Positions 1-64,000 of a stretch of 64,000 nucleotides of DNA are shown one piece after another (positions within the stretch are counted from its first letter, which is position 1; every line of letters begins with the position of its first letter). The position numbers were made by a program, and so were the translations under genes. Source of the DNA: Faunimonas pinastri. GTDB lineage: Bacteria; Pseudomonadota; Alphaproteobacteria; Rhizobiales; Afifellaceae. Location: contig NZ_FOFG01000003.1 in assembly GCF_900110915.1 (NCBI RefSeq), forward strand, positions 1 through 64,000, in the 5' to 3' direction. The notes below the pieces were generated by a model. The model had not been told where the DNA came from. It saw nothing but the letters and a program-made list of their open reading frames with translations, and did no database searches.

Positions 1-46
1 GCAGGATCCCGATGATCTGCTCTTCCGTGAATCTCGCTCGCTTCAT
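1..46 (-). CDS. IS3-family transposase OrfA, N-terminal 15 residues only
   Basis: The minus-strand ATG at 46 opens a frame reading MKRARFTEEQIIGIL before the window ends. This is the conserved beginning of IS3-family OrfA proteins (helix-turn-helix DNA-binding subunit of the transposase). Only the edge is visible, so whether the element is intact is unknown. Confidence 0.75.
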   Translation of the reverse strand, partial: MKRARFTEEQIIGIL

Positions 47-114
47 TCCGTCCGTCCGTCCTTTCAAGGGCCGGACTCTAACGCCGCGTGGAGGAAATTC
101 TCAGGGGCAGGTCA
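1..114 (-). mobile_element. Left end of an IS3-family insertion sequence (truncated by window edge)
   Basis: Read on the minus strand, positions 114 to about 85 start TGACCTGCCCCTGAGAATTT, which looks like the terminal inverted repeat of rhizobial IS3-family elements. Some 68 bases further in is the start of OrfA. The rest of the element lies outside the window, so length, group and target duplication cannot be judged. It marks a boundary of the oligopeptide/SHMT cassette that follows. Confidence 0.75.
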
Positions 115-280
115 TCGACGTAGCGCCTGTGATTTCGGTGTCCGCCTTCAGGCATGAGCAATGCAAGCTGCCCCGGTTGCCCCAGCCGGACTCGCCCCCG
201 CCCCCCATCCATACTGACGAGGTCCCTCCGCGAGCCACCCGGTCCTGATGCGCAGGCCGTCCAGCCGCAGCGGCCGCGCT

Positions 281-1528
281 TCAAAGGCAGAAGCGACGAG
301 CGATCTGTCCATGAGATCGGATCAGATCGGTCACGCGGTTTCTGAGCTCCGCCACGCTTCCCTGCGCCTGAAGAGCCCGCGCGATGATCGATGCCAATTC
401 GCGAACGCTCCCGTCGTCGAATCCGAGACGGGCGATCTCGTTGGCCCCAATCCGCAGACATTGTCGTGGCGGCCCTCCGGGGCGATCCGGCCAAACATCC
501 GTGACCGTGGTGAGAAGCCCGATTTGCTCCAACCGCGCCTGCGCGCCTTCGGCCGTCTGGGAGATGTCGATCAGGACCATGTGCGAGGCCGTATAGCCCA
601 GGCGGGCCCCGACCATGGAAAGACCTTCTCCGGCCAGGGTCTCCGCCAGGTTCCGGGCCGTGGTAAGGATCGCCGTGGCAAGCTCCGGTCCAAACGCGAC
701 CATCTCAGCAAACACATAGCCAAGCGCAGCCACGCGGTTGTTCTGGTAATTGTCGAGCCGGACACGTGCCACCTTCCGGATCCGGTCTGCAATCGCGTCT
801 TCGCGTGAGACGATCAGTCCGCCAACCGGCCCCGGGAAGGTCTTTTGCGTCGACCCCGTCAGCAGGGTCGCACCGTCTCCAAGCGGGTCTTGGAAAGCGT
901 GGCCCGCGATCAGGCCGACCACATGGGCGGCGTCGTAGAACACGTCGGCGCCAACCTGTTGCGCGATTTCCACGATATCCCGAACGGGATAGGGGAACAG
1001 AATCTTCGCCGTCCCTATGACGATCAGGCGTGGACGTTCGCGACGAACGATCGCCTCCAAAGCGTCGAGATCGATCTCCAGGCCATCCGCGCTGAACGGC
1101 AGGTCGAGTATGCGGAGGCCCATGAGGCCCGCAAAGCCTTCCGGGCGCACGGATGCATGCCCGCCGAACAAGGAACTCGGCGCAACGATCACATCGCCCG
1201 GACGAGCCAGCGTCAGCAACGCGGTCTCGTTCGCGATCGACCCAGCCGGGGGACGTAACTCAACCCGGTAAGGCGCGAAAAGCCGGCTGGCAAGATCGTG
1301 GACGACCGTCTCCATCCTGTCGATCCACTTGGCGCCCGCATGTGCCCGGGCCCCGAACTCTCCGGACGAAAACTTGCCCGCGAAGCTTGAGCCCATGAGA
1401 CGCATGACTTCTGGAGACACGCGATTCTGGGAAGCCACCAGATTGAGGCATTGGGCAACCCTGTAGTTTTCGTGCTCTTCCGCGGCGCGAAAAAGATCCC
1501 GGGCGCTGGTCTGCGCAAAAGTCGACAT
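281..1528 (-). CDS. SHMT-like PLP-dependent enzyme (GlyA superfamily, divergent)
   Basis: A 415-residue fold-type I PLP enzyme, close in length to bacterial serine hydroxymethyltransferase. The PLP lysine is K229 in GSTQKTFPGPVGG, and the cofactor Asp/His pair is D199 and H202 in YDAAHVVGL. Two features depart from GlyA. The residue before the lysine is Gln where GlyA has His, and the tyrosine-rich loop (YPGxRYYGG in GlyA) reads FGARAHAGA. The substrate may therefore differ from serine/glycine with tetrahydrofolate, for instance a 2-alkylated or other beta-hydroxy amino acid; that is inference. It is the last gene of the oligopeptide importer operon, 16 bases after the DppC-type permease, which suggests it processes an imported amino-acid derivative. 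It starts at the ATG at 1528. Confidence 0.85.
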   Translation of the reverse strand: MSTFAQTSARDLFRAAEEHENYRVAQCLNLVASQNRVSPEVMRLMGSSFAGKFSSGEFGARAHAGAKWIDRMETVVHDLASRLFAPYRVELRPPAGSIANETALLTLARPGDVIVAPSSLFGGHASVRPEGFAGLMGLRILDLPFSADGLEIDLDALEAIVRRERPRLIVIGTAKILFPYPVRDIVEIAQQVGADVFYDAAHVVGLIAGHAFQDPLGDGATLLTGSTQKTFPGPVGGLIVSREDAIADRIRKVARVRLDNYQNNRVAALGYVFAEMVAFGPELATAILTTARNLAETLAGEGLSMVGARLGYTASHMVLIDISQTAEGAQARLEQIGLLTTVTDVWPDRPGGPPRQCLRIGANEIARLGFDDGSVRELASIIARALQAQGSVAELRNRVTDLIRSHGQIARRFCL

Positions 1529-1544
1529 GTTGATCGAGGCCCTT

Positions 1545-2414
1545 TCAGGGGCGCCGGAGGGCGGGTTTCAGATGCTTGGTCGAGCGCCTCACGCTGCGCC
1601 TCAATTTCGGGCTCAAGGCACGGGTCAGGCTGTCGCCCAGGAGATTGAGACCCAGCCCGGTGATACTGAGCGCGAGGCCCGGGAAGAGCGGCATCCAGAA
1701 TGAGACGAGCAGGAATTGCTGAGCATTGCTCAACATAGATCCCCAGCTGACCCGGCTAGGGTCGCTCAGGCCGAAGAATGCGAGGCCCGCCTCGAGCAGG
1801 ATGGCGGCCGACATCAGCAGCGACGCGTTGGCGATGAGCGTCGGCAACGTGTTGGGGATCAGGTGACGCAGGATCACCCGCAAGGTAGTGGCACCGGCCG
1901 CAATGGTCGCTTCCACGTATTCGGCCCGGCGCAGCGTCTTGAACTCGGCCCGTGTCAGGCGAGCGACCTGCGGCCAGCTCACGAGGCCGATCGTGACGAT
2001 CACCGTCCAGATACTGGTGCCGAACAAGGAAACCAGGGTCATCGCCAGAAAAAGGCGCGGAATGATGATGAAGAGCTGGATCACGCGGTCCAGAACAGCA
2101 TCCAGGGCACCGCCGTAATATCCCGCGGTGGCTCCGATGGCCAGCCCGAGCACCAAGGCGAACGCAACCGACAAGAAGCCGACCAGAAGGGCGGTTCTGG
2201 CGCCGGCGACGATCCCGGCAAGGGTGTCGCGGCCCAGATTGTCGGTCCCGAAAAGATGAGCCGCGGAGGGCGCTTGCAGGGTCGCCGCCGGATTGGTCGC
2301 CAAAGGATCGACCGTGAGAAGGCTTGGCCCGAACAAGCCCACGAGGATGAGGAGCGTTACCAAAGCAAGACCAAGTATCCCGGCAGGCTCGAGCGCACGA
2401 ATGAAACGGCCCAT
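1545..2414 (-). CDS. Oligopeptide/dipeptide ABC transporter permease, DppC type
   Basis: A 289-residue inner-membrane permease with about six hydrophobic segments. The N-terminal region carries LFGTDNLGRDTLAGIVAGAR, a hallmark of DppC/OppC proteins, and a permease (EAA-like) loop follows around EYVEATIAAGA. Its ATG overlaps the stop of the preceding permease gene as ATGA at 2414, so the two are probably translationally coupled; a longer upstream reading is less likely. With the DppB-type partner it forms the membrane channel of the importer encoded by 1545-7094. Confidence 0.93.
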   Translation of the reverse strand: MGRFIRALEPAGILGLALVTLLILVGLFGPSLLTVDPLATNPAATLQAPSAAHLFGTDNLGRDTLAGIVAGARTALLVGFLSVAFALVLGLAIGATAGYYGGALDAVLDRVIQLFIIIPRLFLAMTLVSLFGTSIWTVIVTIGLVSWPQVARLTRAEFKTLRRAEYVEATIAAGATTLRVILRHLIPNTLPTLIANASLLMSAAILLEAGLAFFGLSDPSRVSWGSMLSNAQQFLLVSFWMPLFPGLALSITGLGLNLLGDSLTRALSPKLRRSVRRSTKHLKPALRRP

Positions 2415-3391
2415 CAGCGATGCCTCCCGGCACGGATGCGCGGATCGAGCAATCCATGAATAACGTCCGTCAATGCGTCGACCACGATGGTCAGGAGAGC
2501 CGAGATCAACAGCAGGCCGATGATCAGAGGCCGGTCGCGACCGAGGACGCCGTCTAGGATCAACCGGCCCAGACCCGGCCATCCGAACACGATTTCGGTC
2601 AGGGTCGCCCCTGTCAGCATCGTGCCGAACGAAATGCCCGTGATCGTGACCACCGGCAGCAGGGCGTTGCGCATGGCATGGTGCATCAGGATGGCCCGCC
2701 GGCTAACGCCTTTGGCCATCGCGGTCCTGATATAATCCTCATGCAACACCTGGATGAGGCTCGTTCGGACAAAGCGTTGCGTCACCGCCATATGCCACGC
2801 GCCAAGGGCGATCGCGGGCAATACGACATGCCACGCTACGTCCCGGACGCTGTTCCAGAGGCCCGGGCGAACAAACAGAGAGTGCATGCCGAACACGGGA
2901 AACAGATGCAGCTTCACGGAGAACAGGGCGATCAGGAGCTGAGCGAACCAGAAGACTGGAAGGGAAAATGCCAGAACCGATAGGATCCGGATCGCACTGT
3001 CACCCAGCGATCCCGCCCGCGTGGCGGAATAGACGCCGGCGATCATGCCGAAGATCGAAAAGACCACGATGGAGGTGACGAGCAAAAGCAGCGTGGCCGG
3101 CAGGCGCTCTCGGAACAGGTCCCACACGGGGGTCTGGAACCGGATGGAATAGCCGAGGTCGCCCCGAAGCAGATGCCCCAGATAAATGCCGTACTGGGAA
3201 ATAATCGGCTGGTCGAGGCCGTACTGGGCCCGTAGCCGGGCGACGAATTCGGGAGAAGCGCCTCCGTTTTCACCCACCAGGGAGGAGATCGGATCGCCTG
3301 GAGCGAAGTGGATCAGAATGAAACTGAGCGTCACGACGCCCCAAAGGAGCCCGACGGCCGAAAGCAAACGGAGCGAGATCGCCTTGATCAT
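2414..3391 (-). CDS. Oligopeptide/dipeptide ABC transporter permease, DppB type
   Basis: A 325-residue permease beginning MIKAISLRLLSAVGLLWGVV. The N-terminal membrane anchor is followed by HFAPGDPISSLVG and a GLDQPI segment typical of DppB/OppB proteins, then the permease domain with the cytoplasmic loop HEDYIRTAMAKG. A start 11 codons upstream is possible, but this ATG fits the family N-terminus better. It lies 90 bases downstream of the binding-protein gene and overlaps the DppC gene by four bases. Confidence 0.92.
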   Translation of the reverse strand: MIKAISLRLLSAVGLLWGVVTLSFILIHFAPGDPISSLVGENGGASPEFVARLRAQYGLDQPIISQYGIYLGHLLRGDLGYSIRFQTPVWDLFRERLPATLLLLVTSIVVFSIFGMIAGVYSATRAGSLGDSAIRILSVLAFSLPVFWFAQLLIALFSVKLHLFPVFGMHSLFVRPGLWNSVRDVAWHVVLPAIALGAWHMAVTQRFVRTSLIQVLHEDYIRTAMAKGVSRRAILMHHAMRNALLPVVTITGISFGTMLTGATLTEIVFGWPGLGRLILDGVLGRDRPLIIGLLLISALLTIVVDALTDVIHGLLDPRIRAGRHR

Positions 3392-3481
3392 CGGGGCACG
3401 CAAACCAGGCGCTGGACAGCGCATACCCCGCCGGTATCGGTCACATCGGCGCTCCCAAAGCCGCCGTTTGTGGATGCCACC

Positions 3482-5062
3482 TTAGCCGACACTTGAAACA
3501 TCTTCGTAGCTGTCGCGATGCGTGCCGCCTGGGGGGAGTCCCTTGAAGACGCTCCTGAAGGCGTAGGCGAAATCATCCTCGTAAAGCGGAATGACCGGAA
3601 CGTCCGTCATCACCGCGTCGACGATCTTACGGTATATCCCGTGCCGCGCCGCCGGATCGATCTCTCGGACACCCTCCGCGAACAGCTTGTCGACTGTCGG
3701 GTTGCTGTAACCCATGCCGTTCGTGTAGGCGCCCTTGCCGATCTGATCGGTGGTGAAGCCCTTCGCCATGATGGCGGGGTCGGGCCCGAACGAGGGATTG
3801 GACAAGCCGAGCTGAAAATTGCGCGTCGTGAACATCCGGTCCACCGCGGCCGCCTCGTCGACCTTCTGCAGATCGAGATCGATCCCAGCCTTCCCGAGCC
3901 AGTCACGGAGCAGATTGGCGATCGGCTCGAACTCCGCCCAGCCGGTCGAGACGACTATCGAGAGACCGAAGCGCTTGCCTCCCGCGCCGCGAGGGAAGCC
4001 GGCGGCATCCAGCAAGCCCTCCGCCTTTTCAAGGTCGGGCTTGTAGATCGTATCGGTTTCGGCATTCGGCACATACCAGGAGATCGGGTTTTCAGCGATC
4101 CGCCCCACGCCCTTGCGCACGGTGCTCAGGATGGCATCCTTCTGAACCAACATGGCAAGGGCCTGGCGCACTTCGCGCTTGGCCAGGATCGGGTCGCCGG
4201 TGTTGATGATGAGGCTGCCCGTGCCCCGGAAGAGGTACTGCGCCGTGCCAATCACCCACCCCTTCGGTGCGAGACGCTGCTTCAGGGTTTCCACCAGATC
4301 GAACGAGACGCCGAGCGGCGCGAAATCAATCTGGTTGGCTTCCATGGCGGCCACCATGGTGTTGGTATCGGGAATGATGACGAAGACGAGCTGATCGAGA
4401 TGCGGCTTGCCGGGCTTGAAATAGTCGGCGTTCTTTTCGAGCCGCAGGAAGCTGCCTTTGCTCCATTCCGCCAATTTGAACGGTCCCGTTCCGATCGGTT
4501 GGCTGTTGGCGGGATTCTGCATCACATCTGTATTCTCGTAGATGTGCTTTGGCAGAATCGTCGCATGTCTCACTTCGAGCAGCGAGATAAACGGCGCATA
4601 CGGGTATTTGAGCCTGAATACGACCGTATTGACGTCCGGCGTGTCGATGCGGTCGATGGCCGCGAAGTTGATCTTGCCGACGGGATGCAACGGCAACAGC
4701 ACCTGCTCGAATGAGAACTTCACATCCGCCGAGGAAAAAGGCTGTCCGTCATGCCATTTGACGTTCGGAACGAGGTTGAACGTGTAGGTCAGGCCGTCCG
4801 GGCTGATGTCCCAGGACTTGGCCAGATCCGGCACAGGATGGCCGTCGCGATCGAAGCGGGTGAGCGCGCTGTAGATGTTGGCGCTCACCAGTTGCACGCC
4901 GCCGACCGTCGTGACCGCGGGATTGAGATGGCGGGGTTCGCTTGTGCGAAGGCCGACGACGAGATTGCCGCCCTCCTCAGCGAAAGCGGTCGACCAAGGC
5001 AGTGCAAAGGAAGCCGGAAGACTCGCAAGAAGTGTCAAAGCATTTCGTCTGGTGATGCTCAT
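3482..5062 (-). CDS. Extracellular solute-binding protein family 5 (peptide/nickel/opine type)
   Basis: A 526-residue periplasmic binding protein. The signal peptide has a twin-arginine-like start (TRRNALTLLASLPASFALP) and a probable cleavage after AFA. The mature part shows family-5 landmarks: LAKSWDISPDGLTYTFNL, the WHDGQPFSSADVKFS motif and PIGTGPFKL. It would capture a small peptide or peptide-like amine for the adjacent DppBC/DppDF components. It lies six bases downstream of the DppF-type ATPase gene. The substrate cannot be read from sequence; a downstream SHMT-like enzyme hints at an amino-acid derivative. Confidence 0.93.
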   Translation of the reverse strand: MSITRRNALTLLASLPASFALPWSTAFAEEGGNLVVGLRTSEPRHLNPAVTTVGGVQLVSANIYSALTRFDRDGHPVPDLAKSWDISPDGLTYTFNLVPNVKWHDGQPFSSADVKFSFEQVLLPLHPVGKINFAAIDRIDTPDVNTVVFRLKYPYAPFISLLEVRHATILPKHIYENTDVMQNPANSQPIGTGPFKLAEWSKGSFLRLEKNADYFKPGKPHLDQLVFVIIPDTNTMVAAMEANQIDFAPLGVSFDLVETLKQRLAPKGWVIGTAQYLFRGTGSLIINTGDPILAKREVRQALAMLVQKDAILSTVRKGVGRIAENPISWYVPNAETDTIYKPDLEKAEGLLDAAGFPRGAGGKRFGLSIVVSTGWAEFEPIANLLRDWLGKAGIDLDLQKVDEAAAVDRMFTTRNFQLGLSNPSFGPDPAIMAKGFTTDQIGKGAYTNGMGYSNPTVDKLFAEGVREIDPAARHGIYRKIVDAVMTDVPVIPLYEDDFAYAFRSVFKGLPPGGTHRDSYEDVSSVG

Positions 5063-5067
5063 CGAGC

Positions 5068-6081
5068 TTAACTCCTGGAGGCTGTTCCGGCACCGAGCGG
5101 AAAGTGACAGGCGACCGAGTGGTCAGGCTGAACGGATCGCCATTCTGGTTTGACGGCTGAGCATATCGCTTCGGCACGGGGGCATCTTGGATGGAAGCGA
5201 CAGCCGGAAGGGGGAGAGACGGGAGACGGCAAGTCCCCCTTCAACAGCAGTCTTTCGCGTCGGCGGGTACGAGAAAAGTTGGGAACCGCCGAGAGAAGAG
5301 CCGCCGTATAGGGATGGAGCGGGTTTTCGTAGAGCGTTTCCGTTGGGCCGAGTTCGACCACCTGGCCGAGATACATGACGGCAACCCGGTCGCTGATATG
5401 TTCGACCACCGAAAGATCATGTGAAACGAATATATACGACAACGCCAGCTCGGCCTGGAGATCCTGAAACAGATTGATGATCTGGGCCTGGATCGAAACA
5501 TCCAGAGCAGAGACTGGCTCGTCCGCAATGATCAGGTCGGGGCTCAGGGCAAGCGCCCGCGCGATACCCACACGCTGCCTCTGCCCGCCGGACATCTCGT
5601 GAGGGAATCGTGCCGCGTAGTCGGGACGTAGCCCGACCTTTTCGAGCAGTGCCGCGACCTTGTCGCGGCGCTCGCGACCCGACCCGATCTTGTGAATCGC
5701 GAACACCTCCGTCAAGGTTTCCGCAACCGACATGCGCGGATCGAGCGAAGCCAAAGGATCCTGGAACACGATCTGCATGCGGCGGCGCATCTGCCGCATC
5801 TGGCGCGGCGATTGCGACAGCACGTCCTGCCCGTCGAAGCTGATCGTCCCGGCCGTCGGCTCTTCCAGACGGAGAAGAAGGCGCGCCGTAGTCGACTTGC
5901 CGCACCCGGATTCGCCGACGAGACCAAGGGTCTCGCCGCGGCGGAGGGTGAAACTGACGCCGTCGACAGCCCGGACGACCTGCGGCGTGCGACCGAACCC
6001 GTTGGGCGTACCGAAATGCTTCGTCAGACCCTGCACGTCGAGCAGGATGTCTGGCGTCTCGCCTTGTGCCGCAGCGGTCAC
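5068..6081 (-). CDS. Oligopeptide ABC transporter ATP-binding protein, DppF/OppF type
   Basis: A 337-residue ATPase. Walker A is [19 protein letters not shown], the signature is [15 protein letters not shown], Walker B is [12 protein letters not shown], and the switch histidine follows in FVSHDLSV. The C-terminal oligopeptide/dipeptide region includes [15 protein letters not shown] chose the GTG at 6081 because it overlaps the stop of the upstream ATPase gene as GTGA; the longer open frame has a low-complexity N-terminus unlike the family. With the DppD-type protein it energises the importer. Confidence 0.92.
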
Positions 6082-7094
6082 GATGCCGTACCCGCCAAGG
6101 CCAGCGCATCGGAGCACGCGGCCCAACAAGCCACGAAATGGCCCGGGCCAACCTCCCTTCTCGGCGGCTGTTCGGCCCGACACAGGTCACGGCGGCCTTC
6201 GAGCCGCGGGCAGAAGCGGCATCCGCCTGGAAGGTCCCAGAGCGGCGGGATCGATCCGGGGATCTCCTGCAACCGAGAAGCTCGGCCGGAGCGACGGCCA
6301 CGCGGGATCGCGGCCAGCAGGCGTTGCGTGTAGGGATGACGCGGGTCGTTCAACAGCTTGTCAACCGGCGCGGATTCCACGATCCGCCCGGCATACATGA
6401 CGCAGACGTGTTCCACGGCCTCGGCTAGCACACCCAAGTCATGCGTGATCAGGATCATCGCCATCTGGCGTTCCTCGCGAAGCCGCATCAGCAGATCCAT
6501 GATCTGGGCCTGGATGGTGACGTCGAGAGCGGTTGTAGGCTCATCCGCGATCAGAATGTCGGGGCGACAGGCCAACGCAATCGCGATCATGACCCGCTGC
6601 CGCATTCCACCGGAGAACTGGTGCGGGTAGTCCCGGGCACGATCCCGCGGGGCCGGAATGCCCACGAGGGCCATCAGATCGACGGCCTGATTGATGGCGT
6701 CGCGCTTGCCGACCCTCTGGTGGACCCGCACCGCCTCCGCGATCTGCTCTCCCACGGACAGCACCGGGTTGAGAGAGGTCATCGGCTCCTGAAAGACCAT
6801 GGCGATGCGATTGCCGCGGATTTTCTGCATCTCACGATCGGAACGGCGGCACAGATCTTGACCCCGGAAGAGAATTTCGCCTCCGGCCACCCGGCCGGAG
6901 GGCCGTGGCAGCAGACCCATGATCGCCAGGGCCGTCATGCTCTTCCCGCATCCGGACTCTCCGACGAGACCGATCGTCTTGCCCGCCTGAAGGCTGAACG
7001 AGACACGGTCGACGGGTGACACCAAACCTTCCGGCGCGTCGAACGCGACCCGCAAATCGCGAACTTCAAGAATGGGGGCCGTGTCCGCTGACAT
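6078..7094 (-). CDS. Oligopeptide ABC transporter ATP-binding protein, DppD/OppD type
   Basis: A 338-residue ATPase starting [20 protein letters not shown]. It has Walker [20 protein letters not shown], the signature [15 protein letters not shown], Walker [13 protein letters not shown] and the H-loop LITHDLGV. The family C-terminal cysteine region is [15 protein letters not shown]. An upstream start at 7157 would add 21 residues unlike the family. It is the first gene of the six-gene minus-strand operon (DppD, DppF, binding protein, DppB, DppC, SHMT-like), preceded by a 202-base gap holding a strong palindrome. Confidence 0.92.
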
Positions 7095-7230
7095 CACGGC
7101 CAACGCTGTCTCAGTGCATCGGTGCGATGCGGAAACCAACAGGTGAGCATGGTCCAACTACCCAGGAGGCGACTTTGGTGTCAGCGCCAACGCGGTGACG
7201 GCGAGTTAAGGCTTAGATCGTCACTCATAT

Positions 7231-7248
7231 ATGTTGTAAGTACAACAT
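7231..7248. promoter_or_regulatory. 18-bp perfect inverted repeat, candidate DeoR-family operator
   Basis: ATGTTGTAAGTACAACAT has two 8-base arms around an AG spacer. It sits 137 bases upstream of the dppD-type start, inside an AT-richer stretch unlike its surroundings and directly after the DeoR-family gene. DeoR-family repressors bind such repeats, so local control of the importer/SHMT operon is the natural reading. Confidence 0.6.
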
Positions 7249-7296
7249 CATTAATGTGGCATGTCGCACATAAAATGGGCGATCAAGCGGGGTGAG

Positions 7297-8112
7297 CTAC
7301 TCGACGAATGCCGGCAGTGCCTCAGCCTCGCAGATGCAAAGATCCACGCCTGCGGTCTGGATGGCGTCGTGCAATGCAACGGCCGGCGCGGCATCGGTGA
7401 CGATCACATCAACGTCGCCCAGGGCTATGATCCGCTCGAGGTGGAACAAGCCGAACTTGCTCTGGTCAATCAGCAGGACGTTTCGCTCGGCCATGTCGAT
7501 CATCGCCCTGAGATTCCATGCAACGGCCGAGCGCGATTCCGAGGGGCCGTCCGGCGTCAATCCACTGGCCCCATAAAAGACAGCGTCGACGCGGAACCGT
7601 CGCAGAAAGGCCTGCGTCTCAGGACCGAATACGGCTTGTTCGCTCGGATCATAGTCGCCGGGGGCAAGCACGACACGGATCGATGGACAGCGTCCCAACG
7701 TGGCAGCCACGATCAGGCTGGTTGTCAGCACGGTGAGGACGTGGCCTGTCTCTCCAAGGTGCTGCGCGAACTGCAAGGATGTTACACCCGAGCTGATAAA
7801 CAAAACTTCGCCGGGACGAACCATCCCAGCCGCAGACCTGGCAATCAGATCGCGGGCAACGACATTGGCCTCCATCCGCTCGGTCAGGCTCCGGTCGACG
7901 CCTAACGCCGCAGCAGCTCCCCCGTATGTGCGATGGATTTTTCCCTCGCGGCTAAGCAGGTCAAGATCGCGTCTGATGGTCTCCGTGCTCACGCCGAATT
8001 CCTCGGCCAGTGCATTCAGCCGGATAGTCGCATTAAGCTGCACGGCTGCGATGATGCGCGTCAGCCGAGCAGCCCTGTCGCTGTTGATCCGTCGGTCTGT
8101 CTTCTGCCTCAT
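7297..8112 (-). CDS. DeoR-family transcriptional regulator
   Basis: A 271-residue repressor. The N-terminal DeoR helix-turn-helix includes LNALAEEFGVSTETIRRDLD followed by GKIHRTYGGA. The C-terminal DeoR sensor domain (isomerase-like fold, usually binding a phosphorylated sugar) includes LFISSGVTSLQFA and FYGASGLTPDG. The ATG at 8112 (MRQKTDRRI) was chosen; upstream in-frame residues do not resemble the family. It lies directly upstream of, and on the same strand as, the oligopeptide importer, and probably acts on the palindrome at 7231-7248. A sugar-phosphate-type sensor beside a peptide-type importer hints that the imported compound may contain a sugar or that the domain senses another effector. 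Confidence 0.9.
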   Translation of the reverse strand: MRQKTDRRINSDRAARLTRIIAAVQLNATIRLNALAEEFGVSTETIRRDLDLLSREGKIHRTYGGAAAALGVDRSLTERMEANVVARDLIARSAAGMVRPGEVLFISSGVTSLQFAQHLGETGHVLTVLTTSLIVAATLGRCPSIRVVLAPGDYDPSEQAVFGPETQAFLRRFRVDAVFYGASGLTPDGPSESRSAVAWNLRAMIDMAERNVLLIDQSKFGLFHLERIIALGDVDVIVTDAAPAVALHDAIQTAGVDLCICEAEALPAFVE

Positions 8113-8222
8113 CGCCTTAATCTCGGAGCCCCAGGCGGCGACTTCTGCATGCTCGATGAGCCGGCCGCAATGGCTTGAGCGAAACGCATAGGACACATCC
8201 GGGTGCGCCATTCATCCTGTGA

Positions 8223-8402
8223 CACAGGCAGGAGCGAGCGCTGGCACCAACGATCGAGAACCGCATCCTGCTTAAAGCCACCACCCGCCCGGCGACCTGG
8301 AAGCCCGAGATCGCCAACTTCGCCGCCCACCACGACAGCAGCCGCTACCACGAGAGCGTGGACGATCTCACCCTCGCAGGACGTCTAGACAGGCCAGGAT
8401 GA
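8223..8402 (+). pseudogene. IS3-family transposase OrfB C-terminal remnant
   Basis: The plus-strand frame reads IENRILLKATTRPATWKPEI and then HHDSSRYHESVDDLTLAG before a stop at 8400. This matches the end of the integrase-type OrfB of IS3-family elements, whose usual form has HYNxRRYHESLxNLTPADVYFG. There is no upstream catalytic domain, an in-frame stop precedes it at 8220, and conserved residues are altered. It is dead transposon debris. Confidence 0.7.
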
Positions 8403-8949
8403 CGCCATCCTGGCCGAACGCGACGCGGCTTCAGTTCGCGAGTCGGATACCCTCGGCGTCGAAGCGCTCCAGCTGGACGCGTTGCCCGAGTTGAGCCCTG
8501 AGATAGTCCGCCCCTTGGATCATGAGGCTCTGGTAGGCAGATATGAGCGGACGGGGCAGTCGTGCAAAAACAGCTGAGAAGTCGTTGCTCACCACCATGT
8601 TGTGCATCAGCGCGACCGCGGAAGCGGAGTGCGACGAAATCCATAGCAACGGAAGCCCACAGTGTTCGAATGACGGGTTGCTGGGCGTTTGGAAATGTTA
8701 TGGAACAGCCGAAATGGGGCGAAAGCGGTCGAACCATGTCAGCGGCGCCTCGATCCACGCGAACGTCGCAAACGGGTGGAAGCAGTCCGGCGGCTTTGTC
8801 TGCGCAAGTGCGGAAAGCTGCCGATCAATAGCAGTGAGACACAGAGGTACGCGCCCCCTCGCCGGCGCGACAAGACTACAGGCTGGGTCAGGATGTCGAT
8901 GGTGCAGACGAGAGTCTCGGCCTCTTCGACCAGGCGCTTGACCTCGTCG
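8403..8949. other. Gene-poor stretch between transposon debris and sugar importer
   Basis: About 550 bases with no recognised gene. The most plausible relic is a minus-strand frame that stays open from 8697 down to its stop at 8431 and includes SNDFSAVFARLPRPLISAYQ and a hydrophilic end ERFDAEGIRLAN. It has no ATG near its beginning and I do not recognise the family, so it may be the C-terminal remnant of a disrupted gene. The remainder holds no convincing terminator or promoter. Confidence 0.4.
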
Positions 8950-9777
8950 TCACTTGGAGCTGCCGCCCAGCATTCCGCGAACGAAGGCTTTCTGGAAAAC
9001 CAGATAGGCGACCACGACGGGAACGATGGAGATCAGGGTGGATGCCATGAGCGGGCCGTACTGAACCTCAAGGCCACTCGTCAGGGCGTTAAGTTGAACC
9101 GTGACGGGGCGTGCCCGGTCAGTGCTCGTCAGCGTCATGGCGAAAAGGAGGTCGTTCCAGATCGAGCGGCTCTGGATGATCGCCAAGGCCGCCAGGCCGG
9201 ACTTGGATGCAGGCAGCAGGATGCGGAAGAAGTAGCCCGCCGGGCCGCAACCATCGAGCATGGCGGCCTCGAAGATCGATTTCGGGACGGAGGCGAAGAA
9301 ATTCCGCAAGAAGAAGGTGCAGATCGGCACACCGTAGGCCGTGTGCACGAGCCACATGCCGGGAATGGTGTTGTAGAGGCCGAGATGCCGCATCAGGTCG
9401 AAAAGGGGAACCTGCACGATCTGGTAGGGGACCAGCATCCCGGTCAGCAGGAAGAAATAGATGATCATCCCCGTCCTGCCCCTGAGTTGGGACAGCGGGA
9501 ATGCGCCGATGGCGCCGACCAGCACCGAGAGCAGTGCGCCCGGAAGCGTGATCGCGATGCTGTTGATGAAGCTGCGGCCGATCTGGTTCCAGGCCACCGC
9601 ATAGTTGCCCCAGTCCGGCCGGTGCGGCAGCGAGAGGATCTGCACGATTTCCGCCGGGCTCTTGAGCGACGTCAATAACGCCATCCCAAGCGGTGCGAGG
9701 AACACTGCGGACAGGAGAACGGCCGCGGCGAAACGGATCGGCGCATCGCGATCCGCCGGCAGGGAGGAGGCGCTCAT
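8950..9777 (-). CDS. Sugar ABC transporter permease, MalG type
   Basis: A 275-residue inner-membrane permease with six hydrophobic segments. The conserved cytoplasmic loop is SIFEAAMLDGCGPAGYFFRI, the EAA-type motif of carbohydrate permeases of the MalG/UgpE kind. Its ATG overlaps the stop of the preceding MalF-type gene as ATGA at 9774-9777. It is the last gene of the three-gene importer operon; no ATPase gene follows, so the complex must borrow one encoded elsewhere. Confidence 0.92.
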   Translation of the reverse strand: MSASSLPADRDAPIRFAAAVLLSAVFLAPLGMALLTSLKSPAEIVQILSLPHRPDWGNYAVAWNQIGRSFINSIAITLPGALLSVLVGAIGAFPLSQLRGRTGMIIYFFLLTGMLVPYQIVQVPLFDLMRHLGLYNTIPGMWLVHTAYGVPICTFFLRNFFASVPKSIFEAAMLDGCGPAGYFFRILLPASKSGLAALAIIQSRSIWNDLLFAMTLTSTDRARPVTVQLNALTSGLEVQYGPLMASTLISIVPVVVAYLVFQKAFVRGMLGGSSK

Positions 9778-10682
9778 GCCTCCGTCCTTTCCACATGCCG
9801 CGCCATATAGGTGATGTAGGGAAGGATGAAGACGGCAGCCATGACGAGAAGGGTGACGGCGATCGCGCTTGCCTGCCCCATGTTCAGCCGGCCGAAGGCG
9901 ACGTCATACATCTGCGTCGCCAGCACGTCGGATGCGTAGGCCGGCCCGCCATTCGTCATCGCCCAGACGATGTCGAAAATCCGCATCGCATCCACCGCGG
10001 AAAGCCCGAGCACGATGATCGTCGATGGCCAGAGAAGCGGGAAGGTCACCCGCCAGAAGATCTGCCAGGCATTGCCGCCATCCAGCCGGGCCGCCTCGAT
10101 GCATTCGGAAGGGAGATTTCGGAGCCCGGCGGAGAAGACGATGAACGAAAACCCTGCCGTCCACCAGAGCGCCGCACCCATGATGGCATAGGTGACGATC
10201 GCCGGATTGCCGAGCCAGTTCTGGGCGAGTGCGCCCAAACCAAGCGACTGCATCACGACGGTGATCAGGCCGTGGCTGGGCTCATAGAGCCAGCGCCACA
10301 TGGAGGCCACGGCGACAGGCGGAATGGCGTAGGGCAGGAAGAAGATGACCTTGAAGATCGTTTCGCCGCGGATCTCCCGATTGAGGAGAAGCGCCAGCGC
10401 GAGACCGAGCGAGGGCGGCGCCAACAGGTAGAAGATCAGCCATTTGATGTTGTTGATGAGGGAATGGAGGAATCTCTCCTGCCCGAACAGCGCCGTGTAG
10501 TTGCGCAAGCCGACCCAAGTTCGATGCGCCGAAAGGCCGTTCCACTTCTGGAAGGAGGTCAGGATCGTTTCCGCCACCGGCAACAGGTAGAACACCGCGA
10601 AGAGCAACACCGGCAAAGCGAGGAACAGGGCGTAGACCAGTCTGGCGCGAGAAGCGCCCGGAGTTGCGCTGGTGATGCTCAT
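9774..10682 (-). CDS. Sugar ABC transporter permease, MalF type
   Basis: A 302-residue permease starting MSITSATPGASRARLVYALF. Hydrophobic segments flank the loop LPSECIEAARLDGGNAWQIF, the EAA motif of MalF/UgpA-type carbohydrate permeases. A start further upstream at 10748 would prepend a very basic stretch not expected in the family. It lies 62 bases after the binding-protein gene and is coupled to the MalG-type gene by a four-base overlap. Confidence 0.92.
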   Translation of the reverse strand: MSITSATPGASRARLVYALFLALPVLLFAVFYLLPVAETILTSFQKWNGLSAHRTWVGLRNYTALFGQERFLHSLINNIKWLIFYLLAPPSLGLALALLLNREIRGETIFKVIFFLPYAIPPVAVASMWRWLYEPSHGLITVVMQSLGLGALAQNWLGNPAIVTYAIMGAALWWTAGFSFIVFSAGLRNLPSECIEAARLDGGNAWQIFWRVTFPLLWPSTIIVLGLSAVDAMRIFDIVWAMTNGGPAYASDVLATQMYDVAFGRLNMGQASAIAVTLLVMAAVFILPYITYMARHVERTEA

Positions 10683-10744
10683 TCGGATCTTTCTGCGGGG
10701 GAGACGTTTGGCTCTCCCGATGAGACGGGAGAGCCGGGCCGTGA

Positions 10745-12010
10745 TCACCAGTTGACGAAGGCGTCGTCTTCCTTGTCCTGCAGGCGCAGGGCTTCCAGCG
10801 TCTTCAGCACCGTATCCAGCGTCGCGTCGGAGGGGTCGCTGGCGAAGCGCTCCAGCTGGTTGCCCATCTCCGAGCCGAGATTGGTGGGCAGCAGGAAGAA
10901 GAGGTTCGGCAAGACGACGTTCTCGGCTTCCGACGCCTGCAGCTGCTTCACTTCCTTCTGCCCGACATAATCGTAGATCGACGGATCGGTCTTCAGGTTG
11001 GCCGCGATGGAGCCCTTGTACTTGTTGAAGGAAGCCTGCGCTTCGGTGCTGGCGGCCGTGAGCAGGAAATTGTCGGATGTCTTGCTTTCCTTCGGCGTCG
11101 CGATCACGTCGACCTGGATCAATGTCGCTTTGCCTATGCCGGGAGCGGGGAAGAAGTCGTAGTCCTTGCCGGGCTGCAATCCGCGCTCCTTCATGTAGGC
11201 GGACACCCAGTCGCCCATCATGTACATGCCGACATCCTTGTTCACGAGGTCGTCGCCGCCCTGCGCCCAGGTCTTGCCACTCCAGTTCTTGGAGTAATGC
11301 TTGACGAAAGTGTCGCGGTAGAGTTCGAAGGCCTTGCGAATTTCGGGGCTGGTGAAGGACACCTCGCCCTGTGCCATCTTGAAGTAGCCGTCGGGCCCGA
11401 GCACCGAGAGCAGCGGGGCATAGAAATTGTACATGCTCCAGAACGGGCCGGATGCATTGCCGAGCGGGGCAATGCCCGCCGCCGCGAGCTTGTCGCAGAC
11501 GGCGTCGAACTCCGCGATCGTCTTAGGCGGCTGGAGGCCGAGCTTGTCGAAAACGTCCTTGCGATAGAAGACGTTGCTGATCACCCCCATGTTGAGCGGA
11601 ATGGCGTAGGGCTTGCCGTCGATCTTGACGACGCGCTGCAGGCCGCGCGGGAAGATCTCGTCGCCCTTCACCTGCTTCCAGACGGAATCGATGGAAGCCA
11701 GCTGGTCGGCATCGACGAAGGTCTTGAGCTCATACCCCATCGCGCTCTGGTAGGCGGTGGGGGGCGTGCCGCCCAGAAGCGCGGTCTGCAGCTGCCGTCG
11801 CATTTCCAGGGTGTTGCCGGGAATAACGCGATGCGTAACCTCCGTGTCCGGATGCTTCTGGTTGTCGAGCGCGACAACGGACTCGATGGCCTGCTTTTCC
11901 GCACCTGAACCCCAATAGGTCCAGACTTCGCTGCTGCTCTCCTGAGCCGATGCGGCGGAAGAAAGGGTGATAATGCTGGCCGCCAAAAGCAAGGCAGTCC
12001 TTCGGGTCAT
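10745..12010 (-). CDS. Extracellular solute-binding protein family 1 (sugar type)
   Basis: A 421-residue periplasmic binding protein beginning MTRRTALLLAASIITLSSAA, a signal peptide with probable cleavage after ASA. Mature landmarks are EVWTYWGSGAEKQAIE, PYAIPLNMGVISNVFYRKDV and MYMMGDWVSAYM, all typical of family-1 carbohydrate-binding proteins. It starts at the ATG at 12010; earlier in-frame residues lack signal-peptide character. It is divergent from the ROK regulator and heads the importer operon. The ligand is probably a sugar, amino sugar or glycoside given the SIS and ROK partners. Confidence 0.92.
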   Translation of the reverse strand: MTRRTALLLAASIITLSSAASAQESSSEVWTYWGSGAEKQAIESVVALDNQKHPDTEVTHRVIPGNTLEMRRQLQTALLGGTPPTAYQSAMGYELKTFVDADQLASIDSVWKQVKGDEIFPRGLQRVVKIDGKPYAIPLNMGVISNVFYRKDVFDKLGLQPPKTIAEFDAVCDKLAAAGIAPLGNASGPFWSMYNFYAPLLSVLGPDGYFKMAQGEVSFTSPEIRKAFELYRDTFVKHYSKNWSGKTWAQGGDDLVNKDVGMYMMGDWVSAYMKERGLQPGKDYDFFPAPGIGKATLIQVDVIATPKESKTSDNFLLTAASTEAQASFNKYKGSIAANLKTDPSIYDYVGQKEVKQLQASEAENVVLPNLFFLLPTNLGSEMGNQLERFASDPSDATLDTVLKTLEALRLQDKEDDAFVNW

Positions 12011-12373
12011 CTTGAGCACTGTTGCCTCCAACCTCAATGACGGCCATTTGTCCGACATCAAGATAAAATCTGGCCAGACTAAGCCAGGAGAGTCAATCTG
12101 CCGGGATGCTGAGTCATTGTGCAGCAATTGCGGATCATCGAAGCAGGCCATTCTTCGAGGCCATATTGTGTGAATTACGAAAGCGAAATTGAGGAGTCTC
12201 CTGGGATGAATCGTCCGGAAATCCGCGATTTCTCAGCTGATTTCAGCAAAAATGCAGAATGTCTCAAATTTGTGCGGGCAGGTTTGGAAGGACGGGATAT
12301 CGGAGTTCGTGCCATTGACGCTTCTGAAACGGGCGCTTAGTTTTTCTGATAAGCAGATTAATAGAGTTCCGCG
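12011..12373. promoter_or_regulatory. Divergent promoter region between binding protein and ROK regulator
   Basis: A 363-base intergenic region that must hold the promoters of both the importer operon (leftward) and the ROK/M81/SIS operon (rightward). It is more AT-rich than the flanking genes. I see no clear long palindrome that I would call a ROK operator with confidence. Confidence 0.4.
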
Positions 12374-13567
12374 ATGGCCGCGACCGTCCTTCAGCAGGCA
12401 GGGCTTCATCCCTCGATCCTTCGCAGGATCAACTCCATCCGTCTTTTCCACGCGCTGCGGCAGCACCCGGCCGTCTCGCAGCGGGAGCTTGTCGACCTGA
12501 CGGGCGTGGACAAGTCTACGGTCTCCGCGATCATCAGCTATTTCCATTCCCTGGGCCTGATCGAGCGCGCGCAGGACACGAGAAAGCGCGGGCCGGGGCG
12601 TCCGGGCGATGCGCTTCAGCTTGTCAGCAGCGCGGGGATCCTGGCCGGCGTTCATATCGAGCCGGACAGGCTTCGCTATGTTGCCGCCGGACTGAACGGG
12701 AGCCCGATCGCGTCGCTGGACCGCCAGATGCCGCCGGACATCGCCGACGTGCCGGGTGCCGTAAAAGCAGGCCTGCTTGAACTGGCGGAGCAGGCCGGCC
12801 TGGCCTTCGATGCGTTCCGCTCCATCGGGGTGGTGGTGCCCGGCCTGGTAACCAATCGCGGCCGCCTCGCACAATCACCGAACCTGCGCCTCAATGATCT
12901 GGAACTCCACGAACTTCTCGCGACGGCAATCGGCACCCACGTACATGTCGGCAATGACAGCCGAGCCGCGGCGATGGCCGAGAAGCTTTTCGGCCTCTGC
13001 ATGGATGCGGACGACTTCATCTATATCGACAGCGCGTCCGGCGTGGGCGGCGGTCTCTTCCTCGGTGGCCGGCTTTATGGCGGTCCAGGCGGCTTTGCCG
13101 GCGAGATCGGCCATCTCAAGGTCGTGCCGCATGGCCGCCTTTGCACATGCGGCGGCACGGGGTGCCTTTCCGCCTATCTAGCCGAGCACGCGCTGAAGGA
13201 TCGGCTCTGGCAACAGGGATGCCGGGTTCGTGATCTCAAGGAAATCGGCGAGCGGGCGCGGGCCGGCGATGGCGTCGTCCTGGGCGTTCTCGATGAAGCG
13301 GGCGAGATGCTTGGAATTGGCCTCGCCGATGTCGCGAACCTGTTCAATCCGCCTCTCGTCGTGCTCGGCGGTGGGTTGGCACTCTGCTTCGAGTTCATGC
13401 AAGCGGGCGTCGACCGCTCGCTGGGAAAGCATGCGCTCGCCGCTCCGCGCGCGCAAATGGCCATTGCCCTGTCCAGCCTCAGCACCGATCCCGTGCCGCG
13501 CGGCGCGCTGGCGGTGGCGCTCGACGGTCTCGCTGATCCGGCCGGCGAGGGCTCCTTTCCCTGGTAG
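12374..13567 (+). CDS. ROK-family transcriptional regulator (NagC/XylR type)
   Basis: A 397-residue protein. Residues about 15-75 form a winged helix-turn-helix (SQRELVDLTGVDKSTVSAII) followed by the KRGPGRP wing. From about residue 88 comes the ROK sugar-kinase-like domain, with HVGNDSRAAAMAE (ATPase-type Asp region), EIGHLKVVPHGR and the zinc-type cluster CTCGGTGC (C257, C259, C264). Such proteins are usually repressors released by a sugar or sugar phosphate. It is divergent from the sugar importer and followed by the M81 and SIS genes, making it the likely local regulator of both arms. Confidence 0.92.
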   Translation: MAATVLQQAGLHPSILRRINSIRLFHALRQHPAVSQRELVDLTGVDKSTVSAIISYFHSLGLIERAQDTRKRGPGRPGDALQLVSSAGILAGVHIEPDRLRYVAAGLNGSPIASLDRQMPPDIADVPGAVKAGLLELAEQAGLAFDAFRSIGVVVPGLVTNRGRLAQSPNLRLNDLELHELLATAIGTHVHVGNDSRAAAMAEKLFGLCMDADDFIYIDSASGVGGGLFLGGRLYGGPGGFAGEIGHLKVVPHGRLCTCGGTGCLSAYLAEHALKDRLWQQGCRVRDLKEIGERARAGDGVVLGVLDEAGEMLGIGLADVANLFNPPLVVLGGGLALCFEFMQAGVDRSLGKHALAAPRAQMAIALSSLSTDPVPRGALAVALDGLADPAGEGSFPW

Positions 13568-13612
13568 CCCTGTCTCTTCCCCTCATCGTCCAGCCGCCCC
13601 GAAGGAATGAAC

Positions 13613-15109
13613 ATGTCTCTCCGAATTGCCATTGTCGGCCTGTCCGTCGAAGCCCTGATCCGCTCCCCGCTGAAGTCCGATACCTCGAACATGCAGACCT
13701 ATCGCGGGCAAGAACTGCCTGACGGCAATCTCTGGCTCGTGCGCGGCATTCTGGAGCGACTGGGAGAGGATGCCGAGGTGGAAGCCGTGCCGCTGATCTG
13801 GTCGACGGCGCTGCCCGGGGGATCGCTGACCAAGGCCAATTACGACGCGATCAAGGACGAGACGGTGCAACTCCTGAAGGAGCATGGACCGTTCGATGGC
13901 GTGGCCGTCGCCAATCACGGCGCGCTGGAGGTGGACGAGATCAAGATCCACGCCGACGGCGATTTCGTCATGGCGGTGCGTGGGGCGGTGGGTCCTGATG
14001 TCCCGCTCGCCGTGGCGCTTGATCTGCACGGCCACTTCTCGCCGGAGCTGCTGAACGCCGCGACCGTATTCAGCGCGCTGCGGACCGCGCCGCACCGGGA
14101 TGACCGGCAGACGGGCTACCGCGCCGCCGACCAGTTGATGCGCGTCCTCAAGCAAGGGCTGCGCCCGACGACCGCCGCCGTTCACATCCCTGTCCTCGTC
14201 GCCGGGGAACTGGCGGTGACCACCGCCGAGCCGGGCAGGAGCCTTTATGCGGGCCTTGCCGGGATTGATCGCGAGGACGGCGTCGTGGAGGCGAACATCC
14301 TTGTCGGCTTCGCTTTCAACGATCGTCCCTGGACAGGCATGACGGCTATCGTCACCAGCGATGGCGATGCCTCGGTGGCGCGCGATAAGGCCCAGGCGCT
14401 GGCTCGGACAATCTGGTCTCGCCGGCGGGAATTCCGATTGGACATGGAAGCGGCCGACATCGAAACGGGCCTGCGTGCCGCCGCGGCAAGCGAGATCCGG
14501 CCCGTCTATGTCAGCGACAGCGGCGACAACACCACGGCGGGCGCGCCCGGTGATCTAACCGAGGTGCTGCAGGCGGCGATCGAACTGGACGAGGTAACCG
14601 ACGCCGTGGTGGCCGGCATCACCGCGCCCGAGACGGTCCGCAAGTGCCTGGCGGCCGGCATCGGTGCGAGGCTGGAGATCGAACTCGGCGCGGAACACAT
14701 TTCCGGCTCGCAGAAGCGGATGACGGTGAGCGGCATCGTCGAGGCTGGCGCGGTGGAGCTGACGCTCGGAGGGTTCCAGCCTTATCGCAGCGCAGAGGGA
14801 GGTTGGGTCCGCGTCCGCTTCGGCAACGTGGTGGCAACCTTTCACGATCTGCCGATCGGCATCACCACTCCCGCGCATTTCCTCGCCATGGGCATCGATC
14901 CCACCAAACACGCGCTCTATGTCGTGAAGCTGGGCTATCTGCATCCGCAGATTGAGGATATCGCGAAGCGGCATATCATGCTGCTGAGCGATGGGACGGT
15001 GCCGCTCGATATCACCCGTCTGCCCTGGTCGCATGCCGCGCGTCCGGCCTATCCGCTCGATCCCGACGGGGAATGGACGCCGGAATTCAGCACCTTCGTT
15101 CAGGCCTGA
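13613..15109 (+). CDS. M81-family metallopeptidase, MlrC (microcystinase C)-like
   Basis: A 498-residue protein of the MlrC family, which in sphingomonads hydrolyses the linear products of microcystin degradation. The likely zinc ligands are visible as D137 and H139 (ALDLHGHFSPE) and H161 (RTAPHRDDRQTG). The ATG at 13613 was preferred to the one at 13607 because the AAGGA at 13602-13606 is then six bases away. Many rhizobial relatives have no link to microcystin, so here it is better seen as an amide or peptide hydrolase of unknown substrate. It sits between a ROK regulator and a SIS-domain gene, suggesting action on an amino-sugar or glycopeptide-like compound. Confidence 0.85.
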   Translation: MSLRIAIVGLSVEALIRSPLKSDTSNMQTYRGQELPDGNLWLVRGILERLGEDAEVEAVPLIWSTALPGGSLTKANYDAIKDETVQLLKEHGPFDGVAVANHGALEVDEIKIHADGDFVMAVRGAVGPDVPLAVALDLHGHFSPELLNAATVFSALRTAPHRDDRQTGYRAADQLMRVLKQGLRPTTAAVHIPVLVAGELAVTTAEPGRSLYAGLAGIDREDGVVEANILVGFAFNDRPWTGMTAIVTSDGDASVARDKAQALARTIWSRRREFRLDMEAADIETGLRAAAASEIRPVYVSDSGDNTTAGAPGDLTEVLQAAIELDEVTDAVVAGITAPETVRKCLAAGIGARLEIELGAEHISGSQKRMTVSGIVEAGAVELTLGGFQPYRSAEGGWVRVRFGNVVATFHDLPIGITTPAHFLAMGIDPTKHALYVVKLGYLHPQIEDIAKRHIMLLSDGTVPLDITRLPWSHAARPAYPLDPDGEWTPEFSTFVQA

Positions 15110-15156
15110 GCCTGCCCCGAATAGCCCGGCGGCTGATCGCCGTCCCGGAGATCACG

Positions 15157-16182
15157 ATGACAGATAACGCTGGAACGCAGCACCCTGGCCTGGAGCTCCT
15201 GCATGCGGAGATGACGCGCCAATGCGCCGACGCACTTGCGACCCTCGACAGCGCGCAGGATGCGGCGGCGGAGATCGTGGCGAGCCTGCGCCGCACCGGG
15301 CGGCTTGTCCTCTATGCGATGGGTGGATCGCAGCATGTGAACCGCATTGTCGAGCCGCTTTACCGCGAGGCGGGGATCGAGGCCCGCTCCATGATCGCAT
15401 CTGAGGCGCTGATGGCACCACTACCCGGTAAGGACGCGCGCACGGCTGTGATCGTCTCACAATCCGGCGAATCCGGCGAGATCATCGGGCTTCTCGAACG
15501 ACCGGCCGGAGCTGAGGAGCGCTTCGGGCTGACCTTGGAGGGCGGCAGCACGCTGGCCAGGGGCGTGCGGCGGGCGATCGTCGCCGCCGGTGGCACCGAG
15601 CGAGCCTTTGCCGCGACCCGCAGCATCGTGCTGACGCTTGCCATGCACGCCGCTGTCCTGGAAGCACTCGGCATTCCGCAAGCGGAGCTTCGGAAGCTCC
15701 TGGCGGCGAACGAACCCGCCGACGTCACTGCCATGGATGCGGCGCTGGCGGACTGCGATGTGTTCGTCTTTGCCGGGCGTCACGTCATGCAGGGCGCAGC
15801 GGAAAGCGCGGCCCTTTCTCTGATGGAACTGGCCCGCGTTCCGGCGATCGGCTTCGAAGGCGGCCAGTTCCGCCACGGCCCCTTCGAGTTCTTGCGTCCT
15901 GGCCTGGGCATCGTGCTGCTCCGGAGCGCCGGACCGGACAAGGATGAGGTGCGGCAGCTTGCCGAGGGGCCCGTCGATGCCGGCTGCAAGGTGGTCGTCC
16001 TCGATGCGAGCGGCGAGGAATCCTTTCCCGGCGCCTTGCATGTGCGGCTTGCGGCGGGAAGCGGCCTCGCGGCGGCGGCAAGCGCGTTGCTGACGCTGCA
16101 GCGCTTCAACATCCTGGTCGCGCAACGGCGGATCGAGGCCGGCATCGGTACTCCTCTCCGCACATCCAAAGTGACCGTGTAG
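15157..16182 (+). CDS. SIS-domain protein (GlmS isomerase-domain/AgaS/FrlB-like)
   Basis: A 341-residue protein with two SIS sugar-phosphate-binding domains. The first has AMGGSQHVNRI and the phosphate-binding serine cluster VSQSGESGEIIGLLE; the second has FAGRHVMQGAAESAALSLME and GGQFRHGPFEFL. The glutaminase domain of GlmS is absent, as in AgaS/FrlB-type deaminases and isomerases that act on amino-sugar or fructosyl-amine phosphates. The ATG at 15157 has GGAG six bases upstream. It is the last gene of the ROK/M81/SIS operon. The exact substrate cannot be assigned. Confidence 0.85.
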   Translation: MTDNAGTQHPGLELLHAEMTRQCADALATLDSAQDAAAEIVASLRRTGRLVLYAMGGSQHVNRIVEPLYREAGIEARSMIASEALMAPLPGKDARTAVIVSQSGESGEIIGLLERPAGAEERFGLTLEGGSTLARGVRRAIVAAGGTERAFAATRSIVLTLAMHAAVLEALGIPQAELRKLLAANEPADVTAMDAALADCDVFVFAGRHVMQGAAESAALSLMELARVPAIGFEGGQFRHGPFEFLRPGLGIVLLRSAGPDKDEVRQLAEGPVDAGCKVVVLDASGEESFPGALHVRLAAGSGLAAAASALLTLQRFNILVAQRRIEAGIGTPLRTSKVTV

Positions 16183-16213
16183 CTGTAAGGCTTAGCCTCA
16201 GCGGGCATCGCCA

Positions 16214-16241
16214 CAGGCTGCCGAAAGGATCCGGCAGCCTG
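16214..16241 (+). terminator. Stem-loop terminator after the SIS gene
   Basis: Perfect 10-base arms CAGGCTGCCG and CGGCAGCCTG enclose an 8-base loop, 32 bases after the SIS-gene stop. The following bases CTTCTCC form only a weak T-run. It lies between convergent genes and may serve both. Confidence 0.65.
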
Positions 16242-16437
16242 CTTCTCCAGACTTGGGGGGCTGGTACATCGGCCGTCGTTTCGAGCCGCAGTGACCGGAA
16301 TCAGCCTGATCAGTTCGCGCGTCACGCGGAGTTCGATGCGGTTCGAGGCCGCCGGCGCGCGATGTCGTTCCGAGTCCGGACCCCCCCCGTTCATGAAGGC
16401 CGCATCTGCGTGCCGATGCGAACCTTCGGCGGGTCGG

Positions 16438-17802
16438 TCAGTCCAGTCCAAGCAACAGGTCCGGCCGCAGCCAGAACGGGGCGAGGCAGAGCGGTGTCGA
16501 GGACATCGGCAGGATGTTCTCGCGCACGGAGACGCCGAGCTTGTCGGCCATGAAGGTGCGACGCGCCTCGATGCGGGCGAAGGTTTCGGGGTAGCTCTGC
16601 CGGAGTTCCGACCGCAGCGTGCCGTCGGCAAAGGTCACCGGGTCCTCGCAGTTCAGAAACTGTCCCTGCGGAACCGGCGTCGGGATGATATCGACCTGGA
16701 ACGGCATGCCGGAGGCGATCGTCTCCCGCGAGTTCGGACGAACCGGCGTATGCACCCATTCGTCGTGGCCGACAAGGTGACCGGGATTGAGCGATGAGCG
16801 CAGCCCACCCGCCGCCAGAACCTCCACGACGCGGGCATGAATTTCACCGCCCGTGACGCCGATATCGGCCGTTTCGTACCAGGCGACGAGCCCCTTGAAG
16901 TAAGACTTCGCGATCTGCAGGAACGCATCGTCTCCTTCGGAGATAAGCCCGGCGCGGGCCGAAAGCGCTCCCCAATAGCAGACGCAGGCCGTCACGCCGT
17001 CCCCCTTGCCGAGAGGGCGGGTGGTGGGACTGCGCAGGCCGATCAACGTCGCGGAGGCGTCGGATGACGACAGCATCGTATGCGCGCCCAGCGGCAGACC
17101 CTGGTAGCCCATGCGGGAGACGGCCTCGAACTCCGTCTCGCCTACTCGGGTGCCGCTGACGATGCGCCAGACAGCCAGCGAAGCGCGGGTCGCCGACCAC
17201 TCCTGCGCCGCGATCTGGTGCACGTCGACAATGGCGCGAAGGCCGGTTTCCGGATGCATCAGGACCGGCGTGCGGTCCACCACGGCTGCTGAATCGCCGG
17301 CGAGGCGCCGCAGCGTATCGACCATATGCGAGGAGGCGAAGAAGCCCGGTTCGCCGTCGTCCATCTCCTCCGGTTCCAGGTATTTCCAGCCGACGAGGCC
17401 GATCGACTGTCCCTTCGCCAGGCCTGCCTCGGCCAGGACGGCGCTGAGCTTCGGATACCGGGTGCGATCCTGCCCCATCAGGCTCATGGTCTGGGCGATC
17501 ATCGTCGTGACGCCCGGCAATCCGGCGATGGGCGTATATTCCGCGCACTCGTTGCCGACGACGAGGATCTTCTCGCCGGCCGGACCAAGCAGGAACAACG
17601 CTTCCTCGAAGCGCGGATCGAACCCGGTGAGGAAGGCGATGTTGGCGAGATGCTCGCGGTCGGCATAGACCACGAGCCAGGTACAGCCCGCGCGCTCATA
17701 GGCTCGCTTGCAGCGGGCCTCGTAGATTGATGCGGGAATATGGGGCTGCTCCGCCGTGACGCCGAAGTCGGGAATGGAAATGGAGCGGAGGGAGACTGTC
17801 AT
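16438..17802 (-). CDS. M24-family (creatinase/aminopeptidase P fold) protein, metal ligands absent
   Basis: A 454-residue pita-bread protein. An N-terminal creatinase-type domain (LANIAFLTGFDPRFEEALF) is followed by a C-terminal M24 domain. Where metallo-M24 enzymes carry the two metal aspartates, this protein reads VTACVCYWGALSARAG. The histidine region is GHLVGHDEWVHTP, and the end lacks the usual Glu pair (FLNCEDPVTFAD). It may therefore act like creatinase, without metal, on an amidino or ureido compound rather than on a peptide; that is inference. It follows the spermidine-type ATPase gene by 60 bases and belongs to the LacI-controlled operon that also encodes an amidinotransferase-family enzyme. 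Confidence 0.8.
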   Translation of the reverse strand: MTVSLRSISIPDFGVTAEQPHIPASIYEARCKRAYERAGCTWLVVYADREHLANIAFLTGFDPRFEEALFLLGPAGEKILVVGNECAEYTPIAGLPGVTTMIAQTMSLMGQDRTRYPKLSAVLAEAGLAKGQSIGLVGWKYLEPEEMDDGEPGFFASSHMVDTLRRLAGDSAAVVDRTPVLMHPETGLRAIVDVHQIAAQEWSATRASLAVWRIVSGTRVGETEFEAVSRMGYQGLPLGAHTMLSSSDASATLIGLRSPTTRPLGKGDGVTACVCYWGALSARAGLISEGDDAFLQIAKSYFKGLVAWYETADIGVTGGEIHARVVEVLAAGGLRSSLNPGHLVGHDEWVHTPVRPNSRETIASGMPFQVDIIPTPVPQGQFLNCEDPVTFADGTLRSELRQSYPETFARIEARRTFMADKLGVSVRENILPMSSTPLCLAPFWLRPDLLLGLD

Positions 17803-17862
17803 CGGTCGAACTTTCGTGATGATGACGATGCCGCAAGGCGGCCTCGTCCGATGGAATGAGGG

Positions 17863-18945
17863 TCAGGCTTTCTCGAGCGGCAGGAGCCCGATGGCGCTCA
17901 GCCGGACATAGGCCGTGCTGCGCATCCCGGCTCTGGGACCGGAAGGATCGACGGGGGCAAGGGCTACGAGTTCCTGATCGTCGGTGGACCTGAGCAGGAT
18001 GCGGGTAAACGGGCCGGTGAAGACGGTTTCGCGGATGTCGGCATCGAAGGCGATGAAGTTCTCGCCCGGCGGTGGCGGGCGGAAGAGAATGTCTTCCGGG
18101 CGGATCCAGATCGTCACCGGGGCCGCATTGGTGCCGATATCCTCTCCATCCGCCTGAAGCTGGAAGTCAGTCCCGAGGGCAGACAGCATGGTGCCTTGCT
18201 GCCCCCTCGCGGAGACCGTCGCCTCGATCAGGTTGTTGACGCCGAGGAAACCCGCGACGAAGTGGGTATTCGGACGCCGGTAAAGGTCCTGCGGGGTGCC
18301 GATCTGCACGATGGAACCGCGCTCGAAGACCGCGATGCGGTCCGACATGGCGATCGCCTCGTCCTGATCGTGCGTAACGTAGAGAAACGTCACGCCGGTT
18401 TCCCGGTGCAGTCGCTTCAGCTCGCGCTGCATGGTTTCGCGAAGCGTCCGGTCGAGGGCGGAGAGCGGTTCGTCGAGGAGCAGGATCTTCGGCCCGAAGG
18501 AGAGAGCCCGGGCCAGCGCGACCCGCTGCTGCTGACCGCCGGAAAGCTGTCGGGGCTTGCGGTCCGCAAGGGCGGACAGCCCGGCAAGCTCGAGCATCTC
18601 CGCCACGCGCGCGGCGATTCTGGCCTTGTCCCAGCGCCGGACCTTCAGCGGGAAGGCGACGTTTTCTGCGACCGTCAGGTGCGGAAAGAGGGCATAGCCC
18701 TGGAACACGAAGCCGAAGTCGCGCGCCTCGGGTTCGAGCTTCGTGATCTCCTTGCCGTCCAGGGAGATCGAACCCTCGTCGACATCCGCGAAACCCGCGA
18801 CGGCCATGAGAAAGGTCGTCTTGCCCGACCCGGAGGGGCCGAGCAGGGTGACGAACTCGCCGGGCTCGACGCTGAGGCTGATCCCGTTCAGGGCGGGCAC
18901 CATGCCGTAATGCTTGCGCAGCTTGCGGGCGACGAGGATCGACAT
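17863..18945 (-). CDS. Spermidine/putrescine-type ABC transporter ATPase, PotA type
   Basis: A 360-residue ATPase. Walker A is LLGPSGSGKTTFLMAVAG, the Q-loop is FVFQGYALFPHLTV, the signature is LSGGQQQRVALARAL, Walker B is ILLLDEPLSALD and the H-loop is YVTHDQDEA. A C-terminal TOBE-type regulatory domain follows (IWIRPEDI). The ATG at 18945 (MSILVARKLRKHYG) lies two bases after the deiminase-family stop, so the genes are tightly coupled. It energises the permease pair at 19989-21625. Confidence 0.93.
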   Translation of the reverse strand: MSILVARKLRKHYGMVPALNGISLSVEPGEFVTLLGPSGSGKTTFLMAVAGFADVDEGSISLDGKEITKLEPEARDFGFVFQGYALFPHLTVAENVAFPLKVRRWDKARIAARVAEMLELAGLSALADRKPRQLSGGQQQRVALARALSFGPKILLLDEPLSALDRTLRETMQRELKRLHRETGVTFLYVTHDQDEAIAMSDRIAVFERGSIVQIGTPQDLYRRPNTHFVAGFLGVNNLIEATVSARGQQGTMLSALGTDFQLQADGEDIGTNAAPVTIWIRPEDILFRPPPPGENFIAFDADIRETVFTGPFTRILLRSTDDQELVALAPVDPSGPRAGMRSTAYVRLSAIGLLPLEKA

Positions 18946-18947
18946 GG

Positions 18948-19961
18948 TCAGATCGGATCGCGCGCGAGCGGTCCGGTGGAGCAGTGGATGCCGCCGCCGC
19001 CGAGTTCCACCGCGGCATAGTCGATCGGGATCACCGTGATGCCGGCCGCATCCATGCGCTCGGCGAGCCGCGGCGACACGGTCTCGTGCATGATGACCCG
19101 TCCCGGCGCGACGGCGAGGCAGTTCAGCGAGAACGCGTTGTCTTCCGGCGGCAGGTCGATCAGCTTCATGCCGCGCTTCTTCAGATATTCGATGAAGAAG
19201 TACGGCAGTTCGTTGGTGTTCACGATGGCGGTGTCGACGTCGACCATCATGAAGCTGCCGTCGATATGAATGCGGTAGCCCGGCATCGGCAGCTTGATGA
19301 GCGTTACGCCGACTGACGCGAGGATCGATTCCACCTGCGACACGCCGACCTCGTTGCAGGCGATGCTGAGGGCGCAGACCGCGGTCTTCTCGTCGATCAG
19401 CGCGAACCCGCCGCCCTCGAAAACGCCGGCGCCATGAACCGTGCCGAGGATCGGGCAACCGGCGGCGGCGAGCGCGCGCGTAACCGGCAGTTCCTCACCG
19501 CGGCGCACCTTGCGGGCGAGGCGGGTTACGATGGCGCCGCCCTTCACCGAGATGACGCTGTCCCGGCAAAAGACCTGCTTCATGCGGCCGGGCGCAGCCT
19601 CGCCGACATAGTGGATCTTGACGCCTTCCGCCGTCAGCACGCTGGTCAGCGCGTCGTGGGCGCGCTGCATCGCCGCCAGGTCGGGCATCGTCTTGCCCAT
19701 CCAGTACCAGCCCTTTTCCGGGTCTCCGAAGCCGCCGACATCGGGCATCGGCTTGTTTTCCACCACGTCCAGCTCGTTGCCGGGCCGGTGCATCAGCACG
19801 GCGCGGAGGCGGCCGATATCGGTCGTGCAGCCCCAGGGTTGGCCCCAGACCTCGCTCTGCTCGTCAGGTTCGTGGAAGGCCGGCTCGGGATGGGAACCGA
19901 AGATGCGGAAGAACTCGTTCTCCCGGAATTCGTGCTCGCTCATGGCTGGCGTGTGCGACAT
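18948..19961 (-). CDS. Amidinotransferase/arginine deiminase superfamily enzyme
   Basis: A 337-residue guanidino-modifying enzyme (GME) fold protein. The catalytic triad positions are visible: E182 in FEGGGF, H232 in IHIDGSF and C327 in GGGGIHCSTGPL. The early GRLRAVLMHRPGNEL segment is typical of arginine deiminase and dimethylargininase relatives. Enzymes of this family attack the guanidinium carbon of arginine, methylarginines or agmatine-like compounds; which one applies here is not decidable. It is embedded between the permease and ATPase genes of a polyamine-type importer, so the substrate is probably imported. Confidence 0.88.
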   Translation of the reverse strand: MSHTPAMSEHEFRENEFFRIFGSHPEPAFHEPDEQSEVWGQPWGCTTDIGRLRAVLMHRPGNELDVVENKPMPDVGGFGDPEKGWYWMGKTMPDLAAMQRAHDALTSVLTAEGVKIHYVGEAAPGRMKQVFCRDSVISVKGGAIVTRLARKVRRGEELPVTRALAAAGCPILGTVHGAGVFEGGGFALIDEKTAVCALSIACNEVGVSQVESILASVGVTLIKLPMPGYRIHIDGSFMMVDVDTAIVNTNELPYFFIEYLKKRGMKLIDLPPEDNAFSLNCLAVAPGRVIMHETVSPRLAERMDAAGITVIPIDYAAVELGGGGIHCSTGPLARDPI

Positions 19962-19988
19962 GGCAGGTTCCTTCTGGTGCGGAAAAGA

Positions 19989-20789
19989 TCAGGGTGAAGG
20001 GTCGGGCTTGCGGTGAGGCAGACACGCCTGCACCACAAGGATGGCGATGGTGACGACGAGCATCAGCGTGGCGACGGCCGCCAGCGCGGGATCGACGGAA
20101 TCGGCGATGCTGGTCCAGATCCGACGCGGCAGGGTCACCATCGCGCGGCTGGTGATGAACAGCGTGACCGTGATCTCGTCCCAGGAGGTCACGAAGGCGA
20201 ACAGCGCGCTGGCGATGATGCCGGGCAGGATGTTGGGCGCGATGACGCGCAGGAACACCGTCGCGGGACGGGCGCCGAGGCTGCGGGCTGCCTGCACGAG
20301 GCGCGGATCGAGGTTGGAGAGGGTCGATCCCATCGCCAGAATGACGAAGGGCAGGCACAGCACGACGTGCACGACCGCGACGCCGAGGAAGGTGTCCAGC
20401 AGATGGAAACGCGCCCACAGCTTGAAGATGCCGACGGCATAGACGATGGGCGGTACGATCAACGGCGACAGGATCATCACGCGGGTGAGCGAGGGCCACC
20501 AGCCGGAAATCGACCATGCGCCCACGGCATAGGCGGCCCCGAGCGTGGTGGCGGCCGCGCTGGCGAGGACGCCGACGGCGATGCTGGTGAGGATGCTGGG
20601 CAGCCAGCCGGCGCTCCAGTCGCCGATGGCGACGAAGTGCTTCAGCGACAGTCCGTGCTGCGGCAGCGACAGGAAATCCTGGTCGGTGAAAGCCACCGGG
20701 ATAACCACGAGGATCGGCAGGAAGAGAAAGGCCAGCAGCAGCCAGGTAAGGCCGCGCGAGAGATAATGGCCGGCTGATCCGCGCTTCAC
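19989..20789 (-). CDS. Spermidine/putrescine-type ABC transporter permease, PotC type
   Basis: A 266-residue permease with about six membrane segments and the EAA-type loop RLVQAARSLGARPATVFLRV. The GTG at 20789 is chosen because it overlaps the stop of the PotB-type gene as GTGA, which suggests translational coupling; much longer in-frame extensions run through the PotB gene and are not credible. It pairs with the adjacent PotB-type protein. Confidence 0.91.
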   Translation of the reverse strand: MKRGSAGHYLSRGLTWLLLAFLFLPILVVIPVAFTDQDFLSLPQHGLSLKHFVAIGDWSAGWLPSILTSIAVGVLASAAATTLGAAYAVGAWSISGWWPSLTRVMILSPLIVPPIVYAVGIFKLWARFHLLDTFLGVAVVHVVLCLPFVILAMGSTLSNLDPRLVQAARSLGARPATVFLRVIAPNILPGIIASALFAFVTSWDEITVTLFITSRAMVTLPRRIWTSIADSVDPALAAVATLMLVVTIAILVVQACLPHRKPDPSP

Positions 20790-21625
20790 GGGTCCGGCCT
20801 CCCCTCGAAGGCCGCCCGGAGCGCGGGCCGCCGCATCAGTGCGAGAACGGACAGGGCGACGAGCAGCAGCAGCAAGACCGAGAGCGCCGTCGCCACGCCC
20901 CAGCGAAGCGTCTTCATCTGCACGGAGATGAATTCGGCGATCATCACCGTGCGGCCCGCCCCAAGCAGTGCCGGAGTGATCAGGAAGCCCAGCGAATAGA
21001 TGAAGACGAAGACGGAGGCGACGGCGAGGCCCGGCACGCTCAGGGGCAGCCAGATGCGCCAGAAAATCGTCGCGGGCCGGGCCCCCAGCGACCGGGCAGC
21101 CTGCATGATGCGCCGGTCGATGCCGGAAAGGTTGGCGAAGATCAGCAACACCGCGAAAGGCAGCATGTAGTGGACCATGCCGATGACCACGCCGATCCGG
21201 TTGTAGACGAGGTTCAGCGGCTCGGAGATCAGCCCGAGGCTCGACAGCGCGGAATTCAGGACGCCTTCCCGGCGCAGGATCGTGATCCACGAAAAGGCGC
21301 GGACCAGCACGGACACCCAGAAGGGAACCAGCACGAGAAACATGGCGAGCCGGCGCGGGCCGACGCGCATATGCACCAGCCCGAAGGCAATGGCATAGGC
21401 GCCCGCGATCGTGAAGATCGTCGTCAGCAGCGAAACGTTCAGCGTCGTCGCCGCGACCTTGGCGACGGCGTTGCTGGTCATCAGACCTTCGTAATTGCCG
21501 AGGCCCGGACGCGGGTCGGTCACGCTCAGCGTCAGCACCTGCGTGATCGGGGCGACATAGAGCGCCAGCGTCGTCAGGACGGCGGGGAGGGTGAGGGCGA
21601 AGGCCCAGCGGTTGAAAGTTGTCAT
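20786..21625 (-). CDS. Spermidine/putrescine-type ABC transporter permease, PotB type
   Basis: A 279-residue permease starting MTTFNRWAFALTLPAVLTTL. The EAA-type loop is RRIMQAARSLGARPATIFWR, nearly identical in its core to the partner permease, as usual for PotB/PotC pairs. The in-frame extension upstream to 21757 is arginine- and threonine-rich and overlaps the intergenic space, so it was rejected. It lies 43 bases after the binding-protein gene. Confidence 0.91.
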   Translation of the reverse strand: MTTFNRWAFALTLPAVLTTLALYVAPITQVLTLSVTDPRPGLGNYEGLMTSNAVAKVAATTLNVSLLTTIFTIAGAYAIAFGLVHMRVGPRRLAMFLVLVPFWVSVLVRAFSWITILRREGVLNSALSSLGLISEPLNLVYNRIGVVIGMVHYMLPFAVLLIFANLSGIDRRIMQAARSLGARPATIFWRIWLPLSVPGLAVASVFVFIYSLGFLITPALLGAGRTVMIAEFISVQMKTLRWGVATALSVLLLLLVALSVLALMRRPALRAAFEGRPDP

Positions 21626-21668
21626 GGCTCTTCGCGGCCGCCGGCGAACCGGGCGACCGCGCGCTCCT

Positions 21669-22772
21669 TCAGGAGATGAAGTCGAGGTAGCGGTTCTGCA
21701 GGTCGGCCTCGTTCTCCGCGTAATAGGCCGGGTCCACCTTGAACTGCGTGGTCGCATTCTCCGGGGTGGAGGGGCTTATCTTGCGGTCTTCCGCCGTCAG
21801 CATCTCCAGCGCCTTGGGATTTGTCGGTCCGTTGCCCATCAGCCGGAGCAGCGTGATCTGGCCTTCAGGATCGAGGCTGGAATTGATGAAGTCGAACACC
21901 TTGGCGCCCGCCGGATTGTTCTTCGGCACCGACCACGCGCTGACGAAAAGCAGGTTCTGCGCCCAGGTCCAGGTCAGCCGCTCCTGCGTTTCCTTGCGCA
22001 GCAGGCTGGCGCGGGTGTGCCAGATATTGCCCATCACCACTTCGCCGTCGCGGAAGAGTTGCTGACTCTGCGCGCCCGCGTCCCAGAAAATCAGGTTCGG
22101 CAAAAGCGGCTTCAGTTTCTTGAAGGCACGATCCACGTCCAGCGGATAGATCTTTTCGGGCGGCACGCCGTCCGCGAGAAGGACGGCCTCCAGCTGGCCC
22201 TGCACCCACTTGCACATGGTGCGCTTGCCCGGGAACTTCTCCGTGTCGAAGAAATCGGCCCAACCCGCCGGTGCGACGCCCTTGGTCTTGGCGGAATCGT
22301 AAGTCAGCACGTTGGAGAACACGTAGTTGCCGATGCCGAATTCTGCCGACATGCCCGGCCCGACCTTGGTCCTGTCGACGATCTTGTAGTCGATCGGCTG
22401 GACATAGCCGCCCTTGCTGAGCGTCACGGCGTCCGTCATGCCGCCATCGGTGGCGTCCCAGGTCACCGCGTTGGCTTCCACCATGGCGCGGATGGCGGAG
22501 GTCGAAGGCCCGGCGCCGTCCACGGTGACCTTGGTGCCGCTCTTCCTGGTGAAGGGCTCGCCGAAGGCCTTCTGGAAAGCGTCGACCGCCGCTCCGCCCC
22601 AATTGCAGAGAACGATTTCGGAGGCCTCCGCGAAACCGACGCTCGGCTTCAGCGCTACGGCGAGGCCGAGCCCGCCGAGCGCCAGGAGCAGCGAACGCCG
22701 GTCGATCTCGCCGCTGCGGAATTTCTCCAGCGCGATCGAGGCGGCATCCTGCGAAAACTTCGACTGCGACAT
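21669..22772 (-). CDS. Spermidine/putrescine-type solute-binding protein
   Basis: A 367-residue extracytoplasmic binding protein. The N-terminus (MSQSKFSQDAASIALEKF) is followed by a twin-arginine-type signal DRRSLLLALGGLGLAVALK. Mature landmarks include VLCNWGGAAVDAFQKAFGEP and GWADFFDTEKFPGKR, as in PotD/AfuA-type proteins. It is the second gene of the operon, 47 bases after the LacI gene. The ligand may be a polyamine or a guanidino compound, considering the deiminase-family neighbour. Confidence 0.92.
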   Translation of the reverse strand: MSQSKFSQDAASIALEKFRSGEIDRRSLLLALGGLGLAVALKPSVGFAEASEIVLCNWGGAAVDAFQKAFGEPFTRKSGTKVTVDGAGPSTSAIRAMVEANAVTWDATDGGMTDAVTLSKGGYVQPIDYKIVDRTKVGPGMSAEFGIGNYVFSNVLTYDSAKTKGVAPAGWADFFDTEKFPGKRTMCKWVQGQLEAVLLADGVPPEKIYPLDVDRAFKKLKPLLPNLIFWDAGAQSQQLFRDGEVVMGNIWHTRASLLRKETQERLTWTWAQNLLFVSAWSVPKNNPAGAKVFDFINSSLDPEGQITLLRLMGNGPTNPKALEMLTAEDRKISPSTPENATTQFKVDPAYYAENEADLQNRYLDFIS

Positions 22773-22819
22773 GTCGGTACCTCTGCGAATGGTTGGAAGG
22801 CCGGTGTGACGTCCCCTCG

Positions 22820-23884
22820 TCACCCCGTCTGGCTGGGGTCGCCTTGTCGGCGTTTGCTGTTGTCCTGGGATGATGAGCGCGGTGGGGCGCTGACGGAGCC
22901 GCGTTCGATCAGCTTCACGGGGATGGAGTGTCTTTCGCCGGAACCGCTCCGGCCGTGGATGAGGTCCACCAGCAGGCGGGCGCTCACGCGGCCGAATTCG
23001 TCGGCTGACTGGTGAACGGTGGTGAGCGGCGGATTCAGGAGATGTGCGTAGGGAATGTCGTCGAAGCTGACGACGGAGAGATCGTCGGGAATGGTGACGC
23101 CCATCTCGCGCGCGGCCGAGATCACCCCGACGGCCAGAAGATCGGCGATGGCGAAGATCGCCGTGGGCGGCTCCGGCATGGACATGAGCTCACGGAAGGC
23201 TTCCGCTCCGGCCTGCTCGGAATAGAAGCCGAAGCGCGTCAGCGCGGCTTCGGTCGGCAGACCCGCTTCCTTCATCGCCATCTCAAAGCCGGCGAGGCGG
23301 CCTTCGGTGCTGACGAGACCGCGTGGCCCGCCGATAAAGGCGATGCGATGGTGGCCGGTCGCGATGAGGTGGCGGGTCGCCAGCGCACCGCCCGTCTCGT
23401 TGTCGGCGAAGACGCGGGGCACATCGGCGCCACTCACGTCCTCGTCGGCCAGCACGACAAAGCGCGCCTTGCGGACGGCCTCGCCGAGTTGCCCGTCATC
23501 GACATGGTTGGTCATCAGGATCGCACCATCGACCTGATGGTCGGTGATCCGGGATAGCAGGGAGAGTTCGCGTGAGATCTCGTTGCGGCTGTTGAAGATC
23601 AGCAGGCTGTAACCGAGCGCCGCCGCCTCGGCTTCCGCCGCGGAGGCAACGGCAGCGAAGAAGGGATAGGCGATATCGGAGGTGATGAAGGCGAGCGTCT
23701 CGCTGGATCCACGGCTGAGCCGCCGGGCGATCACGTTGGGCTGGTAACCCAGGCGCTGGACCGCGTCGTCGATCCGGCGAGCCGTCTCGTCGGGAAGCGC
23801 GATCTGCCGGTTGAGATGACGCGACACGGCTGCCACCGAAAGACCGGCAGCTTTGGCGACGTCCCTGATTGTTGGCGATCTCAC
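22820..23884 (-). CDS. LacI-family transcriptional regulator
   Basis: A 354-residue repressor. The helix-turn-helix is TIRDVAKAAGLSVAAVSRHL, followed by the hinge LGYQPNVIARRLSRG and a periplasmic-binding-type effector domain ending near SFDDIPYAHLLNPPLTTVHQ. The start is taken as the GTG at 23884, which has AGAGGG about 8 bases upstream; a TTG at 23908 is less likely. It is the first gene of a seven-gene minus-strand operon (regulator, binding protein, two permeases, deiminase family, ATPase, M24) and probably autoregulates through the repeat at 23911-23935. Confidence 0.93.
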   Translation of the reverse strand: MRSPTIRDVAKAAGLSVAAVSRHLNRQIALPDETARRIDDAVQRLGYQPNVIARRLSRGSSETLAFITSDIAYPFFAAVASAAEAEAAALGYSLLIFNSRNEISRELSLLSRITDHQVDGAILMTNHVDDGQLGEAVRKARFVVLADEDVSGADVPRVFADNETGGALATRHLIATGHHRIAFIGGPRGLVSTEGRLAGFEMAMKEAGLPTEAALTRFGFYSEQAGAEAFRELMSMPEPPTAIFAIADLLAVGVISAAREMGVTIPDDLSVVSFDDIPYAHLLNPPLTTVHQSADEFGRVSARLLVDLIHGRSGSGERHSIPVKLIERGSVSAPPRSSSQDNSKRRQGDPSQTG

Positions 23885-23910
23885 GTGCAATTCCCTCTCG
23901 GCGAACAAAG

Positions 23911-23935
23911 TAAATCGGTTTACTAAACCGGTTAA
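23911..23935. promoter_or_regulatory. Tandem LacI-type operators upstream of the LacI gene
   Basis: Two near-palindromic sites, TAAATCGGTTTA (23911-23922) and TAAACCGGTTAA (23924-23935), lie 27-51 bases upstream of the lacI-type start. They have the central CG and flanking A/T expected of LacI-family operators. Together they also form a 21-base inverted repeat. Autoregulation of the operon is the likely purpose. Confidence 0.7.
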
Positions 23936-24041
23936 GCTGCTCTTTTCATCAAGGCGGGCTTGTCATCGTGCATCGCCGATACATGGTCTCGACCGCCGAC
24001 CCGGAGCCGGCGGTATTCCGCCTCCGGGATTATCCAAGCGA

Positions 24042-24058
24042 CGCACAAATTTTGTGCG
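24042..24058. terminator. 17-bp perfect palindrome downstream of the GntR pseudogene
   Basis: CGCACAAATTTTGTGCG has 8-base arms around one T. It lies 14 bases after the end of the GntR reading frame, and a second hairpin (GGCGG-TATT-CCGCC) lies next to it at 24009-24022. It could be a terminator for the leftward operon or an operator for the LacI or GntR gene; the position favours termination. Confidence 0.4.
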
Positions 24059-24072
24059 CGATGCTGCCGCCG

Positions 24073-24762
24073 TCAGGCGACGAAAGGGTGATCGCGCCCG
24101 TATCGCAGAAGATCGGTTTCGATATTGCGGATATGGCGGTCCGCAATCTTGGCGGTTTCTGCCGGCCTTCCCGAGAGCAGGCCGGTCAGGATCGCCCGGT
24201 GCTCGTGAAGAATGGCGCGCAGATGATCCGGCTGGCGGCCGATCAGGAACTCCACGCGTTCGAGATCGGCACAGACAAAGGCGATAGCCGTCCACGCAAG
24301 CTCGCAACCGGCCACTCTCATCGACATCGCATGGAAGCGCATATCCGCGCGGTGATAGACCGCGAAATCACCGATCCCGATGGCTTTCGCCTGCGCTTCC
24401 AGGAGAGCATGAAGGTCTGCGCGTCATCCTCCGCGATCGGCGGGGACAAGGCAGCGATGGCCATGCGTTCCAGCCCTGCTCGGAGAAAGATCGCCTGACG
24501 GACGCGATCCATGTCGATGAGGGAGACGAACGTTCCCCGCTGCGGCGACACCTCGACCAGTCCCTCCGCCTGCAGCCGCAGGAAAACCTCCCGCACGGGG
24601 GTGCGGCTCATGTCGAACTGCTTGGCCGTTTCGATCTCCGACAGCCGGGTGCCGGGTCTCAGCCGTGGTGATGATCGCCTCCCGAAGAAGGTCATAGGCC
24701 CGCATCGCCGATCGGGCGCGGGCGCGGGCCGGGAGGGGGGAGGGCTTGCGCGTTTCCGGCAT
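24073..24762 (-). pseudogene. GntR/FadR-type regulator broken by two frameshifts
   Basis: The three parts of a normal FCD-domain GntR protein of about 230 residues are present in order but in different frames. The start is MPETRKPSPLP through AYDLLREAIIT. The winged helix follows as LRPGTRLSEIETAKQF and MSRTPVREVFLRLQAEGLVE. The C-terminal FCD part contains MRFHAMSMRVAGCE and ends LLRYGRDHPFVA. Frame is lost near 24665 (ACGGCTGAG where ACGCGGCTGAGA is expected) and again near 24403; each is explained by one missing base. Either the gene is dead or these are assembly errors. It is the last gene after the aldolase/dehydrogenase pair and would have regulated them. Confidence 0.82.
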
Positions 24763-24774
24763 GGAAGCTCCGGG

Positions 24775-25716
24775 TCAGCGTATCCGTCCGGGAAGCGGCG
24801 TCCCGTCACGCAGGGCGTGGGCCGCCGCGACGATCGAACGTGCCGCATCTTCCGCTGTCGGCAGTCCGGCCGTATGGGGCGTCACGTGGATACGCGGGTC
24901 TCTCCAGAACCAGTGCTCCGGCGGCAAAGGCTCCCTGGCAAACACGTCGAGCCAGGCGAAAGCAGGCCGGCCTGCGTCCAGAGCCGAGCGCAGATCCGCC
25001 TCGACCAGATGGAGTCCCCGCCCGAGATGGACGAGATGCGAGCCATTGGCGAGCCGGCCGAAAATCGGAGCTGACAGGACGCCGCCGAGTTCGTCCGCTC
25101 CCGGCAGCAGGTTGACGAGAACGTCCGCGTCGGCGGCCGCATCGAATAGCGTCGTCTCGCCTGCCAGCACCTCGCAGCCGGGAACGACGCGCATCCGCCT
25201 CGACCAACCTCTAACGGAGAAGCCCAGAGCGGCCACTTGCCCGGCGACGACGCTGCCTGTCGCGCCAAGCCCAAGCACGGTGACCCGCAGGTCGCGACGC
25301 GCCATGCGCGGGATCATGGCCTCCGGCCAATGGCGACCGCCGCCTTTCCCGGCAGACAGGCCGATCGGGCCGAGCAGCCGCTCGAAGACGGCTGCCAGGA
25401 CATAGTCGCAGATCTGCTGCGTCTGTCCGGGATCGATAAGCCTCATCACAGGCAAATCCCGCGGCAGCCGCGGGTCGTCCGTGAGCTGATCGTGACCGGC
25501 GCCGAAACAGAAGACCGCCGCCGTACGGTCCGGAAGTGCCGTCCATCCGTCCGGCAGCTTCCAGGCGACGAGCATCTGCGGCCCAAGCGTCGCGCCGCCT
25601 TCGTCGGTCCAGCGATCCCCCGACCAGACCGACCAGGTCAGGGATGGATCCAACCGACGAATTTCGTCGAGCACCGCCGGTCGCGCGGCAAGGGGCTCGG
25701 CGATGCAGAGCCTCAC
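24775..25716 (-). CDS. D-2-hydroxyacid dehydrogenase, GhrA (glyoxylate/hydroxypyruvate reductase A)-like
   Basis: A 313-residue NAD(P)-dependent reductase. The Rossmann motif is LGLGATGSVVAGQVAALGF. Catalytic residues of the family are visible: Arg in HLGRGLHLVE, Glu in FAREPLPPEHW and His in VTPHTAGLP. The local pattern resembles GhrA (LARGVHVVE and FNREPLPPE). The GTG at 25716 overlaps the aldolase stop as GTGA, so the genes are coupled; a longer frame running through the aldolase gene was rejected. It probably reduces or oxidises a short 2-oxo/2-hydroxy acid made from the aldolase substrate. Confidence 0.88.
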   Translation of the reverse strand: MRLCIAEPLAARPAVLDEIRRLDPSLTWSVWSGDRWTDEGGATLGPQMLVAWKLPDGWTALPDRTAAVFCFGAGHDQLTDDPRLPRDLPVMRLIDPGQTQQICDYVLAAVFERLLGPIGLSAGKGGGRHWPEAMIPRMARRDLRVTVLGLGATGSVVAGQVAALGFSVRGWSRRMRVVPGCEVLAGETTLFDAAADADVLVNLLPGADELGGVLSAPIFGRLANGSHLVHLGRGLHLVEADLRSALDAGRPAFAWLDVFAREPLPPEHWFWRDPRIHVTPHTAGLPTAEDAARSIVAAAHALRDGTPLPGRIR

Positions 25717-26465
25717 GGCTGGCCGGCGATACTGCCGGGAGTGCTGGAACGAAACGCGGGAGGAGGAGCCAGGCGACGCAGCGCCTGCCATTCCAGATCG
25801 GCCGCGCCGTCCGGATCGCCGGCATATTGCGCGGCAGTGCGGCGACAGACCGCTTCGGACGGCAGGCGGATCGGCCTGCCGGTCGCCTGTGCCGCCAGCT
25901 GCATGCGGCAGGCCTGCTCGAGATTGTACATCAGCGAGAACGCTTCCCCAATGCTGCGACCGACCGTCAGAAGCCCGTGATTGCGCAGGATCATCGCCGA
26001 GTTCTGGCCGAGATCCGCGATCAGGCGGTCCTGCTCCTCCCGGTCGAGCGCGATCCCCTCGAAGTCGTGGTATCCGACATTTCCGTAGAAGAGCAGAGCG
26101 GTCTGGTTCAGCGGCAGCAGCCCCTCTTCCAGGCAGCTGACCGCCACCCCGGCTGCCGTGTGGGTGTGCAGGACGCAAGCGGCGTCCGGCCGTGCGGAAT
26201 GAACCGCCGTATGGATGACGATCCCGGCCGAATTGATAGGCCCCTGCTCGCCCGCCCTCATCTCTCCGTGATGATTGATCGCGACCAGAGATTCCGGGGT
26301 CACCTCCCGGAAGAGGTCGCCATACCTGTTGATCAGCAGCCACTCGCTGCCGCCGGGGAGGCGGGCGGACGCGTGCGTGTGGATCAGGTCGTCCATGCCG
26401 AAGTGCGCTATCAGTCGATAAACCGCGGCAAGATCCTCGCGGGTATTCGCTTCATCAGGCGTCAT
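25713..26465 (-). CDS. Class II aldolase/adducin family protein
   Basis: A 250-residue zinc-type aldolase-fold protein. Metal-binding histidines are visible in VLHTHTAAG, and another follows in LRNHGLLTVG. The phosphate/substrate region INRYGDLFREV is present. Family members cleave fuculose or rhamnulose phosphates, epimerise ribulose phosphate or act on other hydroxy-keto acids; this sequence does not decide. It starts at the ATG at 26465 and is coupled to the GhrA-like gene, so a small hydroxy-acid or sugar-acid catabolic pair is likely. Confidence 0.88.
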   Translation of the reverse strand: MTPDEANTREDLAAVYRLIAHFGMDDLIHTHASARLPGGSEWLLINRYGDLFREVTPESLVAINHHGEMRAGEQGPINSAGIVIHTAVHSARPDAACVLHTHTAAGVAVSCLEEGLLPLNQTALLFYGNVGYHDFEGIALDREEQDRLIADLGQNSAMILRNHGLLTVGRSIGEAFSLMYNLEQACRMQLAAQATGRPIRLPSEAVCRRTAAQYAGDPDGAADLEWQALRRLAPPPAFRSSTPGSIAGQP

Positions 26466-26647
26466 TCAGTTGCTTCCCCTTGCAGACGTGCGGCGCGGTC
26501 CATGCAACTTGTATTCCAATTCCAATAAGCCGACCGCTGGGCTGAAGCGTAGTGCTCACTCTCTACACGTCGGATTTATCCGGCACGCATGTGAATGAAC
26601 CGCACCGGGATTGCCGGGGGTTAAACTCCTGAGAGGAAGGGTCTACG

Positions 26648-26976
26648 ATGAGCAACACGACGAAGAAGTTTGCACCCGAGGTTCGCGAGCGGGCAATCCG
26701 GATGGTTTTGGACCAGGAAGGCGATTAACCTTCCCGCCGGGCGGCCATCACATCGGTGGCTGAGAACGTCGGGTGTTCGGGGCACACGCTGCTGGAATGG
26801 GTGACGAAGTCCGAGGTGGATAGCGGCAAGCGCGGCGAGTGCCGACGGAAACAGCCGAGAAGCTCGAGGCGCTTGAGCGTGAAGTTCGCGAGCTGCGGCA
26901 GGCGAACGAGATTCTTCGCAAGGCGTCGGCGTATTTTGCCCAGGCGGAGCTCGACCGCCCGCTCAAACGACGATCG
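26648..26976 (+). pseudogene. IS3-family OrfA pseudogene
   Basis: It starts MSNTTKKFAPEVRERAIRMV, but a TAA stop at 26726 replaces a sense codon. The frame continues as PSRRAAITSVAENVGC, then shifts near 26837 to [19 protein letters not shown] and [12 protein letters not shown]. This is the HTH plus leucine-zipper arrangement of IS3 OrfA, inactivated by one stop and one frameshift. Confidence 0.8.
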
Positions 26977-27392
26977 CGTTTATCGACGAGCCATCGGGGT
27001 GCCCATGGGGTCGAGCCGATCTGCCGGGTTCTGCCGATCGCCCGATCCACCAATCATGAGCATGTTGCCAAGCGACGGGACCCGGCTTTGCAATCCGCTC
27101 GTGTTCAGCGGGATGAAAAGCTGAAGCCCGAAGTTTTGCGGGTCTTTGCCGAGAACTTCGGTGTACGGCGTGCGCAAGGTATGGCGGCAGATGAAGCGCG
27201 AGGGCTTCGATATTGCGCGCAGCGGCTGATGCGAGGACCTTGGCGGTCGTTCGAGGCCGTCGAGTACGCCAAGCTGGAATGGGTCGACCGGTTCAACAAT
27301 CGGCGGTCTTGGAGCCCATCGGCAACATTCCGCCGGTCGAAGCTGAGCAGCGTTACGACGCCATGCTGGACGACGTACCACTGGCAGCCTGA
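26977..27392 (+). pseudogene. IS3-family OrfB (integrase) pseudogene with internal deletion
   Basis: The OrfB N-terminal part is recognisable ([30 protein letters not shown]). After [20 protein letters not shown] the sequence is already the C-terminal end, so the DDE catalytic core is deleted. Frameshifts follow before the usual end MLDDVPLAA at 27392. It cannot encode a working transposase. Confidence 0.82.
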
Positions 27393-27658
27393 CTTGACTG
27401 AAATGGCCTCCGGCAGTCCCGGTGCGGTTCATTCCTCCCAGAGCAAACTGATCGGCGTCGAGCGAGATCTGCCGGGATGAAGCTTAGCTGCGCTTCGGAC
27501 CCGGGACTGCGAATCTCAAGGCCAAAAGCCCGCTTTTCTGCCTCATGCCATGTAGTCATCGCACGTTTCTCAGGCCGAAACGGCTGCGGACCCAGTTCCG
27601 CTTCAACGTGCCCGGGTGCAAAGTCGGGAGCCGGATCGAAGCGTATCGGTGCTGACCC

Positions 27659-28402
27659 TCAGGCCAGCATGCCGCCGTCCACCAGGATGTCCGAGCCGGT
27701 GATGTAGCAGGCGTTTTCCGATGCGAGAAAGGCCACGGCGGAGGCTATGTCGGTTGGCTTGCCGAGTGCGCCGAGGGGAATCGTTTCCAGGAACTGGTTC
27801 AGGAGCGAAGGATCGTTCTCGTAGAACATGGGCGTGTCGATGACGCCCGGACAGACCGTGTTCACGCGGATTTTCAGCGGTGCGAGTTCGCGGGCGGCGG
27901 ATCTCGTCAGGCCGCGAACGGCCCATTTCGTCCCGGCATAACCGAACGTGCCCTTGTAGCCAACCATGCCGCCGATGGACGACAGGTTGATGATCGAGCC
28001 GCCAAGCGTCATCAGGGGCACCGCGCTCTTCATGCCCCAGAAGATCGCAAACTGGTTGATTTCGAAGAGGCGGCGGAAACCCGCTGCCGTCTCGTCCTGC
28101 AGCGAGGCGGGGCCGTAGATGCCGGCATTGTTGACGAGAATGTCGAGGCGGCCGCAATCGCGCGCGACGCGCTCCATCGCCGCGCCCCAATCCGCCTCGC
28201 TCGTCACGTCCAGAGGAAGGAAGACGGGCCGCTCGCCGACACTCGCGGTGGCGCCTTCGGCGGGTGCGCGAATGTCGCCGATGAAGACGTGAGCGCCATC
28301 GGCCGCGAGACGGGCGGCGACGGCGGCGCCGATACCCTGAGCGCCGCCCGTGACAAGGGCGACGCGCCCGGCGAGGGGCTGCATTTCGGTCGGTTCGATC
28401 AT
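27659..28402 (-). CDS. Short-chain dehydrogenase/reductase (SDR)
   Basis: A 247-residue classical SDR. It has the cofactor motif TGGAQGIGAAVA, NNAGIYG, the catalytic serine in NLSSIGGMVG, YAGTK as the YxxxK motif, and the C-terminal GSDILVDGGMLA. An acidic residue after the second strand (GDIRAP) favours NAD(H). It lies 12 bases after the other SDR gene and shares its operon. The substrate is unknown; a hydroxyl/keto oxidation step in a catabolic route is likely. Confidence 0.9.
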   Translation of the reverse strand: MIEPTEMQPLAGRVALVTGGAQGIGAAVAARLAADGAHVFIGDIRAPAEGATASVGERPVFLPLDVTSEADWGAAMERVARDCGRLDILVNNAGIYGPASLQDETAAGFRRLFEINQFAIFWGMKSAVPLMTLGGSIINLSSIGGMVGYKGTFGYAGTKWAVRGLTRSAARELAPLKIRVNTVCPGVIDTPMFYENDPSLLNQFLETIPLGALGKPTDIASAVAFLASENACYITGSDILVDGGMLA

Positions 28403-28414
28403 GGAAGATGCTTT

Positions 28415-29140
28415 CTACTGAGCGGTGAAGCCGCCATCGATGGACAGCACGGCGCCGGTAACGAAGGAGGCTTCGTCGCTGGCGAGGAACAGCACGCCGG
28501 CCGCGATCTCTTCCGGCAGGCCGATGCGGCCCATGGGGGTGAGCGCCAGGGTCGCTGCGTTCATTTCCGGCTTCTGGATGCGCACCATTTCCGTGTCGAT
28601 CAGGCCGGGCAGCACGGCGTTCGCGCGAATGCCCTGCCGGGCGTACGTGATGGCGACGTTGCGGGTCATATTGATCACCGCGCCCTTGCTGGCATGATAG
28701 GCGATCTGGCCGGTGCCGCCGACCTGCCCCCAGATCGACGAGATGTTGACGATGGAAAGCGGCCCCTTGCCGAGCATCATGCCGGTGGCCATGCGCATGC
28801 CGAGCATCACTCCCGTCTGGTTGACGCGGAGGATGTGCTCCCAGTCGGCCATCGTGACGTCATGGGCACCGGATTTGGTCGGGGCAATGCCGGCCGCGCA
28901 GACCAGGATGTCGACACGGCCGAACCGGGCGGAAACCTCCTCGGCGAGAAGCTGCCAGTCGGTTTCCGAGCCGACATCCAGCTGCCGGTAGATGATGCTG
29001 CTTTCCGCGTAATCCGGTGCCTCGGCCATGAGGTCCAGGGCGATCACCTGAGCACCCTCGCCAGCGAGCGCTTCCGCGCAGGCCCTGCCGATCCCGCGAT
29101 ATGCGCCGGTGACGACGGCGATCTTTCCCGCGACTCTCAT
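28415..29140 (-). CDS. Short-chain dehydrogenase/reductase (SDR)
   Basis: A 241-residue classical SDR beginning MRVAGKIAVVTGAYRGIGRA. It has the active-site serine in NISSIWGQVG and YHASK as YxxxK, and ends VLSIDGGFTAQ. The Asp in ALDLMAEA suggests NAD(H). The ATG at 29140 is preferred to upstream in-frame starts, which add a disordered stretch. It forms a two-gene unit with the SDR at 27659 and is downstream of the AraC gene on the same strand. Confidence 0.9.
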   Translation of the reverse strand: MRVAGKIAVVTGAYRGIGRACAEALAGEGAQVIALDLMAEAPDYAESSIIYRQLDVGSETDWQLLAEEVSARFGRVDILVCAAGIAPTKSGAHDVTMADWEHILRVNQTGVMLGMRMATGMMLGKGPLSIVNISSIWGQVGGTGQIAYHASKGAVINMTRNVAITYARQGIRANAVLPGLIDTEMVRIQKPEMNAATLALTPMGRIGLPEEIAAGVLFLASDEASFVTGAVLSIDGGFTAQ

Positions 29141-29266
29141 GTCATTCTCCCTTGGCCCGATCCGGCTGCCCGATCCTGCTGCCCGAGCCGGCGAGCGGCT
29201 TGCCGGCATCCTAGGGGGCAAGGCCCGGTGGCCGCTTGACATCTCGTCACTCGGCGCGCGCTGGCC

Positions 29267-30337
29267 TCAGACCAGCTTCGTCAGCAGCCGTTCGCGCACG
29301 CGGGAGGGGGGCGCTTCGAACCAGCGCACGCAGGCGCGGCTGAAAGCGCTGGGCTCGGAGTAGCCGAGGATGTCCGCGATATCGCGAAGCGGCATGTGTG
29401 CCTGCCGGAGGTAGAGTTCGGCCAGGTCCCGGCGTGTCCGCTCCACAAGATCGGAAAAGATCTGGTCGTGGTCGGCGAGCCGTCGCTGCAGGGTCCAGCG
29501 CGTCATCTGCAGCGCTTCGGCCACGTTCTCGATATGGGGATAGCCCAGCGGAAGCTGCCCACGGATCTCGCCCACCACCTGATCGGTCAGGCCGAGGGTT
29601 CCCGTGCTGCCCGTCAGCACCGTGAGCGCCTCGCAGAGATCCCGCATGCGGGCGGCATTCCAGCCCGGCATGGGTTTCTGCAGGTCCCGATCGGAGAAGA
29701 CCAGGGCGTTCGTCGGCATGTTGAAATAAACGGGCGCGTTGAAGACGCCCTGATGAGCCTGGAAGTTCTCCGGCCGGGGATGCTCGAAATGAACCTCGTC
29801 GGGGGCCCAGTCGACGCCGAGGCAGCGCCGCACGACGTTGAGGTACATGCCCATCGTGAGTTCGGCATCCTGACGCCGTTGCATGATCCGCCCGTCGAGA
29901 ATGCGGCATTCGAGTTGCCAGAGACTTCCGGTCTTCCTGAACGCGGCCTGGGTATTCTGCTGGTGATAGGGAAAATAGCGCGCCAGGTTTTCCAGCGACG
30001 CGCCCAGCGTGGGCGAGGCGAGTGCGATCTCGCCGATCAGGCCCAGCCGTTCCGGCAGGAAGCCCTGTCCGAAGTGCAGGCCGAAATTGTCGTTGCGGGT
30101 GTGGTGGGCCGCTGCCTCGATCAGAGCGCAATAGCTGCGGAGCTCAAGACTTTCGCGTGGCGCCCTGACGGACCGCTCCTCGATGCCCACGGTGCGCAGC
30201 ACCGTGTCGGGGTCGGCACCGTTTTCCAGGATGAAGTCCGCGATGCCATTGGCTGCGGACGACAGGATCTTGCCGTTGCTCAAGGCCGCCTGCCGCGTCG
30301 GCCGGCAGGCATCGAGGTTCGAGCGCTGCATGCTCAT
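29267..30337 (-). CDS. AraC-family regulator with arabinose-binding-type N-terminal domain (OruR/ArgR-like)
   Basis: A 356-residue regulator starting MSMQRSNLDACRP. The N-terminal two thirds match the sensor type found in OruR-like AraC proteins (FGLHFGQGFLPERLGLIGE, YFPYHQQNTQAAF). The C-terminal double helix-turn-helix includes IENVAEALQMTRWTLQRRL and LRDIADILGYSEPSAFSRAC. It is divergent from the LuxR/binding-protein fusion at 30565 and precedes the two SDR genes, so it may control either side. Confidence 0.9.
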   Translation of the reverse strand: MSMQRSNLDACRPTRQAALSNGKILSSAANGIADFILENGADPDTVLRTVGIEERSVRAPRESLELRSYCALIEAAAHHTRNDNFGLHFGQGFLPERLGLIGEIALASPTLGASLENLARYFPYHQQNTQAAFRKTGSLWQLECRILDGRIMQRRQDAELTMGMYLNVVRRCLGVDWAPDEVHFEHPRPENFQAHQGVFNAPVYFNMPTNALVFSDRDLQKPMPGWNAARMRDLCEALTVLTGSTGTLGLTDQVVGEIRGQLPLGYPHIENVAEALQMTRWTLQRRLADHDQIFSDLVERTRRDLAELYLRQAHMPLRDIADILGYSEPSAFSRACVRWFEAPPSRVRERLLTKLV

Positions 30338-30564
30338 GTGGTTCCCCTCATCTTCGTCCCGGCGGTGTCGACCATTGCTGTCGATCAGGCGCGGGATGGC
30401 GATGCCGGGAGGGTCGGGGAAGGGATCGCTTGGCGAAATACGTAAACTGACCGATCCTCTGAACACGAGAAAAACCGGCATGCTTCTTGCTGACGTGGAA
30501 GCGGTTCAGGCCAGCTTCTGGTTCGTCGGTGGAGGCTCAGGAAATCCGGGCTCTGAGGGATGAT
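30338..30564. promoter_or_regulatory. Divergent promoter region, AraC gene / LuxR-fusion gene
   Basis: The 227 bases between the two regulator starts hold at least one rightward promoter. The ribosome-binding site GAGGG at 30555-30559 lies six bases before the ATG at 30565 and decides that start over an in-frame TTG at 30487. No strong symmetric operator stands out. Confidence 0.4.
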
Positions 30565-32355
30565 ATGGGGCGGATGGAAACGGCAACCCTCAGGAAAAGC
30601 GCCGCGCCCGGTGTGGCGCCGCCGGTTGTCTGGCGCGCGGCGATCACCGAAGAAGGAACCGTGGAACAGACGGAAGCCCGCGACGCCGTGGCGTTTCTGG
30701 ATGCCCATCCCGATCTCGTCGATTTCGCCGTAGCGCTCCTGACCAGCGGACGCGAACTCGTCCGCTTCATCTGGATCGATGGCGATCGGGCGTGGTTCTC
30801 GGTGCGCATGGACGTGGATTACCGGGCCGACGACCGGCCGCGCGTGCTGATGGCCGCCGGCCGCATTGCCCCACCCTTCGGGCTGACGATCCGCGAACTC
30901 GACGTGCTGACCCTGATGTCGGGCGGGCTGGGCAACCAGGAGATCGCCGCCTGCCTGGAGGCAAGCTTCCGCACCGTCACCACTCATATCGAGCGTATCC
31001 TGCTGAAGCTCGATCAGCCGAGCCGCACCGGTGCGGCGACGCTCGCGACCGATCTCGGGCTGCTTCGCCTCCCGACGCCCGGAGGCGGGCGCAACCTGAT
31101 GCCTTTGACGGCGGGTCTGGTCGATCGCAAGGCCGTTTCGCCGGGGCAGGGCTCCAGGGCGCTCGCGCCCGCGCTGCAACGACGGCCGATCATGATCGGC
31201 ACGCCGCTTTCCTTGAATGGCCTCGCTTCGGCAGACGCGACCGAGATGCTGAACGGCACGCGGCTCGCCGTGGACGAGATCAATCGCCGGGGTGGCATCG
31301 CGGGTCGCAAGCTGGAACTCAGGATCGTCGACTGCGATTGCAGCGACGACCAGGCCGTGCTGGGCGCGATCCGCTCGCTTATCGATTGCGAGGTGGATGC
31401 GATCACGTCGGGCTATACCTGCTCGGAAGAGCAGGTGCAGGACCTGCTGGCGGATTACGGAGCGCCGTACCTGCATTGCGCGACCATGGAAGCGATGGTG
31501 GACCGCGTGCGGCAGGATCGGCACCGGCTTCGCAACGTCTTCCAGCTTTGTCCGAGCGATATTCACTACGGTCCGCGCTTCATCCAGTTCCTGACGGAGC
31601 TGGAGAGAAGCCGGCAATGGCAGCCCTCCAGCCGGCGCGTCACCGTGATCCAGCCGCGCTGGTCGCGCATGAATATCGGGTTCCGGGATCTTGAGAGATT
31701 TGCCTCAAGGACCGGCTGGAAGCTGGATCTCATCGACGATCTGCCGCTTCGCTCCATCGACTGGACCGCGGTGATGGACAAGATCCACGGTTCCGGCTCC
31801 GCCGCCGTGTTCCTGGCGTACTACTTCCCGGAAGAGAACATCGCCTTCCTGCAGGAATTCCTGCGCAACCCGGCCAATGCGCTGGTCTACACGCTCTACG
31901 GGCCTTCCATTCCGGCCTATCGCCAGCAATTGGGGGAGGACGCGGACGGTGTCCTGTGGGCGACGACCACCGGACTTTACCAGGATCATCTGGCCCGCGG
32001 CTTTGCCGAGCGTTACGAGCGAATGCATGGTGTGAAGCCTGGCCATTCCCACGCCGGCCTCGCCTATGACCGGGTCAACATCCTCGCCACCGCCTGGACC
32101 CGGACCGACAATCCGAGGGCGTTCGACCGGGTGGTTCCCGAAATCCGCTCCGTTATCCATCGCGGCGTGAACGGCGCCTATTCGCTCGACAATCCCGGGC
32201 AGGTCGCGCAGTCTTTCCCGGACACCTCCATGGATCCCTCGATCAGCCAGGCCCACCTGATTTTCCAGATCCAGAACGGAAGGCAGAAGATCCTGTCACC
32301 GTCGCCTTACGGGGAATGCGCGTTCCAGCCGCCGCCCTGGCTGAACCGGCATTAG
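30565..32355 (+). CDS. Fusion regulator: LuxR-type HTH joined to a LivK/AmiC-like periplasmic-binding fold
   Basis: A 596-residue protein with an uncharacterised N-terminal part (residues 1-100). A LuxR-type helix-turn-helix follows at about 105-165 (LTIRELDVLTLMSGGLGNQE, TVTTHIERILLKL). From about 209 comes a complete type-I periplasmic-binding domain of the amide/urea/branched-chain amino acid class (IMIGTPLSLNGLASADATEM, AVDEINRRGGIAGRKLEL, HSHAGLAYDRVNILA). There is no signal peptide, so the binding fold is probably cytoplasmic and acts as the sensor, as AmiC does for AmiR but in one chain. It sits 98 bases upstream of eutB, suggesting it senses ethanolamine or a related amide and activates the operon. 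Family assignments are firm; the role is inferred. Confidence 0.82.
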   Translation: MGRMETATLRKSAAPGVAPPVVWRAAITEEGTVEQTEARDAVAFLDAHPDLVDFAVALLTSGRELVRFIWIDGDRAWFSVRMDVDYRADDRPRVLMAAGRIAPPFGLTIRELDVLTLMSGGLGNQEIAACLEASFRTVTTHIERILLKLDQPSRTGAATLATDLGLLRLPTPGGGRNLMPLTAGLVDRKAVSPGQGSRALAPALQRRPIMIGTPLSLNGLASADATEMLNGTRLAVDEINRRGGIAGRKLELRIVDCDCSDDQAVLGAIRSLIDCEVDAITSGYTCSEEQVQDLLADYGAPYLHCATMEAMVDRVRQDRHRLRNVFQLCPSDIHYGPRFIQFLTELERSRQWQPSSRRVTVIQPRWSRMNIGFRDLERFASRTGWKLDLIDDLPLRSIDWTAVMDKIHGSGSAAVFLAYYFPEENIAFLQEFLRNPANALVYTLYGPSIPAYRQQLGEDADGVLWATTTGLYQDHLARGFAERYERMHGVKPGHSHAGLAYDRVNILATAWTRTDNPRAFDRVVPEIRSVIHRGVNGAYSLDNPGQVAQSFPDTSMDPSISQAHLIFQIQNGRQKILSPSPYGECAFQPPPWLNRH

Positions 32356-32453
32356 GATTTTACGCCTGTGCCGACCGGTCAAGGCGACAAGCGAGGCGGC
32401 GGTGTAGCAATCCGCCGTCGGTCGCCTGGCGGTTCGGCTCGGGACGGGAAGGC

Positions 32454-33863
32454 ATGAGCATCTACCAGACCATCGCGGGGAACCAGCGCTACCGGTTCGA
32501 CGGCCTGAAGGCGCTGCTCGCGGCAGCCTCGCCCGCCCGATCCGGGGACGAACTCGCGGGACTTGCAGCCGAGAGCGCCGCACACCGCATCGCGGCCCGC
32601 TATGCGCTGGCCGATGTTCCGCTGACCGACTTCCTTTCCGCGACCTTCGTTCCTTACGAGGAGGACGAGGTCACGCGCCTGATCGTCGACGGCCACGATC
32701 CGGCTGCGTTCGCGCCGCTGTCCTCCATGACCGTCGGCCAGTTTCGCGACTGGCTGCTCGATCCCCGGACGCAGACGGCGGAACTCGCCGCCGTGGAGCG
32801 GGGCCTGACGCCGGAGATGGTGGCCGCCGTCTCCAAGCTGATGCGCAACCAGGACCTCATCGCCGTGGCGCGGAAGCGGCAGGTGGTCACGGCCTTCCGC
32901 AACACGGTCGGCCTGCCCGGCCGGCTGTCGACGCGCCTGCAGCCGAACCACCCGAGCGACGATCTCCGGGGCATCGGCGTGGCCACGGTGGACGGTCTCC
33001 TTTATGGCGCGGGGGACGCCGTGATCGGCATCAATCCGGCGTCCGACAACGTGCCGAACTGCCAGGCCGTACTGCAAATGCTGGATGAACTGCGCCAGCG
33101 CTACGAGATCCCCACGCAGACCTGCGTCCTCACCCATGTCTCCAACGCGATCGAGCTGATCGGGCGGGGCGCGCCGACCGACCTGGTGTTCCAGTCCATC
33201 GCCGGGACGGAGGCGGCGAACAGCGGCTTCGGCATCGATCTCGCCCTGTTGCAGGAGGGCTACGAGGCGGCCCTGTCGCTGGGGCGCGGAACGGTGGGCA
33301 GCAACGTCATGTATTTCGAGACGGGGCAGGGGGCCGCGCTCTCCGCCGGGGCGCACCACGGCATCGACCAGCAGACGGTCGAAGTGCGGGCCTATGCGGT
33401 CGCCCGGCAGTACAAGCCGCTGCTGGTCAACACGGTCGTCGGCTTCATCGGCCCGGAATATCTCTATGACGGCAAGCAGATCATCCGCGCCGGGCTGGAG
33501 GATCATTTCTGCGGCAAGCTCATGGGCCTGCCGATGGGCTGCGACGTCTGCTACACCAACCACGCCGAAGCCGATCAGGACGACATGGACCTCCTGATGA
33601 CGGCGCTGACGGTCGCCGGCGTCACTTTCATCATCACCGTTCCCGGTGCGGACGATGTCATGCTCAGCTACCAGAGCACGTCCTTCCACGACGCGCTCTA
33701 TCTCCGCTCCACCTTCGACCTGAGGCCCGCGCCGGAATTCGAGCAATGGCTGGACGGGATGGAGATGCTGGACGGGAAAGGCCGCCTGCGCGACACGCTC
33801 GCCTCCGGTCGGCCCATGCAACGGCTGATCGGCGGCATGCAGGCGGTAACCGATGGCCGGTGA
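32454..33863 (+). CDS. eutB: Ethanolamine ammonia-lyase, large subunit
   Basis: A 469-residue protein, slightly longer than the enterobacterial subunit. It forms the catalytic TIM barrel of the adenosylcobalamin-dependent enzyme converting ethanolamine to acetaldehyde and ammonia. Conserved stretches include LMRNQDLIAVARKRQVVTAF, GINPASDNVPNCQAVLQMLD, FQSIAGTEAANSGFGID and MGCDVCYTNHAEADQDDMD. The ATG at 32454 follows GGGAAGG. It overlaps eutC by 11 bases. No shell protein, EutA reactivase or aldehyde dehydrogenase gene follows, so this is a compartment-free version of the pathway. Confidence 0.96.
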   Translation: MSIYQTIAGNQRYRFDGLKALLAAASPARSGDELAGLAAESAAHRIAARYALADVPLTDFLSATFVPYEEDEVTRLIVDGHDPAAFAPLSSMTVGQFRDWLLDPRTQTAELAAVERGLTPEMVAAVSKLMRNQDLIAVARKRQVVTAFRNTVGLPGRLSTRLQPNHPSDDLRGIGVATVDGLLYGAGDAVIGINPASDNVPNCQAVLQMLDELRQRYEIPTQTCVLTHVSNAIELIGRGAPTDLVFQSIAGTEAANSGFGIDLALLQEGYEAALSLGRGTVGSNVMYFETGQGAALSAGAHHGIDQQTVEVRAYAVARQYKPLLVNTVVGFIGPEYLYDGKQIIRAGLEDHFCGKLMGLPMGCDVCYTNHAEADQDDMDLLMTALTVAGVTFIITVPGADDVMLSYQSTSFHDALYLRSTFDLRPAPEFEQWLDGMEMLDGKGRLRDTLASGRPMQRLIGGMQAVTDGR

Positions 33864-34611
33864 CCTCGATCCCTGGAACCGGCTTCGGCGCCTGACCCCG
33901 TCGCGGGTCGGTCTCGGACGGGTGGGCGACGCGCCGGGGCTGAAGGATGTGCTGGCCTTCCAGTTCGCCCACGCGCAGGCGCGCGACGCCGTCCACATGC
34001 CGCTCGACGCGCCGGCGATTGCGGCGCAGTTGCCGCTGGCTTCGGTGTTTGTCGCCAGTGCCGCGCCCGATCGCGGCACCTTCCTGCGTCGCCCGGATCT
34101 CGGCCGGCAACTCGACCCTGCATCGGCCGCGCGGCTGCCGCCCGGACCTTGCGATCTCGTCTTCGTCATCGCCGACGGCCTTTCCGCGCGGGCGGTGCAG
34201 GATCGGGCGGCTGCCTTCGTGCAGGTCGCCCTTCCGCGCCTGAAAGGCTGGTCGGTCGGACCGGTGGTGATCGCCTCGCAGGCGCGAGTGGCGCTCGGCG
34301 ACGAGATCGGCGAGCGCATGGGCGCGGGCATGAGCATCATGCTGATCGGCGAGCGGCCGGGGCTCAGTGTCGCCGACAGCCTCGGCATCTACCTGACCTA
34401 TGCGCCGACGCGGGGGCGGCGCGACGCCGACCGCAACTGCATCTCCAACGTCCACGCGTCGGGGCTGAGCTACGAGCAGGCGGCCGACAAGCTGGCGTGG
34501 CTGATCTCGGAAGCCATGGCACGGAAGCTTTCCGGCGTTCGCCTCAAGGACGACGTCGACCCGGCAACGGTCGCTGCCGCGCGCGAAGGGGCGGCGCTGT
34601 CGCGTTCATAG
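33853..34611 (+). CDS. eutC: Ethanolamine ammonia-lyase, small subunit
   Basis: A 252-residue small subunit that completes the cobalamin-binding site with EutB. Recognisable family segments are TPSRVGLGRVGDAPGLKDVL, FVIADGLSARAVQ, IGERPGLSVADSLGIYLTY and RNCISNVHASGLSYEQAA. It overlaps eutB by 11 bases, indicating coupled translation in equal amounts. The operon continues after a 155-base gap with an ABC importer. Confidence 0.95.
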   Translation: MAGDLDPWNRLRRLTPSRVGLGRVGDAPGLKDVLAFQFAHAQARDAVHMPLDAPAIAAQLPLASVFVASAAPDRGTFLRRPDLGRQLDPASAARLPPGPCDLVFVIADGLSARAVQDRAAAFVQVALPRLKGWSVGPVVIASQARVALGDEIGERMGAGMSIMLIGERPGLSVADSLGIYLTYAPTRGRRDADRNCISNVHASGLSYEQAADKLAWLISEAMARKLSGVRLKDDVDPATVAAAREGAALSRS

Positions 34612-34639
34612 CTCCCCGGCCGTAGCCCTGCCCACGCAG

Positions 34640-34689
34640 ATGCACATACGCGTGCATGGGCATTTTGTGTTCAAGTGATAAACCGGTTT
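34640..34689. promoter_or_regulatory. Candidate operators between eutC and the importer genes
   Basis: Two symmetric elements lie in the 155-base gap. One is an inverted repeat with arms ATGCAC and GTGCAT (34640-34657). The other is AAACCGGTTT (34680-34689), a LacI-type operator core that matches the half of the repeat upstream of the LacI gene at 22820. An additional promoter for the importer with LacI-family control is possible. Confidence 0.45.
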
Positions 34690-34766
34690 TCGGAAAAGGC
34701 TCGATACTGGCCCCCAATCCAGACCGCGTCCGTCATCGGTCGCCTGGAGCGTTTTGGAGGGGACCC

Positions 34767-35837
34767 ATGACGACCAAGCTGAACAGATTTCGCCTCGGCC
34801 TGCTTTCCACTGCGGCCGTCGCGCTCACCACCGCTTTCCTGGCGGCCGCGGGCGCGGTGGCGCCGGCCCATGCCGAAGACGCCTGCACCCCGCACAAGAT
34901 CGATCTCGGCGAAGGCAAGTCGATGATGGGCGGCTGCGGCAAGCTGCATATCGCGCTGCTGATGGCCGCCACCAACAACACGCACCTGCAGTCCGCGATC
35001 AAGGGCGCCAAGGATGCCGCCGCGAAGATCGGCGCCACACTGGACGTCTTCGATCCCAACTGGAGCGCGACCACCCAGTACAACCAGGCGCAGAACGTCA
35101 TCACGAGCGGCAAGTACAATGCCATCGTGGGCGAGATGAACGACGGCAACCAGGCCTGCAAGATCCTGACGGAGACGGCGCCCGCGCACAACGTGCTGGT
35201 GGCCGTGGCCAACGAGCCGATCTGCGACCGCGCCGCCGAAGAGGGCGAGAAGCTCTGGGCGCCCGGCACGCTGAACTTCGTCGGCGGATCGCAGGGCCGC
35301 GGTCCTTTCCGCGACTGGATCATGCATATCGCCAAGGAAAATCCCGGCCCGCAGAAGGTCGCTGTGGTGACCGGGCCGGACCTCAATGCCAACACGATCA
35401 ACACAGATCTGGCGCTGAAGGACGTGAAGGCCAAGTTCCCGGACTTCGACGTGGTGGCGGTCGTGCGCACCGACTACACCGTGGTGCAGGGCAATTCCAA
35501 GACGCTGCCGCTCTTCCAGGCGCATCCGGACCTGACGGTCCTGATCTCCAATTATTCCGACATGACGCGCGGAGCGGTACAGGCCGCCAAACAGGCCGGC
35601 GTCCTCAACAACGGCAAGCTCAAGATCTACGACAGCGGCGGCAACATCTGGTCGTTCCAGGCCGTGAAGGCGGGGCAGATCGTCAGCACGCGCACGCTGC
35701 TGCCCTACACGGAGATGTACGAGTCCGTGATCCAGCTCGGCGATGCCTGGGCCGGCAAGCCGGTGCCGCACACGACGCCGCTCGAGGTGAACGACATCAC
35801 CAAGGACACGGTCGACAAGTTCAAGCCGCAGTACTGA
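34767..35837 (+). CDS. Ribose-type (RbsB) ABC transporter substrate-binding protein
   Basis: A 356-residue periplasmic binding protein starting MTTKLNRFRLGLLSTAAVAL, with a long signal peptide probably cut after AHA. It has the type-I fold of the RbsB class (LHIALLMAATNNTHLQSAIK, NLNANTINTDLALKDVKAKF-like segment, KIYDSGGNIWSFQAVKAGQI). An extra cysteine-containing N-terminal stretch (DACTPHKIDLGEGKSM) precedes the fold. GGAGGGG lies five bases before the ATG. Its position after eutBC suggests uptake of ethanolamine, an N-acylated or glycerol-linked ethanolamine, or another amine; not a sugar by context. Confidence 0.9.
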   Translation: MTTKLNRFRLGLLSTAAVALTTAFLAAAGAVAPAHAEDACTPHKIDLGEGKSMMGGCGKLHIALLMAATNNTHLQSAIKGAKDAAAKIGATLDVFDPNWSATTQYNQAQNVITSGKYNAIVGEMNDGNQACKILTETAPAHNVLVAVANEPICDRAAEEGEKLWAPGTLNFVGGSQGRGPFRDWIMHIAKENPGPQKVAVVTGPDLNANTINTDLALKDVKAKFPDFDVVAVVRTDYTVVQGNSKTLPLFQAHPDLTVLISNYSDMTRGAVQAAKQAGVLNNGKLKIYDSGGNIWSFQAVKAGQIVSTRTLLPYTEMYESVIQLGDAWAGKPVPHTTPLEVNDITKDTVDKFKPQY

Positions 35838-35867
35838 GCGTCGGCGCAATCGATCGGGAGAGCCAGC

Positions 35868-37424
35868 ATGCAATCCACGGCCTCGGTCCTGCCCGCAACG
35901 GCGCCTGAACCGGATCGTCTGGCTCTCCAGGCGACCGGGGTCGAGATGCGCTACAGCGGGACGTTGGCGCTCAAGGGCGTCGATGTGCAGGCGGAAAAGG
36001 GCACCATCCACGCCCTTGTCGGCGAGAATGGCGCCGGCAAGTCCACCTTCCTCGGCATCATCGCCGGGCGTGTCGTGCCCACGCGCGGCACGGTGCGGAT
36101 CTTCGACCAGCCGCACGTCTTCGGCGTGCCCCGGCAGGCGCGGCGCCTCGGCATCGCGACGATCTACCAGGAACTGACCATCGTTCCCGCCCTGTCGGCG
36201 CAGGCGAACGTCTTCCTCGGCCAGGTGAAATCGCACTCCGGCCTGCTGGACGAGCGGGCCATGCGCCGGCGCTTCGAAGAGCTCGCCGCCGAGATGTCGG
36301 TCTCCATCCGTCCCGACGCGATCGCCGGCCGCCTCTCGGTGGCCGACCAGCAGATGCTGGAGATCATGCGCGGCATCCAGTCCGGCGCGAAGCTCCTGCT
36401 TTTTGACGAACCGACGACCTCATTGGCACCTCCCGAGCGAGAGGCGCTGTTCCGCCTGATGCGGCAGCTGCGCGGCGAAGGCACGACCATGATGTTCGTC
36501 AGCCACAATCTGGAGGAGGTCCTCGACCTTTCCGATGTGGTCACCGTCTTCCGCGACGGCAATCTTTCCGGCTCCGCGCCGCGCTCGGAGTGGACGAAGC
36601 CCGCTTTGATCCGCGCCATGGTCGGGCACGACGTGGTGGAGAACCGCCGGGTGGAACGGGCGCCGCGCAAGCCCGGCGCGGCACCGCTCCTGATGGCGAC
36701 CGGGGTGACGGTCCCCGGCGCCATCGAGAACGTCGACATCACGGTCAATCCCGGCGAGATCGTCGGCATCGGCGGTCTCGTGGGCTCCGGACGCACGTCG
36801 CTGCTTCGCGCCCTCGCGGGACTGGAGCCGCGCAGCACCGGAACGCTTTCCATCAATGGCGAAGCGGCCAAGTGGCCGGAAACACCCCGCGAAGCGTTGA
36901 AGAGCGGCATCGTGCTCGTTCCGGAAGACAGGAAGGCGCAGGGCCTCGTCCTCGGCATGAGCGCGATGGACAATATCGCCATCGGCCGCTTCGACGCGGT
37001 TTCGCGCTTCGGCGTGATCTCCAATTCCAAGATGAACCAGAAGTCGCGCGCGGTGGCCCGCGAGTTCGGCTTCGCCGAGAACCGCGTCGGCACGATCGTC
37101 CGCAACCTGTCGGGCGGCAACCAGCAGAAGGTGATGCTCGGCAAGGCGCGCTTCCGCGGTCCCAGGATCCTGCTCGTCGACGAGCCGACCCGCGGCATCG
37201 ATATCGGCGCCAAGGACGAGATCATGACGACGCTTCGGCGCCTGGCGGACGATGGCCTCGGCATCATCGTCGTGTCGTCCGATCTGGAGGAAGTCATCGC
37301 CGCGAGCGACCGCATCCTGGTGATGGCCGAGGGCCAAAAGGTCGCCGAGCTCGATCAGGCAACCCAGCCGGCGAAGGTTCAGGACATCCTGAATGCCGCC
37401 TTCAAGGTCATGACCCATGAGTAA
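35868..37424 (+). CDS. Ribose-type (RbsA) ABC transporter ATPase, tandem domains
   Basis: A 518-residue duplicated ATPase. Domain 1 has Walker A LVGENGAGKSTFLGI, the signature LSVADQQMLEIMRGI and Walker B LLLFDEPTTSLA. Domain 2 has the RbsA-type altered Walker A GGLVGSGRTSLLRAL without lysine, the signature LSGGNQQKVMLGKAR and Walker B ILLVDEPTRGID. It overlaps the permease gene by eight bases. It energises import with the proteins at 34767 and 37417. Confidence 0.94.
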   Translation: MQSTASVLPATAPEPDRLALQATGVEMRYSGTLALKGVDVQAEKGTIHALVGENGAGKSTFLGIIAGRVVPTRGTVRIFDQPHVFGVPRQARRLGIATIYQELTIVPALSAQANVFLGQVKSHSGLLDERAMRRRFEELAAEMSVSIRPDAIAGRLSVADQQMLEIMRGIQSGAKLLLFDEPTTSLAPPEREALFRLMRQLRGEGTTMMFVSHNLEEVLDLSDVVTVFRDGNLSGSAPRSEWTKPALIRAMVGHDVVENRRVERAPRKPGAAPLLMATGVTVPGAIENVDITVNPGEIVGIGGLVGSGRTSLLRALAGLEPRSTGTLSINGEAAKWPETPREALKSGIVLVPEDRKAQGLVLGMSAMDNIAIGRFDAVSRFGVISNSKMNQKSRAVAREFGFAENRVGTIVRNLSGGNQQKVMLGKARFRGPRILLVDEPTRGIDIGAKDEIMTTLRRLADDGLGIIVVSSDLEEVIAASDRILVMAEGQKVAELDQATQPAKVQDILNAAFKVMTHE

Positions 37425-38397
37425 TGTTCCCATCTCGTCTGCCGCCAAGCCGGCATCCAGGCCGCTCTTCACGCGGGACATCTTCCTGCAGTTCGGCGTG
37501 GTCTGGGCCTTCGTGCTGCTGCTCGTGGCCAGCGCGATCCTCTATCCGCGCGTCTTCGACCCCAACAACGTCAAGAACATCCTGAGCCAATCGGCGCCTG
37601 TGGGCATCGTCGCGGTCGGCATGACCTTCGTCATGATCGGCGGCGGGTTCGACCTGTCCGTCGGTGCTATCTTCGCGCTGGGCGCCGTGGTCTTCGCGCA
37701 TCTTGCCGATCCGCTCGGCCTCTGGGGCGCGGCGGGAGCTGTCGTCGTGGCCAGCACGATCTGCGGCGTCATCAACGGGCTGATCGTGACCAAGCTCCGG
37801 GTCAACCCATTCGTGGCGACGCTGGGCACGGGCTCCGCCTTCGGCGGATACGCCTTCATCTATTCCGACGCAGCCCCGCAGGTGCCGAACGACTTCAGCT
37901 TCCAGTATCTCGGCACGGAGGCATGGTTCGGCTGGCCGATCTCGATCTATATCCTGATCGCCGTCTTCCTGATCGGCGCCTTCGTGCTGGCCCGCTGCAC
38001 CTATGGCCGGTCGATCTATGCCACTGGCGGCAATACGGAGGCGGCGCGCCTGTCCGGCATCCCCGTCGATGTGCTGCGCGCCAGCACCTATGTCATGACC
38101 GCGCTCTGCTCCGGTATCGGCGGCATGATCCTGTCCTCCCGGCTTGGCGTCGGGCAGGCCGACATGGGCGGCAGCATCGCGCTGGATTCCATCGCGATCG
38201 TGGTGATCGGCGGCACCTCGCTGCTCGGCGGCGAAGGCACGATGTGGCGCACGGCCATCGGTCTCCTGATCATCGCCACGCTCACCAACGTCTTCGACAG
38301 CCTGGCGATCAACAACAATTACCAGCTCGTCGCCAAGGGCGTCATCGTGATCGGCGCCGTGGCGCTCGACATCTACGCGCGGCGCATTCGCACCTGA
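37417..38397 (+). CDS. Ribose-type (RbsC) ABC transporter permease
   Basis: A 326-residue membrane protein with about ten hydrophobic segments. The RbsC hallmarks are VGMTFVMIGGGFDLSVGAIF, the STYGRSIYATGGNTEAARLS-like cytoplasmic loop (CTYGRSIYATGGNTEAA) and GTSLLGGEGTMWRTAIGLL. The ATG at 37417 overlaps the ATPase stop. It forms the channel of the importer in the ethanolamine cluster. Confidence 0.93.
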   Translation: MSNVPISSAAKPASRPLFTRDIFLQFGVVWAFVLLLVASAILYPRVFDPNNVKNILSQSAPVGIVAVGMTFVMIGGGFDLSVGAIFALGAVVFAHLADPLGLWGAAGAVVVASTICGVINGLIVTKLRVNPFVATLGTGSAFGGYAFIYSDAAPQVPNDFSFQYLGTEAWFGWPISIYILIAVFLIGAFVLARCTYGRSIYATGGNTEAARLSGIPVDVLRASTYVMTALCSGIGGMILSSRLGVGQADMGGSIALDSIAIVVIGGTSLLGGEGTMWRTAIGLLIIATLTNVFDSLAINNNYQLVAKGVIVIGAVALDIYARRIRT

Positions 38398-38431
38398 CCG
38401 CCGCATCCCCCGTTCCAACCGGAGAACATCC

Positions 38432-39316
38432 ATGACTGCAGCCAAGGACGTGGGCGTCGCGCTCACCTTTGACTACGACGCCTATTCGCTGTGGATCGGC
38501 ACGTTCGGAGCCAAGTCGCCCAGCATGCTGTCGCGCGGCGAGTTCGGTCCGACCGGCGTGCGCCGCATCCTGTCCACGCTCGAGCACTACAAGATTCCCG
38601 GGACCTTCTACATTCCCGGCCACACCGCCTACGCCTTTCCGAAGACGGTGCAGGACATCGCCGCCGCCGGCCATGAGATCGGCCATCACGGCTGGATTCA
38701 CGAAAACCCGGTGACCGTCTCGGCCGACCGCGAGCGCTGGATCCTGGAGAAGGGCTTCAAGGCGCTCGACGAGGTCGCGGGCGTCCGCCCGGTCGGCTAC
38801 CGTTCGCCCGCCTGGGACAACAGCCCCGACAGCATTCCGCTCCTGCTGGAATACGGTTTCGAATACGAGAGCAGCATGATGGGCTCCGATTTCCAGCCTT
38901 ATTGGTGCCGCCTCGGCGACGAGTTCACCATGGACGATCCCTACAGGTTCGGCACGCCGGTCGATCTCGTGGAGATGCCCGTGGCCTGGCACCTCGATGA
39001 CTTCCCGCAATTCGAGTACGTCGTGGGCAAGACCAGCACGATCCAGGGCGTGATGACGCCCCGCAACCTCTTGCAGATGTGGATCGACGAGTTCGACTAC
39101 CTCTACGACCGGATCGGCACGGGGCTCTTCAGCGCCACGATGCATCCGCAGGTTATCGGTCGCGCCCATCGCATGCTGCTGCTGGAGCAGTTCATCGAGC
39201 ACGTGAAGGACAAACCGGGCGTCAGCTTCACCACGATGCAGGACTATTGCCGCAAGTGGCGCGAGGGCAAGACGCCGTCGCTGCCGGCGGAAGCGGCCGG
39301 AGCGTTCGGCCAGTAG
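38432..39316 (+). CDS. Polysaccharide deacetylase (NodB-homology) family protein, PuuE-like
   Basis: A 294-residue NodB-fold enzyme. Metal and catalytic motifs are visible: LTFDYDAYS, AAGHEIGHHGWIHENP and GYRSPAWDNSPDS. The lack of a signal peptide and the overall pattern resemble the allantoinase/PuuE and imidase branch, which cleaves C-N bonds in small cytoplasmic compounds rather than cell-wall polymers. GGAG lies seven bases before the ATG. It lies 34 bases after the permease gene and precedes the penicillin-acylase-family gene, so a small amide or imide substrate is likely. Confidence 0.87.
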   Translation: MTAAKDVGVALTFDYDAYSLWIGTFGAKSPSMLSRGEFGPTGVRRILSTLEHYKIPGTFYIPGHTAYAFPKTVQDIAAAGHEIGHHGWIHENPVTVSADRERWILEKGFKALDEVAGVRPVGYRSPAWDNSPDSIPLLLEYGFEYESSMMGSDFQPYWCRLGDEFTMDDPYRFGTPVDLVEMPVAWHLDDFPQFEYVVGKTSTIQGVMTPRNLLQMWIDEFDYLYDRIGTGLFSATMHPQVIGRAHRMLLLEQFIEHVKDKPGVSFTTMQDYCRKWREGKTPSLPAEAAGAFGQ

Positions 39317-39402
39317 CATGCCGGGCTTGCCGCCAAGGGCAACGCGGCAGGCTCGTTGGACGGACTGGATGCCTGGCCCGCAGGGTCGGGGCGGAGAGAA
39401 CG

Positions 39403-41742
39403 ATGCGCGTTGAAGAGATCGATGTAGCCGGATTGTCGGCACCGGCGGAAATCACGGTCGACCGCTGGGGCATCCCGCATCTGAAGGCGGACAACCTCCT
39501 CGATCTCTTTTTCCTGCAAGGCTACAACGCCGCCCGCGACCGCCTCTGGCAGATCGATCTCTGGCGCAAGCGCGGGCTCGGTCTGCTCGCGGCCGATTTC
39601 GGTCCCGGCTATCTCGCCCAGGACCGCGCTTCCCGCCTCTTCCTCTATCGCGGCGACATGGATGCGGAATGGGCGGCGTACAGCGACGACGCCCGCGATA
39701 TCTGCACGTCCTTCGCGGCGGGCATCAACGCCTTCATCGACAGTGTGACGGAAGACGCGTTGCCGCCGGAATTCCGGCTGATGGGCACCCGTCCCGCCAA
39801 ATGGCAGCCGGAAGACGTGGTGCGGATCCGCAGCCATTCCATGATGCGCAACGCCCTGTCGGAAGTGATTCGCGCCAACGTGATCAGCGCCGCCGGGCCC
39901 GAGATCGATCTGCTCCGGCAGCATCTCGATCCCGCCCGCGACCCGCATCGGCCGGACGGCGTGAACCTCGCCGAAATTCCGCTCGCCGTGCTCGATGTCT
40001 TCAAGCTCGCGCTGGCGGCCGTCACCTTCGAGGACGAGCGCCTCGCGGCCCCTCTCCACGAGGCGGGCCGCTGGACCAGGGTGGCGGCGACGGGCGACGT
40101 GGTGCGCGACGCCAATGCGCAGGGCTCCAACAACTGGGTCGTGCACGGCAGCCGCACGGATACGGGCCGGCCGATCATGGCCAACGATCCGCACCGGCTG
40201 CATGCGGTGCCTTCTTTGCGTTATCTCGTGCATCTCACGGCGCCCGGTTTCGATGCGATCGGGGCGGGCGAGCCCTGTCTTCCCGGCATCTGCATCGGCC
40301 ATAACGGCACGGCCGCCTTCGGGCTCACTCTCTTCTTCGGCCCGGACCAGGAGGACGTCTACGTCTACGAGACCTCGCCGGAGGATCCTCATCTCTACCG
40401 CTACGGCGAAGGCTGGGAAGCCATGCGCGTGGAAACGGAGACGGCGCCCGTCAAGGGAGCGGCGGATCAGGCGCACACGCTCAAGTTCACCCGGCACGGG
40501 CCGGTCGCTTTCGAGGATCGCGAGCGGCACCGCGCCTATGCGATCCGCTCCGTCTGGGCGGAACCCGGCACCGCCCCTTACTTCGCCAGCATCGTCACGA
40601 TGCGCGCCCGCTCCCTGGACGAGTTCCGCGCCGGCATGACGAAATGGGGCGTGCCGGCGACCAACCAGGTCTACGCCGACACGAGCGGGACGATCGGCTG
40701 GCTCGCTGCCGGCTTCAGCCCTGTCCGTCCGAACTGGGACGGCCTGCTGCCGGTGTTCGGCGACGGTCGCTACGAATGGGACGGCTTCTACCGGGCGGGG
40801 GATCTCCCGGAGGTCGCGAACCCCGAAGCGGGCTTCTTCGCCACGGCCAACGAGCCGAACCTTCCCGCAGACTGGCCGCACGAAGAGAAGCAGATCGGCT
40901 ATGAGTGGCTCGAACGGTCACGCATGAACCGCATCACCGAAGTCTTCGCGCAGGGCGGCACGCACACGGTGGCCAGTTCGTGCGCGCTGCAGACCGATGT
41001 GCTTTCCATTCCGGCCCGGCGTCTGGCCGTCCTGGTGCGAAAGCTGCCGGGTTCCGCCGTGGTGGATCGCGTTCGCCGGATCTTCGAGGGTTGGGATTTC
41101 CGCATCACGCCGGACAGCGCCGCCGCTACGCTCTTCGAGGTCTGGTGGAGCAAGCATCTGCGTACCGGGTTGATGGCCCTCGTGGCTCCCGAACGGGTGC
41201 GGGCGCTGCTGCTGCCGGGAGACCCGGAAAGCGTGCTGAAGCTGCTGGAGAGCCCGGACGCGCGCTTGGGAAAAGCGCCCGAGGAGGCGCGCGACGCTCT
41301 TCTTACCACGAGCCTTGCTGCGGCCTGGGAAGAATGCGTGCAGCTCATGGGCTCGGACCCCGCGCGGTGGCGTTGGGGCGACCTGCATCAGGGCTACTTC
41401 GCCCATGCGCTGAGCGCCACGAGCCGTCCGGCAGGCGATGAGGGTTTCGATGTCGGCCCGTTTGAGAAAGGCGGTACGGATTCCACGCCGATGAACGCGC
41501 TCTACCGCACCAGCGATTTCCGGGTAACCCTTGGCGCTTCCGTCCGGGTGGTCGTCGATGTCGGCGGCTGGGATAACAGTCGCTGCATCAATGCGCCGGG
41601 CCAGTCCGGCGACCCCGCTTCGCCGCATTACGGAAACCTTGCCGCGGCCTGGGCTGAGGGATCCTATGTGCCCCTGCTCTACAGCCCGGAGGCCATCGAT
41701 GAGGCGGCGGAAACCCAGTTCGTGTTGAGGCCTGCGCGATGA
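39403..41742 (+). CDS. Penicillin acylase family (Ntn-hydrolase) amidase without signal peptide
   Basis: A 779-residue precursor of the N-terminal-nucleophile amidase family. The N-terminal chain carries VDRWGIPHLKADN and QGYNAARDRLWQIDLWRKRG. The self-cleavage site is at ANAQGSNNWVVHG, making S242 the likely new N-terminal nucleophile of the beta chain. Further family segments are MANDPHRLHAVPS and DSTPMNALYRTSDF. Most relatives are exported; here the ATG at 39403 (MRVEEIDVAG) gives no signal, so it should work in the cytoplasm on imported amides. Penicillin, acyl-homoserine lactones and N-acyl amines are substrates in the family. Beside eutBC, an N-acylethanolamine is an attractive guess. 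Confidence 0.88.
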   Translation: MRVEEIDVAGLSAPAEITVDRWGIPHLKADNLLDLFFLQGYNAARDRLWQIDLWRKRGLGLLAADFGPGYLAQDRASRLFLYRGDMDAEWAAYSDDARDICTSFAAGINAFIDSVTEDALPPEFRLMGTRPAKWQPEDVVRIRSHSMMRNALSEVIRANVISAAGPEIDLLRQHLDPARDPHRPDGVNLAEIPLAVLDVFKLALAAVTFEDERLAAPLHEAGRWTRVAATGDVVRDANAQGSNNWVVHGSRTDTGRPIMANDPHRLHAVPSLRYLVHLTAPGFDAIGAGEPCLPGICIGHNGTAAFGLTLFFGPDQEDVYVYETSPEDPHLYRYGEGWEAMRVETETAPVKGAADQAHTLKFTRHGPVAFEDRERHRAYAIRSVWAEPGTAPYFASIVTMRARSLDEFRAGMTKWGVPATNQVYADTSGTIGWLAAGFSPVRPNWDGLLPVFGDGRYEWDGFYRAGDLPEVANPEAGFFATANEPNLPADWPHEEKQIGYEWLERSRMNRITEVFAQGGTHTVASSCALQTDVLSIPARRLAVLVRKLPGSAVVDRVRRIFEGWDFRITPDSAAATLFEVWWSKHLRTGLMALVAPERVRALLLPGDPESVLKLLESPDARLGKAPEEARDALLTTSLAAAWEECVQLMGSDPARWRWGDLHQGYFAHALSATSRPAGDEGFDVGPFEKGGTDSTPMNALYRTSDFRVTLGASVRVVVDVGGWDNSRCINAPGQSGDPASPHYGNLAAAWAEGSYVPLLYSPEAIDEAAETQFVLRPAR

Positions 41743-41928
41743 CGTTAGGAGCGTTGCAGGGCGGCTTGCCGCGCTGATCCCTTCGGGCCGCGAGACCGTA
41801 GCCCACGCCGTCGCCAACGATCAGGCGCAGCTTCAGGCTCCGCGATATGCGCGTGCAGCGGCCGGTGAACGGCAACGGCACGGGGAGGCCGCCTCCCTCA
41901 TAACGTCCGTTGACCGTTGGAGCGCCAT

Positions 41929-41938
41929 CGGTATACCG
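41929..41938. promoter_or_regulatory. GGTATACC palindrome upstream of the nitrilase gene
   Basis: CGGTATACCG, a 10-base palindrome, ends 31 bases before the GTG start at 41970 in a 227-base gap. The same GGTATACC core occurs upstream of pxpA (47801) and between the GntR gene and its divergent M24 gene (53112). FCD-type GntR proteins bind sites of this style. Confidence 0.55.
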
Positions 41939-41969
41939 TAGCGGGACTGGCTTCTGAAGGATCGATGAA

Positions 41970-42995
41970 GTGACCGTTCGATCGTGGCGCGCGACCTGCA
42001 TTCAGATGACGAGCACCGTCGTGGGGGACGCTCCCGACAAGGAAGCGGCGTGGGCGATCATCAGCGCCAATGTCGATCGGGCCATCGCCCTGATCGATGA
42101 AGCCTGCGCCAGCGAGACCCCGCCCAAGCTTGTCGTGCTGCCGGAATTCGTCTTCCAGGGGCCGCCTCGCGCCACCCCTGTCCGGGAATGGATCGCCAAG
42201 GCCTGCGCGACCATTCCCGGTCCGATCACCGAGCGCCTCGCGGAGGTGGCTCGGCGGCGCAACATCTACATCGCCGGCAATCATTTCGAAGTCGATCCCC
42301 GCTGGCCGGACCGCTACTTCAATTCCTCGTTCCTGCTGGATGCGACCGGCAAGGTGATCCTGCGCTATCGCCGTATCAACACGGCGTCCTGGACCTCGCC
42401 GCACGACATTCTCGACGCCTACCGCGATGCTTACGGCGAAGCGGGGATTTTCCCCGTGGCCGACACAGAGCTCGGCAGGCTGGCGATTTTTCCCTGCGGC
42501 GAAATCGGCGTTCCGGAACTCTCCCGCGTTTTCATGATGCGGGGTGCCGAAGTGCTGCTGCACCCGTCGAACGAACCGATCAGCCTGCGATCCGAAAGCG
42601 CCAAGGTGTGCCGCGCAGCCGAGAACATGGCCTATGTCATCAGCGCCAACGTGGCGGGCGGGATCGGCTTTTCGGTCGGGGGCGTCGAGCAGGGCGGCTG
42701 CTCGCAGATCGTCGACCATAATGGCGAGAGGCTCGTCTATGTCCAGGATCCCGGTGAGAGCATCGCGGCGACCGCGATGATCGATATCGAGGCACTCAGG
42801 GCGGCTCGGCGGGACACCGGGATGGGCAACGCCCTCCTTCGCTCCCGCTGGGAGATGTACAAGGACTATTTCCAGGCGGCGGAGTTCTATCCGGCCAACC
42901 AGTTGCTGGAGACGCCCATCGAAACGATGGCGGACCTGAAGCCGGTCCTCGACGAAGCCGTCACCAACCTCGTTCGGGCCGGCGTCATCAACTGA
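41970..42995 (+). CDS. Nitrilase/carbon-nitrogen hydrolase family protein
   Basis: A 341-residue protein of the nitrilase superfamily (amidases, carbamoylases, formamidases). The catalytic Glu is E59 in VVLPEFVFQG and the nucleophile is C176 in IFPCGEIGVPE. The third residue of the triad, normally Lys, aligns with Arg135 in LRYRRIN, which is unusual and may alter activity. The start is the GTG at 41970, with GAAGGA about seven bases upstream; the nearby ATG at 41965 is out of frame. It lies 25 bases before the amidohydrolase gene, and the pair probably forms its own unit. Confidence 0.87.
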   Translation: MTVRSWRATCIQMTSTVVGDAPDKEAAWAIISANVDRAIALIDEACASETPPKLVVLPEFVFQGPPRATPVREWIAKACATIPGPITERLAEVARRRNIYIAGNHFEVDPRWPDRYFNSSFLLDATGKVILRYRRINTASWTSPHDILDAYRDAYGEAGIFPVADTELGRLAIFPCGEIGVPELSRVFMMRGAEVLLHPSNEPISLRSESAKVCRAAENMAYVISANVAGGIGFSVGGVEQGGCSQIVDHNGERLVYVQDPGESIAATAMIDIEALRAARRDTGMGNALLRSRWEMYKDYFQAAEFYPANQLLETPIETMADLKPVLDEAVTNLVRAGVIN

Positions 42996-43020
42996 CAATC
43001 CTGGCGGAGGGAGGCGGCGA

Positions 43021-44586
43021 ATGAGCGGAGCCAGCGACCAAAAGGCCGGCACCTCGCTCGTTCGGGGTCGCTACCTTCTTCTCCGAGCGCTCGACGACGA
43101 ACGCGTCGAGACACTGGTCGACGGCGCTATCCTGCAAATCGAGGGGCGGATCGCCGAGATCGGAGCCTATGCGGAACTGCGGCGGCAGCACCCCGATGTC
43201 GAAGTGATCGGCTCCGCCGACAGCCTCGTCATTCCAGGACTCGTCAATACCCACCATCACGTCGGGATGACGCCCATCCAGCTTGGCAGCCCCGATCTGC
43301 CGCTGGAGCTCTGGCTGACCCACCAGATGCGACACCGGACGCCCGACCCCTATTTCGATACGCTCTACTCGGCGTTCGAACTCGTCGCCTCCGGTGTCAC
43401 CGCCGTGCAGCATCTCGGGCGCATGCAGCCGGCTCCCGTGTCCGGCTGGACCGGGAGCGGTACGGCGGTCATCAAGGCGTATCGCGATGTGGGCATGCGG
43501 GTGAGCTATGCCTGCTGCACCCGCGACCAGCACAGGCTGGTTTATGGCGACGATGAAACGTTCATCGCCGGTTTGCCATCCGAGTTGCAGGACGAGACGC
43601 GGGGCTTGCTGGCCCGCAGTCATTTTCGCCTCGAGGATTTCGCGACCGATTATCTGGAGCCGATGATCGATCGCTTCGGCCTGCGCGACGATCCGCTGGT
43701 GCGGCTGTGGCTGGCGCCGATCAACCTGGAGCGCGCCTCCGACCGGATGCTGACCACGACCAGCGAACTGGCGCAGCGCTACGGCATCGGCATTCACCTG
43801 CACCTGTCGGAAACGCCTTACCAGAAGGCCTTCTCCCACCGGCGTTTCGGCAAATCCTCCGTGGCGCATCTGGCCGAGATCGGGTTTCTGGGCCCGCATC
43901 TGACGCTCGGGCACGGCACCTGGATCGAGGAGGGCGATTTCGAGCTGCTGCATCGCCACGGCGTCTGCATCTGCCACAATGCAAGCTCCAACCTGCGGCT
44001 GAAGAGCGGCATCGCGCCCGTCACGGAGTTCGTGAAGCGGGGCATATCCGTGGCGCTCGGCATCGACGAGGCCGGGCTCAACGACGATCGCGACATGCTG
44101 CAGGAGATGCGCCTGGTGAAGCATCTGCATTGCGCCCCCGGACTCGACGAGATCCGGCTGACACCGGCGCAGATCTTCCGCATGGCGACCGAGAACGGTG
44201 CGCGGGCGACCGGGTTCGGCGAGGAAGTCGGGCAGCTTGCCTTGGGCAGGGAGGCGGACCTTGTCGTGCTTGATTATGCGCGCATGACGCAGCCCTACAC
44301 GTCGCCGGCCATGAGCCCGCTGGAGGTGCTGATCCATCGCGCCAAGACCGAGCATGTGACGGCCACGATGATCCGGGGGCGTGTCGTGTATCGCGATGGT
44401 CAATTCGCCTTCGTCGATCGCGACGAAACGCTGGCGATGCTGGCCCGAGAACTCGATGCGCCGGCCACCGCGGAAGAAGAACGCCGCGCTTCCTTCTCCG
44501 CCCGTATCCTGCCGCACATCAAAGACTTCTACCGCGACTGGGAGTTGCCCGTCTCCACGCCCTGGTACCGCCTGAACGGCCGTTAG
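43021..44586 (+). CDS. Amidohydrolase-superfamily deaminase/hydrolase (TRZ/ATZ, cytosine/8-oxoguanine deaminase-like)
   Basis: A 521-residue metal-dependent hydrolase. The metal ligands are visible: H78-H80 region in NTHHH, HLHLSE, GHGTW and the Asp in LGIDEAGLNDD. The N-terminal beta-sandwich ends LVIPGL, and the closing strand contains LALGREADLVVLDY. Relatives deaminate or dechlorinate triazines, guanine, 8-oxoguanine or isoxanthopterin; the exact substrate is open. GGAGG precedes the ATG. It follows the nitrilase gene and fits a ring-opening or deamination step before amide hydrolysis. Confidence 0.9.
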   Translation: MSGASDQKAGTSLVRGRYLLLRALDDERVETLVDGAILQIEGRIAEIGAYAELRRQHPDVEVIGSADSLVIPGLVNTHHHVGMTPIQLGSPDLPLELWLTHQMRHRTPDPYFDTLYSAFELVASGVTAVQHLGRMQPAPVSGWTGSGTAVIKAYRDVGMRVSYACCTRDQHRLVYGDDETFIAGLPSELQDETRGLLARSHFRLEDFATDYLEPMIDRFGLRDDPLVRLWLAPINLERASDRMLTTTSELAQRYGIGIHLHLSETPYQKAFSHRRFGKSSVAHLAEIGFLGPHLTLGHGTWIEEGDFELLHRHGVCICHNASSNLRLKSGIAPVTEFVKRGISVALGIDEAGLNDDRDMLQEMRLVKHLHCAPGLDEIRLTPAQIFRMATENGARATGFGEEVGQLALGREADLVVLDYARMTQPYTSPAMSPLEVLIHRAKTEHVTATMIRGRVVYRDGQFAFVDRDETLAMLARELDAPATAEEERRASFSARILPHIKDFYRDWELPVSTPWYRLNGR

Positions 44587-44766
44587 GCTGCTAACCTTTC
44601 GGCCTATCGGGCTGGCGGCGTCCCGCACCCCGCGCGATGCATGGGTCGAACTCACCTGCGATCGTCAATTTACCACGCCTCGGGGAGGCGCCGGCTGCGG
44701 GAGGGCGAGAACAGGCGCGGCGGCCAACCGGTGTCTTGCCGGTGATGCGCTCGCCCTCGCTGAGGG

Positions 44767-46062
44767 TCAGGGAGTACTGGAAGGGATCTCGGCCCGGGTG
44801 CTGAAGAGAACGTCACCGGCACCAACCATAATGTTCGTCGGGCGCATGCCGAAGGGGGCAAGATCGCTGCGCACCGGAAGCAGTCCGGTCTCCGTCTCCA
44901 GCCAGCCGACGACCGCGTGCCGACCACGACGGATTCCCGTTTGTGCGCATCGATGCCAACGGCCCGCTTCCGGAGACGAGACGGATGCCTCAAGATTTCT
45001 CGTCGAGGCTTTGAGGGTGAGCCTGATGGACGGCTCCTGCAGAACGATCTCATCCACCCGATTACGGCGCATGATGTCCGCGATCTGATCGATCAAGGCG
45101 ACCAGCGGCCTTGCGTGCGAAGGCTTTCTGCGCGCGGCTCCGATCGAGGCGATCTTCTCCAGAAAGGCTTCGTGCTCTCCCATCGCGGCCAAAGCCCGCC
45201 GATAGTCCGTCATCTGAAACCGCAAGCTCTCGCGCGGTCGATGCTGCGCCAGCCGCCAGAGGTCGGCCGGAATGACGGTGCCGATCTTGGGGTAGCCACC
45301 CATGGTCGCGGCGTCGGCAAGCTGCACCACCGGCTGGCCCGAGGGCGGCAATTGCAAGACGCCCGGAACGATGCCATGCGATCGAAGCTCGACGGTCTCC
45401 GTCAATAGGAGCGTTTCGCCGCTCAGCCGGTATCCGGCCCGGTTGCTGGCCCCTGTGACCTTCCAGCCCTTGGCCCAGAGGTTTTCTCGCGACCGGGGGG
45501 TGAGGAGATCGTATTCCGCTGCCGGCACGACCCGGAGGGGCATGTCAGTGTCGAAGGGAGGAGGGGGCACCGCGAAATCGCATGTGAAGATCGGGCGAGT
45601 GGGAGAAAGCGGGAGGCGATCGCCGGCACGAAGCGCGCGGCCGAAGAGCCCACCGAACGAGCCGCGATGTTGCGTGCTGCGCGAGCCGAGCACCGGCGGG
45701 ACGTCGATGCCGCCGGCGATCGTGACGTAAGTGAAAACCTGGCGGTCCGATGGCACCAGCGTCAGGGTCTGCCCCGCCCAGGCCGACCGCGCCGACCAGG
45801 GCAGCATCTCTTCGTCGTCCAGCCAGGCCTGGCAGGGCGCTCCCGTGATGGCGAAGGCGCAATCCTCGCCGAAGCGGAGAACGAGGCGGCTCATCGGGAT
45901 CTCGATCCCGGCCGCGTCAGCCGCATTGCCCAGCATCGAATTGCCAGTTGCCAGCGCCAGAGCATCCATCGCGCCGGATTGGGGAACGCCGTAGCGGAAG
46001 CTGCCGGTGCGTCCGAGATCCTGAACGGTAACGAGCGCCGTGCTTTCGATCACCTCGATCAT
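44767..46062 (-). CDS. pxpC: 5-oxoprolinase subunit C (PxpC/KipA type) with biotin-carrier-like C-terminal extension
   Basis: A 431-residue protein. Residues 1-315 match the PxpC/KipA or urea-amidolyase AHS2 domain (VQDLGRTGSFRYGVPQSGAM, GYRLSGETLLLTE, TMGGYPKIGTVI). Residues 320-425 are extra. IADIMRRNRVDEIVLQEPSI resembles the N-terminal segment of AccB, and the rest (VSSPEAGRW, IMVGAGDVLFS) resembles a biotinyl domain. However, the biotin attachment motif EAMKM is not there; ETGLLPV occupies the position. PxpABC convert 5-oxoproline to glutamate with ATP. The extension is unusual and may be structural. Confidence 0.85.
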   Translation of the reverse strand: MIEVIESTALVTVQDLGRTGSFRYGVPQSGAMDALALATGNSMLGNAADAAGIEIPMSRLVLRFGEDCAFAITGAPCQAWLDDEEMLPWSARSAWAGQTLTLVPSDRQVFTYVTIAGGIDVPPVLGSRSTQHRGSFGGLFGRALRAGDRLPLSPTRPIFTCDFAVPPPPFDTDMPLRVVPAAEYDLLTPRSRENLWAKGWKVTGASNRAGYRLSGETLLLTETVELRSHGIVPGVLQLPPSGQPVVQLADAATMGGYPKIGTVIPADLWRLAQHRPRESLRFQMTDYRRALAAMGEHEAFLEKIASIGAARRKPSHARPLVALIDQIADIMRRNRVDEIVLQEPSIRLTLKASTRNLEASVSSPEAGRWHRCAQTGIRRGRHAVVGWLETETGLLPVRSDLAPFGMRPTNIMVGAGDVLFSTRAEIPSSTP

Positions 46063-46715
46063 GACATGACCGACCGGGGGGCGAACCGGACCCGGTCGCC
46101 CGAAATCAGCGCGGCAGGCGGCCGTAGCGCCGGATCGAAGAAGGTGAAATCGGTATGCCCGATCGTGTGCCAGCCGGTCGGGCCTGCCGACGCCGATACG
46201 CCCGTCTGGCGCCCGGCTAGCGACACGGAGCCCTGAGGCATGTTCAGGAGCGGCACCGCCCGGCGTGGGATGAAGAGGCGTTCATCGAGTTCGGCCAGAT
46301 ACGCGAAGCCCGGATGGCTCCCGACCGCGTAGACCGTGTAGACGGGCGCGCAATGCAGGTCCACGACGGCATCAGGCGAGAGGCCGGCGGCAGCTGCGAC
46401 TGCCGACAAATCGGGTCCACCCGCGCCGCCATAGTCGACGGGGATCTCCACCAGCCGCCCCTCGCGCTCGGTCGAGCGTCCGGCCTCCCAATGCGCCAGA
46501 AGCCGTTCTTGCAGCCAGTCGGTGCTCCGGGGCGGCTCGTCGAAAAGCAGCATCAGGTTGGTGACGCCGCTCACCGCCTCCCGGATATGCGGCCACGTCT
46601 CTGCCGCCTCCGCCAGCGCCCAGATGCGGCGCTGCGTTGCAACCGAGAGGGAATCCGGCACCTCGAACAGAACGGCGCTGGTGCCAAGATGGCTGAATTT
46701 CGGTTGTACGAGCAA
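46059..46715 (-). CDS. pxpB: 5-oxoprolinase subunit B (PxpB/KipI type)
   Basis: A 218-residue AHS1/KipI-domain protein. Conserved segments are SVATQRRIWAL, IPVDYGGAGGPDL, VYTVYAVGSHPGFAYLAELD and GWHTIGHTDFTFFDP. It overlaps pxpC as ATGA. With PxpC it forms the ATP-using partner of PxpA. In a minority of operons the pair acts with carboxylases or as a kinase inhibitor; the nearby pxpA favours 5-oxoprolinase. Confidence 0.9.
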   Translation of the reverse strand: MLVQPKFSHLGTSAVLFEVPDSLSVATQRRIWALAEAAETWPHIREAVSGVTNLMLLFDEPPRSTDWLQERLLAHWEAGRSTEREGRLVEIPVDYGGAGGPDLSAVAAAAGLSPDAVVDLHCAPVYTVYAVGSHPGFAYLAELDERLFIPRRAVPLLNMPQGSVSLAGRQTGVSASAGPTGWHTIGHTDFTFFDPALRPPAALISGDRVRFAPRSVMS

Positions 46716-46738
46716 TGCCTCGGCTCCGATGCGTCAGG

Positions 46739-46855
46739 TCATGGTTCCAGACAGGCGTGGGCCAGCCGGTCAGTCGATCCCGGGTCGAGCTCTCCACTGT
46801 CCGCGAACGGGGTGGGCAGAACGAGGGATACGCCCTTGGCCTCGGCAGTCAGCAT
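46739..46855 (-). pseudogene. Dihydrodipicolinate synthase (DapA) family N-terminal fragment
   Basis: The minus-strand frame from the ATG at 46855 reads MLTAEAKGVSLVLPTPFADS and then a GELDPGSTDRL segment before a TGA at 46739. This is the recognisable beginning of DapA-family aldolases (usual length about 300 residues), cut after 38 residues. It lies in the 290-base gap between pxpA and pxpB and is probably what remains of a gene once in the operon. Confidence 0.7.
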
Positions 46856-47005
46856 GTGAACCTCGTTGCCCGGAGCGTCCGCGGATGTGCGGAGGAGTTC
46901 CGGCTCGTCGTTTCGGTTTCGTCGAGTGGTGACGGGCAGGCGGTCGACGGTCGGAACTACGCTGGTCCGAGGGCGCGGTGTGAACCGGCTCAGCGGCGGA
47001 TCTGT

Positions 47006-47779
47006 TCATGCCCGGGCAGCGAACGGCTTCACCGCGAACCCGGCCTGTTCCAGCTGCTGGCGGACGGCCACGGCCATCGCCAGAGATTCGGGATTGTCGC
47101 CGTGGACGCAGACCGAGTCGATCCGGGTGGGGTAGGTCTTCCCGCCGGTCGAGATAAGTCCGCCTTCCCGCAGCATGGCCGCGATCTGTGCGACCGCTTC
47201 CTGCGGATCGTGCAGCACGGCGCCCGGCAACTGGCGATCCGTCAGGTTGAAGCTGTCGTCATAGGTCCGATCGGCATAGATCTCGTTGAAGGCAGCAAGG
47301 CCGAGCCGTTCGGCGGCCCGCTCGCTGGCCAGCGCAGGCATCACGAGGAAGATCAGGTTCGGATCCACGGCTTTGATGCCTCGACCCACAGCCATCGCCC
47401 AGTCATCATCGTCGTTGCACATGTTTCCAAGGGCACCGTGTGTCTTGACGTAAGTGATCGGATAGCCCTCCAGCGAAGCGACCGCGCAGACCGCGCCGAC
47501 CTGGTAGGCGATCATGTTCTCCAGCTCCGCCGTGCTGACATTCATGCGCCGGCGGCCGAAGCCGCGAAGGTCGGGAAAGCCGGCATGAGCGCCGATTGCG
47601 ACGCCACGGGCCTTGGCTGCCTGAACGGTGGCGCGAACGATATCGGGGTCGCCGGCGTGAAAACCGCAGGCGATGTTGGCGCTGCTCACGACATCCAGCA
47701 TCGCGAGGTCGTCGCCCATTTTCCAGGGACCGAAGCCCTCTCCGAGATCGGCGTTCAAATCGATGCTCTTGTTCGCCAT
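47006..47779 (-). CDS. pxpA: 5-oxoprolinase subunit A (LamB/YcsF family)
   Basis: A 257-residue LamB/YcsF protein. It begins MANKSIDLNADLGEGFGPWK and contains SSANIACGFHAGDPDIVRAT, GAHAGFPDLRGFGRR and YVKTHGALGNMC, the family's polar active-site segments. It is the hydrolytic subunit that opens 5-oxoproline with PxpBC. The ATG at 47779 and the one at 47785 are both possible; the former follows a weak GGA. TTGGTATACCAA lies 22 bases upstream. Its operon continues with the dapA scrap, pxpB and pxpC. Confidence 0.92.
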   Translation of the reverse strand: MANKSIDLNADLGEGFGPWKMGDDLAMLDVVSSANIACGFHAGDPDIVRATVQAAKARGVAIGAHAGFPDLRGFGRRRMNVSTAELENMIAYQVGAVCAVASLEGYPITYVKTHGALGNMCNDDDDWAMAVGRGIKAVDPNLIFLVMPALASERAAERLGLAAFNEIYADRTYDDSFNLTDRQLPGAVLHDPQEAVAQIAAMLREGGLISTGGKTYPTRIDSVCVHGDNPESLAMAVAVRQQLEQAGFAVKPFAARA

Positions 47780-47800
47780 AGGCATTCCGTCGGTTGCTCT

Positions 47801-47812
47801 TTGGTATACCAA
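47801..47812. promoter_or_regulatory. TTGGTATACCAA palindrome upstream of pxpA
   Basis: A perfect 12-base palindrome 22 bases before the pxpA start, in a position to overlap its promoter or leader. It is the longest of the three GGTATACC-core sites in the window and fits a GntR-type (FCD) operator. Confidence 0.6.
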
Positions 47813-48030
47813 TCTATACGCACGTGCCGGATGTTCAATCGAAGTTTGGATCATGCCGAGGATGCAGGAGGATTCCGCCGGGCGACCTGGGTCCGAGTTC
47901 GTCTTCCCGGAGAGTTCGGGGATCCCGCTTGGGCTGACTGGCTAGGCCGGAATGCAGCAGCTACGGTCCGCGAACATGGGCATAGAGGAAACGGGGCGCG
48001 GCGTGCCCGCTTGTCCTGCGAGGATATGAA

Positions 48031-48969
48031 ATGGCAGAAGTTCGTTGCGATTGCCTGCTGGTACAGCCAATCGCGCAGAGCGCGGTGAGACTCCTCGAAG
48101 AAGCCGGACTCCGGGTTCAACTCGCGCGAGACACCGACATGGAGACGCTCCGTCCCTGGCTCTCGCAAGTCCGAGCTGTCATTACCCGTAACCATGGCCT
48201 TTCGGCGGACGAGATTGCTGCCGCGCCGCATCTCCAGGTCGTGGGGGTACACGGGACCGGAACCGACAGAGTGCATAAGGTCTCGCTCGCCGAGCGCGGC
48301 ATTCCTCTTGTGAACACGGCGGGCGCCAATGCCCAGTCGGTCGCCGAGTTGACGATCACGCTCATGCTTGCGTGCTCGCGCTCGCTTGTCCTTGCGGATC
48401 GGGCCACTCGGCAGGTCGACTTTGCGTTTCGGCAGACACACAGGACATTCGAGCTGAGCGGCCGCCGTCTCGGGCTGGTCGGCTATGGGCACATTGCCCG
48501 ACTGGTCGCTCGTTTCGCCCTGGCCATCGGCATGGAGGTCGCGACCTTTTCGCGGTTCACCTCGGCTGACGACCTCGCAAAGAATGGCGTGAAACCGATG
48601 CAGGACATCGACGGCCTCTGCGCATGGTCCGACATTGTCTCGCTTCACGGCGTGCCTGCCGGGCAGCCCGTGATCGGGGCACGTCAACTGGAGCTCCTCG
48701 GCCCGGGCGGAATCCTTATCAACACGGCGCGGGGCGCTCTTATCGATGAAGAAGCCCTTGCCGCTGCGCTGAAAAGCGCGGTGATCGCGGGAGCGGGACT
48801 GGACGTCATGGCTACGGAGCCTCCCGTGTCCGACGATCCGCTGCTGCGATGCCCCAATCTTATCCTCACTCCCCATATTGGCGGCTCGACGGAAGAAGCG
48901 CTCGAGAGAACCGGGAAGGAGGTGGCGACGAAGGTGCTGGCGGAACTCGTCAAACTCCAGCGGACATAG
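48031..48969 (+). CDS. D-2-hydroxyacid dehydrogenase (SerA-like)
   Basis: A 312-residue NAD-dependent dehydrogenase. The Rossmann motif is GLVGYGHIARLVARFALAIG. Catalytic residues are Arg in INTARGALIDEE, Glu in ATEPPVSDD and His in LTPHIGGST. It lacks the ACT-type regulatory tail of many SerA proteins. GAGGA lies about eight bases before the ATG. It is a single plus-strand gene between the pxp operon and the M24 operon and converges on the latter. The substrate, probably a 2-oxo acid, is unknown. Confidence 0.9.
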   Translation: MAEVRCDCLLVQPIAQSAVRLLEEAGLRVQLARDTDMETLRPWLSQVRAVITRNHGLSADEIAAAPHLQVVGVHGTGTDRVHKVSLAERGIPLVNTAGANAQSVAELTITLMLACSRSLVLADRATRQVDFAFRQTHRTFELSGRRLGLVGYGHIARLVARFALAIGMEVATFSRFTSADDLAKNGVKPMQDIDGLCAWSDIVSLHGVPAGQPVIGARQLELLGPGGILINTARGALIDEEALAAALKSAVIAGAGLDVMATEPPVSDDPLLRCPNLILTPHIGGSTEEALERTGKEVATKVLAELVKLQRT

Positions 48970-49045
48970 GAGTTTCCCACCGAGCTTGTTCAAGCGGACC
49001 TGGCCCCGATGATGTTGCAGGCACGACGCGTCGTGTCAGTCCGGC

Positions 49046-49068
49046 GGGGGGTGTTTCAACCGCCCCCC
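49046..49068. terminator. GC-rich stem-loop between convergent genes
   Basis: GGGGGG (49046-49051) and CCCCCC (49063-49068) can pair around an 11-base loop. It lies between the convergent stops at 48969 and 49083 and may terminate both units; T-runs are weak, so this is tentative. Confidence 0.35.
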
Positions 49069-49082
49069 TCTCACCGAAGCCG

Positions 49083-50219
49083 TCACCCCCTGCTGACGAA
49101 TAGCTGGCGGGGAAAGTTGGTCAGCCGCTCGGTGCCGGTCTCGGTGACGGCGATCGTCTCCGACATGCCGAAACCGCGGGCAAGGACATAGGTGTGGAAC
49201 ACCATGCCGGGCTGGAAGCTCCAGGTCGCGCCGGGATGGGCCTCTAGCGGCTCGCCGCCGTTCGGCTGCAGCAACAGCCCGACCGAATAGAAGGTCTTGT
49301 TGGTATAGGTCTCGCGCAAGCCCGCGGACATCACGCCGTCGCGATAGATCGCATCGGGAACGGTGGCGGGAACCCCGGGGCGGACTTCGGCGATCGCCGC
49401 GTCCTGGATACTGACCAGCGTTTCGGCCAGCCGCTGGTCGTCGTCGCTTGCCTCGGCGACCCGGATCGGGCGCATGAAGCGGGCGTGGTAATGCCGGACG
49501 TTCGGCGTGGTTTCGATCTGGACGATATCGCCGCGTTCCAGCACCCGGTCGGAATAGCCGCCGTGCAGATGATAGGCGCGCTCGCCGGATGACATCACGC
49601 CGGGGCCGGGAAGATCGGAGCCGGCGCGGATCATCGCCGCGCAGATCTCGGCCGCCATCTCGCGCTCGGTGACGCCGACTGCGGCGGTGTCGATCGCAGC
49701 CTGCATGCCCGCCTCGGCCGCGTGGGCGGCGCGCCGCTGATAGGCGATCTCGGCCGGAGACTTGATCAACCGCATGCCCGGGACGAGGTCCGACTGGTCC
49801 TGGAACCGGGCCTGCGGCAGCGCGGAACGGATAGCTTCCCAGCGCGCGGCATTCAGGACCCACGCGCCCATCTCGACGCCGATGGACGCGGTCTTGCCCG
49901 CTCTGGCGATAATTGCGCCGACGGCAACCGCCGTGCGGTCATCGCTGTCGTTCCACATCACCCGATCGGGGAAGACGCAGGTGGCGTCGAGGTAATACTC
50001 CTCCACATCCCGGCAGAACAGGGTCGGTTCTCCCTCCGCCGGAATGATGGCGAACTGGAAGGTGCCATAGCCGCGCGTGAAATAACCGGTGACCCAGGTC
50101 ACCGTTTCCGGCTGAAAAGCCAGGAGCATATCGAGGCCGCGCCGGCGCAGCTCCGCCTGAACGCGGTCAAGGCGGGCGCGATACTCCGCCGGTTCGAACC
50201 AATAGGCAGGCTGTACCAT
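49083..50219 (-). CDS. M24-family (creatinase/ectoine hydrolase-like) protein
   Basis: A 378-residue pita-bread protein. The N-terminal domain has ERRGLDMLLAFQPE-like TWVTGYFTRGYGTFQFA. The catalytic domain has SGERAYHLHGGYSDR and ends SETIAVTETGTERLTNF. The metal-binding aspartates of aminopeptidase P are replaced (DIVQIETTPNVRHYHARFMR), as in creatinase-type enzymes. I chose the ATG at 50219 because GAGGA sits about nine bases upstream; an ATG at 50234 is an alternative. It is the last gene of the unit GntR, M20, glutaminase-like, M24. Confidence 0.82.
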   Translation of the reverse strand: MVQPAYWFEPAEYRARLDRVQAELRRRGLDMLLAFQPETVTWVTGYFTRGYGTFQFAIIPAEGEPTLFCRDVEEYYLDATCVFPDRVMWNDSDDRTAVAVGAIIARAGKTASIGVEMGAWVLNAARWEAIRSALPQARFQDQSDLVPGMRLIKSPAEIAYQRRAAHAAEAGMQAAIDTAAVGVTEREMAAEICAAMIRAGSDLPGPGVMSSGERAYHLHGGYSDRVLERGDIVQIETTPNVRHYHARFMRPIRVAEASDDDQRLAETLVSIQDAAIAEVRPGVPATVPDAIYRDGVMSAGLRETYTNKTFYSVGLLLQPNGGEPLEAHPGATWSFQPGMVFHTYVLARGFGMSETIAVTETGTERLTNFPRQLFVSRG

Positions 50220-50253
50220 CTTCGTCTTCCTCATGCCTCTCGGACGCTCAGGA

Positions 50254-50958
50254 TCAGGCGCGCAGAACCATTTCGGCAAAGCGCGTCAGCATGGTCTTCG
50301 CCTCCAGCGCTTCGTCCGGGTGGGCGATGAAATCGTCGACGTCGCCGCCGTCCTTCTCCATGCGTGCGCGATTTTCCTCAAACCAGATCGGCGCCTGCGC
50401 GCGGGTCACCTCCGGATGGCCCTGAATGCCCCAGGCGGGAGCGGTGCGGTGACGCCAGACCTGATTGGGGCAATCGTCAGACGCGGCGAGGACCACCATG
50501 TCGGGATGGTCATGGCGGACTTCGTCATTGTGCCAGACGAACATGCGGACAGTTTCGCGCCAATCGGCGGCGAGCGGGTCGCTTGCGGCCGCCGCGCTGA
50601 CCGCGAGATCCTTGTAACCGATCTCGCAGGACTGACGGCGGAAGACCTGATCGCGCCCGCACAGGGCCGAGGCAAGAATCTGGCTGCCGAAGCAGATGCC
50701 GAGCATCGGAATCCCGCGCTCGGCCGCGTCGCGGATGAGCTCGTGCTCGCGATTGATAAAGGGCACATCCTCGTAGGCACCGTGTGGGCTGCCCGACAGG
50801 AAGATCGCGTCGTAACCGTCAAGGGTGCCGGGAAATTCGCCGTTGTACGCCCAGTAGCGCTCGACGGAGAGGCCCCAACTCCCGAAACGTTCGTCCAGTC
50901 GCGCGACCGAGGCGAGCTTGCGTCCGTTGCCGAGGTAGAGAAGGCGTCTGCTAGACAT
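50254..50958 (-). CDS. Class I glutamine amidotransferase-like protein
   Basis: A 234-residue GATase-fold protein. The nucleophile elbow is GICFGSQILASALCG and the His/Glu pair is in GIQGHPEVT. There is no fused synthetase domain, as in stand-alone PuuD-like gamma-glutamyl hydrolases and GuaA-type domains. It may hydrolyse a gamma-glutamyl amide or similar compound. It lies between the M20 and M24 genes, with gaps of 62 and 34 bases, in an operon of C-N hydrolases. Confidence 0.87.
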   Translation of the reverse strand: MSSRRLLYLGNGRKLASVARLDERFGSWGLSVERYWAYNGEFPGTLDGYDAIFLSGSPHGAYEDVPFINREHELIRDAAERGIPMLGICFGSQILASALCGRDQVFRRQSCEIGYKDLAVSAAAASDPLAADWRETVRMFVWHNDEVRHDHPDMVVLAASDDCPNQVWRHRTAPAWGIQGHPEVTRAQAPIWFEENRARMEKDGGDVDDFIAHPDEALEAKTMLTRFAEMVLRA

Positions 50959-51020
50959 GGTTCGGTGTCTCTCGATGAGGTTGGTTGCCGGCCATCACGC
51001 CGATGGCCTGAGAGGCGGGT

Positions 51021-52349
51021 TTACGGTGCGGCGGGAAGGTCGCGCAGGCAGAAGGCGGAAAGCAGCCGTGCAGCTTCGGCGAAATCGGCGATCTCCATCG
51101 CCTCGTCCGGATTGTGGCTGCCGTTCCTGTTGCGCACGAAGATCATGCCGGTCGGGATGCCGTTGCGCGCGAAAACCGCCGCGTCATGTCCGGCCCCACA
51201 GGGCATCACGAGTGCCGGGATGCCGAGTTCGGCGGCGATGTCCTTCAAGCCGGACATGATCCCGGTATCCATCAGCGCCGGTTGGCTCGAAGTTTCGGGG
51301 CCAAGCTCGAATCGGACGGCGCGTGCCTTCGCTATGTCCGCCACCGCTGCGGCCAGTTCGGCCCGCATAAGGTCCAGCGTCGCAAGGCTCTGGCTGCGGA
51401 AATCGGCGGAGAACGTCACTGAGCCCGCGACCTTGGAGAAGGCCGCCTCGTTCGGGTCCGTGGCGATCTGGCCGAAGGTCACGGTCAGGTCGTGCCCCGC
51501 GTCTTCAAGGCGGGTCCAGGCTTCGTCGAGACGCACGATGAGCTGGGCGACGGCAAGCGCCGCGTCCTGGCGGCTCGCGCGCGGTGTCGCCCCGGAATGG
51601 GCATAACTGCCGACGCAGGCGGCATGACGATGACGGAAGCTGCCACGGATGCCGGTCACGATGCCGAGCGGCTTCTCCTCGTCGACCAGCACCGGTGCCT
51701 GTTCGATGTGCGTCTCGATGAAAAGCCCGACCCGCTCTCGGCCGAGCTGGGCCTCGCCTCGCCGGAGGACGGCGCTGTCACCGCCCGCGGCATCGATCGC
51801 GGCCCCGAGCCGCAGTCCGTCGCCAGCGCGCTCCGTGCGGTCGAGTTCCTCTGCCGTAAGCTCGCCGAATGCCGCGCGGCTGCCGATATAGGAGGCGGGA
51901 AACCACGTACTTTCCTCCGCCCGGATCGCCAGGATCGTGATGTCGTGCGGCGGGACGATGCGGGCGGCGCGGTAGCCGGAGACGACGGCCAGCCCGACCA
52001 GGACACCGGCGGCGCCGTCGTAATTGCCGCCGAGCGGCACCGAATCCAGATGCGATCCGAGGAAGAGGGCGGGGCCGCGCTGCTGGCCGCGCATGGTCAT
52101 GGTGAGGTTGGCGCCGGCGTCGAGTTCGCATTCCATGCCGAGCCGCAAGGCCTCGCGGCGCACGATGTCATGCGCTATCTGCTCGCCGAGGCCGTAGGAG
52201 GCGCGGGTGATCCCCCGCTCGCTTCCGGTCCGCGCCCGCAACTCGTCGAAGAGGCGTTCCGCCAGCGCGACATCCGGAGAGAAAGCATTCGGCCGGGTCG
52301 ATGTGGGGGGCGGGATCTCGGTGACGGGCTCGCGCGAAATGTCGGTCAT
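51021..52349 (-). CDS. M20-family N-carbamoyl amino acid / ureido hydrolase-like protein
   Basis: A 442-residue dizinc hydrolase of the carbamoylase/allantoate amidohydrolase branch. The metal ligands are H100 and D111 (GSHLDSVPLGGNYDGAAG), E146 (AEEST), H214 (THIEQAPVL) and a His near the end (NGSHNPDEA). The dimerisation domain includes GSYAHSGATPRASRQDAALA. Family members release ammonia and CO2 or an amino acid from carbamoylated or ureido acids. The ATG overlaps the GntR stop as ATGA. The position suggests it is the key catabolic enzyme under that regulator. Confidence 0.9.
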   Translation of the reverse strand: MTDISREPVTEIPPPTSTRPNAFSPDVALAERLFDELRARTGSERGITRASYGLGEQIAHDIVRREALRLGMECELDAGANLTMTMRGQQRGPALFLGSHLDSVPLGGNYDGAAGVLVGLAVVSGYRAARIVPPHDITILAIRAEESTWFPASYIGSRAAFGELTAEELDRTERAGDGLRLGAAIDAAGGDSAVLRRGEAQLGRERVGLFIETHIEQAPVLVDEEKPLGIVTGIRGSFRHRHAACVGSYAHSGATPRASRQDAALAVAQLIVRLDEAWTRLEDAGHDLTVTFGQIATDPNEAAFSKVAGSVTFSADFRSQSLATLDLMRAELAAAVADIAKARAVRFELGPETSSQPALMDTGIMSGLKDIAAELGIPALVMPCGAGHDAAVFARNGIPTGMIFVRNRNGSHNPDEAMEIADFAEAARLLSAFCLRDLPAAP

Positions 52350-53002
52350 GTCCGGGTCAATCTCTGGATGATGCTGTCGCGAACCCGGCCGAGATGCGAG
52401 GCCATGGCCGCCGCCGCGGTTTCGCCGTCCCCGGCTCCGATGGCGGCGAGGATCGCCATGTGCTCGCGGCAGGTGTCGCCGAGCCGCTCCGGCATGCTTC
52501 GCAGATCGAACATCAGCGTTTGCCGCCGCAGGGTCCGGATGATCGAAGACAGTTGCGGGTTGCCCACGGCGTCTGCGATCGTGCCATGCAACGCCTCGTC
52601 GACCTCGCGGACGACGGCGCGGTCGGCGCGCTTGCCGTCACCCTCGGCAAGGATGCTCTGGAGTTGCCCGGTGAGCTGGGAAAGGCGTTCGCCCGCCACT
52701 TTCCCGGCGGCGATGCGGGCGGCGGCGGGCTCCAGCATCAGGCGGATCTGCAGGGCATCCATGTAGTCCTCGATGCGCACCTGCCTGATCTGCAACCCTC
52801 GGCTTCCCTGCCTCAGGAGCAGGCCTTCACCCTCCAGCATCAGCAGCGCGTCGCGCACCGGGGTGCGGGACAGAGCGAGGATCTCCGCCAGCCGGCGCTC
52901 GTTGACGAGCTCTCCCGGCTGCAGCTTGCCGGTCAGGATCAGCTCCAGGATCTGCTCGTAGGCTTGCAGCGCCAGCCGCTTGTCAGGAACTCTCAGCATC
53001 AT
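52346..53002 (-). CDS. GntR-family regulator, FadR subfamily (FCD domain)
   Basis: A 218-residue regulator. The winged helix has LVNERRLAEILALSRTPVRD and LMLEGEGLLLRQGSRGLQIR. The FCD effector domain carries the expected acidic/histidine residues (REVDEALHGTIADA, REHMAILAAIGAGD, ASHLGRV) that usually bind a metal and a carboxylic acid. It is the first gene of the minus arm and divergent from the M24/Dpp arm. It is a candidate for binding GGTATACC at 53112 and at the related sites near 41930 and 47801. Confidence 0.93.
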   Translation of the reverse strand: MMLRVPDKRLALQAYEQILELILTGKLQPGELVNERRLAEILALSRTPVRDALLMLEGEGLLLRQGSRGLQIRQVRIEDYMDALQIRLMLEPAAARIAAGKVAGERLSQLTGQLQSILAEGDGKRADRAVVREVDEALHGTIADAVGNPQLSSIIRTLRRQTLMFDLRSMPERLGDTCREHMAILAAIGAGDGETAAAAMASHLGRVRDSIIQRLTRT

Positions 53003-53111
53003 TCCCTCTCATCGCCGGTGCAGTTCCATCCGTCTCGGCATTCCTCGTCCTGCCTCATAAAACGGCAGGATAGGAAAGAATGTGCAAGGCATATTCCGTG
53101 TGTTGACCGAT

Positions 53112-53119
53112 GGTATACC
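53112..53119. promoter_or_regulatory. GGTATACC palindrome in the GntR/M24 divergent promoter
   Basis: GATGGTATACCTAAAC carries an 8-base palindromic core 110 bases from the GntR start and 64 bases from the M24 start, in an AT-rich 180-base region. It shares its core with sites upstream of pxpA and the nitrilase gene. Autoregulation and control of the divergent importer are likely. Confidence 0.55.
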
Positions 53120-53182
53120 TAAACTTACCCTGCCTGCAACAGGAGGGGCGCTGACAGCGAGGGCGCCGATCTGAAAGGAACC

Positions 53183-54364
53183 GTGTTGGCAATGAAACCG
53201 GGTGCGACGCTGCCGTTTTCCCGCGAGGAACACCTCGGCCGCCAGGCTCGCCTCAGGGAGGCTCTCGCCGCTCGCGGTGTCGATGCCATGTTGGTCTTCT
53301 CGCAGGAGAGCCTCTACTGGCTGACCGGTTATGACACCGGCGGTTTCGTCTTCTTCCAATGCGCGGTGGTGACGGCGGACGCGCGGCCGATCGTGCTTCT
53401 CACCCGCCGCCCGGATCTTCTGCAGGCGCGCCAGACATCGACGATCGAGGACATCCGCATCTGGTGGGATGCGGACGATGCCAATCCTGCCGAGGATCTT
53501 CGGGCGATCCTGGCCGAACTCGGCCTGAAGGGCCGCCGTGTCGCGATCGAACTCAACACCCACGGGCTGACCGGCTGGAACCTGTGGCGCTGCCAGCAGA
53601 GCCTTGATGGCTGGTGCACGCTGGAGAACGACGGTCACCTCATCCGCAAGCTGCGCCTGATCAAGTCGGGCACCGAGATCGCCGTCATGCGGAAGGCCGG
53701 CGAGATCTGCGACCGGGCGCTGGACCGGGTCATCGCCAAGGCGCGCCCGGGCATACTCGACGGCGAGTTGAAGGCGGAATACCTGGCCTCGATCCTGGGC
53801 GATGGTGCGGACATGCCGCCGAACGCGCCGCTTTTCAATTCCGGCGAGCGGGCCGTGTATGGGCGCGGCGTCGCCACGGCGCGGCGGCTTCTGGCCCAGG
53901 ATCAGATCCTCGTCGAGTACCCCGTGCCTTACCGGCACTACAATGTGAAGACGGAATGGACGATCGTCTTCGGCGAGGTCCCGGACCGCCAGCGCCGGAT
54001 GTACGACGTCGGGCGCGAAACCCTTGCGGCGATGACGGAACTCGCCCGGCCGGGCACGACGCTCGGCGAGATCTTCGACTGCTATGCCCGCGGGCTGGAT
54101 GACGCCGGTTATCGTGCCGCGCGCTACGGTGCCACCGGTTATTCGGTCGGCATCTCCTTCGCGCCGACGTCGATGGACGTGCCCCCGATGATCTACTCGG
54201 GCTGCGCCACGGTGTGCGAGCCGGGGATGACCCTTTTCTACCACGTCATGAACGGCGACGGCGACAGCGGCCTTGCCATGGGCGTCGGCCACACGCTGCT
54301 CGTTACCGAAAGCGCGCCCGAGCTTCTCACCGGTCTTCCGTCCGACCTCACCGTCATCACCTGA
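53183..54364 (+). CDS. M24-family (creatinase/Xaa-Pro dipeptidase-like) protein
   Basis: A 393-residue pita-bread protein. The N-terminal domain contains VFSQESLYWLTGYDTGGFVF; the catalytic domain contains LFNSGERAVYGRGVATARR, SMDVPPMIYSG and MTLFYHVMNGDGDSGLAMG. The stretch where metallo-M24 enzymes carry metal aspartates reads ILVEYPVPYRHYNVKTEW, so metal binding is doubtful. It is a clear paralogue of the protein at 59453, with which it brackets the importer genes. It starts at the GTG at 53183 (AAGGAA upstream) or the ATG at 53192. Confidence 0.83.
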   Translation: MLAMKPGATLPFSREEHLGRQARLREALAARGVDAMLVFSQESLYWLTGYDTGGFVFFQCAVVTADARPIVLLTRRPDLLQARQTSTIEDIRIWWDADDANPAEDLRAILAELGLKGRRVAIELNTHGLTGWNLWRCQQSLDGWCTLENDGHLIRKLRLIKSGTEIAVMRKAGEICDRALDRVIAKARPGILDGELKAEYLASILGDGADMPPNAPLFNSGERAVYGRGVATARRLLAQDQILVEYPVPYRHYNVKTEWTIVFGEVPDRQRRMYDVGRETLAAMTELARPGTTLGEIFDCYARGLDDAGYRAARYGATGYSVGISFAPTSMDVPPMIYSGCATVCEPGMTLFYHVMNGDGDSGLAMGVGHTLLVTESAPELLTGLPSDLTVIT

Positions 54365-54422
54365 ACCGTCTGCCACGATCGGCGATCGCTGCCGCCCGTC
54401 CTTACCCTCGAGGAAAAGCGCC

Positions 54423-55973
54423 ATGACCTATCTGATGCTGAAGCGACGTCATGTTCTCATGGGCCTCGCCGCGCTTTCGGCCGCTTCGGCGCTGCCCCGC
54501 TCTGCATTCGCGCAAGGCGCCGCTCCGAAGAAGGGCGGTACGCTGCGGATCAGTCATTCGACCCGGATCGCGTCGCTCAACGTGCTCACCCTTTCGGGCC
54601 CGGCCGAGTATCCCTGCATCGACATGATCTATTCCGGCCTGACCCGCATCGGGGCCGACAACAAGGCCCATCCGGATCTCGCCACCGGCTGGGAGGCTTC
54701 CGCCGATGCCAGGGAATTCACCTTCCACCTCCGGCCGGGCGTGACCTTCCACGACGGCACCCCCTTCACGGCCGACGACGTGATCGCGACCTACCAGGCG
54801 ATCCTCAACCCGAAGATCCCTGCGGCGGCACGCTCGGTTCTGAACATGATCGACAAAATCGAGGTGGTAGACCCGCTGACGGTCAAGTTCACGCTGAAGA
54901 CGCCGTTCGCCGACCTGCCGGTGTCGACCGCCCATGCCAATGCGCGCATCATCTCGAAGGCGGCGCTGGCCGGGCCGATCGGCAACCTCGAAACCAGGGC
55001 GAACGGCACCGGACCGTTCAAGCTCGAAACCTACGACAGCGCGCGCATGGTGCGGCTGGTCAGGAACGAGAAATACTACGTACCGGGCAAGCCGCATCTC
55101 GACGCGGTCGAGATGATGCTCTTCCCGGATCTGGCCGCGGAAACCGCGAATTTCCTTTCCGGCTCGACCGACGTCATGATGACGGTGCAACAGGCGGACT
55201 ATCAGCGCATCGCGGGCGAGGCCGGTGTCCATGCCGAGCGCGTGCCGTCAGGCCGTTTCGCCTGCGTCGTCATGCGCCAGGACCAGAAGCCCTGGAACGA
55301 CGTGCGTGTCCGCAAGGCCCTTTCCATGGCGACCGATCGCGACCTTTTGGTCGAGGTGATCCTGGAGGGCCTGGGCCGGCCTGCCTATGACAGCCTCGTG
55401 CCGCCGGAGCTGCAATTCGCCACCGAAAAGCCTGCGATCGCCTACGATCCGGAGGGCGCCAGGAAGCTACTTGCCGAAGCCGGTTATCCCAACGGCATCA
55501 AGGCGACGCTCGTCGCGTCTGACCGGCCGGCGATCCGCGCGCAGACCGCGATCGCGCTCAAGCAGACCGCGGCGGCAGGCGGCTTCGACCTGGATATCCA
55601 GACCATGCCGCACGACACCTATCTTGCGAGCGTCTGGATGAAGGGGCCCTTCTATATCGGCTATTGGGGCATGCAGCCGACCATCGATGCCACCTACAAC
55701 CTGCTTCTGACCTCGGACGCTTCCTATGAGGATACGAACTGGAAGAACAAGGATTTCGACAAGCTGATCGACGAGGGTCGTTCCACCGTCGAGGAGTCCA
55801 AGCGCGCCGAAATCTACAAGAAGGCCCAGGATCTGGAACTGGCCGAAACGCCCTATGTCGTGCCCTTCTTCGAAGATGTGCTGACCGCGAGCCGGGCGAC
55901 TACGCACGACTGGTCGGTTTCGCCCATGGACCGGTATTTCCACGTCGAGGATGTCTGGCTGGACAAAGCGTGA
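54423..55973 (+). CDS. Extracellular solute-binding protein family 5 (dipeptide/opine type)
   Basis: A 516-residue binding protein. It begins MTYLMLKRRHVLMGLAAL with a twin-arginine-like signal ending near AFA. Family landmarks are TFHLRPGVTFHDGTPFTADD, GTGPFKLETYDSARMVRL and NDVRVRKALSMATDRDLLV. GAGGA lies nine bases before the ATG. It feeds the permeases at 55984 and 56927 and the fused ATPase at 57745. The flanking M24 genes suggest that its cargo is their substrate. Confidence 0.93.
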   Translation: MTYLMLKRRHVLMGLAALSAASALPRSAFAQGAAPKKGGTLRISHSTRIASLNVLTLSGPAEYPCIDMIYSGLTRIGADNKAHPDLATGWEASADAREFTFHLRPGVTFHDGTPFTADDVIATYQAILNPKIPAAARSVLNMIDKIEVVDPLTVKFTLKTPFADLPVSTAHANARIISKAALAGPIGNLETRANGTGPFKLETYDSARMVRLVRNEKYYVPGKPHLDAVEMMLFPDLAAETANFLSGSTDVMMTVQQADYQRIAGEAGVHAERVPSGRFACVVMRQDQKPWNDVRVRKALSMATDRDLLVEVILEGLGRPAYDSLVPPELQFATEKPAIAYDPEGARKLLAEAGYPNGIKATLVASDRPAIRAQTAIALKQTAAAGGFDLDIQTMPHDTYLASVWMKGPFYIGYWGMQPTIDATYNLLLTSDASYEDTNWKNKDFDKLIDEGRSTVEESKRAEIYKKAQDLELAETPYVVPFFEDVLTASRATTHDWSVSPMDRYFHVEDVWLDKA

Positions 55974-55983
55974 GGGCGGGCAG

Positions 55984-56934
55984 GTGAGCCTCGCCTATCT
56001 CCTGCGCCGTCTGGGCAGCATCGTCCTGGTTTTGGCGATCGTTACCCTCGCCGTTTTCATCCTGACTGCGGTCCTCCCCGGCAATGCGGCGCTGATGATC
56101 CTGGGGCAGAACGCCTCGGCGGATTCGCTCGCGGCCCTCACGGCGCAACTGGGTCTCAACCGGCCGCTGCCGGTCCAGTATCTCAGCTGGGTTTGGGGCG
56201 TGCTGCATGGAAATCTCGGCATGTCACTGCGGCTCTCGCTGCCGGTGTCGCAGGTCGTGGGGGAAGCGTTCTGGAATTCGCTCGCGCTGGCGGTGACGGC
56301 GCTGGTCGCGGTGACCGCCGTTGCGATCCCGCTGGGCGTCGTGGCTGCGCTCGCCCGAGGGACCGTCGTCGATCTCCTGATCGGTCTGTTTTCCTATGTC
56401 GGGACCTCGATGCCGGAATTCGTGACGGCGACGCTTCTGCTCGTTCTCTTCGCTTCGCCCGGCGCCCAGATGCTGCCGGCGGGCGGCTTTGTCGCGCCGG
56501 GCGAAAACCTGCTTGGCTTCCTGGATCACGCGATCTTGCCGGCGGCGACGCTCGGGCTCATCCTCGTCGCCCATATCTCGCGCCAGGTCCGCAGCGAGAT
56601 GTCGGAGGTGCTGTCCGCCGACTATATCCGCGCCGCTCGGCTGAAAGGGCTGCGCGAGGGGCGGGTAATCCGCCGCCATGCCCTGCCGAACGCGCTCGCG
56701 CCCGCGGTCGCGGTGATTGCGCTCGATGTCGGCTATCTTCTCGGCGGAATCATCGTCGTGGAGGAGATTTTCGCCTGGCCGGGGCTAGGTCGCCTGCTCA
56801 TCTACGCCCTGCAGAATCGCGATCTGCCGGTCATCCAGGCCATCACGCTGCTGCTGGCGACGGTCTATGCGCTGACCAACCTTGCCGCCGATATCGCGAT
56901 CGCCATCCTCGACCCTCGGGTGCGCTATGCGTGA
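55984..56934 (+). CDS. Dipeptide-type ABC transporter permease, DppB type
   Basis: A 316-residue permease beginning at a GTG (VSLAYLLRRLGSIVLVLAIV). The family segments are LPGNAALMILGQNAS, QLGLNRPLPVQYLSW and the EAA-type loop LSADYIRAARLKGLREGRV. An ATG at 55951 inside the binding-protein gene is possible but adds residues unlike the family. It overlaps the next permease gene by eight bases. Confidence 0.91.
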   Translation: MSLAYLLRRLGSIVLVLAIVTLAVFILTAVLPGNAALMILGQNASADSLAALTAQLGLNRPLPVQYLSWVWGVLHGNLGMSLRLSLPVSQVVGEAFWNSLALAVTALVAVTAVAIPLGVVAALARGTVVDLLIGLFSYVGTSMPEFVTATLLLVLFASPGAQMLPAGGFVAPGENLLGFLDHAILPAATLGLILVAHISRQVRSEMSEVLSADYIRAARLKGLREGRVIRRHALPNALAPAVAVIALDVGYLLGGIIVVEEIFAWPGLGRLLIYALQNRDLPVIQAITLLLATVYALTNLAADIAIAILDPRVRYA

Positions 56935-57745
56935 CATTCTGCGCAGCCCAACGGGGATCGCGGGCACGGTCCTTCTGCTGATCGTCTTCGGCGCGGCGCT
57001 TTTCGGGCCCTGGATCGCGCCCTACGACCCGCAGGCCTTTCATGCCACGGCGCGCTTGCAGGGGCCGAGCTGGCGCTATCTGGCCGGCACCGACCAGTAT
57101 GGCCGCGACCTGCTTTCGCGTCTTCTCAACGGAGCGCCGGCAACTGTGCTCTTCGGCCTCGGCGCCACGGTTCTGGGGGTCGGAGCCGGGGCGATCATCG
57201 GGGTGAGCGCAGGCGTCGCCGGCGGCCGGACCGACACGATCGTGATGCGGATCCTCGACGGCATCCTCGCCATGCCGGAGCTGCTCTTCACGCTCCTGAT
57301 CGTGACCTTTCTCGGTGGTGGCCTGGGGCAGGCGCTGCTGGCCGTCGCGGTGACCTTCATGCCGGGCATGGCGCGTATCGCTCGTAGCGCGGTGCTTTCC
57401 GTCCGAACGCGCGAATATGTGCTCGCCGCCCAGGCGAGGGGTGAATCCCGGCTCTGGATCGTCGGGCGCGAGGTGCTGCCGAACGTGCTCGGGCCGATCA
57501 TCGTGGAGGCGACCATTCGCGTCAGCTTCGCGATCATGATCGGCGCGACCCTGGGCTTTCTCGGCCTGGGCGCGCAGCCGCCATCCACGGAGTGGGGCCT
57601 CATGGTGGCCGAGGCCCGCCAGTACATGTTCCGCAATCCCTGGTGCGTGATCGGGCCCGGTGTCGCGGTCGCGATGACGGCGATGGGTTTCAACCTCTTC
57701 GGAGACGCGCTGCGCGATGCCTTCGATCCGCGGAGGAAGCGCTGA
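56927..57745 (+). CDS. Dipeptide-type ABC transporter permease, DppC type
   Basis: A 272-residue permease starting MRDILRSPTGIAGTVLLLIV. It has the DppC hallmark LAGTDQYGRDLLSRLLNGAP and the loop EYVLAAQARGESRLWIVGRE. Its stop and the ATPase ATG share one base (TGATG at 57743-57747), indicating coupled translation. Confidence 0.93.
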   Translation: MRDILRSPTGIAGTVLLLIVFGAALFGPWIAPYDPQAFHATARLQGPSWRYLAGTDQYGRDLLSRLLNGAPATVLFGLGATVLGVGAGAIIGVSAGVAGGRTDTIVMRILDGILAMPELLFTLLIVTFLGGGLGQALLAVAVTFMPGMARIARSAVLSVRTREYVLAAQARGESRLWIVGREVLPNVLGPIIVEATIRVSFAIMIGATLGFLGLGAQPPSTEWGLMVAEARQYMFRNPWCVIGPGVAVAMTAMGFNLFGDALRDAFDPRRKR

Positions 57746-59406
57746 TGTCGCCCCTTGCTACGGGTTCGGCGGCAAAGCCGCGCCGTGTGCTCGATATCGC
57801 CGATTACTCGCTGTCCTATGACACGGCGGAGGGACCGATCGAGGCGCTGAAGTCGATCTCGCTCACGATCCACGCTGGCGAGACCCATGGACTGGTTGGC
57901 GAAAGCGGCTCGGGCAAATCGACGCTCGCCTGGTCGATCATGCGCTATCTCGCCCCGAACGCGATCGAAACGAGCGGAACGATTCTCGTCCTGGGCGAGC
58001 ACATGACCGGCATGCGCAAGGCCGATGTCGAACGAATGCGCGGCAGCCGGATCGCGATGGTCTTTCAGGATCCGAGTTCCGCGCTCAATCCGGCCATGCG
58101 GCTTGGCGACCAGTTGGTTGAGGTGCTGATCCGGCATCGCGGAATGGGCCGGGCCATGGCCTGGAAGGAAGGCGAGGCCGCGCTCGCCCGCACCGGCATT
58201 GCCAAACCGGCCGAGTTGATGCGGCGCTATCCGAACGAGGCCTCCGGTGGCGAGAAGCAGCGTGTGGTGATCGCCACGGCCTTTGCCTGCAATCCCGAAC
58301 TCATCATTTTCGACGAGCCGACGACGGCGCTGGATATCCTGACGGCCAAGCAGATCCTCGAACTCTTCGTTGCCCTGCGCGAGGAGACCGGGGTCGCCGC
58401 GCTCTATATCTCGCACGATCTCGGTCTCACCGCGCGGATAGCGGACAAGGTCTCGGTGATACACCGGGGCGCCATCGTGGAGTCGGGTCCGGTGACCGAG
58501 GTGTTCCAGAGGCCGCGCGAGCCTTATACCCGGCAGCTCATGGCCGCAGTGCCACGCCCGCAGCATCGGATCGCAGTGCCGGAGCCAAGTGTCTCCGAGC
58601 CGCTGCTTGCGATGCAGAATCTGACGGTTCGTTATGGCAAGCCGGGTTGGCTGACTCGCCTGCTCGACCCCTCCGCGCGAGCCCATAACGGGGCCGAGGA
58701 CGTAAGCCTCTCGATCCGACCCGGCGAACTCCTGGGTATCGTCGGCGAAAGCGGTTCCGGCAAGTCGACGCTCGCCAAGGCTGCGACCGGGCTGAACGCG
58801 TTCGAGGGACGGGTGGTCTATGGCGGCCGCAGCTTCGGCAGCCGGCGCGACTACGACAAGGCTTACCGCCGCGAAATCCAGATCGTGTTTCAGCATCCCG
58901 ATGCGAGCCTCAATCCCCGCATGACGATCGGCGGTATTCTGGCGAGGCCGCTACGGCTCTACCGGGTCGTGCCCCGTTCCGGAGTCGAGCGGCGTGTGGG
59001 TGAACTCCTGGACATGGTTCTGCTGCCGCGCGATTTCGCGAGCCGTTACCCGCACCAGCTTTCGGGCGGCGAGAAGCAGCGCGTCGCCATTGCACGCGCC
59101 TTCGCGGCCGAACCCAAGCTCGTGATCTGCGACGAGATCACCGCCGCGCTCGACGTCTCGGTGCAGGCGGCCGTGGCGCGGCTACTGGTCGACCTTCAGC
59201 GTCGGTCGGGCGCGGCCTGCCTTTTCATCACGCATGATCTCAACCTGATCCGCCAGCTCGCGCATCGGGTCGCCGTGATGCAGCGGGGACGTCTGGTCGA
59301 TCTGTTCGCCGTGGACGACGCCGATAGCCCCGATCGCCACCCCTATACCCGCGCGTTGCTGGACGCCGTGCCGGTTCCAGCCGAACCTGCCGAGAGCTTG
59401 TTATGA
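57745..59406 (+). CDS. Fused dipeptide ABC transporter ATPase (DppD-DppF in one chain)
   Basis: A 553-residue protein with two complete ATPase domains. The first has GLVGESGSGKSTLAWS, ASGGEKQRVVIATAF and [12 protein letters not shown]; the second has GIVGESGSGKSTLAKA, LSGGEKQRVAIARAF and LVICDEITAALD. The second Walker B ends DE-I instead of DE-P, a mild variation. DppD and DppF are separate in the other peptide importer of this window (5068-7094), so the two systems belong to different lineages. The ATG at 57745 is coupled to the permease stop. Confidence 0.93.
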   Translation: MSPLATGSAAKPRRVLDIADYSLSYDTAEGPIEALKSISLTIHAGETHGLVGESGSGKSTLAWSIMRYLAPNAIETSGTILVLGEHMTGMRKADVERMRGSRIAMVFQDPSSALNPAMRLGDQLVEVLIRHRGMGRAMAWKEGEAALARTGIAKPAELMRRYPNEASGGEKQRVVIATAFACNPELIIFDEPTTALDILTAKQILELFVALREETGVAALYISHDLGLTARIADKVSVIHRGAIVESGPVTEVFQRPREPYTRQLMAAVPRPQHRIAVPEPSVSEPLLAMQNLTVRYGKPGWLTRLLDPSARAHNGAEDVSLSIRPGELLGIVGESGSGKSTLAKAATGLNAFEGRVVYGGRSFGSRRDYDKAYRREIQIVFQHPDASLNPRMTIGGILARPLRLYRVVPRSGVERRVGELLDMVLLPRDFASRYPHQLSGGEKQRVAIARAFAAEPKLVICDEITAALDVSVQAAVARLLVDLQRRSGAACLFITHDLNLIRQLAHRVAVMQRGRLVDLFAVDDADSPDRHPYTRALLDAVPVPAEPAESLL

Positions 59407-59452
59407 TTGATATCCCCCTGCCGATGATGCTGTGCCGCATCTGTGAGACCGC

Positions 59453-60664
59453 ATGATGGATCTTGCCCGTGAATACACAGGCCGGACCCTGTCCGACCGC
59501 TCTGTGACCCTGCGATTTCCAGAGGAGGAGCATCGTGGCCGCCTCCGTCGTACGCAGCAGATCATGGCGGCGAGGGGGCTCGACGCGCTGCTGATCTTCG
59601 CGCAGGAGAGCCATTATTATCTCACCGGCTTCGACACGGCTGGCTACGTCTTCTTTCAGGCCGGTCTGGTCATGGCTGATGCCGGGCCGACCACCCTTCT
59701 GACCCGCACGCCGGACAAGCGCCAGGCCGAGGTCGCCTCTCTCTACGACGAGGTCCGGATCTGGCTGAACGCCGAAGACGCGAACCCCGCGCTGGACCTC
59801 AGGGCCGTTCTCGAAGAGCGTGGGCTGAAGGGCGCGAAAGTCGGCGTCGAGTTCGCGACATATGGCCTGACCGCCGCGAACGGCCGGCTGATCGAAGCGG
59901 CGCTTACCGGTTTTTGCACGCTGGAGGATGCCTCCGATATCGTGCGCGGCCAGCGGCTGGTGAAGTCTTCCTTGGAACTTGAACTCACCCGTGAGGCCGG
60001 GCGGCTGGCCGATGCGGCGGTGGAGGCGGCCATCGCTGCCGCTGCGCCCGGGGTTTTCGACACGGCACTCTCCGGCGCGGCGGTGACCGCGATGCTCCAG
60101 GGCGGAGGCGACATGCCCTCGGGCGGCCCATTGGTGAATTCCGGGCCGCGTGCGCTCTTCGGGCGTGGGATCGGAGGACCCCGGCGCATCGAGGCCCGCG
60201 ACCAGATCCTTGTCGAACTCGCGGCATCCGCCTGCCGCTACCATGTGGTGATCGAGCACACGCTGGCGGTGGGGCCGGTCGATCCGCGCCAGCAGGATCA
60301 GATGAAAGTCGCCATCCAGGCGCTGGAAGAGGTAAAGGATGCGGCCCGACCCGGCGTTGCGCTCGGGACACTCGACGACATCCACCGCCGCGTGCTCGAT
60401 GCCGCCGGCTTCGCCGAAATGCGGTACGCCGCCTGCGGCTACGCCCTCGGCTGCACCTTCAAACCGACCTGGATGGACGTCCCGCCGATGATCTATTCGG
60501 GCAATCCATTGATCGTTCGGCCGGGCATGGTGTTCTTCGTGCACATCATGATCCCCGATGTCTCGACCGGGCTCGTGGCCGGGGTTGGCCAGACATTCGT
60601 GATCCGTGAGCACGGGGCGGTAGAGACCTTCAGCGCGCTGCCCCTGCAGCTTTGGACGCTCTGA
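59453..60664 (+). CDS. M24-family (creatinase/Xaa-Pro dipeptidase-like) protein
   Basis: A 403-residue paralogue of the protein at 53183. Shared landmarks are FAQESHYYLTGFDTAGYVFF, NAEDANPALDLRAVL, VNSGPRALFGRG and TWMDVPPMIYSG. The metal-ligand stretch is again substituted (ILVELAASACRYHVVIEH). It follows the fused ATPase gene by 46 bases and closes the plus arm of the locus. Two M24 paralogues with one importer suggest sequential or stereo-specific hydrolysis of the same imported class. Confidence 0.83.
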   Translation: MMDLAREYTGRTLSDRSVTLRFPEEEHRGRLRRTQQIMAARGLDALLIFAQESHYYLTGFDTAGYVFFQAGLVMADAGPTTLLTRTPDKRQAEVASLYDEVRIWLNAEDANPALDLRAVLEERGLKGAKVGVEFATYGLTAANGRLIEAALTGFCTLEDASDIVRGQRLVKSSLELELTREAGRLADAAVEAAIAAAAPGVFDTALSGAAVTAMLQGGGDMPSGGPLVNSGPRALFGRGIGGPRRIEARDQILVELAASACRYHVVIEHTLAVGPVDPRQQDQMKVAIQALEEVKDAARPGVALGTLDDIHRRVLDAAGFAEMRYAACGYALGCTFKPTWMDVPPMIYSGNPLIVRPGMVFFVHIMIPDVSTGLVAGVGQTFVIREHGAVETFSALPLQLWTL

Positions 60665-60985
60665 CCGATGCAGGCATCATAGTTCACTGTCAGCCGGGCC
60701 GATCCGTGATGCTCGCGCCGGGATTCCGAGGCCGGAATCTCCATTTGCCCACGCGGGCGTTCACGAGCAGATCTGGGTGGCGGATCTGGAGCTGCCTCGC
60801 AATTCGACGACCAGTGTGCGAGGTGCGTCTGTGCGAGGTTGTCCCGCCTGTTTGACCTGTTTGGCGGCCGGGCCAAGCTAATGCCGGGCGTCGTTTATGC
60901 CGCCAGTCGGATATTCCGACCGCTCATATGCCGCGACCGGGTCTTGGCCGCGCCCGTCGGAACGAGAGGTCCCGTCAGCCCTCCG
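60665..60985. other. Intergenic stretch between convergent M24 and MFS genes, with a stem-loop
   Basis: About 320 bases with no recognised gene. A perfect hairpin, GATTCCG-AGGC-CGGAATC, lies at 60722-60739, 58 bases after the M24 stop, and may terminate the plus-strand operon. No convincing T-run follows. The remainder shows nothing I can name. Confidence 0.45.
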
Positions 60986-62263
60986 CTAACGCAGGGGAGC
61001 GACGTTTATGGCTGCGGGCCCCGCTCGGTGATCTGCTTGCCGGGTGCGCCCTAGAGCGAAGAAGACGCATGCGGCCAGCAGGCCCGCTGCGCCGAAGATC
61101 AGGCCGATCGTGTCGTAGGAGTGGAGGCGATCGTAGACTGCTCCGAGGACCAGCGGACCCACGAGGCCGCCGAGGTTGAAGACACCGAAGCAGAGGCCGA
61201 AGATCTTGCCGTAGGCCCGTTGTCCGTAGCGCTTGTTGAGCACGTAGGCCATCACGTCGCCCTCGCCGCCAAGGGCGGCCCCGAGCAGCATCGCGGCGAT
61301 GTAGGGGGACCCGTGCAGCGATGATACTGTGAGCAGGACGCAGCCGAGCGAAGCTGCGGCGAAGAAGATGAAGCCCAGAAGATAGGCCGACATGCGGTCG
61401 AGCAGGACGCCGCCGGCCGCGCGGCCGAGGATCACGACGATGCCCATGACGGAAAGGGTGGAGGCGGTTTCCGCCGGGCCCAGTCCGCGGTCGCTCAGGA
61501 TCGGCCCGAGCTGCGAGGTGGTCCCCCAGTAGATGGCCCCGATGACCGTGAAAGCGGCGACGAGCAGCCAGTAGTCCCAGGCTCTGAGCACCCTGAAGAA
61601 AGACGCGCGGTCCTCGTCCCTGAATGTGGCCTGTTCGGAAATGGCCACGGCCGGGCTCGGCGCGGCAAGATCGCCCGACGCGGCTCGTCGGCCCGGAACG
61701 TCCCGGTCCCTCACCAGGGTCAGCGCGTTGACGATGCCGACGATGGCGACGACGACCGCGAGGGCGACGAAGCCGCCACGCCAGCCGAACGACCCTTCGG
61801 CGAAGCGCGCGAGCATCGGCATGAGGACGCCGCCGAGCCCGATGCCGAGCGAGGCGATGGACAGGCTCAGCCCGAGATTGCGCTCGAACCATTTCGGCAG
61901 GATCGCGAGGACACTGGGCGGATTGGACGCGCTGCCCACGGCGCCCATGCAGAAGGCGAGGGCCACATACATGGGGAAGGACGAAATCCCGCCGAAGCAC
62001 GCGAGCAGCAGCGGCAAGCCGAGCGACGCGAAGAGGATGACCGGGCGGCTTCCGACGCGGTCGAGGATCGCTCCCGACGCGGTGGAGAAGATCGCGACGG
62101 CCAATTGGGCGACCGCGAATCCGGCCGACATCTGCGTTCGCGTCCAGCCCAGTTCCGCCAGCATCGGCTTGGAGAAGACGCCTAGTGTGAAAAGGTAGAT
62201 CGGGGCGAAAGAGAACGTCAGTGCGATCAGGCAGCCGACCAGAACGGACCACTTATTGCGCAT
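60986..62263 (-). CDS. Major facilitator superfamily transporter (oxalate/monocarboxylate-like)
   Basis: A 425-residue membrane protein with about twelve hydrophobic segments. The typical MFS loop after helix 2 reads GAILDRVGSRPVILFASLGL and its repeat is GGVLLDRMSAYLLGF. It starts at the ATG at 62263 (MRNKWSVLVGCLIALTFSFA); longer in-frame starts run through the promoter region. It is divergent from the GntR gene at 62523 and probably controlled by it. It most likely carries a small organic anion; this is inference. Confidence 0.88.
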   Translation of the reverse strand: MRNKWSVLVGCLIALTFSFAPIYLFTLGVFSKPMLAELGWTRTQMSAGFAVAQLAVAIFSTASGAILDRVGSRPVILFASLGLPLLLACFGGISSFPMYVALAFCMGAVGSASNPPSVLAILPKWFERNLGLSLSIASLGIGLGGVLMPMLARFAEGSFGWRGGFVALAVVVAIVGIVNALTLVRDRDVPGRRAASGDLAAPSPAVAISEQATFRDEDRASFFRVLRAWDYWLLVAAFTVIGAIYWGTTSQLGPILSDRGLGPAETASTLSVMGIVVILGRAAGGVLLDRMSAYLLGFIFFAAASLGCVLLTVSSLHGSPYIAAMLLGAALGGEGDVMAYVLNKRYGQRAYGKIFGLCFGVFNLGGLVGPLVLGAVYDRLHSYDTIGLIFGAAGLLAACVFFALGRTRQADHRAGPAAINVAPLR

Positions 62264-62413
62264 GCTAGCCTCCCGGTACGGCGGTCGCATGTGCCTGCCG
62301 CACCGTGACCAGCTCTTGGCTCTCGAGGAGCTCTTGTCTGTCCGGCCGGGCAGCTCGATCAGCGGTCCAGGCAGGACATGTGTAAAATCGACGATAATAT
62401 TTCGACTGTCAAA

Positions 62414-62425
62414 TGATCGATTATT
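62414..62425. promoter_or_regulatory. TGATCGATTATT site in the MFS/GntR divergent promoter
   Basis: TGATCGATTATT lies between the divergent starts in an AT-rich patch and forms part of ATCGATTATTTTTCGAT, which has 5-base inverted arms. The same 12 bases recur at 63237-63248, immediately after the GntR gene. A shared GntR-family operator is likely. Confidence 0.6.
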
Positions 62426-62522
62426 TTTCGATGCTGTCGGTTTGGTGGTTTCAAGGAGCGTGATCGGCGCGATCGTCGATGCTAAGCTGCATCCGCCTCC
62501 TGTCCGTTGAAGAGAATGACGC

Positions 62523-63239
62523 ATGCCATCTTTGATCACCTCCAGCGCGAAGGCCGGCAAGGAAACCCTGGCATCCGTCGTATACGACCAGCTGCGCCAG
62601 GATATCCTGACGGTTGCCGTGCCGGCGGGCAGCAAGCTGAACATCCGGGAACTCTGCGAGCGCTTTTCCGTCGGGCTCAGTCCCGTGCGCGAAGCGCTGA
62701 GCCGCCTGTCGATGGAGAAGCTCGTCAGTCAGGTGGATCACCGTGGCTTCACCGTCGCTCCCCTGTCGGAAGCCGACCTCGACGATCTCACCAGGGCGCG
62801 CTGCGCCATCGACGGAATGGCCCTGCGGCAATCGATGGAGGCCGGGGAGGCAGCCTGGGAAGAACAGCTGCTGCTCTCCTATCACCGCCTGTCCAGGACG
62901 CCGCGCTTCGGCGCGGAGGGAAGCCCGACCCGGAGTCCGATCTGGGAGGAGGCGCACCGCAATTTCCACCGTGCCCTGGTGGCGGGTTGCGGTTCGCGTT
63001 GGCTGGAAACCGTCAGCGGCCAGCTGTTCGAGGCTGCCGAGCGTTACCGCCATCTCGCCCGGCGCGGCGGCGCGACGAGGGTCAACGACGATGAACATCG
63101 TCCCATCATGGAAGCGGCACTGGCGCATGAGGTCGATCATGCGGTGGACCTGCTGTCGCGGCACTACGAACGGACGGCCGATCTCGTGAAGCTGGTGCTG
63201 CGCGATCCGGGAGCGACAAAGACCGTCGTTCCAAAATGA
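62523..63239 (+). CDS. GntR-family regulator, FadR subfamily (FCD domain)
   Basis: A 238-residue regulator. The winged helix spans about residues 15-80 (LNIRELCERFSVGLSPVREA, VDHRGFTVAPLSEADL). The FCD domain includes EEAHRNFHRALVAGC, DDEHRPIMEAALAHEV and SRHYERTADLVKLV, with the expected metal/acid-binding His and Asp residues. It is divergent from the MFS gene and upstream of a LivG-type transporter, and it is flanked on both sides by ATCGATTATT repeats, so it probably represses both transport systems. Confidence 0.92.
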   Translation: MPSLITSSAKAGKETLASVVYDQLRQDILTVAVPAGSKLNIRELCERFSVGLSPVREALSRLSMEKLVSQVDHRGFTVAPLSEADLDDLTRARCAIDGMALRQSMEAGEAAWEEQLLLSYHRLSRTPRFGAEGSPTRSPIWEEAHRNFHRALVAGCGSRWLETVSGQLFEAAERYRHLARRGGATRVNDDEHRPIMEAALAHEVDHAVDLLSRHYERTADLVKLVLRDPGATKTVVPK

Positions 63240-63275
63240 TCGATTATTGTAAGAATATCTATAAATAATCGATTG
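63237..63275. promoter_or_regulatory. Inverted pair of ATCGATTATT repeats downstream of the GntR gene
   Basis: ATCGATTATT (63239-63248) and its complement AATAATCGAT (63264-63273) face each other 15 bases apart in an AT-rich patch. The first overlaps the GntR stop codon and repeats the site at 62414-62425. It is a probable operator pair for the livG-type operon. Confidence 0.62.
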
Positions 63276-63367
63276 CAATCCCGAATTGTCGGCTGCACAT
63301 TCCCGGTGTGGCGCGAGAGAAGCCGGTCAGGCTCGGTGCCATTTGAGGCGGTTCGGGGAGTGAGAAC

Positions 63368-63451
63368 ATGAAGCTGGACGGCGGATCGCTTGGAACGGCG
63401 TCGGGCTGCGTGCCGCGCGACGGTCGTTATTCCCCTCGCGCCTGGCTCTGA
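63368..63451 (+). CDS. Short leader-like open reading frame (27 codons)
   Basis: An ATG at 63368 is preceded by a good ribosome-binding sequence (GGGGAG seven bases upstream) and opens MKLDGGSLGTASGCVPRDGR before stopping at TGA 63449-63451. It ends 13 bases before the ATPase start. The peptide matches no family I know. It may be a leader or coupling ORF, or the remnant of a lost first gene. Confidence 0.35.
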   Translation: MKLDGGSLGTASGCVPRDGRYSPRAWL

Positions 63452-63464
63452 CGGCGAGCCATCC

Positions 63465-64000
63465 ATGGCGCCGATCCTTTCGCTGCGCGGTGTGTCCAGA
63501 AGTTTCGGTGCGGTCGTGGTCGCTCGCGATCTCGACCTCGATCTGGCCGAGGGAGAAGCCCTTGGCATGCTCGGGCCGAACGGAGCGGGCAAGAGCACGC
63601 TGTTCGGGCTGATCACCGGGACGTTGTCGCTGAATTCCGGCACCATCTCCTTCGGCGGTCAGGACATCACGCATATTCCGGCCGCACAGCGCAGCCGCCT
63701 CGGCATGGCCCGATCCTTCCAGGTGCCGCAGCCTTTCTCCGGGATGACCGTTTTTGAAAATTGCGTCGCAGCCGGCGCTTTCGCCCGCAATCAGGCGGAA
63801 CGCGCCGTCTATGAGCGCGCAGCCTATGTCCTCGATCAATGCGGCCTGACGGCCAAGGCGAACGTCAAGGCCGGCACGCTGACGCTGCTCGACCGCAAGC
63901 GTCTGGAACTGGCGCGGGCGCTGACGACGCGGCCCAGATTGCTGCTTCTGGACGAGGTCGCGGGTGGGCTGAGCGAGCCGGAATGCGCCATCCTGATCGA
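63465..64000 (+). CDS. Branched-chain amino acid/amide-type ABC transporter ATPase, LivG type (partial)
   Basis: The first 178 residues of an ATPase that continues beyond the window. Walker A is MLGPNGAGKSTLFGLITGTL, the Q-loop region is MARSFQVPQPFSGMTVFEN and Walker B is LLLLDEVAGGLSEPE. The signature region reads LTLLDRKRLELARAL, lacking the SGGQ core, a variation seen in the LivG branch. It presumably starts a HAAT-type importer operon controlled by the GntR protein at 62523. Confidence 0.9.
   Translation, partial: MAPILSLRGVSRSFGAVVVARDLDLDLAEGEALGMLGPNGAGKSTLFGLITGTLSLNSGTISFGGQDITHIPAAQRSRLGMARSFQVPQPFSGMTVFENCVAAGAFARNQAERAVYERAAYVLDQCGLTAKANVKAGTLTLLDRKRLELARALTTRPRLLLLDEVAGGLSEPECAILI

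Follow-up and report, generated by a model that had tools for sequence, protein, structure and literature searches.

The window, by which we mean the whole stretch of 64,000 nucleotides analysed, carries an open reading frame that is uninterrupted for 596 residues, has GAGGG 5 nt upstream of its ATG, and encodes a regulator with an internal LuxR-type helix-turn-helix (HTH). Genes for ethanolamine ammonia-lyase, an importer and two hydrolases follow on the same strand, and an AraC-type gene diverges from it. The features are:

29267..30481 (-): divergent AraC-type regulator, QhpR-like (mechanical ORF limits; start probably near 30337; NCBIfam QhpR 293.6 bits, cut-off 250)
30435..30454 (+): conserved non-coding element GAAATACGTAAACTGACCGA, candidate operator/promoter, in the stretch separating the regulator from the divergent AraC-type gene; 4 loci
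30565..32355 (+): one-component regulator, 596 aa, comprising predicted PAS-like domain (about 22-101), GerE HTH (107-161), linker and type-I binding domain (207-594)
30628..30867 (+): predicted PAS-like domain, residues 22-101 (AlphaFold2 secondary structure; Foldseek)
30883..31047 (+): LuxR-type HTH, residues 107-161 (Pfam GerE; NarL/LuxR DNA-binding domains matched in VIA with Z up to 11.7)
31183..32346 (+): type-I periplasmic-binding-like ligand domain, residues 207-594 (Pfam Peripla_BP_6, 208-538; 3h5l_A, Z 47.3 over 385 residues)
32454..33863 (+): eutB, ethanolamine ammonia-lyase large subunit (ORF open from 32316; likely start 32454; Pfam EutB 1.3e-215)
33853..34611 (+): eutC, ethanolamine ammonia-lyase small subunit (Pfam EutC 4.3e-88)
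34656..35837 (+): CUT2-type importer binding protein (Peripla_BP_4; Pfam; relative in 8/29 loci)
34666..34681 (+): conserved non-coding element TGTGTTCAAGTGATAA, candidate operator/promoter, upstream of the importer binding-protein gene; same 4 loci
35868..37424 (+): CUT2-type importer ATPase (Pfam, NCBIfam)
37417..38397 (+): CUT2-type importer permease (Pfam, NCBIfam; relative in 12/29 loci)
38432..39316 (+): CE4 polysaccharide-deacetylase-family hydrolase, HP0310/PuuE type (Pfam PF01522; relative in 24/29 loci)
39391..41742 (+): S45 amidase (Ntn hydrolase), closest solved relative D-succinylase (Pfam Penicil_amidase 2.8e-193; relative in 10/29 loci)

Architecture of the regulator

The earlier note had read this gene as one chain joining a LuxR-type HTH to a LivK/AmiC-like fold, and our analysis confirms that the regulator is one cytoplasmic chain in which such a binding domain follows an internal LuxR-type HTH. 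A Pfam search of residues 1-596 found both GerE (107-161, E 2.8e-12, 46.5 bits, cut-off 23.5) and Peripla_BP_6 (208-538, E 2e-23, 84.1 bits, cut-off 31.7), and both folds are confident in the full-length AlphaFold2 model (mean pLDDT 89.4, pTM 0.73), where residues 1-18 and 194-203 are disordered. The same note's claim that a signal peptide is absent agrees with hydropathy: judged from sequence, the first 40 residues are not signal-like, and the peak 19-residue Kyte-Doolittle mean in the chain is 1.43. The hydrophobic N-terminal stretch of the export signal expected of an ABC-importer binding protein is thus missing, and the HTH precedes the binding domain. NarL and LuxR classes usually carry a receiver or acyl-homoserine-lactone domain at the N-terminus; Pfam matched neither in the window regulator or among the families listed for 27 family members, and it matched no LacI HTH or Peripla_BP_1/3 in the window regulator at E 0.001.

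The internal position of the HTH stands, whereas the N-terminal region that had been called uncharacterised is now probably PAS-like on the evidence of AlphaFold2 and Foldseek. Modelled alone, the N-terminus and HTH reached pLDDT 96.2 and pTM 0.88, and the predicted N-terminal topology, strand-strand-helix-helix-strand-strand-strand, can be read as a minimal PAS fold. Foldseek with the N-terminal 154 residues (N-terminus plus HTH) placed VqmA at the top (E 6.1e-7), with EL222 in fourth and sixth place; these two lead the PAS-HTH proteins. The top VIA rows for this portion were HTH domains alone (Z up to 11.7); VqmA spans both domains (6ide, Z 10.6, rmsd 6.9 over 141 residues) and EL222 was aligned over the HTH only. 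As Pfam matched no PAS domain in the 27 members, the PAS-like identity is probable rather than settled.

The best solved relative of the regulator is 3h5l, over residues 201-594 (E 4.5e-54); other chains match the HTH separately, and among the matches listed for the family profile (60 of 67) no solved chain spans HTH and binding domain. In superpositions on the binding domain 3h5l again scored highest (Z 47.3 over 385 residues), followed by the pyroglutamate-binding SBP 8wch (Z 41.1), LivJ/LivK and aromatic-acid binders (Z about 36-38), urea-binding proteins (Z about 35.5) and AmiC (Z 35.5, rmsd 2.5 over 342 residues, 17% identity). These fold relatives include pyroglutamate-, urea- and amide-binding proteins (8wch, 8tg1, 1pea), but leucine and aromatic-acid binders are among them too, so that the ligand class cannot be read from the fold. 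Between 25 and 27 of the 27 members share residues T307, Y335, Y445, Y472 and D502, a pattern consistent with a working pocket.

Family spread and origin of the fusion

Scanning genome contigs with the first six full-length members as queries returned 26 loci. Of these loci, which lie in named genomes of alpha-proteobacteria and actinobacteria, 25 match the family alignment across both domains and L051 in the HTH only; because one search pattern lies just before the HTH and the other in the binding domain, the locus set is biased to full-length members. L051, the repeats L024 and L025 (of L029 and L030) and the broken Paracoccus copy L015 were left out before counts were made. The resulting alignment, A2, holds 27 proteins, 26 of them from 25 loci (L027 has two) together with the window regulator, and GerE and Peripla_BP_6 were found by Pfam in all 27, partly as a consequence of selection. 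The earlier note had raised the possibility of two genes joined by an indel near 31150-31200. Orthologues cross the linker in one frame (79% identity in genome G059, 76% in Lichenifustis, 70% in Mesorhizobium), which, with the presence of both domains throughout A2, rules out a frameshift or fusion artefact.

Alpha-proteobacterial members include Mesorhizobium, Kaistia, Labrys, Rhizobium and Paracoccus, and actinobacterial ones Pseudonocardia, Microbispora, Nonomuraea, Streptomyces, Microbacterium and Leucobacter. Low match counts mark the family as rare in our genome samples. Among 61 relatives of the window's genome, four match at E 1e-20 or better, with HTH and binding domain covered in the own genome, G059 and G010 and the binding domain only in G047. 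In the order sample, seven of 397 genomes reach E 1e-70, and the match takes in the HTH in four (own, G059, G010 and G156); in the class sample (4/385 at E 1e-60) and the phylum sample (5/398 at E 1e-70) the HTH is included only in the window's own protein. The family also occurs on two plasmids: the Agrobacterium protein aligns from residue 23 on at 42% identity, the Paenarthrobacter protein from residue 102 on at 34%. Both of these full-length relatives bear the annotation 'ABC transporter substrate-binding protein', so that regulators of this kind may escape notice.

A tree built from the binding domains of 30 regulators and 14 transporter-type proteins, with plasmid transporter binding proteins left out, separates all regulators from the rest by a branch supported at 100/99. 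A single origin of the fusion would agree with this topology, which falls short of proof given the small transporter sample and two long-branched rows in it. No NCBIfam model matched the window regulator at E 1e-10, and other members match response-regulator models, at most 7 of 27. Among the matches listed by searches of open-licence PubMed Central papers, none describes this family, whether as a LuxR HTH combined with a binding-protein domain or as such a regulator near the enzymes considered here. The architecture is conserved and apparently unnamed, a binding-protein-fold regulator variant with a LuxR HTH.

Kaistia hirudinis (L027) has two different family regulators (2898-4976 and 12077-14065) flanking one importer/CE4/S45 cluster. 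On a Paracoccus pantotrophus plasmid, L015 4001-5150 is a broken regulator binding domain annotated as three short hypothetical proteins; it adjoins PucR, cupin and FAD oxidoreductase genes, like the Agrobacterium locus L013. Transporter-type binding proteins of the same superfamily, which do not group with the regulators in the tree, adjoin the regulator in L032 (2637-3980), L034 (3290-4681) and L040 (11706-13262), and in these three loci sensor and importer may share a ligand.

Genes accompanying the regulator

Neighbours were compared across 29 loci (25 scan loci, the window, two plasmids and G059) by clustering ORFs and tabulating their distances, with representative clusters identified by Pfam. 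A CE4 hydrolase lies near the regulator in 24 of the 29, and hydantoinase B in seven, including all five without CE4. Linear amidases occur in 20 loci (S45 in 10, nitrilase in 6, C45/AAT in 4); in the other nine none is in reach, in some through contig ends. Hydantoinases and nitrilases cut cyclic or linear amides. Aldehyde dehydrogenase and the QhpR-like AraC gene are each found near the regulator in four loci. Shared ancestry of the loci means that these counts are not independent. For comparison, 20 control stretches of 20 kb were taken along the chromosome of a single genome, G059; they contained none of the six hydrolase groups, whereas CE4 was recovered in 23 of 28 regulator loci using the proteins of other loci only. 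CE4 enzymes of this type (E 1e-40) give 15 matches in 11 of the 61 relatives, among them all three genomes with a full-length regulator. The amide/imide theme common to S45, CE4, hydantoinase and nitrilase neighbours places the ligand, by inference, in that class.

The window's S45 enzyme matches D-succinylase 7eby at 741 bits and glutaryl acylase next, at 172 bits; D-succinylase substrates are N-succinyl derivatives of D-amino acids. Cyclic imide hydrolase, for its part, is known from Pseudomonas putida. Excerpts of a review describe D-succinylase as acting on D-amino acids (PMC11241749). A quorum-sensing (acyl-homoserine lactone) theme was set aside, the match to PvdQ being weak (46.7 bits, cut-off 950) beside the 741 bits of D-succinylase. 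The best solved match of the CE4 hydrolase is HP0310 (3qbu, 212 bits), with PuuE allantoinase at 66 bits, and we therefore did not adopt the name imidase outright. According to excerpts of the HP0310 study, that enzyme showed no activity on allantoin, acetylated sugars, N-acetyl polyamines or dipeptides; its substrate was proposed to be small, and that of PuuE was termed a small cyclic imide (PMC3084791).

The importer had been described in the earlier note as one for amines or amides, but Pfam and NCBIfam place it in the ribose/arabinose (CUT2) sugar type (Peripla_BP_4, AraG/RbsA-like; all below NCBIfam equivalog cut-offs), not the LivK/UrtA type. An importer that looks by sequence to be of sugar type counts against the amide/imide reading, as do the inactivity of HP0310 on the compounds tried and the nine loci with no linear amidase in reach.

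No palindromic LuxR-type operator shared by the whole family was found. Both conserved elements are limited to four close loci, the window, L023, L026 and L048 (the last with 3 mismatches in GAAATACGTAAACTGACCGA and 2 in TGTGTTCAAGTGATAA), and are absent from nine other family loci scanned. A second copy of GAAATACGTAAACTGACCGA, with 3 mismatches, lies at 56381-56400 (-). The AraC gene occurs in the same four loci and in no other of the 29.

Two other regions of the window deserve mention. At 44767-46062 (-) lies a CT_A_B protein related to 5-oxoprolinase/urea amidolyase (TIGR00724, 288 bits, cut-off 230), which adds another enzyme of cyclic-amide type close to the regulator cluster. At 20786-23908 (-) a PotB-like permease, an SBP_bac_8 protein and a LacI-type regulator are encoded; relatives of all three occur in L026 (Mesorhizobium), and of two in L029.

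Proposed mechanism and alternatives

We propose, with a probability of roughly 0.6, that the protein works as a one-component regulator in the cytoplasm, where it would sense an N-acyl or cyclic-imide-type compound and govern both the uptake of that compound and its hydrolysis. From the computed one-chain architecture, its conservation and the gene neighbourhood we infer the ligand class, the dimer mechanism, the DNA sites, the controlled genes and the sign of control. An amide-class compound (an N-acyl amine, most plausibly of N-succinyl type, or the parent cyclic imide) would enter through the CUT2 importer and bind the C-terminal type-I domain. Closure of that domain would rearrange a dimer held by the PAS-like domain and HTH, and the rearrangement would switch transcription of the importer, CE4 hydrolase and S45 amidase downstream. 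EutBC would be an added module in the window, converting ethanolamine released by the amidase to acetaldehyde and ammonia. The amine released may be consumed by different enzymes in different hosts, with EutBC as the window's version; Paenarthrobacter has a copper amine oxidase and an aldehyde dehydrogenase alongside CE4 and nitrilase.

The earlier note had instead suggested direct sensing of ethanolamine or of an N-acylated derivative. A sensor of ethanolamine controlling eutBC would suit the position of eutB, which begins about 98 bp downstream of the regulator on the same strand, and the regulator locus of an actinobacterial MAG (L035), where EutB occurs with importer, CE4 and S45. That locus hints at ethanolamine as a product there also, though two cases carry little weight. 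Among the 29 loci, EutB lies near the regulator only in the window and L035. EutB has one match in the window's genome and none in the regulator-carrying genomes G010, G059 and G156, and orthologues at 76-80% identity occupy the same cluster without eutBC, the order of regulator, importer, CE4 and S45 being kept in G059 and Lichenifustis. We consequently rejected ethanolamine as the family ligand and regard its direct sensing in the window as very unlikely. The other half of the suggestion fares better: because amide hydrolases recur across the family, an N-acylated derivative would fit as ligand better than ethanolamine.

The remaining alternatives concern which domain senses and which protein controls the cluster. 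The region before the HTH is probably PAS-like, an order known from VqmA and EL222, and PAS-HTH pairs regulate without any binding protein, so that the N-terminal domain might be the main sensor, of another small molecule or of redox state, with the binding domain merely modulating it or docking a partner. The N-terminal domain is far less conserved, however, F68 being the only invariant A2 column inside it where the binding domain has many, and we consider this division of labour unlikely. Control of the CUT2 importer and hydrolases might also fall to the QhpR-like AraC protein, leaving the fused regulator a narrower role, on eutBC or on its own gene. In favour, both conserved DNA elements share their four loci with the AraC gene. 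Hydrolases, however, accompany the fused regulator everywhere and the AraC gene is found in only 4 of 29 loci, which makes such an assignment quite unlikely.

It is conceivable, though we lean against it, that one fusion gave rise to a family, present in two phyla, of three-part regulators (PAS-like, LuxR HTH, binding protein) that respond to two cytoplasmic signals and serve only the catabolism of cyclic imides and N-acyl amines (ureide-like). If so, its neighbourhoods reveal overlooked imide/amide pathways, coupled in the window to ethanolamine ammonia-lyase. As CE4 or hydantoinase genes accompany the regulator at every locus, the ligand class is open to experiment, and the association could supply a substrate for HP0310-type enzymes, for which the 2011 study, in the excerpts available, found none (PMC3084791).

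The closest solved relative of the sensor domain, 3h5l (Silicibacter pomeroyi, LivK/HAAT type), is a transporter-type protein without an HTH. In VqmA and EL222, the best Foldseek matches of the N-terminal 154 residues, a PAS/LOV domain is followed by a LuxR HTH, the order predicted for the window regulator, but those chains end after the HTH and the window regulator adds a 390-residue binding domain. LacI/GalR proteins also combine a binding-protein fold and an HTH in one cytoplasmic chain; their HTH is N-terminal and their fold Peripla_BP_1/3, whereas the window regulator has a LuxR HTH and lacks such matches. XylR, AraR and SgrR are further binding-protein-fold regulators with other HTH types. 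Like AmiC/AmiR of Pseudomonas aeruginosa, the regulator uses a cytoplasmic type-I fold as a putative amide-class sensor beside amide hydrolase genes. In that system, however, AmiC forms a protein of its own and holds the RNA-binding antiterminator AmiR, while the window's sensor is joined to a LuxR-type DNA-binding domain. With this two-protein task merged in one chain, the result would be a soluble regulator that a ligand can switch and whose sensor is modular. In G059 a binding-domain relative without an HTH (L011, G059:C1:801492-802724) has no evident signal peptide at its first Met and is possibly an AmiC-like stand-alone receptor.
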